A DNA stretch of 64,000 nt from Phytophthora colocasiae. Taxonomy: Eukaryota > Oomycota > Peronosporomycetes > Peronosporales > Peronosporaceae. A program made the translations under genes and the position numbers. The stretch is taken from contig JAGKQI010000105.1 of NCBI GenBank assembly GCA_018806915.1, forward strand, positions 868,001 to 932,000, written 5' to 3'. Shown piece by piece: positions 1 through 64,000 of the stretch (positions within the stretch are counted from its first letter, which is position 1; each line of letters begins with the position of its first letter). The notes below the pieces were generated by a model that saw only the letters and a list, made by a program, of their open reading frames with translations, did not search any database and was not told where the DNA came from.

Positions 1-2168
1 GTACAGCAGACCGCCTTCCAGGCTATAGCGTTGGAGTCTCGCCTTTAGGCGTCGTGACAGAGTCACCTTCGAGTCCTTAAACTCATCGCTCCCTAGAGCT
101 TGAAGCAGCGCGACACAAGAGTCGTCCTGAGCGTACGCTGCTCGAACCATGTCCGTCACGGACGACGTCACCGAGGTGACATGAGATAACTCATAGTCCG
201 GGCGACGTGATAAAGCGTCAGCGAGGACGTTCTGCCTGCCAGGCTTGTACTTCACCTCGAAGTTATACTCCGCAAAGAAGGAGAGCCATCGGGCCATCCT
301 CTGCGAGAGGTGAGGCGACTGCGTCGCTGTGCGTAGTGACGCATGATCCGTGTAGATCACAAACGGCTTGGAGCCGAGCAGGTGAACCCTGAATTTGACG
401 AGAGCGTACTTCATCGCAAGTAGCTCCTTGTCATGAACTGGATAGTTCTTCTCAGCAGCCTTGAGCTGCCGAGACTCAAACGCAATGACGCGTTCGCGCC
501 CTTCGGCGTCCGCTTGTAGCAAAGCACTACCGATGGCAAAGTCCGAGGCGTCACAGACGACGATGAACGGACGATCGGGGTCTGGCAACGCCAGTATCGG
601 TGCCTGAAGCAGGCTATCCTTGATACGAGTGAACGCACTCTCGTGCTCAGCACGCCATACCCATTCGGCATCCTTCTTAAGGAGATCCGACAGTGGCCGA
701 GCCAACTCAGCGTAGTTCTCGCTGTACTTGTGCAAGTAGTTGGACAAGCCCAGCCACTTACGCAAGTCCTTCTGGTTCAAGGGAACCGGCCAGTCCACAA
801 TGGCCTTGACCTTTGCTGGATCAGCACGAAGGCCATGCTTCCCAATGAAGCACCCTAGGAAAGGGATTTCTTCCGCGCCAAAGACGCACTTGTCCGCGTT
901 GGCGTACAACTTGTTCGTGTGCATGCACTCGAGCACAGCTCGCACGTGTTCCACGTGCACCTCGACGTCAGTCTTGCCGTGTTCGGCCTGACTGTGGACG
1001 AACACGTCGTCAAAGTACGTCTGGGCGAATGCCCGCAGGGGCCTGAACAACTGCGTCACTAGACGATTGAACGTTGTAGGCGCATTCGACAGCCCTTGGG
1101 CATGACGATCCACTCCCAGAGCATACCGCTGTAAGCGGAATATCACTGGCTCCCATGAGCAGCTGATAGTAGCCATCGACTAAGTCGAGCGCACTGTACG
1201 GTGCAGCCCACCGTGTTGTTCTGAAGAACATCCTTCCTAGGAATCGGCGTCTGCGCCGGAATCGTGGCAGCGTTGAGCTTGTTAAAAGCGTGAACGATAC
1301 GCCACTTGCCACTGCCGGGTCACGCAGTATTTAGTTCCGGGAACTAAGTCGATCTCGTGACGAACGCCTCGGTCAGGAGGCAGTCCACTAGGTGGTTCCT
1401 TCGAGACAACGTCTCCATATCCCTTCAGCAAGGAGTAGAAGGGATCCGAGGAATTTTTGAGGATCTCCGATCCACTCCTGGCGTTCAACGCCTTCTTGAC
1501 CTCGGCCAAGACGGACTCGTCAACGAGGGACGATGAGTTTAACTCCTCTTCAGGTCGGACGATGACCACCTCGGCGAGTTCGCCAGCCTTCAAGGCATCG
1601 CCAAAGTCGGCGAACGACATCTCCTCTAGCTAAGGAGCTTGTCAACACTCGGCAGTTCGTCCAGCAGGATGCTGCCTTCGGCACTGCCGTCCACTCCATC
1701 AACCAGAGTGTATAGCTGCCCACAGCCCTCCTGTGCGTTGGCACTCGACGTCACGGATGACTCAGACGCAGAGCGTCTCGCCCAAAAGGCCTTACGACGT
1801 CGTCGTCTAGCCGACGAACGTCCACTCGACGGAGTACGTGCCGTCGCACAAGTTTCGGCCTCTCTCGGCCCAGTGTCAGAGACACTCAGCGATCCACTCG
1901 GTCGATGACCGATGTCGCTCAGCGGAGTACGTGCCGCTGCACAACCAATGACCGTAGCTGGTCCAATGTCAGAGACATTCAGCGATCTACTTGGTCCACG
2001 ACCAGCAACGCTCGGCGGAGTACGTGCCGCCCCACAGGGATTACGTGGGCTCTGCCCACACGTTGCCTCACTGTCAACCAGCGCTACGCGCTCAACAGGA
2101 CTGTGGTCCTCGCACTCGGTGGTGACCACTAACTCGGACACACCGACTTCCAGCATCATAGGCTCGAT
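1..2168 (-). pseudogene. Unit U0 (partial): linker, RT and RNase H of Gypsy A
   Basis: The left window edge cuts this unit, so integrase is missing. Reading leftward on the minus strand it holds the PR-RT linker with ARTP-type repeats (about 2168-1626), a pre-RT stretch opening MSFADFGD at 1620, then RT with the DLVDGYYQ and YFDDVFVHS motifs, and the RNase H start (CDASDF, TDHAS). The RT fingers region just after VTRQW is deleted, and a further 14-bp deletion shifts frame after SDIPLTAV, so no active RT can be made. It keeps a 9-bp linker segment near 1995 that units U1-U4 lack. Confidence 0.85.
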
Positions 2169-5100
2169 GTTCCTTTTGAACATCTTGGCTTTCAGCCATT
2201 GCGTCACGCACACGGCGTAAGACGCTAAGCGTCGTCGAGAGGAAGTCATCGACTTGCTTACGAACAGTAAGAGGGCTGACATCAGCTAGCTCGGAGTCGA
2301 GCGACGGCACAGCCTCTCCCCCACTAAGCCCGAGCCACCGCGTGGCGGAGTGAGCGGGACGCGCGGATGCGCAAGGCCGTTCACGTAGAACGGGGTGAAG
2401 CCTGTCGAGGCATGCACCGCGTTGTTCATTGAGAACTCAACGAGAGGGAGCATAGCGCTCCAACGCTTCGGCGTTTCAGCGCATACGCTGCGGAGGATGT
2501 CCTCCAGGACGCGATTCGCGCGCTAAGTCTGACCATCGGTCTGCGGATGATCCGCCGTGGACATGTCCAGTCGAGTGCCAAGCACCTTAAAGACGGACGT
2601 CCAGAAGTGACCCGTGAAACGGGGGTCTCGATCCGAGACAATGGTCTCTGGCAGCCCATGCTGGCGGAAGACCCGATCGATAAAGATCGTCGCTGTACCA
2701 GCGCCATCGACGGTGTCCGGCACAGCCGCTAGGTGAGCCATCTTGCTCAGACGGTCAACAAAGACCACAACGCCCGTGTTGCCTGCCGTATCCTTCGGCA
2801 GGCCAAACACAAAGTCCATACTTATGGATTGCCAACACCCAGAGGGTACAGGCAAGCTCTCCAAAGGCGCTGCCGCATGCGGCGAGGGTTTAACCCGCTG
2901 ACACGTCTCGCACGTGCGCACGTATGTGCTAACCCACTTGTACATCTTCGGCCACCAGTACATGGAGCTCACCGAGCTGTAGGTCTTCTCGCGACCGAGG
3001 TGGCCGCTTGCGGGCGTGTCGTGAGCCTCATAGAGGATACGATACTTCAGGTCCTCAACGTGAGGAACCACACGTGGTGGGTCATCCTGACCCGTGCTGT
3101 AGTACAGCAGACCGCCTTCCAGGCTATAGCGTTGGAGTCTCGCCTTTAGGCGTCGTGACAGAGTCACCTTCGAGTCCTTAAACTCATCGCTCCCTAGAGC
3201 TTGAAGCAGCGCGACACAAGAGTCGTCCTGAGCGTACGCTGCTCGAACCATGTCCGTCACGGACGACGTCACCGAGGTGACATGAGATAACTCATAGTCC
3301 GGGCGACGTGATAAAGCGCCAGCGAGGACGTTCTGCCTGCCAGGCTTGTACTTCACCTCGAAGTTATACTCCGCAAAGAAGGAGAGCCATCGGGCCATCC
3401 TCTGCGAGAGGTGAGGCGACTGCGTCGCTGTGCGTAGTGACGCATGATCCGTGTAGATCACAAACGGCTTGGAGCCGAGCAGGTGAACCCTGAATTTGAC
3501 GAGAGCGTACTTCATCGCAAGTAGCTCCTTGTCATGAACTGGATAGTTCTTCTCAGCAGCCTTGAGCTGCCGAGACTCAAACGCAATGACGCGTTCGCGC
3601 CCTTCGGCGTCCGCTTGTAGCAAAGCACTACCGATGGCAAAGTCCGAGGCGTCACAGACGACGATGAACGGACGATCGGGGTCTGGCAACGCCAGTATCG
3701 GTGCCTGAAGCAGGCTATCCTTGATACGAGTGAACGCACTCTCGTGCTCAGCACGCCATACCCATTCGGCATCCTTCTTAGGAGATCCGACAGTGGCCGA
3801 GCCAACTCAGCGTAGTTCTCTCTGTACTTGTGCAAGTAGTTGGCCAAGCCCAGCCACTTACGCAAGTCCTTCTGGTTCAACGGAACCGGCCAGTCCACAA
3901 TGGCCTTGACCTTTGCTGGATCAGCACGAAGGCCATGCTTCCCAATGAAGCACCCTAGGAAAGGGATTTCTTCCGCGCCAAAGACGCACTTGTCCGCGTT
4001 GGCGTACAACTTGTTCGTGCGCATGCACTCGAGCACAGCTCGCACGTGTTCCACGTGCACCTCGACGTCAGTCTTGCCGTGTTCGGCCTGACTGTGGACG
4101 AACACGTCGTCAAAGTACGTCTGGGCGAATGCCCGCAGGGGCCTGAACAACTGCGTCACTAGACGATTGAACGTTGTAGGCGCATTCGACAGCCCTTGGG
4201 CATGACGATCCACTCCCAGAGCATACCGCTGTAAGCGGAATATCACTGGCTCCCATGAGCAGCTGATAGTAGCCATCGACTAAGTCGAGCGCACTGTACG
4301 GTGCAGCCCACCGTGTTGTTCTGAAGAACATCCTTCCTAGGAATCGGCGTCTGCGCCGGAATCGTGGCAGCGTTGAGCTTGTTAAAGCGTGAACGATACG
4401 CCACTTGCCACTGCCGGGTCACGCAGTATTTAGTTCCGGGAACTAAGTCGATCTCGTGACGAACGCCTCGGTCAGGAGGCAGTTCCACTCGGTGGTTCCT
4501 TCGAGACAACGTCTCCATATCCCTTCAGCAAGGAGTAGAAGGGATCCGAGGAATTTTTGAGGATCTCCGATCCACTCCTGGCGTTCAACGCCTTCTTGAC
4601 CTCGGCCAAGACGGACTCGTCAACGAGGGACGATGAGTTTAACTCCTCTTCAGGTCGGACGATGACCACCTCGGCGAGTTCGCCAGCCTTCAAGGCATCG
4701 CCAAAGTCGGCGAACGACATCTCCTCTAGCTAAGGAGCTTGTCAACACTCGGCAGTTCCGTCCAGCAGGATGCTGCCTTCGGCACTGCCGTCCACTCCAT
4801 CAACCAGAGTGTATAGCTGCCCACAGCCCTCCTGTGCGTCGGCACTCGACGTCACGGATGACTCAGACGCAGAGCGTCTCGCCCAAAGGGCCTTACGACG
4901 TCGTCGTCTAGCCGACGAACGTCCACTCGACGGAGTACGTGCCGTCGCACAAGTTTCGGCCTCTCTCGGCCCAGTGTCAGAGACACTCAGCGATCCACTC
5001 GGTCGATGACCGATGTCGCTCAGCGGAGTACGTGCCGCTGCACAACCAATGACCGTAGCTGGTCCAATGTCAGAGACATTCAGCGATCTACTACCAGCAA

Positions 5101-5260
5101 CGCTCGGCGGAGTACGTGCCGCCCCACAGGGATTACGTGGGCTCTGCCCACACGTTGCCTCACTGTCAACCAGCGCTACGCGCTCAACAGGACTGTGGTC
5201 CTCGCACTCGGTGGTGACCACTAACTCGGACACACCGACTTCCAGCATCATAGGCTCGAT
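2169..5260 (-). pseudogene. Unit U1: Gypsy A pol fragment (linker-RT-RNase H-IN)
   Basis: A complete 3092-bp unit. RT is open from about 4276 to 3780, where a 1-bp loss near 3780 shifts frame. RNase H and integrase are open from 3689 to 2523. Integrase shows the HHCC zinc finger (HDTPASGH, CETC) and the first two catalytic Asp residues (MDFVFGL, SDRDPRF). The third catalytic residue, the Glu in GQTERAN, is replaced by a TAG stop at 2525-2523 (GAG to TAG). The founder RT deletion after VTRQW is present. It is inactive and probably passively amplified. Confidence 0.87.
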
Positions 5261-8200
5261 GTTCCTTTTGAACATCTTGGCTTTCAGCCATTGCGTCACG
5301 CACACGGCGTAAGACGCTAAGCGTCGTCGAGAGGAAGTCATCCACTTGCTTACGAACAGTAAGAGGGCTGACATCAGCTAGCTCGGAGTCGAGCGACGGC
5401 ACAGCCTCTCCCCCACTAAGCCCGAGCCACCGCGTGGCGGAGTGAGCGGGACGCGCGGATGCGCAAGGCCGTTCACGTAGAACGGGGTGAAGCCTGTCGA
5501 GGCATGCACCGCGTTGTTCATTGAGAACTCAACGAGAGGGAGCATAGCGCTCCAACGCTTCGGCGTTTCAGCGCATACGCTGCGGAGGATGTCCTCCAGG
5601 ACGCGATTCGCGCGCTCAGTCTGACCATCGGTCTGCGGATGATCCGCCGTGGACATGTCCAGTCGAGTGCCAAGCACCTTAAAGACGGACGTCCAGAAGT
5701 GACCCGTGAAACGGGGGTCTCGATCCGAGACAATGGTCTCTGGCAGCCCATGCTGGCGGAAGACCCGATCGATAAAGATCGTCGCTGTACCAGCGCCATC
5801 GACGGTGTCCGGCACAGCCGCTAGGTGAGCCATCTTGCTCAGACGGTCAACAAAGACCACAACGCCCGTGTTGCCTGCCGTATCCTTCGGCAGGCCAAAC
5901 ACAAAGTCCATACTTATGGATTGCCAACACCCAGAGGGTACAGGCAAGCTCTCCAAAGGCGCTGCCGCATGCGGCGAGGGTTTAACCCGCTGACACGTCT
6001 CGCACGTGCGCACGTATGTGCTAACCCACTTGTACATCTTCGGCCACCAGTACATGGAGCTCACCGAGCTGTAGGTCTTCTCGCGACCGAGGTGGCCGCT
6101 TGCGGGCGTGTCGTGAGCCTCATAGAGGATACGATACTTCAGGTCCTCAACGTGAGGAACCACACGTGGTGGGTCATTCTGACCCGTGCTGTAGTACAGC
6201 AGACCGCCTTCCAGGCTATAGCGTTGGAGTCTCGCCTTTAGGCGTCGTGACAGAGTCACCTTCGAGTCCTTAAACTCATCGCTCCCTAGAGCTTGAAGCA
6301 GCGCGACACAAGAGTCGTCCTGAGCGTACGCTGCTCGAACCATGTCCGTCACGGACGACGTCACCGAGGTGACATGAGATAACTCATAGTCCGGGCGACG
6401 TGATAAAGCGTCAGCGAGGACGTTCTGCCTGCCAGGCTTGTACTTCACCTCGAAGTTATACTCCGCAAAGAAGGAGAGCCATCGGGCCATCCTCTGCGAG
6501 AGGTGAGGCGACTGCGTCGCTGTGCGTAGTGACGCATGATCCGTGTAGATCACAAACGGCTTGGAGCCGAGCAGGTGAACCCTGAATTTGACGAGAGCGT
6601 ACTTCATCGCAAGTAGCTCCTTGTCATGAACTGGATAGTTCTTCTCAGCAGCCTTGAGCTGCCGAGACTCAAACGCAATGACGCGTTCGCGCCCTTCGGC
6701 GTCCGCTTGTAGCAAAGCACTACCGATGGCAAAGTCCGAGGCGTCACAGACGACGATGAACGGACGATCGGGGTCTGGCAACGCCAGTATCGGTGCCTGA
6801 AGCAGGCTATCCTTGATACGAGTGAACGCACTCTCGTGCTCAGCACGCCATACCCATTCGGCATCCTTCTTAAGGAGATCCGACAGTGGCCGAGCCAACT
6901 CAGCGTAGTTCTCGCTGTACTTGTGCAAGTAGTTGGACAAGCCCAGCCACTTACGCAAGTCCTTCTGGTTCAAGGGAACCGGCCAGTCCACAATGGCCTT
7001 GACCTTTGCTGGATCAGCACGAAGGCCATGCTTCCCAATGAAGCACCCTAGGAAAGGGATTTCTTCCGCGCCAAAGACGCACTTGTCCGCGTTGGCGTAC
7101 AACTTGTTCGTGCGCATGCACTCGAAAGGCACAGCTCGCACGTGTTCCACGTGCACCTCGACGTCAGTCTTGCCGTGTTCGGCCTGACTGTGGACGAACA
7201 CGTCGTCAAAGTACGTCTGGGCGAATGCCCGCAGGGGCCTGAACAACTGCGTCACTAGACGATTGAACGTTGTAGGCGCATTCGACAGCCCTTGGGCATG
7301 ACGATCCACTCCCAGAGCATACCGCTGTAAGCGGAATATCACTGGCTCCCATGAGCAGCTGATAGTAGCCATCGACTAAGTCGAGCGCACTGTACGGTGC
7401 AGCCCACCGTGTTGTTCTGAAGAACATCCTTCCTAGGAATCGGCGTCTGCGCCGGAATCGTGGCAGCGTTGAGCTTGTTAAAAGCGTGAACGATACGCCA
7501 CTTGCCACTGCCGGGTCACGCAGTATTTAGTTCCGGGAACTAAGTCAATCTCGTGACGAACGCCTCGGTCAGGAGGCAGTCCACTCGGTGGTTCCTTCGA
7601 GACAACGTCTCCATATTCCTTCAGCAAGGAGTAGAAGGGATCCGAGGAATTTTTGAGGATCTCCGATCCACTCCTGGCGTTCAACGCCTTCTTGACCTCG
7701 GCCAAGACGGACTCGTCAACGAGGGACGATGAGTTTAACTCCTCTTCAGGTCGGACGATGACCACCTCGGCGAGTTCGCCAGCCTTCAAGGCATCGCCAA
7801 AGTCGGCGAACGACATCTCCTCTAGCTAAGGAGCTTGTCAACACTCGGCAGTTCGTCCAGCAGGATGCTGCCTTCGGCACTGCCGTCCACTCCATCAACC
7901 AGAGTGTATAGCTGCCCACAGCCCTCCTGTGCGTCGGCACTCGACGTCACGGATGACTCAGACGCAGAGCGTCTCGCCCAAAGGGCCTTACGACGTCGTC
8001 GTCTAGCCGACGAACGTCCACTCGACGGAGTACGTGCCGTCGCACAAGTTTCGGCCTCTCTCGGCCCAGTGTCAGAGACACTCAGCGATCCACTCGGTCG
8101 ATGACCGATGTCGCTCAGCGGAGTACGTGCCGCTGCACAACCAATGACCGTAGCTGGTCCAATGTCAGAGACATTCAGCGATCTACTACCAGCAACGCTC

Positions 8201-8355
8201 GGCGGAGTACGTGCCGCCCCACAGGGATTACGTGGGCTCTGCCTACACGTTGCCTCACTGTCAACCAGCGCTACGCGCTCAACAGGACTGTGGTCCTCGC
8301 ACTCGGTGGTGACCACTAACTCGGACACACCGACTTCCAGCATCATAGGCTCGAT
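5261..8355 (-). pseudogene. Unit U2: Gypsy A pol fragment with the longest clean RT-RNase H-IN frame in the array
   Basis: One 664-codon frame (7372-5378) covers RT from after the founder 14-bp deletion through RNase H and integrase. Visible motifs are YFDDVFVHS (RT), CDASDF/ELLAMKYAL/TDHAS (RNase H), HHCC (HDTPASGH, CETCQRV) and the full integrase DDE (MDFVFG, SDRDPRF, GQTERAN). A 3-bp insertion changes VLECMR to VPFECMR. The RT fingers are still missing (deletion after VTRQW), so RT should be dead although RNase H and IN are intact. The frame ends at the unit junction in a tail reading RRSTPS. Confidence 0.88.
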
Positions 8356-11300
8356 GTTCCTTTTGAACATCTTGGCTTTCAGCCATTGCGTCACGCACAC
8401 GGCGTAAGACGCTAAGCGTCGTCGAGAGGAAGTCATCCACTTGCTTACGAACAGTAAGAGGGCTGACATCAGCTAGCTCGGAGTCGAGCGACGGCACAGC
8501 CTCTCCCCCACTAAGCCCGAGCCACCACGTGGCGGAGTGAGCGGGACGCGCGGATGCGCAAGGCCGTTCACGTAGAACGGGGTGAAGCCTGTCGAGGCAT
8601 GCACCGCGTTGTTCATTGAGAACTCAACGAGAGGGAGCATAGCGCTCCAACGCTTCGGCGTTTCAGCGCATACGCTGCGGAGGATGTCCTCCAGGACGCG
8701 ATTCGCGCGCTCAGTCTGACCATCGGTCTGCGGATGATCCGCCGTGGACATGTCCAGTCGAGTGCCAAGCACCTTAAAGACGGACGTCCAGAAGTGACCC
8801 GTGAAACGGGGGTCTCGATCCGAGACAATGGTCTCTGGCAGCCCATGCTGGCGGAAGACCCGATCGATAAAGATCGTCGCTGTACCAGCGCCATCGACGG
8901 TGTCCGGCACAGCCGCTAGGTGAGCCATCTTGCTCAGACGGTCAACAAAGACTACAACGCCCGTGTTGCCTGCCGTATCCTTCGGCAGGCCAAACACAAA
9001 GTCCATACTTATGGATTGCCAACACCCAGAGGGTACAGGCAAGCTCTCCAAAGGCGCTGCCGCATGCGGCGAGGGTTTAACCCGCTGACACGTCTCGCAC
9101 GTGCGCACGTATGTGCTAACCCACTTGTACATCTTCGGCCACCAGTACATGGAGCTCACCGAGCTGTAGGTCTTCTCGCGACCGAGGTGGCCGCTTGCGG
9201 GCGTGTCGTGAGCCTCATAGAGGATACGATACTTCAGGTCCTCAACGTGAGGAACCACACGTGGTGGGTCATTCTGACCCGTGCTGTAGTACAGCAGACC
9301 GCCTTCCAGGCTATAGCGTTGGAGTCTCGCCTTTAGGCGTCGTGACAGAGTCACCTTCGAGTCCTTAAACTCATCGCTCCCTAGAGCTTGAAGCAGCGCG
9401 ACACAAGAGTCGTCCTGAGCGTACGCTGCTCGAACCATGTCCGTCACGGACGACGTCACCGAGGTGACATGAGATAACTCATAGTCCGGGCGACGTGATA
9501 AAGCGTCAGCGAGGACGTTCTGCCTGCCAGGCTTGTACTTCACCTCGAAGTTATACTCCGCAAAGAAGGAGAGCCATCGGGCCATCCTCTGCGAGAGGTG
9601 AGGCGACTGCGTCGCTGTGCGTAGTGACGCATGATCCGTGTAGATCACAAACGGCTTGGAGCCGAGCAGGTGAACCCTGAATTTGACGAGAGCGTACTTC
9701 ATCGCAAGTAGCTCCTTGTCATGAACTGGATAGTTCTTCTCAGCAGCCTTGAGCTGCCGAGACTCAAACGCAATGACGCGTTCGCGCCCTTCGGCGTCCG
9801 CTTGTAGCAAAGCACTACCGATGGCAAAGTCCGAGGCGTCACAGACGACGATGAACGGACGATCGGGGTCTGGCAACGCCAGTATCGGTGCCTGAAGCAG
9901 GCTATCCTTGATACGAGTGAACGCACTCTCGTGCTCAGCACGCCATACCCATTCGGCATCCTTCTTAAGGAGATCCGACAGTGGCCGAAGCCAACTCAGC
10001 GTAGTTCTCGCTGTACTTGTGCAAGTAGTTGGACAAGCCCAGCCACTTACGCAAGTCCTTCTGGTTCAAGGGAACCGGCCAGTCCACAATGGCCTTGACC
10101 TTTGCTGGATCAGCACGAAGGCCATGCTTCCCAATGAAGCACCCTAGGAAAGGGATTTCTTCCGCGCCAAAGACGCACTTGTCCGCGTTGGCGTAAAACA
10201 TGTTAGTGCGCATGCACTCGAGCACAGCTCGCACGTGTTCCACGTGCACCTCGACGTCAGTCTTGCCGTGTTCGGCCTGACTGTGGACGAACACGTCGTC
10301 AAAGTACGTCAGGGCGAAATCCCGCAGGGGCCTGAACAACAGCGTCACTAGACGATTGAACGTTGTAGGCGCATTCGACAGCCCTTGGGCATGACGATAC
10401 ACTACCAGAGCATACCGCTGTAAGCGGAATATCACTGGCTCCATGAGCAGCTGATAGTAGCCATCGACTAAGTCGAGCGCACTGTACGGTGCAGCCCACC
10501 GTGTTGTTCTGAAGAACATCGCTTCCTAGGAATCGGCGTCTGCGCCGGAGATCGTGGCAGCGTTGAGCTTGTTAAAAGCGTGAACGATACGCCACTTGCC
10601 ACTGCCGGGTCACGCAGTATTTAGTTCCGGGAACTAAGTCGATCTCGTGACGAACGCCTCGGTCAGGAGGCAGTTCCACTCGGTGGTTCCTTCGAGACAA
10701 CGTCTCCATATCCCTTCAGCAAGGAGTAGAAGGGATCCGAGGAATTTTTGAGGATCTCCGATCCACTCCTGGCGTTCAACGCCTTCTTGACCTCGGCCAA
10801 GACGGACTCGTCAACGAGGGACGATGAGTTTAACTCCTCTTCAGGTCGGACGATGACCACCTCGGCGAGTTCGCCAGCCTTCAAGGCATCGCCAAAGTCG
10901 GCGAACGACATCTCCTCTAGCTAAGGAGCTTGTCAACACTCGGCAGTTCGTCCAGCAGGATGCTGCCTTCGGCACTGCCGTCCACTCCATCAACCAGAGT
11001 GTATAGCTGCCCACAGCCCTCCTGTGCGTTGGCACTCGACGTCACGGATGACTCAGACGCAGAGCGTCTCGCCCAAAGGGCCTTACGACGTCGTCGTCTA
11101 GCCGACGAACGTCCACTCGACGGAGTACGTGCCGTCGCACAAGTTTCGGCCTCTCTCGGCCCAGTGTCAGAGACACTCAGCGATCCACTCGGTCGATGAC
11201 CGATGTCGCTCAGCGGAGTACGTGCCGCTGCACAACCAATGACCGTAGCTGGTCCAATGTCAGAGACATTCAGCGATCTACTACCAGCAACGCTCGGCGG

Positions 11301-11450
11301 AGTACGTGCCGCCCCACAGGGATTACGTGGGCTCTGCCCACACGTTGCCTCACTGTCAACCAGCGCTACGCGCTCAACAGGACTGTGGTCCTCGCACTCG
11401 GTGGTGACCACTAACTCGGACACACCGACTTCCAGCATCATAGGCTCGAT
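8356..11450 (-). pseudogene. Unit U3: Gypsy A pol fragment
   Basis: RNase H and integrase share a 467-codon frame (9876-8473) with all catalytic motifs visible. RT is a separate 184-codon frame (10519-9965), cut by a 1-bp insertion near 9988 (SATVGSP tail). The RT part carries a local cluster of base changes at about 10195-10405 that the other units lack (for example YANADK preceded by NMF instead of NKL). The founder deletion after VTRQW is present and the 9-bp linker segment is absent. Confidence 0.86.
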
Positions 11451-14400
11451 GTTCCTTTTGAACATCTTGGCTTTCAGCCATTGCGTCACGCACACGGCGT
11501 AAGACGCTAAGCGTCGTCGAGAGGAAGTCATCCACTTGCTTACGAACAGTAAGAGGGCTGACATCAGCTAGCTCGGAGTCGAGCGACGGCACAGCCTCTC
11601 CCCCACTAAGCCCGAGCCACCGCGTGGCGGAGTGAGCGGGACGCGCGGATGCGCAAGGCCGTTCACGTAGAACGGGGTGAAGCCTGTCGAGGCATGCACC
11701 GCGTTGTTCATTGAGAACTCAACGAGAGGAGGCATAGCGCTCCAACGCTTCGGCGTTTCAGCGCATACGCTGCGGAGGATGTCCTCCAGGACGCGATTCG
11801 CGCGCTCAGTCTGACCATCGGTCTGCGGATGATCCGCCGTGGACATGTCCAGTCGAGTGCCAAGCACCTTAAAGACGGACGTCCAGAAGTGACCCGTGAA
11901 ACGGGGGTCTCGATCCGAGACAATGGTCTCTGGCAGCCCATGCTGGCGGAAGACCCGATCGATAAAGATCGTCGCTGTACCAGCGCCAACGACGGTGTCC
12001 GGCACAGCCGCGCGGTGAGCCATCTTGCTCAGACGGTCAACAAAGACCACAACGCCCGTGTTGCCTGCCGTATCCTTCGGCAGGCCAAACACAAAGTCCA
12101 TACTTATGGATTGCCAACACCCAGAGGGTACAGGCAAGCTCTCCAAAGGCGCTGCCGCATGCGGCGAGGGTTTAACCCGCTGACACGTCTCGCACGTGCG
12201 CACGTAATGTGCTAACCCACTTGTACATCTTCGGCCACCAGTACATGGAGCTCACCGAGCTGTAGGTCTTCTCGCGACCGAGGTGGCCGCTTGCGGGCGT
12301 GTCGTGAGCCTCATAGAGGATACGATACTTCAGGTCCTCAACGTGAGGAACCACACGTGGTGGGTCATTCTGACCCGTGCTGTAGTACAGCAGACCGCCT
12401 TCCAGGCTATAGCGTTGGAGTCTCGCCTTTAGGCGTCGTGACAGAGTCACCTTCGAGTCCTTAAACTCATCGCTCCCTAGAGCTTGAAGCAGCGCGACAC
12501 AAGAGTCGTCCTGAGCGTACGCTGCTCGAACCATGTCCGTCACGGACGACGTCACCGAGGTGACATGAGATAACTCATAGTCCGGGCGACGTGATAAAGC
12601 GTCAGCGAGGACGTTCTGCCTGCCAGGCTTGTACTTCACCTCGAAGTTATACTCCGCAAAGAAGGAGAGCCATCGGGCCATCCTCTGCGAGAGGTGAGGC
12701 GACTGCGTCGCTGTGCGTAGTGACGCATGATCCGTGTAGATCACAAACGGCTTGGAGCCGAGCAGGTGAACCCTGAATTTGACGAGAGCGTACTTCATCG
12801 CAAGTAGCTCCTTGTCATGAACTGGATAGTTCTTCTCAGCAGCCTTGAGCTGCCGAGACTCAAACGCAATGACGCGTTCGCGCCCTTCGGCGTCCGCTTG
12901 TAGCAAAGCACTACCGATGGCAAAGTCCGAGGCGTCACAGACGACGATGAACGGACGATCGGGGTCTGGCAACGCCAGTATCGGTGCCTGAAGCAGGCTA
13001 TCCTTGATACGAGTGAACGCACTCTCGTGCTCAGCACGCCATACCCATTCGGCATCCTTCTTAAGGAGATCCGACAGTGGCCGAGCCAACTCAGCGTAGT
13101 TCTCGCTGTACTTGTGCAAGTAGTTGGACAAGCCCAGCCACTTACGCAAGTCCTTCTGGTTCAAGGGAACCGGCCAGTCCACAATGGCCTTGACCTTTGC
13201 TGGATCAGCACGAAGGCCATGCTTCCCAATGAAGCACCCTAGGAAGGGATTTCTTCCGCGCCAAAGACGCACTTGTCCGCGTTGGCGTACAACTTGTTCG
13301 TGCGCATGCACTCGAGCACAGCTCGCACGTGTTCCACGTGCACCTCGACGTCAGTCTTGCCGTGTTCGGCCTGACTGTGGACGAACACGTCGTCAAAGTA
13401 CGTCTGGGCGAATGCCCGCAGGGGCCTGAACAACTGCGTCACTAGACGATTGAACGTTGTAGGCGCATTCGACAGCCCTTGGGCATGACGATCCACTCCC
13501 AGAGCATACCGCTGTAAGCGGAATATCACTGGCTCCCATGAGCAGCTGATAGTAGCCATCGACTAAGTCGAGCGCACTGTACGGTGCAGCCCACCGTGTT
13601 GTTCTGAAGAACATCCTTCCTAGGAATCGGCGTCTGCGCCGGAATCGTGGCAGCGTTGAGCTTGTTAAAAGCGTGAACGATACGCCACTTGCCACTGCCG
13701 GGTCACGCAGTATTTAGTTCCGGGAACTAAGTCGATCTCGTGACGAACGCCTCGGTCAGGAGGCAGTTCCACTCGGTGGTTCCTTCGAGACAACGTCTCC
13801 ATATCCCTTCAGCAAGGAGTAGAAGGGATCCGAGGAATTTTTGAGGATCTCCGATCCACTCCTGGCGTTCAACGCCTTCTTGACCTCGGCCAAGACGGAC
13901 TCGTCAACGAGGGACGATGAGTTTAACTCCTCTTCAGGTCGGACGATGACCACCTCGGCGAGTTCGCCAGCCTTCAAGGCATCGCCAAAGTCGGCGAACG
14001 ACATCTCCTCTAGCTAAGGAGCTTGTCAACACTCGGCAGTTCGTCCAGCAGGATGCTGCCTTCGGCGCTGCCGTCCACTCCATCAACCAGAGTGTATAGC
14101 TGCCCACAGCCCTCCTGTGCGTCGGCACTCGACGTCACGGATGACTCAGACGCAGAGCGTCTCGCCCAAAGGGCCTTACGACGTCGTCGTCTAGCCGACG
14201 AACGTCCACTCGACGGAGTACGTGCCGTCGCACAAGTTTCGGCCTCTCTCGGCCCAGTGTCAGAGACACTCAGCGATCCACTCGGTCGATGACCGATGTC
14301 GCTCAGCGGAGTACGTGCCGCTGCTGACCAATGACCGTAGCTGGTCCAATGTCAGAGACATTCAGCGATCTACTACCAGCAACGCTCGGCGGAGTACGTG

Positions 14401-14542
14401 CCGCCCCACAGGGATTACGTGGGCTCTGCCTACACGTTGCCTCACTGTCAACCAGCGCTACGCGCTCAACAGGACTGTGGTCCTCGCACTCGGTGGTGAC
14501 CACTAACTCGGACACACCGACTTCCAGCATCATAGGCTCGAT
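11451..14542 (-). pseudogene. Unit U4: Gypsy A pol fragment
   Basis: RT is split by a 1-bp loss near 13243: one frame 13559-13239, the next 13311-12172 carrying RNase H. A 1-bp insertion near 12206, in the integrase zinc finger, moves the IN core to a third frame (12203-11568). The DDE residues remain (MDFVFG, SDRDPRF, GQTERAN). Founder deletions are present. The linker near 14320 also has a small local change. Confidence 0.86.
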
Positions 14543-14704
14543 GTTCCTTTTGAACATCTTGGCTTTCAGCCATTGCGTCACGCACACGGCGTAAGACGCT
14601 AAGCGTCGTCGAGAGGAAGTCATCCACTTGCTTACGAACAGTAAGAGGGCTGACATCAGCTAGCTCGGAGTCGAGCGACGGCACAGCCTCTCCCCCACTA
14701 AGCC
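14543..14704 (-). pseudogene. Unit U5, left fragment: integrase C-terminal end
   Basis: This is the 3' end of an array unit, cut after AAGCC at 14704 by insertion of A1. It continues at 22737, where the same sequence resumes after the duplicated AAGCC. It encodes the degenerate tail after the IN core (SELADVSPLTVRKQVDDF type) up to the unit junction at 14542. Confidence 0.85.
14700..14704. repeat. Left TSD (AAGCC) of Gypsy element A1
   Basis: AAGCC immediately precedes the LTR end (TGCAGCGG on the plus strand). The same 5 bp follows the other LTR at 22732-22736. The uninterrupted units read ACTAAGCCCGAG here, so the empty site is known. Confidence 0.9.
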
Positions 14705-15102
14705 TGCAGCGGGGCTGCGTAGGTGTGCACGGCACAGAGGAAGTTGGGTTGACTCGTAGAGTCCTGCTTGCAAGGCACTAGCCTTCGGTTCTATACAAGA
14801 ACCAAGTAGTCCACTAAATACGGGACTCTCACAATCAGTGTCCCTATAATAAAGCATACACTAATGTATATAAAATGCAAACTGATTTTTGTTTATTTTG
14901 TTGCCCTAATCTGAATCCGCCGTGGATTTAGTATCTAACATACTAAATCTAATCAAATAATGTGTAAAACTCTGAGGCAGGGTAACATCCAGCAACTGGC
15001 TACATGTGTGACGTGTGAAACACTATGTGTTGTACACGGATCTGTGACTTGTGACCTGGATCGACGGTGTATACCACACCTATTGTAGCCAAGGCGCGCA
15101 GC
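14705..15102 (-). repeat. 3' LTR of Gypsy A1, end altered
   Basis: Homologous to the LTR at 22317-22731 from TGCAGCGG to about GGCGCGCAGC, but the last 19 bp (to the GTTACA end) are missing. Sequence matching array units appears instead. Short tracts such as TCCGCCGTGG (14916) and ATCGACGGTGT (15060) inside the LTR are absent from the sister LTR and present in array units at the colinear position. It also contains the inverted repeat around ATACTAAAT. Confidence 0.8.
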
Positions 15103-16701
15103 TCAACAAAGACCACAACGCCCGTGTTACCTGCCGTATCCTTCGGCAGGCCAAACCGTGGATACGGGTATCTACAACTGTAGACAGGCAACTGCCTTGT
15201 CAAGGCCTGTCATGCCGGCAACTTTCCGATAAAAGGAAATCTCTCAACGAGGTGCGCGGTGCGCTGGCTCAACGAAGCTTGTACATTCTTCAATTCTCCG
15301 CAGTACATGGAGCCAACCGCTCCTGAGGTGTCCAGTGACCAGGCGTCTACGCTGTCAGCGCCTCAGCGCTTTCCGGTCTGAGCCTCGGCTCCTCAACAAC
15401 TCTCCGATTCAGGTATTTCGCGTGCTGGTCTCGCCTTCGCTACGGGCGATGTTCAAGGCCAGCCCGACGTGACAGAGTGGTAGCGGTGGCTCACCCTTCG
15501 AGTACGACAGCGTCGCCGACGCGCGACCCACGTCGCTCTCCTACAGAGGAAGGCGAGGTCGAAGTGGACTACGAGGGGTCGGGCGACGTGATAAAGCGTC
15601 AGCAGGACGTCTCTGCTCCTGCGAGCCCTCGAAGTTATACTCCGACCCGATCTGAGCTGCGCTCTCCACGCGATCGACTGCGTCGGTGCTCAATTCCTCG
15701 GCAGCTGCGGCGGCCAATCCGTTCGGAGGGACAATTGAGCCTCGAATTTGCTCGAGCGCGTTGCGCGCAACCACCGCTTGTCCTGGATGCTCGCGATGAG
15801 CCAGAGTCACTCAAGGAGTCGCAATGACGCGATCACCAGCCCTCTGGATTGAGGCACGAGGCTTCCCTGAGCGGTGCTACCGATGGCAAGTCACGTCGAC
15901 GACGATGAACGGGACATCGTGGGGACTTCGTCGCGGCGCGACTACGGCTTCGAGCCTCGCGACCCTACGAGCAGGTGAAGCAGTTGATGGCGCAGCCAAA
16001 CCTGCATCGTAAGGAGTTACGCCATAGGCAATCAGCGTAGTTCCGCATGTACGGTGGCTGAGTTGGACTCAGCCCAGCGACAGGGCTCCATGAGCGTTTC
16101 CTGGTTCAAGGAACCCACGCAGGTGTGCACCTTTCGCCGAGTATCGGCAACGCTTAGATAAGCAACGGCGACGGGAGTCTGTGCCTCCAGATGAGGACTT
16201 ATCCACTCCTGCTCCAAACCGGAGAGACCACCCGGGACTACATGGTCCATGTGGCCACCTGGGCCAGTCTTGCCGTGAAGCTCGCGTCGTTTGACCGTCG
16301 CTCATGGAGTACGTCTGCGCCGAGGTGGACGTCCGCCTCGAACAACTGCGTCACTCTTCCAGTACGCGAAGATACGCGTGCGGCCCGGCCGCTTTCCTCG
16401 TCACACGACGGCAGTGGCTCCGCCTCTCAGGCCACCTATCCACAGCTGATAGGATGCTCCCTTCAGTCTCCGAGGAGACTCGCTGGCTATGCCAGCCGTG
16501 TTGGACAGAACCTGAGCTCGGCTGCTAGAATCCGTCAGCGGCTTCTCACACTAGTGGTGAGAAGCGGGTGTCGACCAGTGGTCGACCTCAGGCCCCTTCA
16601 GGCGCCCCGATCTTCGCGATCAAAAGCGTCCGACGTCAGAGGCAGTCCTGCCTCGGTCAGGACCCTTCAAACTCCACGAGTTTCCTTGGGACATGAATAT
16701 C

Positions 16702-16800
16702 CATACGCCACTTCACCAGATACTGGTTTTGGCTACGGTGGCGACGCCGCGCCATCAGGCGCTCCACGTGGTGGGGAGTCCCCTGCTCATCGAGCAACGG
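16702..16800 (-). pseudogene. Chromodomain remnant of Gypsy A1
   Basis: The minus-strand frame reads LLDEQG, HHVERLMARRR and NQYLVKWR, the start of a chromodomain of the kind fused to integrase in chromoviruses, where it targets integration to chromatin. The frame is lost just after KWR, where the mosaic tract begins. The array units lack this region. Confidence 0.7.
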
Positions 16801-17067
16801 CGGAGAGGCCGATTCAGGCTGCGGAACGCCGTACTCGATGAGTGTGACGAGCGCTGTTGTCGCATCGCGCCTGGTACCAACTCGATCCTCGATCGGTACT
16901 CTCGGAGTCAGACTCGGCAGTCGTCTTCAAAGGGAACGTCGAGTGTTTGGCATTCCGCATGCCGTCTCGCTCCATCAACCCGTGTATGGAGATATTGAAA
17001 GCCCTCCGGATGCGCTTGGCTCGAAGGTCACTCATGACTGACTGCTCGCTCTGCACCAGCAGGAGCT

Positions 17068-17349
17068 TCAGCTCGCTGAGTTGCGACGAGTCCAGGTGAC
17101 GTGCTGCTGCAGATGACAAGTTTCGGCCTGGGCACGTGTCGTCGGTGCCAGCGCCTCAGCGCGCTCACCCGGTCGGGAGTCCCGATATGGCTTAAGCAAG
17201 CCGACGTAGAACACCAGGTGTGTTCGCATCCGCTTTGGCAAGTCAAGCGTGTATGAGGCCCTTCTTGGCCACGACCGCAACGCTGGTCCGATGAAACGCG
17301 GACGATTTCGTGGGCTTAAAGACATTTGACACTGCATGTGTAGCGTCAA
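17068..17349 (-). pseudogene. Integrase C-terminal GPY/F-like region of Gypsy A1
   Basis: The minus-strand frame reads PRFIGPALRSW, YTLDLPKRMRTH and FYVGLLKPYRD, the conserved tail of chromovirus integrase that links the catalytic core to the chromodomain. It lies between the IN core and the chromodomain remnant, as expected, and confirms that the interleaved sequence is the real element 3' end. Confidence 0.75.
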
Positions 17350-17437
17350 CAGGACTTCTTAGCGTTTAATAAAACCTGGTCACCGACCTTAAATTCCCCC
17401 ACATTGCTTCTACCTTTTGTATCCGCTTGTTCCTTCT

Positions 17438-19918
17438 GAACGTCTTGGCTTTCAGCCATCGCGTCACGTACACGGCGTAATACGCTCAATCTCACCGAGA
17501 GGAAGTCATCGACTTGTTTACGCACAGCAGAGAGGGCTGAAAATCAGCAAGCTCGAGTCGAGCGACGGCACGGCCTCTCCCCACCAAGCCCAAGGCTACC
17601 GCGTGGCGGGTAGGCAGAACGCGCGGTGCGCAAGGCCGTTCACGTAGAACAGGGTGAAGCCTGTCGAGGCATGCACCGCGTTGTTCATGGAGAACTCAAC
17701 GAGAGGGCATAGCGCTCCAACGCTTCGGCGTTTCAGCGCATACGCTGCGGAGGATGTCCTCAGGAACGCGGTTCGCGCGTTCCAGTCTGACCATCGGTCT
17801 GCGGATGATCCGCCGTGGACATGTCAGTCGAGTGCCCAGCACCTTGAGACGGACGTCCAGAAGTGACCCGTGAAGCGGGGATCTCGATCCGAGACAATGG
17901 TCTCTGGCAGCCCATGCTGGCGGAAGACCCGATCGATAAAGATCGTCGCTGTACCAGCACCATCGACGGTGTCCGGCACAGCCGCTAGATGAGCCATCTT
18001 GCTCAGACGGTCAACAAAGACCACAACGCCCGTGTTGCCTGCCGTATCCTTCGGCAGGCCAAACACAAAGTCCATACTTATGGACTGCCAACACCCAGAG
18101 GGTACAGGTAAGCTCGCCAAAACGCTGCCGCATGCGGCGAGGGTTTAACCCGCTGACACGTCTCGCACGTGCGCACGTATGTGCTGACCCACTTGTACAT
18201 CTTCGGCCACCAGTACATGGAGCTCACCGAGCCGTACGTCTTCTCGCGACCGAGGTGGCCGCCTGTGGGTGTGTCGTGAGCCTCATAGAGGATACAGTAC
18301 TTCAGATCCTCATCGTGAGGAACTACCACTCGTGGTGGGTCATCCTGACCCGTGCTGTAGTACAGCAGACCGCCTTCCAGGCTGTAGCGTTGGAGTCTCG
18401 CCTTTAGGCGTCGTGACAGAGTCACCTTTGAGTCTTTAAACTCATCGCTCCCCAGAGCTTGGAGCAACGCGACACAAGAGTCGTCCTGAGCGTACGCTGC
18501 TCGAACCATGTCCGTCACGGACGACGTCACCGAGGTGGCATGAGATAACTCATAGTCCGGGCGACGTGATAAAGCGTCAGCGAGGACGTTCTGCCTGCCA
18601 GGCTTGTACTTCACCTCGAAGTTATACTCCGCAAAGAAGGAGAGCCATCGGGCCATCCTCTGCGAGAGGTGAGGCGACTGCGTCGCTGTGCGTAGTGACG
18701 CATGATCCGTGTAGATCACAAACGGCTTGGAGCCGAGCAGGTGAACCCTGAATTTGACGAGAGCGTACTTCATCGCAAGTAGCTCCTTGTCATGAACTGG
18801 ATAGTTCTTCTCAGCAGCCTTGAGCTGTCGCGACTCAAACGCAATGACGCGTTCGCGCCCTTCGGCGTCCGCTTGTAGCAAAGCACTGCCGATGGCAAAG
18901 TCAGAGGCGTCACAGACGACGATGAACGGACGATCGGGGTCTGGCAGCGCCAGTATCGGTGCCTGAAGCAGGCTATCCTTGATACAAGTGAACGCATTCT
19001 CGTGCTCGGCACGCCATACCCATTCGGCATCCTTCTTAAGGAGATCCGTCAGTGGCCGAGCCAACTCAGCGTAGTTCTCGCTGTACTTGTGCAAGTAGTT
19101 GGACAAGCCCAGCCACTTACGCAAGTCCTTCTGGTTCAAGGGAACCGGCCAATCCACAATGGCCTTGACCTTTGCTGGATCAGCACGAAGGCCATGCTTC
19201 CCAATGAAGCACCCTAGGAAGGGGATTTCTTCCGCGCCAAAGACGCACTTGTCCGCGTTGGCGTACAGCTTGTTCGTGCGCATGCACTCGAGCACAGCTC
19301 TCACGTGTTCCACGTGCACCTCAACGTCAGTCTTGCCGTGTTCGGCCTGACTGTGGACGAACACGTCGTCAAAGTACGTTTGTGCGAATGCCCGCAGGGG
19401 CCTGAACAACTGCGTCACTAGACGATTGAACGTTGTAGGCGCGTTCGACAGCCCTTGGGCATGACGATCCACTCCCAGAGCATACCGCTCGGTGCTCACC
19501 GCTGTAAGCGGAATATCACTGGCTCGCATGAGCATCTGATAGTACCCATCGACTAAGTCGAGCGCACTGTACATGGTGCAGCCCACCGTGTTGTTCTGAA
19601 GAACATCCTTCCTAGGAATCGGCGTCTGCGCCGGAATCGTGGCAGCGTTGAGCTTGTTAAAAGCGTGAACGATACGCCACTTGCCATTCAGCTTTCTGAC
19701 ACAGAACGTTGGCGCGGAATGCGGAGACTTGCTCTCGCGCACGAGACCACCGCGTGCTTCGCCTGGAAGAAGGCGTCAATGACGTCGCATTGCTCTTTAG
19801 GAAGAGGCCACTGTCGGGTCACGCAGTACTTAGTTCCGGGAACTAAGTCGATCTCATGACGAACGCCTCGGTCAGGAGGCAGTTCCACTCGGTGGTTCCT
19901 TCGTGACAACGTCTCCAT
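17438..19918 (-). pseudogene. Gypsy A1 pol: RT, RNase H, integrase
   Basis: The 5' part (19918-19688) reads PPDRGVRHEIDLVPGTKY and RQWPLPKEQ. A 554-codon frame (19742-18078) then covers RT (SPHSAPTF, YSALDLVDGYYQ, YFDDVFVHS), RNase H (CDASDF, ELLAMKYAL, TDHAS) and the integrase zinc finger (H-H, CETC). The integrase core follows in shifted frames (18120-17824, 17963-17760) with MDFVFG, SDRDPRF and HPQTDGQT. A short out-of-frame patch follows STE (19495). It retains the about 120-bp RT segment that every array unit has lost. Confidence 0.85.
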
Positions 19919-20719
19919 ATTCCTTCAGCAAGGAGTGGAAGGGATCCGAGGGATTCTTGAGGATCTCCGATCCACTCCTGGCGTTCAACGCCTTCTTGAC
20001 TTCGGCCAAGACGGACCCGTCAACGAGGGACGACGAGTTTAACTCCTCCTCAGGTCGAACGATGACCACCTCGGCGAATTCGCCAGCCTTCAAGGCATCG
20101 CCAAAGTCGGCGAAGGACATCTCTTCTAGCTCAAGGAGCTTGTCAACACTTGGCAAGTCGTCCAGCAGGACACTGACTTCGGCACTACCGAAAACTCAAT
20201 CAAACATATTTTATAGCTGCCCACAGCCCTCCGGTGCGTCGGCACTTTACGTCACGGATGACTCAGACGCAGAGCGTCTCGCCCGAAGGGCCTTACGACG
20301 TCTTCGCCTGGCCGAAGATCGTCTACTCGACAGAGTACGTGCCGTCGCACAAGTTTCGGCCTCTCTCGGCCCAGTGTCAGGGACACTCAGCGATCCACTC
20401 GGTCGACGACCGATGCCGCTCAGCGGAGTACGTGCCGCTGCACAATCAATGACCGTAACAGGTCAGTGTCAGAGACACTCAGCGATCGACTTGGTCACGA
20501 CCAGTATCACTCGACGGAGTACGTGCCGCCCCACAGTTCACGGCGCTGGTAAGGCCCGATGCCATCGGCATCCAGTGACGATCCATGACCGGCGTCACTC
20601 GGGTTACGTGAGCTTTGCCCACACGTTGACTCACTGCCAACCAGCGCTATGCGCTCAACAGAACTGCGATCCTCGCACTCCGGTGCTGTCCACTAACTCG
20701 GACACACCGACTTCCAGCA
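19872..20719 (-). pseudogene. Gypsy A1 protease-RT linker
   Basis: The linker holds imperfect repeats of an ARTP/SLSVSD-type segment (20300-20560) and an acidic pre-RT stretch (20156-19872: MSFADFGDALKAGEF, EEELNSSSL, EILKNPSDPF). This part is also present in each array unit. The 5' end of the unit maps near 20735-20750 of this element, at the end of the protease. Confidence 0.75.
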
Positions 20720-21190
20720 TCATTGCCGACTCGGCTCGATGCTCGCCGCCAATAGCGCTTCTGCTTCCCTAGCAGAGGTGGGTTCATGACTCGCCAAAGC
20801 TCCACTAGGAGAGAAGTGCGTAGCACCTAAGGTCTTCGACCTCCAGTCGATCCATGGCTCGTGGCGCTCCAGCCACGCCATACCAAGGATGAGGTCGTAC
20901 CTCGAATCCAGGTCCAAGACCAAGCAGCGTTCCACGCTGTCGAAGTCAGGAACTTCAGCCGTAGGTCCATCGGGACCTTGGCTGCCGTGACACGGACGCC
21001 CGTCGCTAGACGGACAGTGACGGTGTCACCTCTTCGCGCTCGAAGCGCCTCAGCATATTGCTGACTACCCTCAACGGTGGAGCGTCTGACGTAGTTGCCA
21101 GACGCTCCTGAATCGATCAACACGATCCACGGCTTCTCGAAGCCCTTCACGTCCACATGGACGACCAGCAAGCCCTGCTTGCTCACGTTC
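20720..21190 (-). pseudogene. Gypsy A1 retropepsin-like aspartic protease
   Basis: The frame 21186-20827 reads VLIDSGASGNYVRR, the active-site motif of retroviral-type aspartic proteases, followed by TVTVRLATGVRVT. The second half continues in another frame (20935-20720: LVLDLDSRYDLILGMAWLERHEPWIDW), the conserved flap-to-C-terminal region. A 1-bp shift near 20930 separates the halves. It would cleave Gag-Pol. The first codon of the frame is GTG, consistent with expression only as a fusion. Confidence 0.8.
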
Positions 21191-21262
21191 CGTGTTCAAG
21201 AGCACGGAGCTCTTCGGGGCTGAGCCCCAGTGCCTCTCACGCACTGCAGAACTCAGTTCTTC

Positions 21263-21304
21263 CCCAGTAGACCGCCCCGCGTCTACTGGGAGCCGTCGTT
21301 TCCC
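21263..21304 (-). promoter_or_regulatory. Gag-pol -1 frameshift cassette of Gypsy A1
   Basis: On the minus strand, slippery heptamer G_GGA_AAC (21304-21298) is in the gag frame. A 7-nt spacer follows, then a 10-bp stem CCCAGTAGAC / GTCTACTGGG (arms 21281-21290 and 21263-21272) with loop GCGGGGCG. The gag stop TAG lies in the 5' arm. After a -1 shift the frame reads on (RETTAPS) toward the protease, although A1 has later indels. Gypsy C has the same layout at 59713-59754. Confidence 0.7.
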
Positions 21305-21489
21305 TGGGCAGAGCCCAAAGCGGGACCCGCGACAGGGTTGCGGCCATTCTGGCCGGCGCGCTCTTTGCGCAGAGGGCAGTTGGGCCTCAGGTGTGTGGGA
21401 CTACCACACGTGTAGCACCGACGAGTGCTCATACGCTGCACCGCAGCTCGTAGCTCAGCTACCTCATCTTCAGCATAGCTGAGGTCCAT
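21283..21489 (-). pseudogene. Gypsy A1 Gag C-terminal zinc knuckle
   Basis: The frame contains CYTCGSPTHLRPNC, a CX2CX4HX4C nucleic-acid-binding knuckle that packages element RNA, and ends NDGSQ then TAG. A frameshift separates it from the Gag body upstream (higher coordinates). Confidence 0.8.
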
Positions 21490-21568
21490 GGGTTCGGGTC
21501 CCCGGACCCTGTGCTATTAGCACCGACCCTCGACAACTTAAAAGTTGTGTTCAGCATTCAATGCCACG

Positions 21569-22265
21569 CTAACAGCGTCCTCGAAGGTGCGAGGATTCTG
21601 ACGGAATGCCTCCCGTCCTGGCCACGCCAGCTCTCAGACCTTCCATGAAGATAGTCACAGTGACCACCTCAGGTAGAGGATCGGCAGCCATGCCGGCAAT
21701 GAGCGATGCGCAGCTCTTGAACATAGTCCACCAGGTCCTTCTTGCCCTGTCGGCAAGCGAGGAAGCGTGACCGCACGCGATACGCCTGGTTAGGTGGAGC
21801 AAATACTTGCGTAAGTTTGGCCTTAAGCTCACCCCAGAGTGGGAAGGCCATTTCTACCGACGTCCCAGACGTCAAGGCCCATTCTCGTGCTCGACCTTCG
21901 AGCTTAGAGATGGCGAACGCCACGCGTTGGCCTTCCAACTGGAGCATAGCGGCCCCCCATGGCCATCTCGACCTCTCGGGTCCACAATAGGAGGTTCTCT
22001 CGCTTCGTGCCCGTGAAAGGTCTTCACGCTGAGCGTGACGGGCTTGGATTCTCGGAGCGGGATTAACTCCTTTTACATTCCGCTGAATGTGCTCAACGAG
22101 AGCGTTCTCGTACGAGGCAAATGCCTCCAGGCGCGCGTTGACGGCCTCCGGCCCTTGAGACGCAAGGTGCGCCATACCTTCAGGGCCCAGCAAGGACGTA
22201 AGCTTGTTAAGCGTGTCCCGCTGACTCGGAGTCAAGTGAGCGTATGCTTCTGGCTCCATTCTCAC
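21569..22265 (-). pseudogene. Gypsy A1 Gag (capsid region)
   Basis: The frame 22265-21669 opens with GTG just before ATG at 22259 and reads EPEAYAHLTPSQRDTL, then the retrotransposon Gag core ([48 protein letters not shown]). The end lies in another frame (21832-21569: PEVVTVTIFMEGLRAGVART). Gag forms the virus-like particle. Frameshifts near 21700 and 21990-22060 break it. Confidence 0.8.
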
Positions 22266-22296
22266 AGAGAAACAGTCTTCAACTCAGGAGTTGGAT

Positions 22297-22314
22297 TGAC
22301 TACAAGTGCTACCA
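22297..22314 (-). other. Primer binding site of Gypsy A1
   Basis: The minus strand reads TGGTAGCACTTGTAGTCA three nt after the 5' LTR end. The first 10 nt are identical in Gypsy C. TGGTAGCA could pair with a tRNA ending TGCTACCA. The tRNA is not identified. Confidence 0.65.
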
Positions 22315-22316
22315 GA

Positions 22317-22731
22317 TGCAGCGGGGCTGCGTAGGTGTGCACGGCACAGAGAGAAGTTGGGTTGACTCGTAGAGTCCCTGCTTGCAAGGCACTAGCCTTC
22401 GGTTCTATACAAGAACCAAGTAGTCCACTAAATACGGGACTCTCACAATCAAGTGTCCCTATAATAAAGGAACTAACACTAATTATGTAAAATGCAAACT
22501 GATTTTTATTTATTTTATTGCCCTAATCCTGAATGTAACGGATTTAGTATCTAACATACTAAATCCTAATCAAATGTAATGTGTGGCTCTGAGCTAACAG
22601 CCAGCAACTGGCTACATGTGTGACGTGTGAGAAACACTATGTGTTGTACACAGATCTGTGACTTGTGACCTGGATGGTGTATACCACACCTATTGTAGCC
22701 AAGGCGCGCAGCGCCGTGTAACCCCGTTACA
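22317..22731 (-). repeat. 5' LTR of Gypsy A1
   Basis: 415 bp. On the minus strand it starts TGTAACGGGGTTACACGG and ends GCTGCA. It contains a 10-bp-arm inverted repeat (GATTTAGTAT / ATACTAAATC, near 22540). The frame of unit U5 runs into it from the right by accident. Confidence 0.88.
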
Positions 22732-22736
22732 AAGCC
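22732..22736. repeat. Right TSD (AAGCC) of Gypsy element A1
   Basis: It matches 14700-14704. Beyond it array unit U5 resumes exactly where it stopped. Confidence 0.9.
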
Positions 22737-25674
22737 CGAGCCACCGCGTGGCGGAGTGAGCGGGACGCGCGGATGCGCAAGGCCGTTCACGTAGAACGGG
22801 GTGAAGCCTGTCGAGGCATGCACCGCGTTGTTCATTGAGAACTCAACGAGAGGGAGCATAGCGCTCCAACGCTTCGGCGTTTCAGCGCATACGCTGCGGA
22901 GGATGTCCTCCAGGACGCGATTCGCGCGCTCAGTCTGACCATCGGTCTGCGGATGATCCGCCGTGGACATGTCCAGTCGAGTGCCAAGCACCTTAAAGAC
23001 GGACGTCCAGAAGTGACCCGTGAAACGGGGGTCTCGATCCGAGACAATGGTCTCTGGCAGCCCATGCTGGCGGAAGACCCGATCGATAAAGATCGTCGCT
23101 GTACCAGCGCCATCGACGGTGTCCGGCACAGCCGCTAGGTGAGCCATCTTGCTCAGACGGTCAACAAAGACCACAACGCCCGTGTTGCCTGCCGTATCCT
23201 TCGGCAGGCCAAACACAAAGTCCATACTTATGGATTGCCAACACCCAGAGGGTACAGGCAAGCTCTCCAAAGGCGCTGCCGCATGCGGCGAGGGTTTAAC
23301 CCGCTGACACGTCTCGCACATGCGCACGTATGTGCTAACCCACTTGTACATCTTCGGCCACCAGTACATGGAGCTCACCGAGCTGTAGGTCTTCTCGCGA
23401 CCGAGGTGGCCGCTTGCGGGCGTGTCGTGAGCCTCATAGAGGATACGATACTTCAGGTCCTCAACGTGAGGAACCACACGTGGTGGGTCATTCCGACCCG
23501 TGCTGTAGTACAGCAGACCGCCTTCCAGGCTATAGCGTTGGAGTCTCGCCTTTAGGCGTCGTGACAGAGTCACCTTCGAGTCCTTAAACTCATCGCTCCC
23601 TAGAGCTTGAAGCAGCGCGACACAAGAGTCGTCCTGAGCGTACGCTGCTCGAACCATGTCCGTCACGGACGACGTCACCGAGGTGACATGAGATAACTCA
23701 TAGTCCGGGCGACGTGATAAAGCGTCAGCGAGGACGTTCTGCCTGCCAGGCTTGTACTTCACCTCGAAGTTATACTCCGCAAAGAAGGAGGCCATCGGGC
23801 CATCCTCTGCGAGAGGTGAAGGCGACTGCGTCGCTGTGCGTAGTGACGCATGATCCGTGTAGATCACAAACGGCTTGGAGCCGAGCAGGTGAACCCTGAA
23901 TTTGACGAGAGCGTACTTCATCGCAAGTAGCTCCTTGTCATGAACTGGATAGTTCTTCTCAGCAGCCTTGAGCTGCCGAGACTCAAACGCAATGACGCGT
24001 TCGCGCCCGTCGGCGTCCGTTTGTAGCAAAGCACTACCGATGGCAAAGTCCGAGGCGTCACAGACGACGATGAACGGACGATCGGGGTCTGGCAACGCCA
24101 GTATCGGTGCCTGAAGCAGGCTATCCTTGATACGAGTGAACGCACTCTCGTGCTCAGCACGCCATACCCATTCGGCATCCTTCTTAAGGAGATCCGACAG
24201 TGGCCGAGCCAACTCAGCGTAGTTCTCGCTGTACTTGTGCAAGTAGTTGGACAAGCCCAGCCACTTACGCAAGTCCTTCTGGTTCAAGGGAACCGGCCAG
24301 TCCACAATGGCCTTGACCTTTGCTGGATCAGCACGAAGGCCATGCTTCCCAATGAAGCACCCTAGGAAAGGGATTTCTTCCGCGCCAAAGACGCACTTGT
24401 CCGCGTTGGCGTACAACTTGTTCGTGCGCATGCACTCGAGCACAGCTCGCACGTGTTCCACGTGCACCTCGACGTCAGTCTTGCCGTGTTCGGCCTGACT
24501 GTGGACGAACACGTCGTCAAAGTACGTCTGGGCGAATGCCCGCAGGGGCCTGAACAACTGCGTCACTAGACGATTGAACGTTGTAGGCGCATTCGACAGC
24601 CCTTGGGCATGACGATCCACTCCCAGAGCATACCGCTGTAAGCGGAATATCACTGGCTCCCATGAGCAGCTGATAGTAGCCATCGACTAAGTCGAGCGCA
24701 CTGTACGGTGCAGCCCACCGTGTTGTTCTGAAGAACATCCTTCCTAGGAATCGGCGTCTGCGCCGGAATCGTGGCAGCGTTGAGCTTGTTAAAAGCGTGA
24801 ACGATACGCCACTTGCCACTGCCGGGTCACGCAGTATTTAGTTCCGGGAACTAAGTCGATCTCGTGACGAACGCCTCGGTCAGGAGGCAGTTCCACTCGG
24901 TGGTTCCTTCGAGACAACGTCTCCATATCCCTTCAGCAAGGAGTAGAAGGGATCCGAGGAATTTTGAGGATCTCGATCCACTCCTGGCGTTCAACGCCTT
25001 CTTGACCTCGGCCAAGACGGACTCGTCAACGAGGGACGATGAGTTTAACTCCTCTTCAGGTCGGACGATGACCACCTCGGCGAGTTCGCCAGCCTTCAAG
25101 GCATCGCCAAACTCGGCGAAGGACATCTCCTCTAGCTAAGGAGCTTGTCAACACTCGGCAGTTCGTCCAGCAGGATGCTGCCTTCGGCGCTGCCGTCCAC
25201 TCCATCAACCAGAGTGTATAGCTGCCCACAGCCCTCCTGTGCGTTGGCACTCGACGTCACGGATGACTCAGACGCAGAGCGTCTCGCCCAAAGGGCCTTA
25301 CGACGTCGTCGTCTAGCCGACGAACGTCCACTCGACGGAGTACGTGCCGTCGCACAAGTTTCGGCCTCTCTCGGCCCAGTGTCAGAGACACTCAGCGATC
25401 CACTCGGTCGATGACCGATGTCGCTCAGCGGAGTACGTGCCGCTGCACAACCAATGACCGTAGCTGGTCCAATGTCAGAGACATTCAGCGATCTACTTGG
25501 TCCACGACCAGCAACGCTCGGCGGAGTACGTGCCGCCCCACAGGGATTACGTGGGCTCTGCCTACACGTTGCCTCACTGTCAACCAGCGCTACGCGCTCA
25601 ACAGGACTGTGGTCCTCGCACTCGGTGGTGACCACTAACTCGGACACACCGACTTCCAGCATCATAGGCTCGAT
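22737..25674 (-). pseudogene. Unit U5, right part: Gypsy A pol fragment
   Basis: This is the body of the unit interrupted by A1. A 705-codon frame (24683-22566) covers RT after the founder deletions, RNase H and integrase with the full DDE. Its last about 60 codons are read from the A1 LTR and are not element protein. A compensating indel pair near 23790-23820 gives a short wrong stretch (SPSPLAEDGP) in RNase H. The pre-RT part has its own frameshift near 24965. It keeps the 9-bp linker segment. Confidence 0.86.
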
Positions 25675-28600
25675 GTTCCTTTTGAACATCTTGGCTTTCA
25701 GCCATTGCGTCACGCACACGGCGTAAGACGCTAAGCGTCGTCGAGAGGAAGTCATCCGCGCTTTACGAACAGTAAGAGGGCTGACATCCAGCTAGCTCGA
25801 GTCGAGCGACGGCACAGCCTCTCCCCACTAAGCCCGAGCCACCGCGTGGCGGAGGAGCAGGACGCGCGGATGCGCAAGGCCGTTCACGTAGAACGGGGTG
25901 AAGCCTGTCGAGGCATGCACCGCGTTGTTCATTGAGAACTCAACGAGAGGGAGCATAGCGCTCCAACGCTTCGGCGTTTCAGCGCATACGCTGCGGAGGA
26001 TGTCCTCCAGGACGCGATTCGCGCGCTCAGTCTGACCATTGGTCTGCGGATGATCCGCCGTGGACATGTCCAGTCGAGTGCCAAGCACCTTAAAGACGGA
26101 CGTCCAGAAGTGACCCGTGAAACGGGGGTCTCGATCCGAGACAATGGTCTCTGGCAGCCCATGCTGGCGGAAGACCCGATCGATAAAGATCGTCGCTGTA
26201 CCAGCGCCATCGACGGTGTCCGGCACAGCCGCTAGGTGAGCCATCTTGCTCCAGACGGTCAACAAAGACCACAACGCCCGTGTTGCCTGCCGTATCCTTC
26301 GGCAGGCCAAACACAAAGTCCATACTTATGGATTGCCAACACCCAGAGGGTACAGGCAAGCTCGCCAAAGGCGCTGCTGCATGCGGCGAGGGTTTAACCC
26401 GCTGACACGTCTCGCACATGCGCACGTATGTGCTAACCCACTTGTACATCTTCGGCCACCAGTACATGGAGCTCACCGAGCTGTAGGTCTTCTCGCGACC
26501 GAGGTGGCCGCTTGCGGGCGTGTCGTGAGCCTCATAGAGGATACGATACTTCAGGTCCTCAACGTGAGGAACCACACGTGGTGGGTCATTCTGACCCGTG
26601 CTGTAGTACAGCAGACCGCCTTCCAGGCTATAGCGTTGGAGTCTCGCCTTTAGGCGTCGTGACAGAGTCACCTTCGAGTCCTTAAACTCATCGCTCCCTA
26701 GAGCTTGAAGCAGCGCGACACAAGAGTCGTCCTGAGCGTACGCTGCTCGAACCATGTCCGTCACGGACGACGTCACCGAGGTGACATGAGATAACTCATA
26801 GTCCGGGCGACGTGATAAAGCGTCAGCGAGGACGTTCTGCCTGCCAGGCTTGTACTTCACCTCGAAGTTATACTCCGCAAAGAAGGAGAGCCATCGGGCC
26901 ATCCTCTGCGAGAGGTGAGGCGACTGCGTCGCTGTGCGTAGTGACGCATGATCCGTGTAGATCACAAACGGCTTAGAGCCGAGCAGGTGAACCCTGAATT
27001 TGACGAGAGCGTACTTCATCGCAAGTAGCTCCTTGTCATGAACTGGATAGTTCTTCTCAGCAGCCTTGAGCTGCCGAGACTCAAACGCAATGACGCGTTC
27101 GCGCCCGTCGGCGTCCGCTTGTAGCAAAGCACTGACGATGGCAAAGTCCGAGGCGTCACAGACAACGATGAACGGACGATCGGGGTCTGGCAACGCCAGT
27201 ATCGGTGCCTGAAGCAGGCTATCCTTGATACGAGTGAACGCACTCTCGTGCTCAGCACGCCATACCCATTCGGCATCCTTCTTAAGGAGATCCGACAGTG
27301 GCCGAAACCAACTCAGCGTAGTTCTCGCTGTACTTGTGCAAGTAGTTGGACAAGCCCAGCCACTTACGCAAGTCCTTCTGATTCAAGGGAACCGGCCAGT
27401 CCACAATGGCCTTGACCTTTGCTGGATCAGCACGAAGGCCATGCTTCCCAATGAAGCACCCTAGGAAAGGGATTTCTTCCGCGCCAAAGACGCACTTGTC
27501 CGCGTTGGCGTACAACTTGTTCGTGCGCATGCACTCGAGCACAGCTTGCACGTGTTCCACGTGCACCTCGACGTCAGTCTTGCCGTGTTCGGCCTGACTG
27601 TGGACGAACACGTCGTAAAAGTAACTCTGGGCGAATGCCCGCACGGGCCAGAACAACAGCGTCCCAAGACGATTTAACGTTTTATGCCCAATCGACAGCC
27701 CTTGGGCAATACCATCCACACCCAGAGCAAACCCCGGTAAGCGGAATATCACTGGCTCCCGCGAGCAGCTGATAGTAGCCATCGACTAAGTCGAGGCGCA
27801 CTGTACGGTGCAGCCCACCGTGTTGTTCTGAAGAACATCCTTCCTAGGAATCGGCGTCTGCGCCGGAATCGTGGCAGCGTTGAGCTTGTTAAAAGCGTGA
27901 ACGATACGCCACTTGCCACTGCCGGGTCACGCAGTATTTAGTTCCGGGAACTAAGTCGATCTCGTGACGAACGCCTCGGTCAGGAGGCAGTCCACTCGGT
28001 GGTTCCTTCGAGACAACGTCTCCATATTCCTTCAGCGAGGAGTAGAAGGGATCCGAGGAATTTTTGAGGATCTCCGATCCACTCCTGGCGTTCAACGCCT
28101 TCTTGACCTCGGCCAAGACGGACTCGTCAACGAGGGACGATGAGTTTAACTCCTCTTCAGGTCGGACGATGACCACCTCGGCGAGTTCGCCAGCCTTCAA
28201 GGCATCGCCAAACTCGGCGAAGGACATCTCCTCTAGCTAAGGAGCTTGTCAACACTCGGCAGTTCGTCCAGCAGGATGCTGCCTTCGGCGCTGCCGTCCA
28301 CTCCATCAACCAGAGTGTATAGCTGCCCACAGCCCTCCTGTGCGTTGGCACTCGACGTCACGGATGACTCAGACGCAGAGCGTCTCGCCCAAAGGGCCTT
28401 ACGACGTCGTCGTCTAGCCGACGAACGTCCACTCGACGGAGTACGTGCCGTCGCACAAGTTTCGGCCTCTCTCGGCCCAGTGTCAGAGACACTCAGCGAT
28501 CCACTCGGTCGATGACCGATGTCGCTCAGCGGAGTACGTGCCGCTGCACAACCAATGACCGTAGCTGGTCCAATGTCAGAGACATTCAGCGATCTACTTG

Positions 28601-28775
28601 GTCCACGACCAGCAACGCTCGGCGGAGTACGTGCCGCCCCACAGGGATTACGTGGGCTCTGCCCACACGTTGCCTCACTGTCAACCAGCGCTACGCGCTC
28701 AACAGGACTGTGGTCCTCGCACTCGGTGGTGACCACTAACTCGGACACACCGACTTCCAGCATCATAGGCTCGAT
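25675..28775 (-). pseudogene. Unit U6: Gypsy A pol fragment
   Basis: A 3101-bp unit with RT in 27782-27282, RNase H plus IN in 27193-26090 and the IN end in 26316-25828, separated by 1-bp insertions near 27305 and 26251. Integrase Asp residues and the GQTERAN Glu are present. RT between 27610 and 27765 carries about 22 substitutions, nearly all transversions, that no other copy has. YFDDVF is changed to YFYDVF there, removing a catalytic Asp. Confidence 0.85.
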
Positions 28776-29086
28776 GTTCCTTTTGAACATCTTGGCTTTC
28801 AGCCATTGCGTCACGCACACGGCGTAAGACGCTAAGCGTCGTCGAGAGGAAGTCATCGACTTGCTTACGAACAGTAAGAGGGCTGACATCAGCTAGCTCG
28901 GAGTCGAGCGACGGCACAGCCTCTCCCCCACTAAGCCCAAGCCACCGCGTGGCGGAGTGAGCGGGACGCGCGGATGCGCAAGGCCGTTCACGTAGAACGG
29001 GGTGAAGCCTGTCGAGGCATGCACCGCGTTGTTCATTGAGAACTCAACGAGAGGGAGCATAGCGCTCCAACGCTTCAGCGTTTCAG
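28776..29086 (-). pseudogene. Unit U7, left fragment: integrase tail
   Basis: This is the integrase 3' portion of the last array unit. It ends at TTTCAG, where the Copia B cassette is inserted, and continues at 42561. Confidence 0.85.
29082..29086. repeat. Left TSD (TTCAG) of the Copia B cassette
   Basis: TTCAG precedes the LTR and is repeated at 42556-42560. Array units read GCGTTTCAGCGCATACG here, giving the empty site. Confidence 0.92.
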
Positions 29087-29368
29087 TGAAGAAGGTCGTG
29101 GTAGAGGTTGTCTTGCGAGGGGAGGACTGCCGAAGCTTGGGGCGAGGAGGCCGAGGCGAGGGAAGTCACTTGAGGGGTAGAATGGAAATTCAGAAGTGAT
29201 TGATTGATATGAGCTTACACTGTTTTCTCTACCTGGTCTGCATCCAATCATTTGGTGCATCCAATCACCAACATTCTGTACTCGTCCAATCATCCTACTC
29301 GTCTAATCATCGGTGGCGTAAACATCTCACCGTAATCATTGCGGGATCGTATTGGATCACCTGCAACA
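29087..29368 (-). repeat. 3' LTR of Copia B1
   Basis: 282 bp. On the minus strand it starts TGTTGCAGGTGATCC and ends CCTTCTTCA. It differs from the other family LTRs by only a few bases. Confidence 0.92.
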
Positions 29369-31168
29369 GCCCCTCTCAATGCGAACACGCTTGAACGCCA
29401 AGAGCCGTCGTTAAGTCCTTGTGACGAGGTCCACCGAGTCCCTTGGTCAAGATGTCGGCCAGCATGGTCCGTGGTCTCCTTCGCCAGTACTCGACGATCA
29501 CTTCACCGCGCTTGACTTCATCACGGATGTGGTGGTACTTGATGTCGATGTGCTTCGCGCGGCCATGGTTCACAGGGTTCTTCGTCATCTTGATGCACGA
29601 CTGATTGTCTTCGAAAATCTTCAGATCCGGGATGTCTTCGCCTGCAGCGTCAAGGATCTCACACAGAAGCTTGTGCACCCACTTGCCTTCTTGGTTGCCA
29701 GACTGAGCGCAATGTACTCGGCTTCACTCGTGGAAAGAGACACACTCGATTGCTTCTTGGATCCCCGACACAGGTCCGCCAAGAACTTGAAACAGGTAGC
29801 CTGAAGTCGACTTGCGGTCACTGTGGTCACCAGCCCAGTCTGCATCCGAATAGCCACGAAAGTCGATTCCCTTGGTCGGCGAAAAACGGAGTCCATGCGA
29901 CTTGGTGCCCTGAAGGTAACGGAAGATGCGCTTGACTGCAATCCAGTGCTCGACTTGAGGATTCTCCATGAAGCGCGAAACGTAACCAACTGCAAAAGCA
30001 ATGTCCGGGCGAGTCGACGTCATCAAGTGCATGAGAGCACCGACAGCTTCGCGGAACGGCGCATCCAACTTGGTCGAGACGTCACTGGCAACGAGCTTCA
30101 TGCTGAGGTCGACTGGACTGGCAGCAGGTTTGCAGTTCTGCATGCCAAAGCGCTCCAGGATGTCGTTGATGTAGCGAGCTTGACTCAATGTGACACTGCC
30201 ATCCGCATTGTCGACCACCTCAATCCCAGAATGAAGGAACATTTGCCGCTGTCGGTCATCTCGAATCGTGCCTTGAGCTGTTTCTTGACTTCAGCAATGA
30301 TCGTCGAAGAGCTTCCGGTCACCAAAACATCGTCGACGTACACCAGCATCAGAACGCAGTCACCATCGACAATCTTGATGTAGAGGCACGGATCGTAGCT
30401 CGAAACGCGAAATCCGATGGAGCGCACATACTCGTCAAAAGTCTCATTCCACACTCGAGAAGCTTGCTTGAGACCGTAGATCATAACCTTGAGCAGTTCC
30501 ACGCAGTCGTAGCCGTCATCAAGTTCTACGCCTTCTGGAACACTGCAGAACACCTTCTCCTTCATCAAGCCGTACAGGAACGCCGTGACAACATCAAGTT
30601 GGTCGAGGGGCCGAATTGAAGAATCTTGGCCACAGCGATGATCATTCGCAGCGTGACGTACTTGACCACCGGCGAAAACGTCTCGGTGTAGTCGATGCCA
30701 TACTTCTGCACAAATCCTTTCGCGACGAGTCGGGCCTTGTACTTCTCGATGGACCCGTCGGCTTTACGCTTGATCTTGAACACCCACTTGGTTCCGACCG
30801 CGCGTTGGTTGTTCGGTAATTTGGCGCCACGAAACACTCCACGAAGTCGCATCGACTTGAGTTCTGCTCGGATCGCCTTCCGCCAGTGGACTTGGTCTTC
30901 GCCGCTCACAGCATCTTGGAACGTCTTCGGCTCGGCGCTGTCACTCGTCTCTACTGCATTGGCACTCGCACGCCAGTACATCGGCTGAGTCGAGTCATCA
31001 TCATCATTGTCTTCAGATTTGGCTTCTTGATGGTCGGAGTCCGGAGCGCTTGCTTCTTCTAGTCCAGCACTGCGACGCGGTCGACGAACATGTTCACGAT
31101 CCTCGGCGTTAGAACGAGCCTTGCGTTTCCCCGCCTGCTTGAATTCACGCGTTCCATGGTCGTTCGAA
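29369..31168 (-). pseudogene. Copia B1 pol, 3' half: RT and RNase H
   Basis: From the IN-RT linker (31203-30565 frame: [41 protein letters not shown]) through RT (VYVDDVLV, 30568-30185) to RNase H and the C-terminus (ADILTKGL, 29678-29376). 1-bp indels near 30615, 30485, 30235, 29760, 29695 and 29475 break the frame. The gene is interrupted at 31168/31169 by B2 and resumes at 35764. Confidence 0.88.
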
Positions 31169-31173
31169 ATCTC
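31169..31173. repeat. Left TSD (ATCTC) of Copia B2
   Basis: ATCTC here and at 35759-35763. Intact B3 reads GAAATCTCGAGG at this site. Confidence 0.92.
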
Positions 31174-31455
31174 TGTTGCAGGTGATTCAATACGATCCCG
31201 CAATGATTACGGTAAGATGTTTACGCCACCGATGATTAGACGAGTAGGATGATTGGACGAGTACAGAATGTTGGTGATTAGATGCACCAAATGATTGGAT
31301 GCAGACCAGGTAGAGAAAACAGTGTAAGCTCATATCAATCAATCACTTCTGAGTTTCCATTCTACCCCTCAAGTGACTTCCCTCGCCTCGGCCTCCTCGC
31401 CCCAAGCTTCGGCAGTCCTCCCCTCGCAAGACAACCTCTACCACGACCTTCTTCA
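31174..31455 (+). repeat. 5' LTR of Copia B2
   Basis: TGTTGCAGG to CTTCTTCA, 282 bp. The gag frame is open back into this LTR, from GTG at 31373, in all family copies. Confidence 0.93.
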
Positions 31456-31472
31456 GGTTATGAGCCCAAGTA
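31456..31472 (+). other. Primer binding site of Copia B2 (internal tRNA-iMet type)
   Basis: GGTTATGAGCCCAAGTA directly abuts the LTR. GGTTATGAGCCC is complementary to the anticodon arm of initiator tRNA-Met (GGGCTCATAACC), the half-tRNA priming known from Drosophila copia. Confidence 0.8.
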
Positions 31473-31474
31473 CC

Positions 31475-32716
31475 ATGTCATCTGTCCAAGATACCAAGAT
31501 CTCCATCGACAAGTTCAACGGCGAGAACTACGCCACGTGGAACCGTTACATGCGTGGCGTGTTCCTGACCAAGTCGGTGTGGAATGTGGTGAACCGCGAG
31601 ACGACGCCTACGTTCACGGACTCCAGGGCCAGGACGAGTATGTCAGAGTCGAGCAACGTCGCCTTCGGTCTGATGCTCCTCCACATGGACGCGGACTACC
31701 ATCATGTTGTCGACGACTACGAGGAAGCCTGGGTCGCGTGGGCGCGCTTGCGTACCCTTTACGGTGGATCGCAGAAGGCTGGACGCATTTATCTCAAGCG
31801 TCAGCTCTTCAGCATGGAGATGGCAGAAGGCGGAAACATCCTTCACCATTGCAACGAAGTCCTCAACATCAGCGCGAAGCTTAGCAGTATCGGCGCCAAG
31901 ATGGAGGACGAGGATGTGGCGATCTGCTTGCTGCGCAGTCTGCCCAAGAGCTACGAGAACGTCGTACTCAACATGGAGATGAGCAATGCAGAGCTGCGGA
32001 CGCAAGATGTAGTGAAGGTGCTCACGAATGAGCATATCAAGCGACAAGGCGAGAAGACTGCGGCGGTGAAAATCGAGGAAGCAGCGAAGGCCTTCAACGC
32101 CGAGCGTCAAACTCGCCGGTGTGACTACTGCGGAAAAATTGGGGCACGTTATCGACAAAGTGCTGGACCAAGCAGAAAGAAGAAAATCGAGGAGCACGAC
32201 GCGGCCGAGGTGGTCGCGGTGCCAGCAACGTTGAGTGGTGCGACGACGATGACGACTACATCGCGTTTGCAGTCTCCATGTCGACAGCGTGTGGAATGTC
32301 GTCGGGCAAGAAGTTTCTAAGGCTCATGGGCGATCGACAGTGGTGCAACCCACCACATTTTGCAACGACAAGTCCAAGTTCATCGACATCAACTTGCGCG
32401 ACGAAGGCGAACTCACAGTTGCCAACGGTCAAACGGCCAAGATTTTGGGAGTTGGTACCGTTGTACAACAAGTGATTCTGCCCAACCGGAGTGTGCGCGA
32501 CGTCCGAATCGAAGATGCTCTCTACGTGCCGAGTATGAACAAGAACCTGCTGTCTGTGCCTCAGATCAACCGAGGTGGAGCCTTCAAGGTGGTGTTTGAC
32601 GGCTCCGAGATGCACATTGCGCGCAAGTCGTCGAAGAAGATCGTTGCTTCCGCAGACCTGATCGACGGACTCTACTGGCTACGAGTACCAAAGGGTTCTG
32701 CCAATTCGACGACTAC
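31475..32716 (+). pseudogene. Copia B2 Gag and protease
   Basis: ATG at 31475 ([18 protein letters not shown]). Gag body shows [12 protein letters not shown] and [14 protein letters not shown], then a zinc knuckle (CDYCGK...). An extra A in the A-run near 32137 shifts the frame inside the knuckle. Extra bases near 32318 and 32360 split the protease DSGATHH region, and the protease tail resumes in the 32289-32996 frame ([20 protein letters not shown]). B3 shows the unbroken version. Confidence 0.85.
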
Positions 32717-35469
32717 GGTCTCGATCAACAGTGTCGATCTTCATGCGCGGATGGGTCATGCTCCGAACGACGTGCTACGGAAGATGGTTTCGAGCGGCAT
32801 GGTGACGGGCGCAAAAATGCCGACCTCGTCAAAGAACTCAAGCGGATGCCGCGGGTGTCAGCAAGGGAAGATGGTCCAAAACCCTTTCCGAGTAACCCGG
32901 ACAAGCCCAAGTACAAGCCATTCGAGTTCCTGCACTTCGACCTTTGTGGCCCCATGGAGAAAGAGTCGCTTGGTGGCAGCAAGTATCTACTGCTGATCAC
33001 TGACGAAGCCAGCGGCTGCATGACGGGATTCTGTTTGCGCGCCAAGTCGGAGAGTGAAGACTGTCTGCGCAAGTTCATCGCTAAAGTGGAGCGCCAATTC
33101 GATGCCAGGGTCAAGTTCGTGCGTCATGACGGTGCCAAGGAGTTCGCGACCAACTCGCTCAAGGCCTTTTACGACAATCATGGCATTGAAGTCCAGCCGA
33201 CGGTCTCGATATGCGCATCAGACGAATGCTTACTGCGGAACGCGCCAACCGGACGATTGTGACTATCGGGCGCAGCATGCTTCACTTCGCACGTTTGGAC
33301 AAGACGTTTTTGGGCGGAAAGCGGCGATGACGGCAATTTACATCAAGAATCGACTGCCGTCACCCAAGGTCCCAGGGAAGACGCCGTTTGAGATTGTGTA
33401 CAAGAGGAAGCCCAACGTGAAGCACATGCGCGTTTTCGGGTGCAAGGCCTCGTCCTGACGCCGAAGGAGAAGCGACTTAAGTGGGACCCCAAGGCTCGTG
33501 AAGGAATTTTCATGGGCTATGAAGAGCGTTCGAAGGCGTATCGCGTTTATGACATCGAGGCGGGCCAGGTAGTGATTTCTCGCGATGTCACTTTCGACGA
33601 ATCGACCTTCGACGACGCCAATGTTGTTGTGGATGATGATGAAGATGTCGAAGATGCTGCGGATATCCTTGAAGACCTCGAGATTTCGAACGACCATGGA
33701 ACGTGTGAATTCAAGCAGGCGGGGAAACGCAAGGCTCGTTCTAATGCTGAGGATCGTGAACATGTTCGTCGACCGCGTCGCAGCGCTGGATTAGAAGAAG
33801 CAAGCGCTCCGGACTCTGACCATCAAGAAGCCAAATCTGAAGACAATGATGATGATGACTCGACTCAGCCGATGTACTGGCGTGCGAGTGCCAATGCAGT
33901 GGAGACGAGTGACAGCGCCGAGCCGAAGACGTTCCAAGATGCTGTGAGCGGCGAAGACCAAGTCCACTGGCGGAAGGCGATCCGAGCAGAACTCAAGTCG
34001 ATGCGACTTCGTGAGTGTTTCGTGGCGCCAAATTACCGAACAACCAACGCGCGGTCGGAACCAAGTGGGTGTTCAAGATCAAGCGTAAAGCCGACGGGTC
34101 CATCGAGAAGTACAAGGCTCGACTCGTCGCGAAAGGATTTGTGCAGAAGTATGGCATCGACTACACCGAGACGTTTTCGCCGGTGGTCAAGTACGTCACG
34201 CTGCGAATGATCATCGCTGTGGCCAAGTTCTTCAATTGGCCCCTCGACCAACTTGATGTTGTCACGGCGTTCCTGTACGGCTTGATGAAGGAGAAGGTGT
34301 TCTGCAGTGTTCCAGAAGGCGTGGAACTTGATGACGGCTACGACTGCGTGGAACTGCTCAAGGCGATCTACGGTCTCAAGCAAGCTTCTCGAGTGTGGAA
34401 TGAGACTTTTGACGAGTATGTGCGCTCCATCGGATTTCGCGTTTCGAGCTACGATCCGTGCCTCTACATCAAGATTGTCGATGGTGACTGCGTTCTGATG
34501 CTGGTGTACGTCGACGATGTTTTGGTGACCGGAAGCTCTTCGACGATCATTGCTGAAGTCAAGAAACAGCTCAAGGCACGATTCGAGATGACCGACAGCG
34601 GCAAATGTTCCTTCATTCTGGGGATTGAGGTGGTCGACAATGCGGATGGCAGTGTCACATTGAGTCAAGCTCGCTACATCAACGACATCCTGGAGCGCTT
34701 TGGCATGCAGAACTGCAAACCTGCTGCCAGTCCAGTCGACTCTCAGCATGAAGCTCGTTGCCAGTGACGTCTCGACCAAGTTGGATGCGCCGTTCCGCGA
34801 AGCTGTCGGTGCTCTCATGCACTTGATGACGTCGACTCGCCCGGACATTGCTTTTGCAGTTGGTTACGTTTCGCGCTTCATGGAGAATCCTCAAGTCGAG
34901 CACTGGATTGCAGTCAAGCGCATCTTCCGTTACCTTCAGGGCACCAAGTCGCATGGACTCCTTTTTCGCCGACCAAGGGACTCGACTTTCGTGGCTATTC
35001 GCATGCAGACTGGGCTGGTGACCACAGTGACCGCAAGTCGACTTCAGGCTACCTGTTTCAAGTTCTTGGCGGACCTGTGTCGTGGGGACCCAAGAAGCAA
35101 TCGAGTGTGTCTCTTTCCACGAGTGAAGCCGAGTACATTGCGCTCAGTCTGGCAATCCAAGAAGGCAAGTGGGTGCACAAGCTTCTGTGTGAGATCCTTG
35201 ACGCTGCAGGCGAAGACATCCCGGATCTGAAGATTTTCGAAGACAATCAGTCGTGCATCAAGATGACGAAGAACCCTGTGAACCATGGCCGCGCGAAGCA
35301 CATCGACATCAAGTACCACCACATCCGTGATGAAGTCAAGCGCGGTGAAGTGATCGTCGAGTACTGCGAGACCACGACCATGCTGGCCGACATCTTGACC
35401 AAGGGACTCGGCGGACCTCGTCACAAGGACTTAACGACGGCTCTTGGCGTTCAAGCGTGTTCGCATTGA
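32717..35469 (+). pseudogene. Copia B2 integrase, RT, RNase H
   Basis: The integrase zinc finger (HARMGH, CRGC) is in the gag-side frame. The core ([17 protein letters not shown]) is in the -1 frame from 32846, with the family slippery heptamers at 32879-32888. 1-bp changes near 33196, 33229, 33309, 33320, 33450, 34015, 34741 and 34965 break IN, RT and RNase H. RT shows [19 protein letters not shown] and VYVDDVLV. RNase H ends [21 protein letters not shown] non-autonomous copy unless the indels are sequence errors. Confidence 0.86.
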
Positions 35470-35476
35470 GAGGGGC
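35466..35476 (+). other. Polypurine tract of Copia B2
   Basis: The purine-rich run TGAGAGGGGC sits directly before the 3' LTR and would prime plus-strand synthesis. The pol stop codon overlaps it. Confidence 0.75.
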
Positions 35477-35758
35477 TGTTGCAGGTGATCCAATACGATC
35501 CCACAATGATTACGGTAAGATGTTTACGCCACCGATGATTAGACGAGTAGGATGATTGGACGAGTACAGAATGTTGGTGATTAGATGCACCAAATGATTG
35601 GATGCAGACCAGGTAGAGAAAACAGTGTAAGCTCATATCAATCAATCACTTCTGAGTTTCCATTCTACCCCTCAAGTGACTTCCCTCGCCTCGGCCTCCT
35701 CGCCCCAAGCTTCGGCAGTCCTCCCCTCGCAAGACAACCTCTACCACGACCTTCTTCA
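35477..35758 (+). repeat. 3' LTR of Copia B2
   Basis: 282 bp, differing from 31174-31455 by eye only near positions 14 and 27 of the LTR. Confidence 0.93.
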
Positions 35759-35763
35759 ATCTC
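35759..35763. repeat. Right TSD (ATCTC) of Copia B2
   Basis: Matches 31169-31173. B1 resumes with GAGGTCTTCAAGG. Confidence 0.92.
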
Positions 35764-37960
35764 GAGGTCTTCAAGGATATCCGCAGCATCTTCGACATCT
35801 TCATCATCATCCACAATATTGGCGTCGTCGAAGGTTGATTCGTCGAAAGTGACATCGCGAGAAATCACTACCTGGCCCGCCTCGATGTCATAAACGCGAT
35901 ACGCCTTCGAACGCTCTTCATAGCCCATGAAAATTCCTTCACGAGCCTTGGGGTCCCACTTGAGTCGCTTCTCCTTCGGCGTCAGGACGTAGGCCTTGCA
36001 CCCGAAAACGCGCATGTGCTTCACGTTGGGCTTCCTCTTGTACACAATCTCAAACGGCGTCTTCCCTGGGACCTTGGGTGACGGCAGTCGATTCTTGATG
36101 TAAATTGCCGTCATCGCCGCTTCCGCCCAAAACGTCTTGTCCAAACGTGCGAAGTGAAGCATGCTGCGCCCGATAGTCACAATCGTCCGGTTGGCGCGTT
36201 CCGCAGTAGCATTCGTCTGATGCGCATATCGAACCGTCGGCTGGACTTCAATGCCATGATTGTCGTAAAAGGCCTTGAGCGAGTTGGTCGCGAACTCCTT
36301 GGCACCGTCATGACGCACGAACTTGACCCTGGCATCGAATTGGCGCTCCACTTTAGCGATGAACTTGCGCAGACAGTCTTCACTCTCCGACTTGGCGCGC
36401 AAACAGAATCCCGTCATGCAGCCGCTGGCTTCGTCAGTGATCAGCAGTAGATACTTGCTGCCACCAAGCGACTCTTTTCTCCATGGGGCCACAAAGGTCG
36501 AAGTGCAGGAACTCGAATGGCTTGTACTTGGGCTTGTCCGGGTTACTCGGAAAGGGTTTTGGACCATCTTCCCTTGCTGACACCCGCGGCATCCGCTTGA
36601 GTTCTTTGACGAGGTCGGCATTTTTGCGCCCGTCACCATGCCGCTCGAAACCATCTTCCGTAGCACGTCGTTCGGAGCATGACCCATCCGCGCATGAAGA
36701 TCGACACTGTTGATCGAGACCGTAGTCGTCGAATTGGCAGAACCGCTTTGGTACTCGTAGCCAGTAGAGTCCGTCGATCAGGTCTGCGGAAGCAACGATC
36801 TTCTTCGACGACTTGCGCGCAATGTGCATCTCGGAGCCGTCAAACACCACCTTGAAGTCTCCACTTCGGTTGATCTGAGGCACAGATAGCAGGTTCTTGT
36901 TCATACTCGGCACGTAGAGAGCATCTTCGATTCGGACGTCGCGCACACTCCGGTTGGGCAGAATCACTTGTTGCACAACGGTACCAACTCCTAAAATCTT
37001 GGCCGTTTGACCGTTGGCAACTGTGAGTTCGCCTTCGTCGCGCAAGTTGATGTCGATGAACTTGGACTTGTCGTTGCAAATGTGGTGGGTTGCACCACTG
37101 TCGATCGCCCATGAGCCTTGAAACTTCTTGCCCGACGACATTCCACACGCTGTCGACATGGAGACTGCAAACGCGATGTAGTCGTCATCGTCGTCGCACC
37201 ACTCAACGTTGCCGGCACCGCGACCACCTCGGCCGCGTCGTGCTCCTCGATTTTCTTCTTTCTGCTTGGTCCAGCACTTGTCGATAACGTGCCCCAATTT
37301 TCCGCAGTAGTCACACCGGCGAGTTTGACGCTCGGCGTTGAAGGCCTTCGCTGCTTCCTCGATTTTCACCGCCGCAGTCTTCTCGCCTTGTCGCTTGATA
37401 TGCTCATTCAGGAGCACCTTCACTACATCTTGCGTCCGCAGCTCTGCATTGCTCATCTCCATGTTGAGTACGACGTTCTCGTAGCTCTTGGGCAGACTGC
37501 GCAGCAAGCAGATCGCCACATCCTCGTCCTCCATCTTGGCGCCGATACTGCTAAGCTTCGCGCTGATGTTGAGGACTTCGTTGCAATGGTGAAGGATGTT
37601 TCCGCCTTCTGCCATCTCCATGCTGAAGAGCTGACGCTTGAGATATATGCGTCCAGCCTTCTGCGATCCACCGTAAAGGGTACGCAAGCGCGCCCACGCG
37701 ACCCAGGCTTCCTCGTAGTCGTCGACAACATGATGGTAGTCCGCGTCCATGTGGAGGAGCATCAGACCGAAGGCGACGTTGCTCGACTTGACATACTCGT
37801 CCTTGGCCCTGGAGTCCGTGAACGTAGGCGTCGTCTCGCGGTTCACCACATTCCACACCGACTTGGTCAGGAACACGCCACGCATGTAACGGTTCCACGT
37901 GGCGTAGTTCTCGCCGTTGAACTTGTCGATGGAGATCTTGGTATCTTGGACAGATGACAT
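35764..37960 (-). pseudogene. Copia B1 gag-pol, 5' half: Gag, protease, integrase
   Basis: ATG at 37960. The frame is open to 36434 through Gag (zinc knuckle [14 protein letters not shown]) and protease ([10 protein letters not shown]). An extra base near 36745 shifts the frame. The integrase zinc finger and core ([27 protein letters not shown]) lie in 36687-35665, rejoined by an extra T near 36477. It ends at the B2 insertion. The slippery heptamers are at 36550-36559. Confidence 0.87.
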
Positions 37961-37962
37961 GG

Positions 37963-37979
37963 TACTTGGGCTCATAACC
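37963..37979 (-). other. Primer binding site of Copia B1
   Basis: Minus strand GGTTATGAGCCCAAGTA abuts the LTR, as in B2. Confidence 0.8.
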
Positions 37980-38261
37980 TGAAGAAGGTCGTGGTAGAGG
38001 TTGTCTTGCGAGGGGAGGACTGCCGAAGCTTGGGGCGAGGAGGCCGAGGCGAGGGAAGTCACTTGAGGGGTAGAATGGAAATTCAGAAGTGATTGATTGA
38101 TATGAGCTTACACTGTTTTCTCTACCTGGTCTGCATCCAATCATTTGGTGCATCCAATCACCATCATTCTGTACCCGTCCAATCATCCTACTCGTCTAAT
38201 CATCGGTGGCGTAAACATCTTACCGTAATCATTGCGGGATCGTATTGGATCACCTGCAACA
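37980..38261 (-). repeat. Shared LTR: 3' LTR of B3 and 5' LTR of B1
   Basis: 282 bp. The B1 PBS and gag lie on the lower-coordinate side, and the B3 polypurine tract and RNase H end on the upper side. It is a single LTR between two internal regions. Confidence 0.92.
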
Positions 38262-38268
38262 GCCCCTC

Positions 38269-40887
38269 TCAATGCGAACACGCTTGAACGCCAAGAGCCG
38301 TCGTTAAGTCCTTGTGACGAGGTCCGCCGAGTCCCTTGGTCAAGATGTCGGCCAGCATGGTCGTGGTCTCGCAGTACTCGACGATCACTTCACCGCGCTT
38401 GACTTCATCACGGATGTGGTGGTACTTGATGTCGATGTGCTTCGCGCGGCCATGGTTCACAGGGTTCTTCGTCATCTTGATGCACGACTGATTGTCTTCG
38501 AAAATCTTCAGATCCGGGATGTCTTCGCCTGCAGCGTCAAGGATCTCACACAGAAGCTTGTGCACCCACTTGCCTTCTTGGATTGCCAGACTGAGCGCAA
38601 TGTACTCGGCTTCACTCGTGGAAAGAGACACACTCGATTGCTTCTTGGATCCCCACGACACAGGTCCGCCAAGAACTTGAAACAGGTAGCCTGAAGTCGA
38701 CTTGCGGTCACTGTGGTCACCAGCCCAGTCTGCATCCGAATAGCCACGAAAGTCGATTCCCTTGGTCGGCGAAAAACGGAGTCCATGCGACTTGGTGCCC
38801 TGAAGGTAACGGAAGATGCGCTTGACTGCAATCCAGTGCTCGACTTGAGGATTCTCCATGAAGCGCGAAACGTAACCAACTGCAAAAGCAATGTCCGGGC
38901 GAGTCGACGTCATCAAGTGCATGAGAGCACCGACAGCTTCGCGGAACGGCGCATCCAACTTGGTCGAGACGTCACTGGCAACGAGCTTCATGCTGAGGTC
39001 GACTGGACTGGCAGCAGGTTTGCAGTTCTGCATGCCAAAGCGCTCCAGGATGTCGTTGATGTAGCGAGCTTGACTCAATGTGACACTGCCATCCGCATTG
39101 TCGACCACCTCAATCCCCAGAATGAAGGAACATTTGCCGCTGTCGGTCATCTCGAATCGTGCCTTGAGCTGTTTCTTGACTTCAGCAATGATCGTCGAAG
39201 AGCTTCCGGTCACCAAAACATCGTCGACGTACACCAGCATCAGAACGCAGTCACCATCGACAATCTTGATGTAGAGGCACGGATCGTAGCTCGAAACGCG
39301 AAATCCGATGGAGCGCACATACTCGTCAAAAGTCTCATTCCACACTCGAGAAGCTTGCTTGAGACCGTAGATCGCCTTGAGCAGTTCCACGCAGTCGTAG
39401 CCGTCATCAAGTTCTACGCCTTCTGGAACACTGCAGAACACCTTCTCCTTCATCAAGCCGTACAGGAACGCCGTGACAACATCAAGTTGGTCGAGGGGCC
39501 AATTGAAGAACTTGGCCACAGCGATGATCATTCGCAGCGTGACGTACTTGACCACCGGCGAAAACGTCTCGGTGTAGTCGATGCCATACTTCTGCACAAA
39601 TCCTTTCGCGACGAGTCGAGCCTTGTACTTCTCGATGGACCCGTCGGCTTTACGCTTGATCTTGAACACCCACTTGGTTCCGACCGCGCGTTGGTTGTTC
39701 GGTAATTTGGCGCCACGAAACACTCCACGAAGTCGCATCGACTTGAGTTCTGCTCGGATCGCCTTCCGCCAGTGGACTTGGTCTTCGCCGCTCACAGCAT
39801 CTTGGAACGTCTTCGGCTCGGCGCTGTCACTCGTCTCTACTGCATTGGCACTCGCACGCCAGTACATCGGCTGAGTCGAGTCATCATCATCATTGTCTTC
39901 AGATTTGGCTTCTTGATGGTCGGAGTCCGGAGCGCTTGCTTCTTCTAGTCCAGCACTGCGACGCGGTCGACGAACATGTTCACGATCCTCGGCGTTAGAA
40001 CGAGCCTTGCGTTTCCCCGCCTGCTTGAATTCACGCGTTCCATGGTCGTTCGAAATCTCGAGGTCTTCAAGGATATCCGCAGCATCTTCGACATCTTCAT
40101 CATCATCCACAATATTGGCGTCGTCGAAGGTTGATTCGTCGAAAGTGACATCGCGAGAAATCACTACCTGGCCCGCCTCGATGTCATAAACGCGATACGC
40201 CTTCGAACGCTCTTCATAGCCCATGAAAATTCCTTCACGAGCCTTGGGGTCCCACTTGAGTCGCTTCTCCTTCGGCGTCAGGACGTAGGCCTTGCACCCG
40301 AAAACGCGCATGTGCTTCACGTTGGGCTTCCTCTTGTACACAATCTCAAACGGCGTCTTCCCTGGGACCTTGGGTGACGGCAGTCGATTCTTGATGTAAA
40401 TTGCCGTCATCGCCGCTTCCGCCCAAAACGTCTTGTCCAAACGTGCGAAGTGAAGCATGCTGCGCCCGATAGTCACAATCGTCCGGTTGGCGCGTTCCGC
40501 AGTAGCATTCGTCTGATGCGCATATCGAACCGTCGGCTGGACTTCAATGCCATGATTGTCGTAAAAGGCCTTGAGCGAGTTGGTCGCGAACTCCTTGGCA
40601 CCGTCATGACGCACGAACTTGACCCTGGCATCGAATTGGCGCTCCACTTTAGCGATGAACTTGCGCAGACAGTCTTCACTCTCCGACTTGGCGCGCAAAC
40701 AGAATCCCGTCATGCAGCCGCTGGCTTCGTCAGTGATCAGCAGTAGATACTTGCTGCCACCAAGCGACTCTTTCTCCATGGGGCCACAAAGGTCGAAGTG
40801 CAGGAACTCGAATGGCTTGTACTTGGGCTTGTCCGGGTTACTCGGAAAGGGTTTTGGACCATCTTCCCTTGCTGACACCCGCGGCAT
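38269..40887 (-). CDS. Copia B3 pol: integrase core, RT, RNase H (872 codons, intact)
   Basis: This is the cleanest Copia pol in the window. From ATG at 40887 the useful sequence begins at [16 protein letters not shown]. Integrase catalytic residues: [25 protein letters not shown] (residues about 33-135). The IN tail carries [20 protein letters not shown]. An acidic linker follows, then RT ([53 protein letters not shown]) and RNase H ([29 protein letters not shown]). The integrase zinc finger is in the upstream ORF, so this frame is probably reached by a -1 shift at 40845-40854 rather than by its own ATG. An internal start is the alternative. Confidence 0.85.
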
Positions 40888-42254
40888 CCGCTTGAGTTCT
40901 TTGACGAGGTCGGCATTTTTGCGCCCGTCACCATGCCGCTCGAAACCATCTTCCGTAGCACGTCGTTCGGAGCATGACCCATCCGCGCATGAAGATCGAC
41001 ACTGTTGATCGAGACCGTAGTCGTCGAATTGGCAGAACCCTTTGGTACTCGTAGCCAGTAGAGTCCGTCGATCAGGTCTGCGGAAGCAACGATCTTCTTC
41101 GACGACTTGCGCGCAATGTGCATCTCGGAGCCGTCAAACACCACCTTGAAGTCTCCACTTCGGTTGATCTGAGGCACAGATAGCAGGTTCTTGTTCATAC
41201 TCGGCACGTAGAGAGCATCTTCGATTCGGACGTCGCGCACACTCCGGTTGGGCAGAATCACTTGTTGCACAACGGTACCAACTCCTAAAATCTTGGCCGT
41301 TTGACCGTTGGCAACTGTGAGTTCGCCTTCGTCGCGCAAGTTGATGTCGATGAACTTGGACTTGTCGTTGCAAATGTGGTGGGTTGCACCACTGTCGATC
41401 GCCCATGAGCCTTGAAACTTCTTGCCCGACGACATTCCACACGCTGTCGACATGGAGACTGCAAACGCGATGTAGTCGTCATCGTCGTCGCACCACTCAA
41501 CGTTGCCGGCACCGCGACCACCTCGGCCGCGTCGTGCTCCTCGATTTTCTTCTTTCTGCTTGGTCCAGCACTTGTCGATAACGTGCCCCAATTTTCCGCA
41601 GTAGTCACACCGGCGAGTTTGACGCTCGGCGTTGAAGGCCTTCGCTGCTTCCTCGATTTTCACCGCCGCAGTCTTCTCGCCTTGTCGCTTGATATGCTCA
41701 TTCGGGAGCACCTTCACTACATCTTGCGTCCGCAGCTCTGCATTGCTCATCTCCATGTTGAGTACGACGTTCTCGTAGCTCTTGGGCAGACTGCGCAGCA
41801 AGCAGATCGCCACATCCTCGTCCTCCATCTTGGCGCCGATACTGCTAAGCTTCGCGCTGATGTTGAGGACTTCGTTGCAATGGTGAAGGATGTTTCCGCC
41901 TTCTGCCATCTCCATGCTGAAGAGCTGACGCTTGAGATATATGCGTCCAGCCTTCTGCGATCCACCGTAAAGGGTACGCAAGCGCGCCCACGCGACCCAG
42001 GCTTCCTCGTAGTCGTCGACAACATGATGGTAGTCCGCGTCCATGTGGAGGAGCATCAGACCGAAGGCGACGTTGCTCGACTTGACATACTCGTCCTTGG
42101 CCCTGGAGTCCGTGAACGTAGGCGTCGTCTCGCGGTTCACCACATTCCACACCGACTTGGTCAGGAACACGCCACGCATGTAACGGTTCCACGTGGCGTA
42201 GTTCTCGCCGTTGAACTTGTCGATGGAGATCTTGGTATCTTGGACAGATGACAT
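40737..42254 (-). CDS. Copia B3 Gag, protease and integrase zinc finger
   Basis: ATG at 42254 (MSSVQDTK). An in-frame ATG at 42269 lies inside the PBS, and the frame is open back into the LTR (GTG at 42356). Gag: [18 protein letters not shown], then the zinc knuckle [14 protein letters not shown] (CX2CX4HX4C). Protease: [37 protein letters not shown]-pre-integrase and zinc finger: [16 protein letters not shown]. After QNPF the frame leaves integrase homology and stops at 40737. The core continues in the -1 frame. Gag builds particles and the protease matures the polyprotein. Confidence 0.85.
40845..40854 (-). promoter_or_regulatory. Candidate -1 ribosomal slippage site in Copia B3 integrase
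   Basis: In the gag-side frame the codons are CAA AAC CCT TTC, giving two overlapping XXXYYYZ heptamers: A_AAC_CCT (40854-40848) and C_CCT_TTC (40851-40845). Slippage by -1 puts the ribosome exactly in the 872-codon pol frame. B1 and B2 have the same site. No strong downstream hairpin is obvious. An inherited 1-bp mutation is the main alternative. Confidence 0.45.
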
Positions 42255-42256
42255 GG

Positions 42257-42273
42257 TACTTGGGCTCATAACC
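42257..42273 (-). other. Primer binding site of Copia B3
   Basis: GGTTATGAGCCCAAGTA on the minus strand, adjoining the 5' LTR. Confidence 0.8.
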
Positions 42274-42555
42274 TGAAGAAGGTCGTGGTAGAGGTTGTCT
42301 TGCGAGGGGAGGACTGCCGAAGCTTGGGGCGAGGAGGCCGAGGCGAGGGAAGTCACTTGAGGGGTAGAATGGAAATTCAGAAGTGATTGATTGATATGAG
42401 CTTACACTGTTTTCTCTACCTGGTCTGCATCCAATCATTTGGTGCATCCAATCACCATCATTCTGTACTCGTCCAATCATCCTACTCGTCTAATCATCGG
42501 TGGCGTAAACATCTTACCGTAATCATTGCGGGATCGTATTGGATCACCTGCAACA
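42274..42555 (-). repeat. 5' LTR of Copia B3
   Basis: 282 bp. It differs from the shared LTR by about one base. Confidence 0.93.
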
Positions 42556-42560
42556 TTCAG
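42556..42560. repeat. Right TSD (TTCAG) of the Copia B cassette
   Basis: Matches 29082-29086. Array unit U7 resumes with CGCATACGCTG. Confidence 0.92.
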
Positions 42561-44168
42561 CGCATACGCTGCGGAGGATGTCCTCCAGGACGCGATTCGC
42601 GCGCTCAGTCTGACCATCGGTCTGCGGATGATCCGCCGTGGACATGTCCAGTCGAGTGCCAAGCACCTTAAAGACGGACGTCCAGAAGTGACCCGTGAAA
42701 CGGGGGTCTCGATCCGAGACAATGGTCTCTGGCAGCCCATGCTGGCGGAAGACCCGATCGATAAAGATCGTCGCTGTACCAGCGCCATCGACGGTGTCCG
42801 GCACAGCCGCTAGGTGAGCCATCTTGCTCAGACGGTCAACAAAGACCACAACGCCCGTGTTGCCTGCCGTATCCTTCGGCAGGCCAAACACAAAGTCCAT
42901 ACTTATGGATTGCCAACACCCAGAGGGTACAGGCAAGCTCGCCAAAGGCGCTGCCGCATGCGGCGAGGGTTTAACCCGCTGACACGTCTCGCACATGCGC
43001 ACGTATGTGCTAACCCACTTGTACATCTTCGGCCACCAGTACATGGAGCTCACCGAGCTGTAGGTCTTCTCGCGACCGAGCTGGCCGCTTGCGGGCGTGT
43101 CGTGGGCCTCATAGAGGATACGATACTTCAGGTCCTCAACGTGAGGAACCACACGTGATGGGTCATCCTGACCCGTGCTGTAGTACAGCAGACCGCCTTC
43201 CAGGCTGTAGCGTTGGAGTCTCGCCTTTAGGCGTCGTGACAGAGTCACCTTCGAGTCCTTAAACTCATCGCTCCCTAGAGCTTGAAGCAGCGCGACACAA
43301 GAGTCGTCCTGAGCGTACGCTGCTCGAACCATGTCCGTCACGGACGACGTCACCGAGGTGACATGAGATAACTCATAGTCCGGGCGACGTGATAAAGCGT
43401 CAGCGAGGACGTTCTGCCTGCCAGGCTTGTACTTCACCTCGAAGTTATACTCCGCAAAGAAGGAGAGCCATCGGGCCATCCTCTCTCGCGAGAGGTGAGG
43501 CGACTGCGTCGCTGTGCGTAGTGACGCATGATCCGTGTAGATCACAAACGGCTTGGAGCCGAGCAGGTGAACCCTGAATTTGACGAGAGCGTACTTCATC
43601 GCAAGTAGCTCCTTGTCATGAACTGGATAGTTCTTCTCAGCAGCCTTGAGCTGCCGAGACTCAAACGCAATGACGCGTTCGCGCCCGTCGGCGTCCGCTT
43701 GTAGCAAAGCACTGACGATGGCAAAGTCCGAGGCGTCACAGACGACGATGAACGGACGATCGGGGTCTGGCAACGCCAGTATCGGTGCCTGAAGCAGGCT
43801 ATCCTTGATACGAGTGAACGCACTCTCGTGCTCAGCACGCCATACCCATTCGGCATCCTTCTTAAGGAGATCCGACAGTGGCCGAGCCAACTCAGCGTAG
43901 TTCTCGCTGTACTTGTGCAAGTAGTTGGACAAGCCCAGCCACTTACGCAAGTCCTTCTGGTTCAAGGGAACCGGCCAGTCCACAATGGCCTTGACCTTTG
44001 CTGGATCAGCACGAAGGCCATGCTTCCCAATGAAGCACCCTAGGAAAGGGATTTCTTCCGCTCCAAAGACGCACTTGTCCGCGTTGGCGTACAACTTGTT
44101 CGTGCGCATGCACTCGAGCACAGCTCGCACGTGTTCCACGTGCACCTCGACGTCAGTCTTGCCGTGTT
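42561..44168 (-). pseudogene. Unit U7, right part: integrase, RNase H and RT 3' half
   Basis: Continuation of the last array unit. Motifs are the IN DDE, HHCC, RNase H (CDASDF, TDHAS) and RT after the active site (HGKTDVEVHVEH, IPFLGCFIGKHGL). A small insertion near 43485 changes HLSQRM to HLSRERM in frame. At 44168 the sequence switches to plus-strand protease sequence, so the apparent start of this frame further right (to 44532) is antisense and not real. Confidence 0.85.
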
Positions 44169-45860
44169 TGGGGGAAGAACTGAGTTCTGCAGTGCGTGAG
44201 AGGCACTGGGGCTCGCCCCGAAGAGCTCCGTGCTCTTGCACACGGAACGTGTGAGCAAGCAGGGCTTGCTGGTCGTCTAGGTGAACGTGAAGGGCTTTGA
44301 GAAGCCATGGATCGTGTTGATCAAATCCGGGGCGCGCTCCACCGTTGAAAGTAGTCAGCAATATGCTGAGGCGCTTCGAGCGCGAAAATAGTGACACCGT
44401 CACTGTCCGTCTAGCGACGGGCGTCCGTGTCACGGTAGCCAAGGTCCCCATGGACCTGCGGCTGAAGTTGTTAGACTTCGATAGCGTAGAACGCTGCTTT
44501 GTCCTGGACCTGGATTCGAGGTACGACCTCATCCTTTGTATATCGTGACTGGATCGCCACGAACCATGGATCGATTGGAGGTCGAAGACCTTAGATGCAA
44601 CGCACTTCTCTCATAGTGGAGCTTTAGCGAGTCATTAACCCACCTCTGCTAGGAAGCAAAAGCGCTTTTGGCGCGAGCATCGAGCCGAGTAGGCTATGAT
44701 ACTGGAAGTCGGTGTGTCCGAGTTAGTGGTCACCACCCAGTGCGAGGACCACAGTCCTGTTGAGCGCGTAGCGCTGGTTGACAGTGAGGCAACGTGTGGG
44801 CAGAGCCCACGTAATCCCTGTGGGGCGGCACGTACTCCGCCGAGCGTTGCTGGTCGTGGACCAAGTAGATCGCTGAATGTCTCTGACATTGGACCAGCTA
44901 CGGTCATTGGTTGTGCAGCGGCACGTACTCCGCTGAGCGACATCGGTCATCGACCGAGTGGATCGCTGAGTGTCTCTGACACTGGGCCGAGAGAGGCCGA
45001 AACTTGTGCGACGGCACGTACTCCGTCGAGTGGACGTTCGTCGGCTAGACGACGACGTCGTAAGGCCCTTTGGGCGAGACGCTCTGCGTCTGAGTCATCC
45101 GTGACGTCGAGTGCCAACGCACAGGAGGGCTGTGGGCAGCTATACACTCTGGTTGATGGAGTGGACGGCAGTGCCGAAGGCAGCGTCCTGCTGGACGAAC
45201 TGCCGAGTGTTGACAAGCTCCTTAGCTAGAGGAGATGTCGTTCGCCGACTTTGGCGATGCCTTGAAGGCTGGCGAACTCGCCGAGGTGGTCATCGTCCGA
45301 CCTGAAGAGGAGTTAAACTCATCGTCCCTCGTTGACGAGTCCGTCTTGGCCGAGGTCAAGAAGGCGTTGAACGCCAGGAGTGGATCGGAGATCCTCAAAA
45401 ATTCCTCGGATCCCTTCTACTCCTCGCTGAAGGAATATGGAGACGTTGTCTCGAAGGAACCACCGAGTGGACTGCCTCCTGACCGAGGCGTTCGTCACGA
45501 GATCGACTTAGTTCCCGGAACTAAATACTGCGTGACCCGGCAGTGGCAAGTGGCGTATCGTTCACGCTTTTAACAAGCTCAACGCTGCCACGATTCCGGC
45601 GCAGACGCCGATTCCTAGGAAGGATGTTCTTCAGAACAACATGGTGGGCTGCACCGTACAGTGCGCTCGACTTAGTCGATGGCTACTATCAGCTGCTCAT
45701 GGGAGCCAGTGATATTCCGCTTACAGCGGTATGCTCTGGGAGTGGATCGTCATGCCCAAGGGCTGTCGAATGCGCCTACAACGTTCAATCGTCTAGTGAC
45801 GCAGTTGTTCAGGCCCCTGCGGGCATTCGCACAGACGTACTTTGACGACGTGTTCGTCCA
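44169..45860 (+). pseudogene. Inverted segment of Gypsy A: protease, linker, pre-RT and RT 5' half
   Basis: It lies on the opposite strand to its neighbours. Order on the plus strand: end of the gag-pol junction, degenerate protease (44345-44548: DTVTVRLATGVRVTVAKV, LDLDSRYDLI; the DSGAS site is lost), the protease-RT linker in its original (non-recombinant) arrangement (44696-45229), pre-RT MSFADFGD (45235), RT up to YFDDVFV (45858). It carries the same deletions after VTRQW and SDIPLTAV as the array units, so those lesions predate amplification. Its ends match the missing piece between flanking gag and RT. Confidence 0.85.
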
Positions 45861-46543
45861 GACGGAATGTCTCCGTCCTGGCCACGCCATCTCGTAAGCC
45901 TTCCATGAAGACGGTCACGGCGACCACCTCAGGTAGAGGGTCGGCAGCCATGCCAGCAATGAGCGTGCGCAGCTCTTGGACATAGTCCACCAGATCCTTC
46001 TTGCCCTGGCGACAAGCAAGGAAGTGTGACCGCACGCGATACGCCTGGTTAGGCGGAGCGAACACTTGCGTGAGCTTGGCCTTTAGCTCGCCCCATGTGG
46101 GGAAGGCCGCTTCCACCGACGTCCCAGACGTCAAGGCCCATTCTCGTGCTCGTCCTTCGAGCTTAGAGATGGCAAACGCCACGCGTTGCTTCTCCAACTG
46201 GAGCATGGCGGCCCTCATGGCCATTTCGACCTCTCGGGTCCACAAAAGGAGGTTCTCTCCCTCATTCCCGTGGAAGGTCTTTACGCTAAGCATGACGGGG
46301 GTAACCCCATTTACATTTCGTTGGATGTGCTCAACCAGAGCGTTCTCGTACGAGGCAAATGCCTCCAGGCGCGCGTTGACGGCCTCTGGCCCTTGAGAGT
46401 CCCTGAAGGTTTGGCGCACCTTGCGTCTCAAGTTGAGACGCAAGGTGCGCCAAACCTTCAGGTCCTAGCAAGGACGTAAGATTGTTAAGCGTGTCCTGCT
46501 GACTCGGAGTTAAGTGAGCGTACGCTTCTGGCTCTATTCTCAC
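45861..46543 (-). pseudogene. Gypsy A Gag at the upstream end of the array
   Basis: The frames 46543-46331 and 46443-45793 read [74 protein letters not shown] and [13 protein letters not shown], the Gag core. The A1 start ATG is ATA here. A 30-bp inverted duplication at 46402-46462 breaks the frame. The Gag C-terminus and zinc knuckle are missing at the inversion breakpoint (45860). Confidence 0.82.
46402..46462. repeat. Perfect 61-bp palindrome in gag
   Basis: Two 30-bp arms (46402-46431 and 46433-46462) are exact reverse complements around a single G. A1 has only one copy of this segment (near 22150-22180, with small differences), so an inverted copy was added here. Confidence 0.92.
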
Positions 46544-46590
46544 AGAGAAACAGTCTTCAACTCAGGAGTTGGATTGACTACAAGTGGTAC

Positions 46591-46692
46591 CGGGCTGCGT
46601 AGGTGTGCACCGCACAGAGGAAGTTTAGCTGACTCGTAGAGTCCTGCTTGCAAGGCACTGGCCTTCGGTTCTATCTATACAAGAATCAAGTG
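46591..46692 (-). repeat. Truncated 5' LTR remnant of Gypsy A
   Basis: About 100 bp matches the PBS-proximal part of the A1 5' LTR (GGGCTGCGTAGGTGTGCAC to ACAAGAATCAAG). The LTR edge and part of the PBS are deleted, and the rest is replaced by Copia C1 at about 46693. Confidence 0.8.
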
Positions 46693-48851
46693 GACATTCA
46701 CCACTTGATAAAATTTGGGGCACTAGCCTACGTGCACACCAAGGTCGGAGCGGCAAGATGACAATTGCCGGGTGGGGTTTGTACTGGGTTTTCGAGAGGG
46801 ACAACTTGGGTGTAAGGTGTACTACCCCAGTGAGCATTCTGTACAATTTAGAGGTCAAGTCACTGTCAACGAGAAAATTCTCTACCGAAACAGACATGAA
46901 GCTGATACATTTGACAAGTCTGTCAATGAGTGGGCGAGAGAACAATACCCGGATCAAACTACAGACGGAAGAGCTGATTACGACTTACCAGTCGTAGGGG
47001 GGGGCGTAAAGGTGAAATACCGGAACAAAGTACGACGACGATAAGCCCCAAGAGAGATGGTGAGGTGCAGCGAGAAGCGAGTTGGCTAAGACGAGAACCT
47101 CCTAAAATGACGGAGAATATGGTGTTCGAAGTTACAGAAGAACACCAGAGCTCAGAACCTCCTGCTGAGCATGAACGGAAGACTGGTCTTGTCGAAGTTG
47201 ACGTGCCGGAGACGCCAAGCGAGTTGGACGACATGGGATTTGCTGTATTTGCTGCTCTCGCGTACGTGACAGTACTGTTCGAGCAAAACAAAGATCGAGT
47301 CCATGAGTGGCATGCGTCTGAAGTAAAGCTGCCGCGGTCATTCAAGGAAGCAATGGAATCACCACAAAGTCAAGAATGGTGGAAGGGTATGGAGCGGGAG
47401 ATAGCTGCCATGGTCGAGAAAGATGTCCTCGAACTAGTACCTGAAACAGAAGTTCCTGAAGGCAAGAAGGCGCTGGGTACGATGTGGCGGTACCAAGTGA
47501 AGACGAATGATACTGGAGAAATTACTCGTTTCCGTCCTCGACTGTGTGCCAGAGGTGATCGCCAAGAACCTGGAATTGATGTGTTTTGCTGAATCTAGAT
47601 CCCTTCCATTGTGATATCAACACGGCATACTTGAACGCGAAGCTCAAGATAGTTCACTACATTCGGAGAATTGCAGGATTCCCTATTGATAAAGGGTGGG
47701 TGTACAAGGTGAAAAATGCACTGTATGGACTGCACCAAAGTAGCAAAGAATGGAATGATGAACTGCACACTTGGCTGACAGAGCGTGAATGGCAACAGAG
47801 TACTACGGAGCCATGTCTGTACTCGTACAGGAAGGACGGAGTTGCCGTGATTCTTTTCGATGACTTGGTGTGTGGGACAAACGATGAGGACTGGAAGAAG
47901 AAGTTCTTCGAGGAGCTGAACCAGAGCTACGGGATTAAGGACCAAGGACGGTTGCACAACTACTTGGGTATTCAGGTAGAGGCTGATAAGTCAAAATACG
48001 CAAAGGAAGTTCTCGAGCGATTTGGGTTTGGGAGTGCGCATGGTAGCCGGTCACCTATGGAGACGAACTTGAAGCTGAAGAGTGCTGTTGACGGAGACGA
48101 AGAGCCCGGAATTTTCTATCGAGCTGCTATTGGGTCACTAATGTACCTCGCTACGAGTACACGTCCTGACTTGGCTTATTGTGTTGGGTATTTGAGCAGA
48201 TTTACCGAGAAGCCAAATAAATCTCACGGTGGAGTAGTAAAAAGAGTGCTTCGGTATCTCGCAGCAACACAAGAACGAGGCATCTACTTTGGGAAACAAG
48301 GTGGCGAGAAGACGATAAAAATCGATGGATTTTGTGACGCCGACTGGGGAAATTGTCCAGATACCCGTAAGAGCATTACCGGATACGTCATGGTGGTGGC
48401 TGGAGGACCTGTTGCTTGGGCATCGCGTCGGCAGAGTGTGGTGGCTCAAAGTACAGCTGAAGCTGAATACGTAGCCTCTTGTGAAGCGTGCCAAGAAGGA
48501 CGAGCTTTGACCAATATTTTGCTGGAGATCGTGCCTAATTACCTTGTGAAGTTTGATTTGGGTGTTGACAATCAAGCGGCGTTGGCACTAGCAGATCATC
48601 CTACCTATAGCCGAAAGACGCGACACATTGAGCTAAGATATCACTACGTGCGAGAACAATCTGCACAAGGAGCTGTGAAGTTGCGGAAGGTGGATAGAGG
48701 CGAAAATCCTGCGGACCTATTCACTAAACCGCTGAACGCGATGAAAATTAGCCAGCTGATGAAGATGATTAATATGCGCCCTGATGTGCAAGCTACACCT
48801 CGGGAGTTACGACGAGCTGCATTCAGTGAGGCGAATGAACCAGGGAAGTGA
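46693..48851 (+). pseudogene. Copia C1 pol: integrase tail, RT, RNase H (5'-truncated)
   Basis: It starts inside the integrase tail (IHHLIKFGALAYVHTKVG, then GFREGQLGCKVYYPSEHS), which aligns with Copia D. RT begins in 47065-47592 (SFKEAMESPQSQEWWKGM, LGTMWRYQVKTNDTG). A stop and a deletion remove the segment before DPFHCDINTAYLNAKL (from 47586). The RT active site reads ILFDDLV instead of the usual YVDD, lacking one residue. RNase H (GFCDADWGN, STAEAEYVASCEA, ADLFTKPL) is complete, with TGA at 48849. It is dead in RT and has no gag, PR or IN core. Confidence 0.87.
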
Positions 48852-48869
48852 GGATTCCGAAGCAGAATT

Positions 48870-48886
48870 GTCTTCAGAGGGCGGCG
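48870..48886 (+). other. Polypurine tract of Copia C1
   Basis: CAGAGGGCGGCG lies directly before the LTR. Confidence 0.6.
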
Positions 48887-49137
48887 TGTTGCAACTCTGC
48901 TCATTTTCAGGTTGCTGGTAGCGAGAATGACGATGTAGTGTCAATCGAGGCTGGTGAGAGCTGCGAAAGGGATTGAACAAGATCTACAGGAGCTGCGAGC
49001 AACTATCGTGCATGTTAGGAAGGAGAGGTTGGTTAGCAACCTCAGAGTCGAATCTGCGCAGGAGAGCACAGAGAAAGCGAGAAGATAATCCCTGAATAAG
49101 GTTTTGTTCAGGAAGAGAGCGACTTCGTAACAACAAT
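48887..49137 (+). repeat. 3' LTR of Copia C1
   Basis: About 251 bp, from TGTTGCAACTC to CGTAACAACA (TG...CA with matching TGTTG/CAACA ends), directly after the polypurine tract. No second copy is in the window, so the boundaries rest on the termini and on Copia D sequence starting right after it. Confidence 0.7.
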
Positions 49138-49149
49138 ATCCATCAATAA

Positions 49150-50883
49150 TCAACTCTGGCTTCTTCTTGGCTGACTTGTTTTGGGTGTACACAATTCCTT
49201 GCGTCTTGGTACCAACAAGGTACCTGAGCACTCTCTTGGCCGCACCAATGTGCTGCTGTGTTGGTTTTGGACGTACCGACTGAGCTGTCCAACGGAGAAC
49301 GCGAGGTCCGGCCGTGTACAGGTCGTCAAGTACATGAGGGATCCGACAAGTTCACGGTACGGGAACTTCTTGCCGTTTGCAGGCTTCTCCTTGCGTTGAT
49401 CCACCTCATCGTCTTTCACGCTCAGACGCATGTTGGTCTCCATAGGAATTCTGCTTGGGTGAGCGTCCACAAAACTGAACCGCTCGATAATACCTTCGCA
49501 GTACTTAGTCTGATGAATCTTGATTGAATATGCATTCTGCTCCACTTGCACGCCGAGGTATGTGTTGAGAAGACCTTGATCCTTAAGACCGTAGTCGTTG
49601 TCAAGCTGCTCAAACATCCTCTTCTTGACCTCAACGTTGTTCGTCGCGCACAAAATATCATCAACGTACAGAAGTACGATAGCGAATTCGTCGTCTTTGT
49701 CATAGAAATAAAGGCACGGCTCGGTCTCACACTGCTTGAAACCGTGGTCCAGGAACCAGCGATTCACCTCACTGTTCCATTCTCTGCCGGACTGGCGTAG
49801 CCCGTACAAAGCCTTCTCGATGACGTAGATCATGCCATCATCGTCACATGGATAGCCTTCCACCTCTTCCAAATACTGCTTGATACCTAACGCAGCGTTG
49901 AGGTAGGCCGTGTTGATGTCTCCTTGGTAGATTGCTAAGTTCAACAGGATACACACAGCAACGAACGTCCTGAATGTTGCCATGCGTGCCACAGGAGAAA
50001 ACGTGTCCGTGAAGTCGATGCCAAAAAATCGCTGCTTGTCGCCGCGAGCAACAACGCGTGGTCGGTACCTCACAAGGTGATCTGTCTTCACGTCAAAGAC
50101 CCACATGGTCTTAATGGTCTGCTGGCCACTGGGTAATTCTGTGCGTGAAATCTGCCGTAGTACACCTTTGGCTTTCAATGCAGCCATCTCTGCGTCCATA
50201 GCTTCACGCCAAAACTTAGCCTGCTTGGAACGCATCGCTTGCCTGTAGTTCTTAGGTATTTTGATGTCACTCTCACGTAGTCCACCGTTACCGCGGCGAT
50301 CTGCGTGCAGTGCCTTGAACGCTGAGTACACATCGTAGTCCTCAAGCCGTTCGAGTTTGTGGTTCTCCGGAACTTCACGAAGTCCCGTGCGTCTCGTTGC
50401 GTCTGCAAGTTTGACCTTTGTACGCTTCTTGTCACGCGTACGACGAACCTCTTCGTCTCTGGGATGCACCTTTCCTATCAGCATCTGCGATGGAATTGCT
50501 AGTTCAGTGTTTCTGGCTGGCGCTGGCAGTTCACTCCCATCATCACTTGCCCCGCTATCACATTGTGCCTCATGAGCGTCACTCGGATCAAACAGATAGT
50601 CGTATTCCTCGTCCACTTCTAGGCCACCCTCAGTTTCCTCGGGCATAGAAGCCAAATCCGACCCGTGACTAGTTACTCCGGGCTGTTCATCAACTGCATC
50701 ACCACAGTAATCGTCATGTTCATCAGTTTCACTATCTGCTTCACCACCAGCATCACTCTCTGCTTGCGCCAGATTACTTGCAGCATCATCATCGACACCA
50801 ACAGCTTCTGCATCCACGCCCTCCTGCGTTTCACACGCACCATAGTCGGGCAGTGAGCTGTTTCGCAGGATATCATCCCACAA
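49150..50883 (-). pseudogene. Copia D reverse transcriptase and RNase H start
   Basis: A 577-codon frame: acidic linker (DDYCGDAVDEQ, EVDEEYDYLFDPSD), then RT (NYRQAMRSKQAKFWREAMDA, KTMWVFDVKTDH, DFTDTFSPVARMATF, QGDINTAYLNAAL, LLYVDDILCATN, YGLKDQGLLNTYLG) and the pre-RNase H motif (GSLMYLTTCTRPDLAF). A shift near 49255 sends the end to another frame (MLRYLVGTKTQGIVYT), which is cut off at 49139. The first codon is GTG, and the frame continues from the integrase frame after a shift near 50875. Confidence 0.86.
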
Positions 50884-52215
50884 ATTGCTGGTCTTTTTCC
50901 GCTAAGTCGCTGCTAGGACCGCTCCCGTCAACCTTGGGAACCACGCTATTGCGCACCATGTCGTCCCACAGCACTTGCTCATTTTCGTCGAGATCATCCA
51001 CAGTCTGCATCTCGATGTTACTGTCTTCACTGTCACTTTCTTCGTCGTCGAGATCTCCATCCTGAATATACTCGTCGAAAGTCTGCAGCCATTTGTTTAC
51101 CTTAGTCTTGAACTCGCTGCCGTAGCGGTTCTTGTACTTGATGGACTCGTTCACCTTCACATCAGCCACGAAACCCTTCTGGTGCTCAGTAGGAAAATAT
51201 ACCTGGCATCCGACAACGTCTTCTTGATAGCCGATGAGAAAGCCCACCTTGAAGTTTACTTCCAGTTTCTTGCGCTTGGCGAGTGGCGTGTGGCAGTACA
51301 CTAACGATCCAAACGTTCGGATGTGATGAATATCCAGCTTGGCACCGTACATCATCTCATACGGAGTCCTCCCTGCGCCCTTGCAGAAACTCGGTTCTTG
51401 ATGTAGACAGTCGTCTGCAATGCATGCATCCAAAATGATCTCGGTAGCCCCGAGTCGTGCATCATTGTCTTTACCATACCAATTAAAGTCTGGTGTGTGC
51501 GCTCTACAAGATTTAGTTGGGATGACTTTGGACCAACCTTGGTGTGGACAATGCCCTTCTTGGCATACCACCGCTCGATGGTGTTGTTGCAGAACTCTGC
51601 ACCCTTGTCCGTTAGCACTTGCTTCACCGGTCCGGCAACCTCATCATGCTCATCACTGGACTCCTCAGTGATCCACCGCCGAGTCACTACAGTGTCAACT
51701 CTGCGTCCGTGTTGCCGCTCAGCCCACGCGATGTACTGCTTCATATATCCGTTAACCTCGTCTTCAGACTTAGACTTGAGCAGATACGTAGTCACGAAAC
51801 GCGAAAATCCGTCCATCACGACTAGCACTGCACTGTACTGCGTGCCATTGTGTAGCCCAGGAATCAATAAGTCGGCGAAAATCATGTCGTTCACCTTCGC
51901 GATATTCCGTTCGAGACTCTTCTTGAATGTCTTGCGTCTCTGCTTGCCGAAATGACAGTCAGCGCAATCCATCTTGCCACGCTTCTTCAGCATAATGCCC
52001 TTGGCCATTCCACGATCGACCATCAGGCGAATATATTCTGGACAGGTGTGCTCTAGACGCGCGTGCCAAACATCGATGTCCTCGACTCCGTCGGTCACCG
52101 CAAAATTTGCCACTACTTGCCTCTTCACAACAGTGGTCTTCCTGTCGACTTTGTTGCCACCAACGTTGTGCGCGGTAAAAGCCCACAGTCGATGTTCATG
52201 CACAGCACGAAGCAC
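50873..52215 (-). pseudogene. Copia D integrase
   Basis: The first frame (52215-51352) has the zinc finger (WHARLEH, CADCHFGK) and the catalytic core DDE (FADLLIPGL, VLTDKGAEF, NLVERTHQT). A 1-bp change near 51390 moves the C-terminal part to the second frame (51571-50873: GRTPYEMMYGAKLDIHHIRTFGSLVY, VGFLIGYQEDVVGCQVYFPTEH). It inserts element cDNA in the host genome. Confidence 0.86.
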
Positions 52216-52654
52216 TTCGATCGAACATCATACCAAACATCAAGGTTTCCTGGTCCCACGACATCTTGAAGCCATGCTCCAGTGCTTGTCCGGGTGAGAA
52301 GAGGTTACATCCAGCTTTTGGTACGTATAGCACGTCTTCGAGGTACACGAGAACCATCTCTTCATCTATCACTGTAGCGAGCACAATGGTACCAAAACCC
52401 TCAGCCTTGGCGTCAACACCGTCTGCGAATCCCGAGATACTTGGGTTCCAGTTACTGTCCTCCATTCTGTTCAGCACCGTGAAATATTCCTTGCACGCCA
52501 CGATGTGCACGTTGGTTCCGCTGTCGAAATACCAACGGCCTGCGTCGTAATCCTTTGCGACTCTCTTGACAACTTCGCCCACAACCACGTCACGCTTGTG
52601 CCCGGTGCAGCTCACCTTGTAAGCGATACACTTTCTGCGCCTTGGTGGCATCAT
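52196..52654 (-). pseudogene. Copia D protease
   Basis: The frame reads WYFDSGTNVHIVACKEYF (active-site DSGT), then GTIVLATVIDEEMVLVYLEDVLYVPKAGCNLFSPGQ. It overlaps and is out of frame with the Gag frame. The region between Gag and protease, including any zinc knuckle, appears deleted near 52600. Confidence 0.82.
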
Positions 52655-52985
52655 TCTTCTTGCCTTCGTAGATATTGCAGAGCTCAGCCCACATGTCTGT
52701 TCCAGACTCCTTGTCTATCAGCTGCTGGGCGAGTCTCTTCGTCAGCGAACCCATGATCAGCATCTGGATCATCCTTCTTGTCGTCACTCCAGGTTGTGCG
52801 GTCTTGACCTTGCCTTCTGCTATGTCCAGCAGCAAGCTCTTCTGGAACACGATCTTCATGCTCTTCTTGTAGAACAGCCAGTTCTCGCCGTCCCAGTTGA
52901 CTGGATTGCCGGAAGAGTTGATCCGGAACGTCTTGCCCGTCTTGCTCTTGCGACGATCGTCATCGGAGTCGGACGCGGATGACAT
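52590..52985 (-). pseudogene. Copia D Gag (shortened)
   Basis: ATG at 52985 (MSSASDSDDDRRKSKTGKTF). It has the Copia Gag pattern WDGENWLFYKKSMKIVF, then MIQMLIMGSLTKRLAQQL, DMWAELCNIYEGK. Only 131 codons, about half the usual length. It ends ELHRAQA just before the protease frame, so the 3' half is lost. Confidence 0.8.
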
Positions 52986-53030
52986 CTTGTCGTTGTAGTG
53001 CAGTTCACCAACGTGTAGCGCAGCGCGAGG

Positions 53031-53048
53031 TACTTGGGCTCATAACCC
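53031..53048 (-). other. Primer binding site of Copia D (internal tRNA-iMet type)
   Basis: The minus strand reads GGGTTATGAGCCCAAGTA next to the LTR, the same primer site as family B with one more matching base. Confidence 0.78.
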
Positions 53049-53360
53049 TAACGGAGCGCGGATCGAACTCACTCACAAACAACTTGTTACTCTTAGGGTA
53101 ACTTTCGGACTGAGGACGCACGTCCACGTGCGGACTCCCTATGCCTTTTTACCATTCTGCTTCTAGTTCCAGAAGCTGATTTCAACTTCACTTCGTTGTG
53201 ACAAGAGATGATACGGTTTCCAACACTACTCGTGTGTGCCACACCATTATGTACCCACATAAATGTATCCATGAGTGTCACACACCATTATGTACCCACC
53301 AAAATGTACCCATGTGTGTCACACACCAACAAGAAACATTCGTGTAACATCCCCGTTACA
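53049..53360 (-). repeat. 5' LTR of Copia D
   Basis: About 312 bp. On the minus strand it starts TGTAACGGGGATGTTACACG and ends CTCCGTTA (not the canonical CA). It contains two diverged copies of a CACACCATTATGTACCCAC motif (53235-53300). The boundary at 53049 is set by the PBS. Confidence 0.68.
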
Positions 53361-53394
53361 TTTAGACTTCTAAACGACTACGCGTTTCTTCTGA

Positions 53395-53399
53395 ACTTT
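53395..53399. repeat. Left TSD (ACTTT) of Gypsy C
   Basis: ACTTT precedes the LTR and recurs at 61234-61238. Confidence 0.9.
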
Positions 53400-53863
53400 T
53401 GTAATGGGTCTACCTAGACTATTAGATGGCGTACACGTGCGCTTACGTATATGAGGAAGCGTGCAATTAGAATAGAGTTAAGTTAAGTACATGTATACTT
53501 ATTTAAATAAGTATAATTAAATCAAATTTAACTAAATTAAACTGCAAAATACCGTAAAATGAGAACTGTTATTGAATTTGGCATAAGCCAATTATGGACC
53601 TCCTAAACTGTTTATTATCTATTTCTAAAGGGTCTGCCAACGTGTGGTTGGCAGAAACTCTGCTCAGTGATTGGTAGAAATCCGTTACTTTCTACCAATA
53701 ATATGCACAAATGCACACGAACCATCCAATAATGTGGTTCGCCCATGTATCCATTGGTGTGTACAGCACACCAAGGTCTGAGGCCCATTTCCAACCTCTA
53801 ACAGTTATCCTAACTGTTCGAGTTACAAGTGGTACAACCACTTGTACGTGTAACCCCGTTACA
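53400..53863 (-). repeat. 3' LTR of Gypsy C
   Basis: 464 bp. The plus strand runs from TGTAATGGG to CCCCGTTACA. Inverted repeats include TTGGTAGAAA / TTTCTACCAA (53671-53698) and ACAAGTGG / CCACTTGT (53825-53845). Confidence 0.94.
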
Positions 53864-53876
53864 CCATCCCTCCGTT
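53864..53876 (-). other. Polypurine tract of Gypsy C
   Basis: The minus strand reads AACGGAGGGATGG immediately before the 3' LTR. Confidence 0.75.
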
Positions 53877-53964
53877 AAGATTTGACGTATCGGTCTCGAT
53901 ACGTCAATCAACAGAACTTGACAAGACCGTCAAGTTCCCAAGAGAAATCCGAGTTCATTTCGCG

Positions 53965-54965
53965 ATGGACTCGCCAACGCCCACGTCTCTGTCCGCTTCT
54001 GCGGACGCGCAAGCCTCACCTGCTGCCTCTGCAGCAGGAACGACAACCTCAGCAGTGCCTACTAGCACTGCTGCTTCCAGCGGTTCGACAGAGAAGCTCT
54101 CTGTCACCAAGTACCATGCTCTCCACGAGGAGAAGCAAGCGAAGAAGACTTCTGCTTCGCTAGCAGGGATCAAACACCCTGCTGGCGTATCGGGAGCGCG
54201 TTGCTCCAGCTCGCGATCGCTACTACACTTACACCACTCGTGGTAAGTGTGAACGCCTCCATGATCTGTCCATGGAAGCGGGGATCGCATGTGCCGTTCC
54301 CTTTGGCACACTCTGCCCGTGTTGCCAACCCTTGGCAACACGCCTCTCTTAAAGTGATCTCCTGGGGTACACGGTTGTCCGTGTACCCGATCACATCAAA
54401 GAGCCGTGGTCGTATTGTGCCACGCGAAGCTCCGAGTGCTGTGGCTGACCGCAGCACTCCTCGTGCAGGGATTACCCCTGCAAGTTATGGTGGGCTTCGT
54501 ACGCCATCACCATTTCCGGAACGTCCTCCATCAGGACGTTCCGCGGCTCCCATGTATCTCGATGGGGAGGAAATCCTCTCCAACGAATACGAAAACGAAC
54601 CCCTTGAGAGTTCGTTCTCTTATGAGCCACGATCCGCTCAACAATCCAGCGGATCGCTCCACGCGCGTCGCGCAACGGCGGCGGAGGGGGCGGGAACACT
54701 CCCTCCGTATGGTCATCGCTATGACCATGACGACCGTGCTCTGCACGATCGAGTTGCTGCGCTGGAGCAGACACAGAGCGCTGAGATAGCGGCTCTGAAG
54801 CAGGAGGTTCGTGTCCTCCGTGCTGAGGTCTGTGAGGCAGCTCAGACTGCCTCGAACCTCTCGTCCGGTCTTGGGACGAGAGTGAGCCGGTTGATCGACC
54901 GTGTCGACGGTCTCGAGAAGGCCTTTCAGGCCTCTCGCACTACTCAGTCGGACTACCAACCCTAG
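53965..54965 (+). other. Antisense open frames in Gypsy C 3' region, coiled-coil-like
   Basis: The plus strand, opposite to gag-pol, is open in successive frames: ATG at 53965 (MDSPTPTSLSASADAQ, EKLSVTKYHALHEEKQ) to 54246, an overlapping frame near 54185-54352 (VAPARDRYYTYTTRGKCERLHD, FGTLCPCC), then 54352-54965 (EYENEPLESSFSYEPRS, RVAALEQTQSAEIAALKQEV). The last part has heptad-like Leu/Ala spacing typical of a coiled coil. GTAAGTGT at 54242 resembles a splice donor. It could be a degenerate antisense gene, a spliced gene, or chance openness opposite the chromodomain. Confidence 0.35.
54472..54939 (-). CDS. Gypsy C chromodomain, in frame with pol after a TAG
   Basis: The pol frame continues after the TAG at 54942-54940 with no other stop, through a linker (QSELPHRPQHGGHEP, PPPPPPLRDARG) to a chromodomain: IRWIVERIVAHKRTN, VRFRIRWRGFPPHRDTWEP, LMEDVPEM. 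The aromatic positions (W, W, W) of the methyl-lysine cage are present. It would guide integration to histone-marked chromatin. It is expressed only by readthrough, or lost in this copy. Confidence 0.75.
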   Translation of the reverse strand, partial: CERPERPSRDRRHGRSTGSLSSQDRTRGSRQSELPHRPQHGGHEPPASEPLSQRSVSAPAQQLDRAEHGRHGHSDDHTEGVFPPPPPPLRDARGAIRWIVERIVAHKRTNSQGVRFRIRWRGFPPHRDTWEPRNVLMEDVPEMVMAYEAHHNLQG

Positions 54966-57900
54966 GTAGTCCGTGCTGCACGTACGGCTTCAACCGCCCG
55001 ACGTAGAAGGTCGGTTGGAGCCTCATGCTGGACGGTATGTCCAGCCGGTACGCGTTGCCGTGCCGTTTAAGTACTTTGAACGACCCAATGAATCTTGGAG
55101 CAAGCAAGCTTGCTCCAAAGTCAGACACTGCATGTCTAGGTAGGTTTTGTGTAGCTAACAAAACTAATGAACCATTTTCGAATTCATTTGTGTTGCCTCT
55201 ACCAACAGTATCAGCGTTCAGCTTCTGTCGATCGACAGAAGCTGCGATAGCATCCTGGACAAACCGTATGACGGCTTGTCTTCGCTGGACAAAGTCTAGC
55301 GCACCCGAGCTGAATCCATTCAGCTTGTCGCCCTTGTCAGCAGCAGGCCCTGCCTGCTCGCTATCATCTCTCATGTCTGTGCCCGGCACAGACATCGCGC
55401 GCTCGTTCCTGCTCGAACGAGACGTCGCACGCGTCACCGCAGCTGATAGTGTGCTGCTATCAGTTGTATTCTGCGGTTGTTCGGACGCAACCGTAGATCC
55501 TCCCCCACTTAAGGAGGAAGCTACCCTGCCGAGCATGCTCGGCAATCGTGGATGCCTCATGGCGTTCACGTAGAACGGTGTATGCCCTGTCGAGGCATGC
55601 ACCGAGTTGTTGATGGCAAACTCTGCCATCGGCAAGCACTCGATCCAATGCGGGAACGAGTGAGCGTAGCTCTTCAACGTGTCACCCAGTACACGGTTGA
55701 CACGTTCGGTCTGTCCGTCCGTCTGCGGATGATCCGCAGTCGACATTGACAATTGTGAACCAAGAAGTGTAAACACTTCTTGCCAGAACCGCGCTGTGAA
55801 GCGTGGATCACGGTCCGACACAATGTCGAGCGGCATGCCATGGTGTTTGAACACCATGTCAACAAACAGTCGCGCAGTCTGCGCGGCTGTAACAGTAGCC
55901 GGGACGGCAGCAAGATGAACCATCTTGCTGAATCGGTCCACAAAGACAACGATGCCCGTCCTCCGCTTGCCGTCAGGCGGAAGACCGAAGACAAAGTCCA
56001 TGGACATGGACTGCCAACACTCCGACGGAGTCGGTAGTGATTGAAGAGGAGCCTGCGAGAACTGCGCAGGCTTCACGCGTTGACAAACCTCGCAAGCACG
56101 TACGTACTTGCGCACCCACTTGTACTGGTGGTGCCAGTAGAAGTCACGCGTGAGAAGAGTGTATGTCTTCTCACGACCCGGATGCCCTGCCGTGGGGGCA
56201 TCGTGATACTCGAACATGATCCTCAACCGGAGGTCATGATCATTCGGAACGACAATGCGATCCGCATTGTCGTCGACTGCACTGTACAACAGTAGGCCTT
56301 CGTGTACACGATAGCGGTGTACACGAGCTCGAAGATGAGGGGTTAGCTTCCGACGTGCCACGTCGGAAGGTGCTGCGAGGAACTCCAGCAGCCCCTTCGC
56401 GTCTGCATCCCTTGCATACGCGTTCTTCACGTCGTCAATCAACGTTGACGACGGCACACTTGTCTTCACGACGCCAACGCAGTTGGCGTCGACCGTCTCC
56501 GCATAGTCAGGTCGACGCGATAACGCGTCGGCCACTACGTTGAGTCTTCCGGGTTTGTACTCCACCCGGAAGTTGTACTCCGCGAAGAAGGACAACCATC
56601 TCGCCATACGTTGCGAGATGTGCGGCGACTTAATCGCCGTACGCAATGATGCGTGGTCTGTATAGACCACGAACGGTCTACTCCCAAGTAGATACACTCG
56701 GAACTTTGCGAGTGCATACTTCATGGCAAGGAGCTCCTTGTCATGTACGGGATAGTTACGCTCAGCTGGCTTCAGCTGACGCGATTGATAGTAGACTACA
56801 CGATCACGCCCTTCGTGATCGTGCTGCATCAATGCACATCCGATTACAAAGTCGGATGCATCGCACACTACGTGGAATGGACGATCTTGGTCCGCCACGG
56901 CCAAGATCGGCGCTTCAGTCAAGCCCTGCTTGACTGCACCGAATGCATCCTCGCACTCGGTCGTCCAAATCCACTCAGCTTCTTTCTTGAGAAGCTGTGA
57001 CAACGGGCGAATCTTGCCCGCATAGTTCTCCACGTACTTGCACAAGTACGTGGCAAGCCCAAGGAACTGCCTCAGTTCCTTCACATTGGATGGCGTGGGC
57101 CATTCATTGATCACTCTGACCTTCTCTGGGTCAGGGCGCACGCCGTCTTTCCCCACGAGACACCCCAGCACGGGTATCTCGCTCGCCCCGAAGATACACT
57201 TCTTCAGGTTCGCATAGAGCTTATGTTTCCTCATAAGCTCTAGCAGCTTCCGGAGATGCACCTTGTGCATCTCAATGTCCGTCTTCCCGTTCACAGCCCG
57301 GCTGTGGACGAACACGTCGTCGAAGTAGCTCGGTGCGAAGTCGCGCACCGAGCGCAATAGATGTGTCACGCATCTATTGAACGTCGCAGGGGCGTTCTTA
57401 AGTCCCTGTGGCATTACGAGCCACTCCCAAAGCATACCGCTTGGAGTGCTTACCGCTGTGAGAGGGATGTCCCTCTCACGCATGAGGATTTGGTAGAATC
57501 CATCACGCAGATCTAGAGCACTGAAGATAGTGCTCAAGGCCATCGAATCGATGATAACATCTTTTCGCGGTATCGGCGTCTGCGCCGGTATCGTCGCATC
57601 GTTCAGCTTGTTATACGCATGAACGATGCGCCAGCCGCTCTGTGGTTTCTTAACACAGAACGTTGGAGCACTGTGCGGGGACTTTGATTCCCGCACTTGA
57701 CCTGCAAGACGACGACTTTCAAAGAAGTCGTCGATCGCTTGCACTTGTTCACGCGGCAGTGGCCACTGCCGTGTAACACAGTACTTCGTGCCCGGCACGA
57801 GATCAATCTCGTGCTGTACGCCCTTATCCTTCGGAAGCTCCGAAGGAATCTCGTCCGGGAGTACATCCTTGTACTCCCGCAGAATCTCGTAATAGGGACT

Positions 57901-59775
57901 CGACTTCAACGAGTCCCAACTCTGCTCCTCGAAGCGTTGCTTCTTGGTCTTCGCACTGAGGGGGTCATCGCCCTCAGTGATGCCATCGACGACGAGCTGC
58001 TTCAGCTCTTCGGCTTCGCGCTCCACTCTCTCGATATCCGAGAGAATGCAAATTTGTTCGATGCGTCCATCGTACAAGTCTTGTGCGAAGCGCTTCCAAC
58101 TCATCGTTGGAAGTGCGGTCAACGCCGACGCACTCGTCGGCGGATTCTCCAACCGCATCCTCTGGTACTGTAACCCAGTACCAGTACGTGTCAAGACGTT
58201 CAACGTCTCGACACTCGGTGTCTGCACTGCAGATACACCCGTCTCAGTCCCGGACTGAGACTCGCGCAGCTCCCTGAGCTTGCGCCGCGAAGGTCTACCG
58301 TGGAGCCCGGCTCCAGGTGCTCCACGTCCAAGGCATCGCACCTTGGACGGGACGTTATCGCAATCGTCAGCGGATTCCTTCCGCTGACTCGCACTATCAA
58401 GCCCGGCTTGAGTGCCGCTCATCGCGTGCAGCGCTGCTGCACGTGAGCACGCAGGTTGTTCGGGTGCTGGGCGTTTGCAACCGCCAGCACCTCCTGCCGC
58501 GCAGTCGGTTCCCTGAACCGCTGCGCCTCCATCCGCTCCCGGAGCGGATGAAGCAACCGCATCGTCGACTCCCGGAGTCGACGTGCTCTCGCTAGCTTCC
58601 TGCGCTAGCGAGTGTTCGCTTGTACACATATCGTCAGCTCCCAGAGCTGACGCACGATCGCTAGTTCCCGGAACTAGCAGCGAACGTTCGCTTGTACACG
58701 CATCATCAGCTCTCGGAGCTGATGCACGATCGCTAGTTCCCAGAACTAGCAGCGACGCGCCAGTGGCGTCAGCTCCCAGAGCTGACGCACGCCTTTCGGT
58801 TCCCCGAATATTATTTGCTTCGTCAACTCCCAGAGTTGACGCGACGTCGTCGGCGCGACCCTTGGAGGCTTGAACTACCTCCAAGGATACCGGTAATACC
58901 GGTATTTTACCTTCTCTCAGGTGAATGCGATTCACCTGACCATCACTCATGTGACAAACATCATTCAGATGTTTATGCGTCAGGTGATTCACATTCACCT
59001 GACCATCACTCATGTGACAAACATCATTCAGATGTTTATGCGTCAGGTGATTCACATTCACCTGACCATCACTCATGTGACCGCGACCCTTCGGCTCAGA
59101 TTTCTGAGTCGACACACTTTTTCTCCCAACGACTCTCGGAGTCGTTGATGGTCGCCGGCGGCGATCGGAGTCAGCGGCGGCCGCTGCTGCCTCAACTGGG
59201 GATCCACATGCACCGGCCGGTGCATGTGCAGCACTGACAGGGCCATCGCTCTCTGTCGCGCATGTGTTGTTGAAGCGTACGAGCGTACGCTTCTCCCAGT
59301 TGATCACCGGGTCATGCCGTGCAAGCCACGGCATGCCTAATACCAAGTCGAACTTATCGTCTAGATCCAAGACGATAAGATCTTCTACAAACGTCCTTCG
59401 TTTGTAAGAGAAGCGCACACGGACTACGCGCTTCTCAGTCCTCACGGTGGCACCCGTTGCCAACCGCACCTCCAACACGCTGCGAGGCGTGTCGGCCTCT
59501 TCGAAGTCAAGTCTTCGAAGACTTCCCTGTCGAACAAAGTTGTTCGACGCGCCCGAGTCCACTAGGGCACGAAGAGAGTTTACTCTCTTCGACATCACGT
59601 TCAGGATGACAAGGTTTGGCTTGTCATCTTGCAGCTTACAGCGAGAAACCTTCTCGCTGGGGGCAGCAGTCCTCATCGTCGCGTGTCCAAGCTCGACACG
59701 CGAGACTGCATCACCAGTAGGACGCCCCGCGCCTACTGGTCCTTGGCGTTTTTTGAACGCCCGCCCGCTGTGCAC
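54940..59775 (-). CDS. Gypsy C pol: protease, RT, RNase H, integrase (1611 codons)
   Basis: The frame opens without ATG (GTG at 59775) and overlaps the end of gag in the -1 frame, so it is made as Gag-Pol by frameshifting at 59754-59748. Protease: ALVDSGASNNF (residues about 71-80), LVLGMPWLARHDP. A long repeat-rich linker follows (about 180-550). RT: SPHSAPTF, FSALDLRDGFYQ, YFDDVFVHS (about 816). RNase H: CDASDF (about 969), ELLAMKYAL, TDHASLR. Integrase: HHCC near 1188 (HDAPTAGH, CEVCQRV), DDE near 1255 (MDFVFGL), 1321 (SDRDPRF) and 1353 (GQTERVN), then the GPY/F-like tail PRFIGSFKVLKRHG. All catalytic residues are present. It stops at TAG 54942-54940. Confidence 0.93.
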   Translation of the reverse strand: MHSGRAFKKRQGPVGAGRPTGDAVSRVELGHATMRTAAPSEKVSRCKLQDDKPNLVILNVMSKRVNSLRALVDSGASNNFVRQGSLRRLDFEEADTPRSVLEVRLATGATVRTEKRVVRVRFSYKRRTFVEDLIVLDLDDKFDLVLGMPWLARHDPVINWEKRTLVRFNNTCATESDGPVSAAHAPAGACGSPVEAAAAAADSDRRRRPSTTPRVVGRKSVSTQKSEPKGRGHMSDGQVNVNHLTHKHLNDVCHMSDGQVNVNHLTHKHLNDVCHMSDGQVNRIHLREGKIPVLPVSLEVVQASKGRADDVASTLGVDEANNIRGTERRASALGADATGASLLVLGTSDRASAPRADDACTSERSLLVPGTSDRASALGADDMCTSEHSLAQEASESTSTPGVDDAVASSAPGADGGAAVQGTDCAAGGAGGCKRPAPEQPACSRAAALHAMSGTQAGLDSASQRKESADDCDNVPSKVRCLGRGAPGAGLHGRPSRRKLRELRESQSGTETGVSAVQTPSVETLNVLTRTGTGLQYQRMRLENPPTSASALTALPTMSWKRFAQDLYDGRIEQICILSDIERVEREAEELKQLVVDGITEGDDPLSAKTKKQRFEEQSWDSLKSSPYYEILREYKDVLPDEIPSELPKDKGVQHEIDLVPGTKYCVTRQWPLPREQVQAIDDFFESRRLAGQVRESKSPHSAPTFCVKKPQSGWRIVHAYNKLNDATIPAQTPIPRKDVIIDSMALSTIFSALDLRDGFYQILMRERDIPLTAVSTPSGMLWEWLVMPQGLKNAPATFNRCVTHLLRSVRDFAPSYFDDVFVHSRAVNGKTDIEMHKVHLRKLLELMRKHKLYANLKKCIFGASEIPVLGCLVGKDGVRPDPEKVRVINEWPTPSNVKELRQFLGLATYLCKYVENYAGKIRPLSQLLKKEAEWIWTTECEDAFGAVKQGLTEAPILAVADQDRPFHVVCDASDFVIGCALMQHDHEGRDRVVYYQSRQLKPAERNYPVHDKELLAMKYALAKFRVYLLGSRPFVVYTDHASLRTAIKSPHISQRMARWLSFFAEYNFRVEYKPGRLNVVADALSRRPDYAETVDANCVGVVKTSVPSSTLIDDVKNAYARDADAKGLLEFLAAPSDVARRKLTPHLRARVHRYRVHEGLLLYSAVDDNADRIVVPNDHDLRLRIMFEYHDAPTAGHPGREKTYTLLTRDFYWHHQYKWVRKYVRACEVCQRVKPAQFSQAPLQSLPTPSECWQSMSMDFVFGLPPDGKRRTGIVVFVDRFSKMVHLAAVPATVTAAQTARLFVDMVFKHHGMPLDIVSDRDPRFTARFWQEVFTLLGSQLSMSTADHPQTDGQTERVNRVLGDTLKSYAHSFPHWIECLPMAEFAINNSVHASTGHTPFYVNAMRHPRLPSMLGRVASSLSGGGSTVASEQPQNTTDSSTLSAAVTRATSRSSRNERAMSVPGTDMRDDSEQAGPAADKGDKLNGFSSGALDFVQRRQAVIRFVQDAIAASVDRQKLNADTVGRGNTNEFENGSLVLLATQNLPRHAVSDFGASLLAPRFIGSFKVLKRHGNAYRLDIPSSMRLQPTFYVGRLKPYVQHGLPRVGSPTE
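58590..58800 (-). repeat. Degenerate in-frame repeats in Gypsy C linker
   Basis: The minus-strand frame repeats a segment of the type TSDRASALGADDMCTSEHSL with variants (APRADDACTSERSL, ALGADATGASLL). Each copy contains perfect inverted repeats such as GTCAGCTC / GAGCTGAC. It is probably expanded by slippage. Confidence 0.7.
58925..59090 (-). repeat. 63-bp in-frame tandem repeat in Gypsy C linker
   Basis: CACCTGACC starts at 58933, 58996 and 59059, a 63-bp period with about 2.5 near-identical copies. On the minus strand each copy encodes 21 residues including HMSDGQVN and HLTHKHLNDVC. Confidence 0.88.
59713..59754 (-). promoter_or_regulatory. Gag-pol -1 frameshift cassette of Gypsy C
   Basis: Heptamer A_AAA_AAC (59754-59748) is in the gag frame (TCA AAA AAC GCC). 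A 7-nt spacer GCCAAGG follows, then a perfect 9-bp stem ACCAGTAGG / CCTACTGGT (arms 59732-59740 and 59713-59721) with a 10-nt loop. The gag TAG (59735-59733) is inside the 5' arm. A -1 shift gives KKRQGPVG, the start of the pol frame. This is the same heptamer class as retroviral gag-pro sites. Confidence 0.8.
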
Positions 59776-60724
59776 TCGCGTGCATAGTGACCGATGTTAC
59801 TGCACTTGTAACATCGAACCTTGCCGTATCTACGCTGCTGTTGACCAGCAGTCGTAGCACTCGAGAGGTCCATAGGTTCCGGACCTCCCGTCTTCACAAC
59901 AGGACGCGCCGGCTTCGGCGCGTTCGCATGGAGTTTAGCTTGACGCCGGCTAAACTCCTCTTGCATTGCAAGGCTGATCGCCTCCTCGAGAGTATTCGGA
60001 TACTCTCGGAAGAGATATGTTTTGACGGGACCATCTCTTAGTCCCTTCATGAACGTGACGACCTTGGTCGCCTCGTCGATCGGGTTGGCCACTATGTTCG
60101 ATACCAAGTATCGAGCACGCTGGGCAAAGGTGTGAACATCATCCTTGCCCTGCTGCAGATCGAGAAACTCTGCTCTCGATCTGAACTCGTTCTTCGGGGG
60201 CTCAAACGCAAGCTTGAGCTCCTCTTTGAACACCTCGTACGTACCGAAGCACGTAGGATCCGAGTGTCGGCGCCCATAGGCCCAACTCCTCGCACGTCCG
60301 CCAAGACATGACATGACATGGCGAACGCGACCTTCGACATCGGATCGACGATACGTCGAGCCGCAACGGCTGTGTCGAGTTTGACAAGCCACCGAAGGAG
60401 GGTCTCGTCCTCCTTCCCCGTGTAGGTACTCACGTGGAGTTTCAACGACTCCACGCGTGGCTTAGGGGAAGCCACCGAGGCAGCAACATCTCGTTGCTCC
60501 TTAACAATGTACCCCAGAGCAACACCGTGTTGCTCTGTCGGCGATAGCGTACGAAGCATCGTAGCTACCGCTGCCTCTCCAATGACTCGCGAGAGTCTTT
60601 GGAGAGCCTCCCACTCTGGATCAGACAGGTGGGCGCAGTCCGTGCGCGTCACGGACATTTGAGGGGTCCCAGCGGATCCCTCATCCATTGGGGAGTTCTC
60701 TACCCCGCGTTCGTATGACTCCAT
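59733..60724 (-). pseudogene. Gypsy C Gag, one 5-bp duplication from intact
   Basis: True ATG at 60724 (MESYERGVENSPMDEG). The N-terminal part is open to the ACATG triplication at 60306-60320, where an extra 5 bp shifts the frame. The rest continues in the 60392-59733 frame: GGRARSWAYGRRH, EVFKEELKLAFEPPKNEFRS, EFLDLQQGKDDVHTF, VVTFMKGLRDGPVKTYLF, and the zinc knuckle CYKCSNIGHYAREC (CX2CX4HX4C). It ends NAKDQ then TAG. As sequenced only a truncated protein would form. Confidence 0.88.
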
Positions 60725-60753
60725 ACGAACGAACAGCAGTCGGTCGTGGGACG

Positions 60754-60771
60754 GACTACAAAGTGCTACCA
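60754..60771 (-). other. Primer binding site of Gypsy C
   Basis: The minus strand reads TGGTAGCACTTTGTAGTC two nt after the 5' LTR. The first 11 nt are shared with A1. The tRNA is not identified. Confidence 0.65.
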
Positions 60772-60773
60772 GG

Positions 60774-61233
60774 TGTAATGGGTCTACCTAGACCTATTAG
60801 GTGACGTACACGTGCGCTTACGTATATGAGGAAGCGTGCAATTTGAATAGACTTAATTTAAGTATACTTATTTAAATAAGTATGATTAAATCAAATATAA
60901 CTAAATTAAACTGCAAAATACCGTAAAATGAGAACTGTTATTGAATTTGGCATAAGCCAATTATGGACCTCCTAAAACTGTTTGTTATCTATTTCTAAAG
61001 GGTCTGCCAACGTGTGGTTGGCAGAAACTCTGCTCAGTGATTGGTAGAAATCCGTTACTTTCTACCAATAATATGCACAAATGCACACGAACCATCCAAT
61101 AATGTGGCTCGCCCATGTATCCATTGGTGTGTACAGCACACCCAGGTCTGAGGCCCATTTCCAACCTCTAACAGTTATCCTAACTGTTAGAGTTACAAGT
61201 GGTACAACCACTTGTACGAGTAACCCCGTTACA
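60774..61233 (-). repeat. 5' LTR of Gypsy C
   Basis: 460 bp, matching 53400-53863 with a 6-bp loss (TACATG) and scattered substitutions. On the minus strand it starts TGTAACGGGGTTAC. Confidence 0.94.
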
Positions 61234-61238
61234 ACTTT
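61234..61238. repeat. Right TSD (ACTTT) of Gypsy C
   Basis: Matches 53395-53399. About 100 bp of AT-richer sequence without recognisable features follows to 61344. Confidence 0.9.
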
Positions 61239-61344
61239 TCAACTGTGTGGCGCACCAAATGGCCGGAGTGATTATACGATATCCACTTGACAAATTCAAG
61301 CATTCAAAGTCATGAATACTGGACGAGCATCAATTAGACAACGA

Positions 61345-62564
61345 TTAGCGTCTACTCAGCTCTTCCACTGCATCTTGGAGATCTTTAACGGATCGGTACA
61401 GCTGCTCGTTGACCCGACGTAAAGTGGTGCGAATTTCTTGACTTTCACGCTTCAGACTGACCGCTTCCATTTGCACCGCGCACAGATTCTGCTTGATGCG
61501 CAATGCCTCAATCCAATCGAGGTAATCGTCGGAGATAAGCATAGTGTCTGCGTCTTCCTTCATCTCTTCATCTCGCCTCTCTTGCGCGCCCAATCTCCAT
61601 AATATATCCAAGTTCGTGATCAATATCTTCAACTTTATCGACTTACCATTGTCTTCTACCTTGACTCTCTTGAAGTACGGGTACTTCTGAGCGCCTTTGT
61701 AGCACATCGGACAGTTTGATCGCGGGATACGCAGCACGGGACGTTTTCCTTCATAGACTGCATGTGAACCTTGATCATCGAGCCAGTCAGCGTCCTCTCG
61801 CAGAAGTTCTTCTTCATCACCTTTACTTGCTTGATCACCATACCAGATTCTCCAACCATACGACTACAGAAGTGCCTCCGGATCTGGATTATCGTCTAGC
61901 CCCTTCCGACCCGAGATAAAAAACGCTTCTGGAAAAACAAGTCGATAAAATATTTATCACGGAATAAGGCGTACTTTTGAGGCACAGCTGTGACAATACC
62001 GCTTGAATTGAAGAGTCGATACTGTAGCAACTTGTCGACATTGTGGAATCCAATAAGCCATGGATCAAAATTGTGCAACCACGGAATCCGAGAGTGTTTC
62101 CCCACCTCCAAAAAGGGATCACGCCCACTAGCGCTTACACTAGCAAGGGCCCTTTCCACAGTCTGCGTACCGGTATTCACACGTTGGACAAGTCGGTGGG
62201 TGGTCTTCTCTTCCGCTTTCAGATGCACAGGAATCGAATTAGACGACAATGTAGACAAAACACTCCCGCTGACGTTCACATCAGCAGGGGTGGTCTCCCC
62301 TATCGAAAAGATCGATTCCCATGCGTCATCAGCGTTAGTGGTGGCTATATCCATCTTGGTGGCGTCCTTCGGCAACGATACAGCTTGTTGAAACTCATCG
62401 CGACGGGGTTGTCCCCAGTTTCTTTTCCTCCGTTTGCCGTTGTGCTCGTCCTTGTCTTGCTCCAGGATATAGAGCCGGAGAGCCTCTTCTGTGTCTTGTT
62501 CACTAGTGGGGAGTGTCTGCGTGTTGTGGCTGGTCCACTTGGGTCTCCGCGTCGTTGATTTCAT
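61345..62564 (-). CDS. Unrecognised two-exon protein, possible host gene
   Basis: Exon 1 runs from ATG at 62564 (MKSTTRRPKWTSHNTQTL) to CGG at 61911 (LFFQKRFLSR). A 47-nt GT...AG interval (61910-61864) holds the in-frame stop. Exon 2 (61863-61345) then reads SYGWRIWYGDQASKGDEEEL, SNCPMCYKGAQKYPYF (CX2C) and a C-terminal coiled-coil-like stretch (MEAVSLKRESQEIRTTLRRV, QLYRSVKDLQDAVEELSRR). I do not recognise the family. The donor GTCGGA is weak and the intron short, so a broken single-exon gene is possible. No transposon motif is seen. It could be the only host gene in the window. Confidence 0.45.
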
Positions 62565-62587
62565 GTTTGACGGGGGGCTGATGACTC

Positions 62588-63540
62588 ATTTTGAAAGTGG
62601 GCGGTTTCTCTTTCCCTCACAGCAATTGGGTTCAGTGGTTAGATGTCCAGCTCCCACCGATGCCTTCTGATCATGACGAAGTAATGGTGCACTTACGAGC
62701 ACCTGGTGCTAGAAAGCCAAGACCTTCACCTCATCGGGGGTCATTCTGAACGCCTAGTGCAGGAGCTCTTGATCGAGCTTACGGGGCATGCTCCGCAGCA
62801 AGGACTAGGTCGGGCTGGCTGGGATCAGGGGATTAAAGAGTGTCATCGAGCAGTTAAGAAGATCGCAAAACGAGACAAAAGGCGCCGCAACAAAAGAGCA
62901 GCCCGGCTTCAGCGTCAGCTCCGTGACAACGGGCATACGAGGCTGAAGCTTTTATCCGCGCTTGTAGTAGACCTGAAAGAACGAAACCTAGCCCGAGTGG
63001 GAGATCGCCTTGAACGGACACCAGACCAAGTCCGATGGTTCTTCACACGCACGGCGATCCGGGAGCGAGATCAGTCAGTCACCAGAATTCTTCCACCAGA
63101 GAACATGAATTTTGACACTGAGATGCCGATCCCCGAACGATTCGCTCAGGTTTGGGCCACCATAATGGGGGAGCAGCACAGCAAGTTGAATGCAGCTGAA
63201 ATGAAAGCGGCTGTAGAGCAGTTTGCCGTTATCCCGGTAAAGCGAAAAGTGAGAAAGGAGGAAAACAATATGCCCATGGCCCCGATAACGGAAGAGGACC
63301 TCTACGATGCGATTAAAGCGCTCGAGCGGCATAAAGCGGCCGATGAGAACGGACTCAAGAATGACTTCTATTGTGATTTGCTAGAGGCAATGGTTCCACG
63401 TCTTGTGGACGTATGCAACGATCTGCTACAGGGCAAAGCGCCACCCGCGTCCTTCCTCAAAACTATTGTGATTCCATTGCGGAAAATGGGTGATTCTCAC
63501 AACGCCCTGGACTTCTGCAAACTAGTGTGGTGGAGCGGAT
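62588..63540 (+). pseudogene. LINE (non-LTR retrotransposon) fragment: endonuclease end and RT start
   Basis: The first frame (from about 62600) reads NWVQWLDVQLPP and MPSDHDEVMVHLRAPG. The SDH motif resembles the end of an APE-type endonuclease. A frameshift near 62720 leads to the 62706-63665 frame with a basic stretch (KKIAKRDKRRRNKRAARLQR) and the RT N-terminal region (ITEEDLYDAIKALERHKAADENG, FLKTIVIPLRKMGDSHNALDF). Homology stops near 63530 before the RT catalytic core, so the element is truncated or interrupted there. Likely an L1-like clade. Confidence 0.72.
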
Positions 63541-64000
63541 CTGCCAAAATCGCGTTGAGGCAGGTCCTGATCGCCACTTGCGCCCAGACACCGACTAACG
63601 GAGAGGGTCCCCCGATGATCCGTGTCTCTCTGTGTGTAGTATCCACCTTGTGTACCCGTCGGTAGGCGGGTTACACTCTTCCAGATGACTTCTGAATATG
63701 TCTTGAAGGTCGGAAGAAGGTCTTGTGGGACGCAGGGGTTTGAGGTAGCGTGGAAGTTCTTCACTATACCTCGGGGTACTTGATCCCGGTCGTAGGCGAG
63801 TTCTCGAGCCTTGATCTGGGTGTCTGGTCCTTGATCCAGGTCTTCCAAGTCCAATGTTAGGGACCCGGTCCCTTCCTTTCCGTTGCTTGCCGCTTCCTTT
63901 AGCGGGGGTCTTGAGAGGGTGAGATTCGACGGGATCGTCAGGCCAAACAACCAATTCCTTCCGATCCGGGGTTTGCACTTAAAGGATAGGTCACTAGATA
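63541..64000. other. Unassigned 460 bp at the right edge
   Basis: It follows the point where LINE homology ends. The minus strand is open in two frames (63978-63595 and 63950-63522), with stretches such as VPNIGLGRPGSRTRHPDQ and TFKTYSEVIWKSVTRLP. I recognise neither, and the region could be another element that cut the LINE. Confidence 0.4.

What the first reader, a model, noticed from the sequence alone, without database searches (positions are those of the whole stretch)
53400..61233. Gypsy C is saturated with short perfect inverted repeats from LTR to LTR
Perfect hairpins recur every few tens of bases in LTRs, gag, pol and the 3' region. Counted by hand in 56043-56670: arms of 7 (56051/56065), 10 (56149-56158/56166-56175), 7 (56181/56196), 11 (56249-56259/56263-56273), 9 (56301/56317), 10 (56347-56356/56360-56369), 8 (56431/56445), 10 (56469-56478/56482-56491), 7 (56513/56524), 9 (56546/56564), 7 (56597/56614), 6 (56623/56634), 7 (56653/56664). 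By my rough estimate, about 0.02 arms of 9 or more with 3-12 nt loops are expected by chance in 630 bp; six are seen. Others: 53882-53907 (11), 54318-54342 (11), 54365-54388 (10), 54518-54542 (10), 53671-53698 (10), 60156-60183 (10). Because coding and non-coding parts are both affected, codon choice alone does not explain it. It may reflect genome-wide RNA folding of the element, or DNA-level templated repair that perfects quasi-palindromes. Family A seems enriched only for shorter arms and Copia B much less.
Basis: seen in the sequence. Interest (0 to 1): 0.92.

Follow-up and report, generated by a model that had tools for sequence, protein, structure and literature searches.

The report
Hairpin-saturated oomycete Gypsy retrotransposon family
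A mobile element of a Phytophthora-like water mould is filled from end to end with short perfect hairpins whose stems stay intact between copies while their loops mutate and sometimes flip, which suggests that folding back on itself matters to the element.

Summary
Window 53400-61233 is a minus-strand Ty3/Gypsy element with a chromodomain. It holds 103 perfect hairpins with arms of 8 or more and loops of 3-12. Codon-preserving shuffles of pol give a mean of 1.5 (max 4 in 30) against 70 seen. One of the hairpins matches at 185 genomic places, so this is no assembly artefact.

Family C is densest (about 13/kb in the window copy), D has about 3-4/kb, A/E about 1/kb, unrelated elements 0.2-0.5/kb. 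Variants shared between C copies are rare in arms (13 over 1770 sites), usual in spacers (196 over 5106), commonest in loops (45 over 504); singletons are far less skewed. So stem-breaking mutations seldom pass to new copies. Some loops invert with arms intact. Three hairpins shared by C and D carry compensatory changes.

In C, G-U is no better tolerated than A-C, so the constraint looks Watson-Crick and strand-symmetric, on small numbers. Best reading: selection for self-pairing of both strands, with template switching flipping loops. The benefit is not shown; relief from RNA silencing is my guess.

The parts
53400..61233 (-). Ty3/Gypsy element C with 103 perfect hairpins (arm >=8, loop 3-12)
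60774..61233 (-). 5' LTR (5 hairpins with arm >=8)
   Evidence: 95.7% identical to the other LTR; count
53400..53863 (-). 3' LTR (6 hairpins with arm >=8)
59733..60724 (-). gag region in two overlapping frames (59733-60392 with Retrotrans_gag and zinc knuckle; 60092-60724 without a Pfam hit)
54940..59775 (-). pol ORF, 1611 aa: protease, RT, RNase H, integrase; 70 hairpins lie wholly inside it
54472..54774 (-). chromodomain, in an ORF separate from pol
   Evidence: PF00385 E 1.2e-12
56799..56823 (-). hairpin with inverted loop alleles AAGGG/CCCTT among copies
56469..56491 (-). hairpin with loop alleles GCT/AGC and GCA/TGC (two pairs of reverse complements)
55095..55118 (-). hairpin with loop alleles CAAG/CTTG
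58917..58939 (-). hairpin with loop alleles CGC/GCG
54318..54342 (-). hairpin with loop alleles GGG/CCC
56347..56369 (-). hairpin with loop alleles GGC/GCC (could be one substitution)
55908..55930 (-). 10-bp hairpin at the same place in family D, outer pair C-G in C and G-C in D
57253..57273 (-). hairpin with the same centre in D; one pair A-T in C and G-C in D
55995..56012 (-). 7-bp hairpin in the integrase region with the same centre in D (one pair C-G in C, G-C in D); perfect also in A and E

Best explanation
The C family carries an element-wide array of short perfect stems (mostly 8-11 bp, loops 3-10, median centre spacing 56 nt). Shown: the density, the presence in many copies, conserved arms, variable loops, and loop inversions with arms intact. 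Inferred: stems arise by point substitution and perhaps by short template switches during DNA synthesis (most simply reverse transcription), and copies with broken stems leave fewer offspring, so that purifying selection keeps the stems. Because in C G-U is no better tolerated than A-C, I infer that pairing matters in both complementary strands (sense RNA plus cDNA or antisense RNA) or in the DNA itself. Inferred with less confidence: self-folding keeps the strands from annealing to each other and to small RNAs, and so relieves the element from the RNA silencing that covers both strands of Gypsy elements in Phytophthora.
For: Density far above both shuffles. Variants shared by two or more of 19 other C copies over 3.6 kb: arms 3 of 716 sites, spacers 95 of 2708 (Fisher 4e-7), loops 17 of 204; at third codon positions arms 1 of 224, spacers 52 of 791 (Fisher 3e-5); singletons 47 of 716 and 219 of 2708, not different (p 0.18). 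Whole element, 25 loci plus the window copy: 13 shared minor alleles over 1770 arm sites, 196 over 5106 spacer sites, 45 over 504 loop sites (Fisher 2e-13 and 1e-6), and none of 5000 shifts of the mask gives as low an arm value or as high a loop value. Three of 20 D hairpins share their exact centre with a C hairpin and all three carry a compensatory pair. Strand symmetry in C: shared arm changes 6 G-U, 5 A-C; single-mismatch 9-bp stems 20 G-U, 30 A-C, antisense windows at least as structured as sense against their own shuffles. Protease and linker parts have the most hairpins (26 and 19 per kb), integrase and gag the fewest (9 per kb). Small RNAs of both orientations map along Gypsy elements of P. 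infestans (PMC3522703, passages).
Against: No functional data. Hairpins were defined in the window copy, which lowers arm variation by construction (by about half for comparisons with that copy; I estimate little for variants shared among other copies). Singletons are also somewhat rarer in arms over the whole element (165 over 1770 against 626 over 5106, p 7e-4). In D the shared-variant contrast has the same sign but is not significant (2 of 973 against 40 of 5652, p 0.08), and D singletons are depleted in arms too (p 0.001). The three arm variants that create a mismatch and occur in four or more copies are all G-U, and D single-mismatch stems lean to G-U (6:4, 7:2): both point to sense RNA. 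Most hairpins are not shared between families, and pairing at C stems in D, A and E is not significantly above a re-dealt control.
Confidence: 0.45

Rival explanations
1. A mutational drive: the element's reverse transcriptase (or host repair) switches templates at quasi-palindromes so often that stems are made and kept perfect, without benefit to the element.
For: Loop inversions with intact arms, a known product of template switching (PMC8794818 passages). Watson-Crick-only, strand-symmetric stems in C. No codon-phase preference of hairpins (22/23/25) and lower protein identity in arm codons, as expected if stems are made blindly.
Against: Compensated arm pairs are nearly absent between C copies (none in 19 short copies, one in L021), although unbiased correction should leave them at about the neutral rate (my estimate 15-34). 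One search adds a few paired arm changes in linker repeats, where whole repeat units may have been exchanged. The hairpin gains that I could follow between copies are single substitutions. Arms of C are not asymmetric in identity to A, D or E (low power at this divergence).
Confidence: 0.25
2. Selection on the sense RNA alone: genome-scale ordered RNA structure as in some RNA viruses, for packaging, stability or protection of the transcript.
For: Strong folding of the sense strand (z -3.5 in C, -3.0 to -3.3 in D). The three arm variants in four or more copies that make a mismatch are G-U; in D single-mismatch stems lean to G-U.
Against: In C shared G-U and A-C changes are equally rare (6 and 5) and fixed single mismatches are 20 G-U against 30 A-C. 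Antisense z-scores are as low or lower (C p 4e-5), though partly because the antisense null is weaker.
Confidence: 0.2
3. Selection on the double-stranded or replicating DNA, for example cruciform-forming palindromes that affect chromatin or repair.
For: Strand symmetry in C; 27 of 109 stems run to loops of 0-2, including a 26-bp perfect palindrome.
Against: Short stems with loops of 3-10 are poor cruciform formers (recalled), and most stems have such loops.
Confidence: 0.08
4. Chance, composition, codon bias, tandem repeats or assembly artefact.
For: The protease-RT linker at about 58500-59070 does hold degenerate repeats that repeat some hairpins.
Against: Both kinds of shuffle; hairpins in every part including both LTRs; 185 matches to one hairpin over many contigs; families of similar base composition lack them.
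Confidence: 0.02

Closest known systems
Ty3/Gypsy LTR retrotransposons with a chromodomain (Pol relatives in Phytophthora, Peronospora, Globisporangium)
   Same: LTRs, gag with zinc knuckle, protease-RT-RNase H-integrase order, chromodomain; RT region up to 92% identical in amino acids to Phytophthora entries
   Different: Saturation with perfect hairpins; whether the relatives in other species share it could not be tested because no DNA of theirs was found
Genome-scale ordered RNA structure of RNA viruses; hairpin-dense RNA phage genomes (recalled; listings only)
   Same: Structure spread over coding and non-coding parts, kept under protein constraint
   Different: Here stems are perfect and, in C, strand-symmetric, without preference for G-U, in a retrotransposon
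Template-switch mutations that create and maintain hairpins (Monttinen and Loytynoja 2022, PMC8794818, abstract and passages)
   Same: Loop inversion with intact stem is one of the patterns named there
   Different: There rRNA genes with few long perfect stems; here a hairpin every 50-75 nt and hardly any compensated arm pairs between copies
Minute inversions of hairpin loops in chloroplast DNA (search listing; original work recalled)
   Same: Loop flips between intact arms among close relatives
   Different: Mostly non-coding plastid spacers (recalled) against coding and LTR sequence of a nuclear retroelement

Membership tests
Ty3/Gypsy LTR retrotransposon with chromodomain | Long terminal repeats | tested here: met
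   53400-53863 and 60774-61233, 95.7% identical
Ty3/Gypsy LTR retrotransposon with chromodomain | gag, and pol in the order protease, RT, RNase H, integrase | tested here: met
   Pfam stretches in that order
Ty3/Gypsy LTR retrotransposon with chromodomain | Chromodomain downstream of integrase | tested here: met
   PF00385 at 54472-54774, in a separate frame in this copy
Genome-scale ordered RNA structure | Folding energy below shuffled controls over the whole length | tested here: met
   Mean z -3.5/-3.7 sense in two C copies
Genome-scale ordered RNA structure | Sense strand favoured, G-U tolerated | tested here: inconclusive
   C: 6 G-U and 5 A-C shared, 20 and 30 fixed; D leans to G-U; variants in four or more copies are G-U
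Template-switch mutation | Loop replaced by its reverse complement in one step with arms intact | tested here: met
   AAGGG/CCCTT: 90 and 9 of 100 listed matches, 1 AAGTG, no mixtures; 5 of 17 loop allele pairs with 3 or more differences are exact reverse complements
Template-switch mutation | Arms corrected to each other (compensated pairs) | tested here: not met
   One compensated pair in L021, none in the other 24 mapped loci that carry C sequence; some paired changes in linker repeats
Shield against RNA silencing | Fewer small RNAs or less silencing than a control without stems | not testable with these tools
   No small-RNA reads held

The most novel reading that the evidence does not exclude
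A retrotransposon lineage has evolved an element-wide, strand-symmetric palindrome code: every 50-75 nt both strands can fold into a perfect stem, kept by selection at least as strong as that on its amino acids, so that sense, antisense and cDNA strands fold on themselves rather than anneal to each other or to small RNAs, with template switching at the hairpins flipping the loops.
Probability: 0.3. Interest if true: 0.95.

Novelty: new variant of a known kind. Interest (0 to 1): 0.85.

Why it matters
Nine full-text searches listed no paper whose title or shown abstract reports a retrotransposon saturated with perfect hairpins; the library lacks most subscription papers and I saw only parts of the lists. 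If the stems are selected, single-strand self-structure is a trait that mobile elements can push to saturation. Families A/E, D and C form a graded series in one genome, so the question whether nucleic-acid structure protects mobile elements from silencing, or is a by-product of template switching, becomes testable with existing sequence and small-RNA data.

Tried and rejected
Chance, composition, codon bias and assembly artefact were rejected. A mobile palindrome (one hairpin sequence spreading) was rejected: apart from the LTR pair and the linker repeats the stems differ in sequence.

One search searched both strands and so called 99 of 99 polymorphic loops inverted; it is wrong and was replaced by the oriented count. 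mis-oriented about half of the loci and was replaced. The allele lists are noisy because the flank match was loose; I used only the alleles that resemble the hairpin.

Donor/recipient asymmetry of the arms against A, D and E: no signal, low power. Pairing inherited at C stems: D 110 of 229 pairs against 100.9 +- 5.2 re-dealt, A 89 of 230 against 91.3 +- 5.5, E 88 of 230 against 94.5 +- 5.5; D stems in C 77 of 148 against 71.0 +- 4.0, in A 67 against 73.7, in E 67 against 73.5. Median distance of D centres to the nearest C centre 13 columns against a null of 23 (95% 11.9-38.0), not significant. So most hairpins are not shared between families. Relatives in viral contigs and genome contigs: none confirmed.
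Full report
What is there. The region is a Ty3/Gypsy LTR retrotransposon read from the minus strand: LTRs 60774-61233 and 53400-53863 (95.7% identical), gag with zinc knuckle, protease, RT, RNase H, integrase, and a chromodomain in a separate frame. Among the 120 best relatives of its RT region are entries named from several Phytophthora species (most 85-92% identical in amino acids, one P. ramorum entry 72%), from Globisporangium splendens and Peronospora effusa. The host genome (92.5 Mb, 105 contigs) is unnamed; that it is a Phytophthora-like oomycete is my inference.

The observation. A scan for perfect inverted repeats with loops 3-12 finds 103 arms >=8 in 7834 bases, listed. Arms of 9 are commonest (45 of 103), the longest is 12; 101 of 103 loops are 3-10. 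If stems may run inward to loop 0, there are 109 stems, 27 of them with loops of 0-2, the longest arm being 13. Dinucleotide shuffles and synonymous-codon shuffles leave one or two. By part the density is 8.7/kb in leader and gag, 26.1 in the protease region, 18.8 in the linker, 13.2 in RT-RNase H, 8.8 in integrase, 12.1 in the 3' part, and 10.9 and 12.9 in the LTRs. Centre spacing has a median of 56 nt and is broad.

Other families. A motif search found 792 RT motifs in the genome (100 listed). Twenty stretches around motifs of different signature were fetched. Five centred on C copies have 57-111 hairpins (arm >=8) each, two on D 28 and 34, six on A/E 6-15 (the one with 15 also holds part of a D copy), six on other families 2-5, and L036 has 22 because part of a C copy lies in it (stretches are 8.6-10 kb). 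Three further D copies of 8 kb have 29, 32 and 33. In pol C is 63-64% identical to D, A and E; D is 67-68% identical to A and E; A and E are 96-97% identical. Folding z-scores (sense to antisense) follow the same order: C -3.5 to -4.3, D -3.0 to -3.6, A/E -1.3 to -2.0, four unrelated stretches -0.1 to -0.8.

Constraint between copies. In 19 other C copies over 3.6 kb, singletons are similar in arms (47 of 716), loops (19 of 204) and spacers (219 of 2708), but sites whose minor variant is in two or more copies are 3 of 716, 17 of 204 and 95 of 2708 (Fisher arms against spacers 4e-7, loops against spacers 0.002). The coding signal validates the logic: shared variants in spacers are 19 of 796, 15 of 795 and 52 of 791 at codon positions 1, 2 and 3. 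Arms at position 3 have 1 of 224 (against 52 of 791, p 3e-5). Over the whole element with 25 loci plus the window copy, shared minor alleles are 13 over 1770 arm sites, 196 over 5106 spacer sites and 45 over 504 loop sites; none of 5000 shifted masks matches the arm or loop value. Singletons are also a little rarer in arms there (165 over 1770 against 626 over 5106, p 7e-4), at least partly because hairpins were defined in the window copy. Without the six inverting hairpins loops still have 30 over 483. Five D copies show the same order of shared variants, arms 2 of 973, spacers 40 of 5652, loops 8 of 406, but the arm contrast is not significant (p 0.08) and D singletons are depleted in arms as well.

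Loops invert. With copies oriented by their flanks, 56 of 103 hairpins have polymorphic loops and 6 show a loop and its reverse complement with arms intact. One of the six (GGC/GCC) could be a single substitution. The clearest, AAGGG/CCCTT, differs at all five positions; a pattern open to all 32 mixtures of the two alleles matched 185 places, and the 100 listed are 90 AAGGG, 9 CCCTT and 1 AAGTG. Of 17 loop allele pairs with three or more differences 5 are exact reverse complements, and 3 more are one base away from it. On a tree of copies built without loop sites, orientation changes 3, 4, 3 and 1 times at four hairpins; recombination between copies could inflate this. One D hairpin has TTGA/TCAA, a two-base difference.

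Across families. Three of 20 D hairpins (arm >=7) in the pol piece share an exact centre with a C hairpin, and each has a compensatory pair; one is perfect in A and E too. Most others are not shared, and pairing at C stems in the other families is not significantly above a re-dealt control. Codons in C arms are less conserved in protein (0.53-0.54) than spacer codons (0.67-0.69) against D, A and E (p 0.002 for D and 0.001 for A), and the 70 hairpins in pol show no preferred codon phase (22/23/25). Either the hairpins cost protein identity or they settle where the protein is free; I cannot separate these.

Strand. If only the sense RNA mattered, G-U should be tolerated. In C it is not clearly so: the 13 shared arm changes are 6 G-U, 5 A-C, 2 Watson-Crick and 0 others; single-mismatch 9-bp stems are 20 G-U and 30 A-C (p 0.2). 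Antisense windows fold as well as sense or better against their own shuffles (C p 4e-5 and 4e-4, D 0.07 and 0.05), partly because the antisense null is weaker. Against this, the three mismatch-making variants in four or more copies are all G-U, and D stems lean to G-U (6:4 and 7:2). The numbers are small.

Mechanism. Constraint on stems with free loops is what purifying selection on pairing gives. Templated correction alone should leave compensated pairs at about the neutral rate (my estimate 15-34); one search counts one, in L021, and one search shows a few more paired changes in linker repeats that may be exchanged units. Loop inversion shows that strands switch at these hairpins, a known product of template switching (PMC8794818, abstract and passages). 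Why pairing should matter on both strands is open. Small RNAs of both orientations map along the length of two abundant LTR elements of P. infestans (PMC3522703, passages), so shielding from silencing or from sense-antisense annealing is my first guess; protection or compaction of the cDNA is another.

Novelty. Nine searches of the paper library listed no report of such an element in the titles and abstract starts that I saw.

Noticed in passing
1-15800: Five near-identical units of family A about 3.1 kb apart (300-nt references at 313, 3414, 6506, 9601 and 12697 are 100% identical), which looks like a recent tandem array.
   Followed up: no
46402-46462: A perfect 29-nt inverted repeat with a 3-nt loop, outside element C and the longest in the window.
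   Followed up: no
59733-60724 and 54472-54774: In this copy gag lies in two overlapping frames and the chromodomain is in a frame separate from pol, so this copy looks broken.
   Followed up: no
58500-59070: The protease-RT linker holds degenerate repeats whose units carry hairpins; some copies differ by whole units or by paired arm changes.
   Followed up: partly
53494-53515 and 60862-60883: An AT-rich palindrome (a 22-nt perfect one in the 3' LTR) lies in both LTRs and could be the promoter region (the promoter idea is a guess).
   Followed up: no
55219-55244: A 26-bp perfect palindrome inside pol.
   Followed up: no
L043:3901 and window 57795-57814: A D hairpin shares its inner arm letters and loop with a C hairpin of the same pol region, probably a fourth shared hairpin; its loop is TTGA or TCAA among D copies.
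   Followed up: partly
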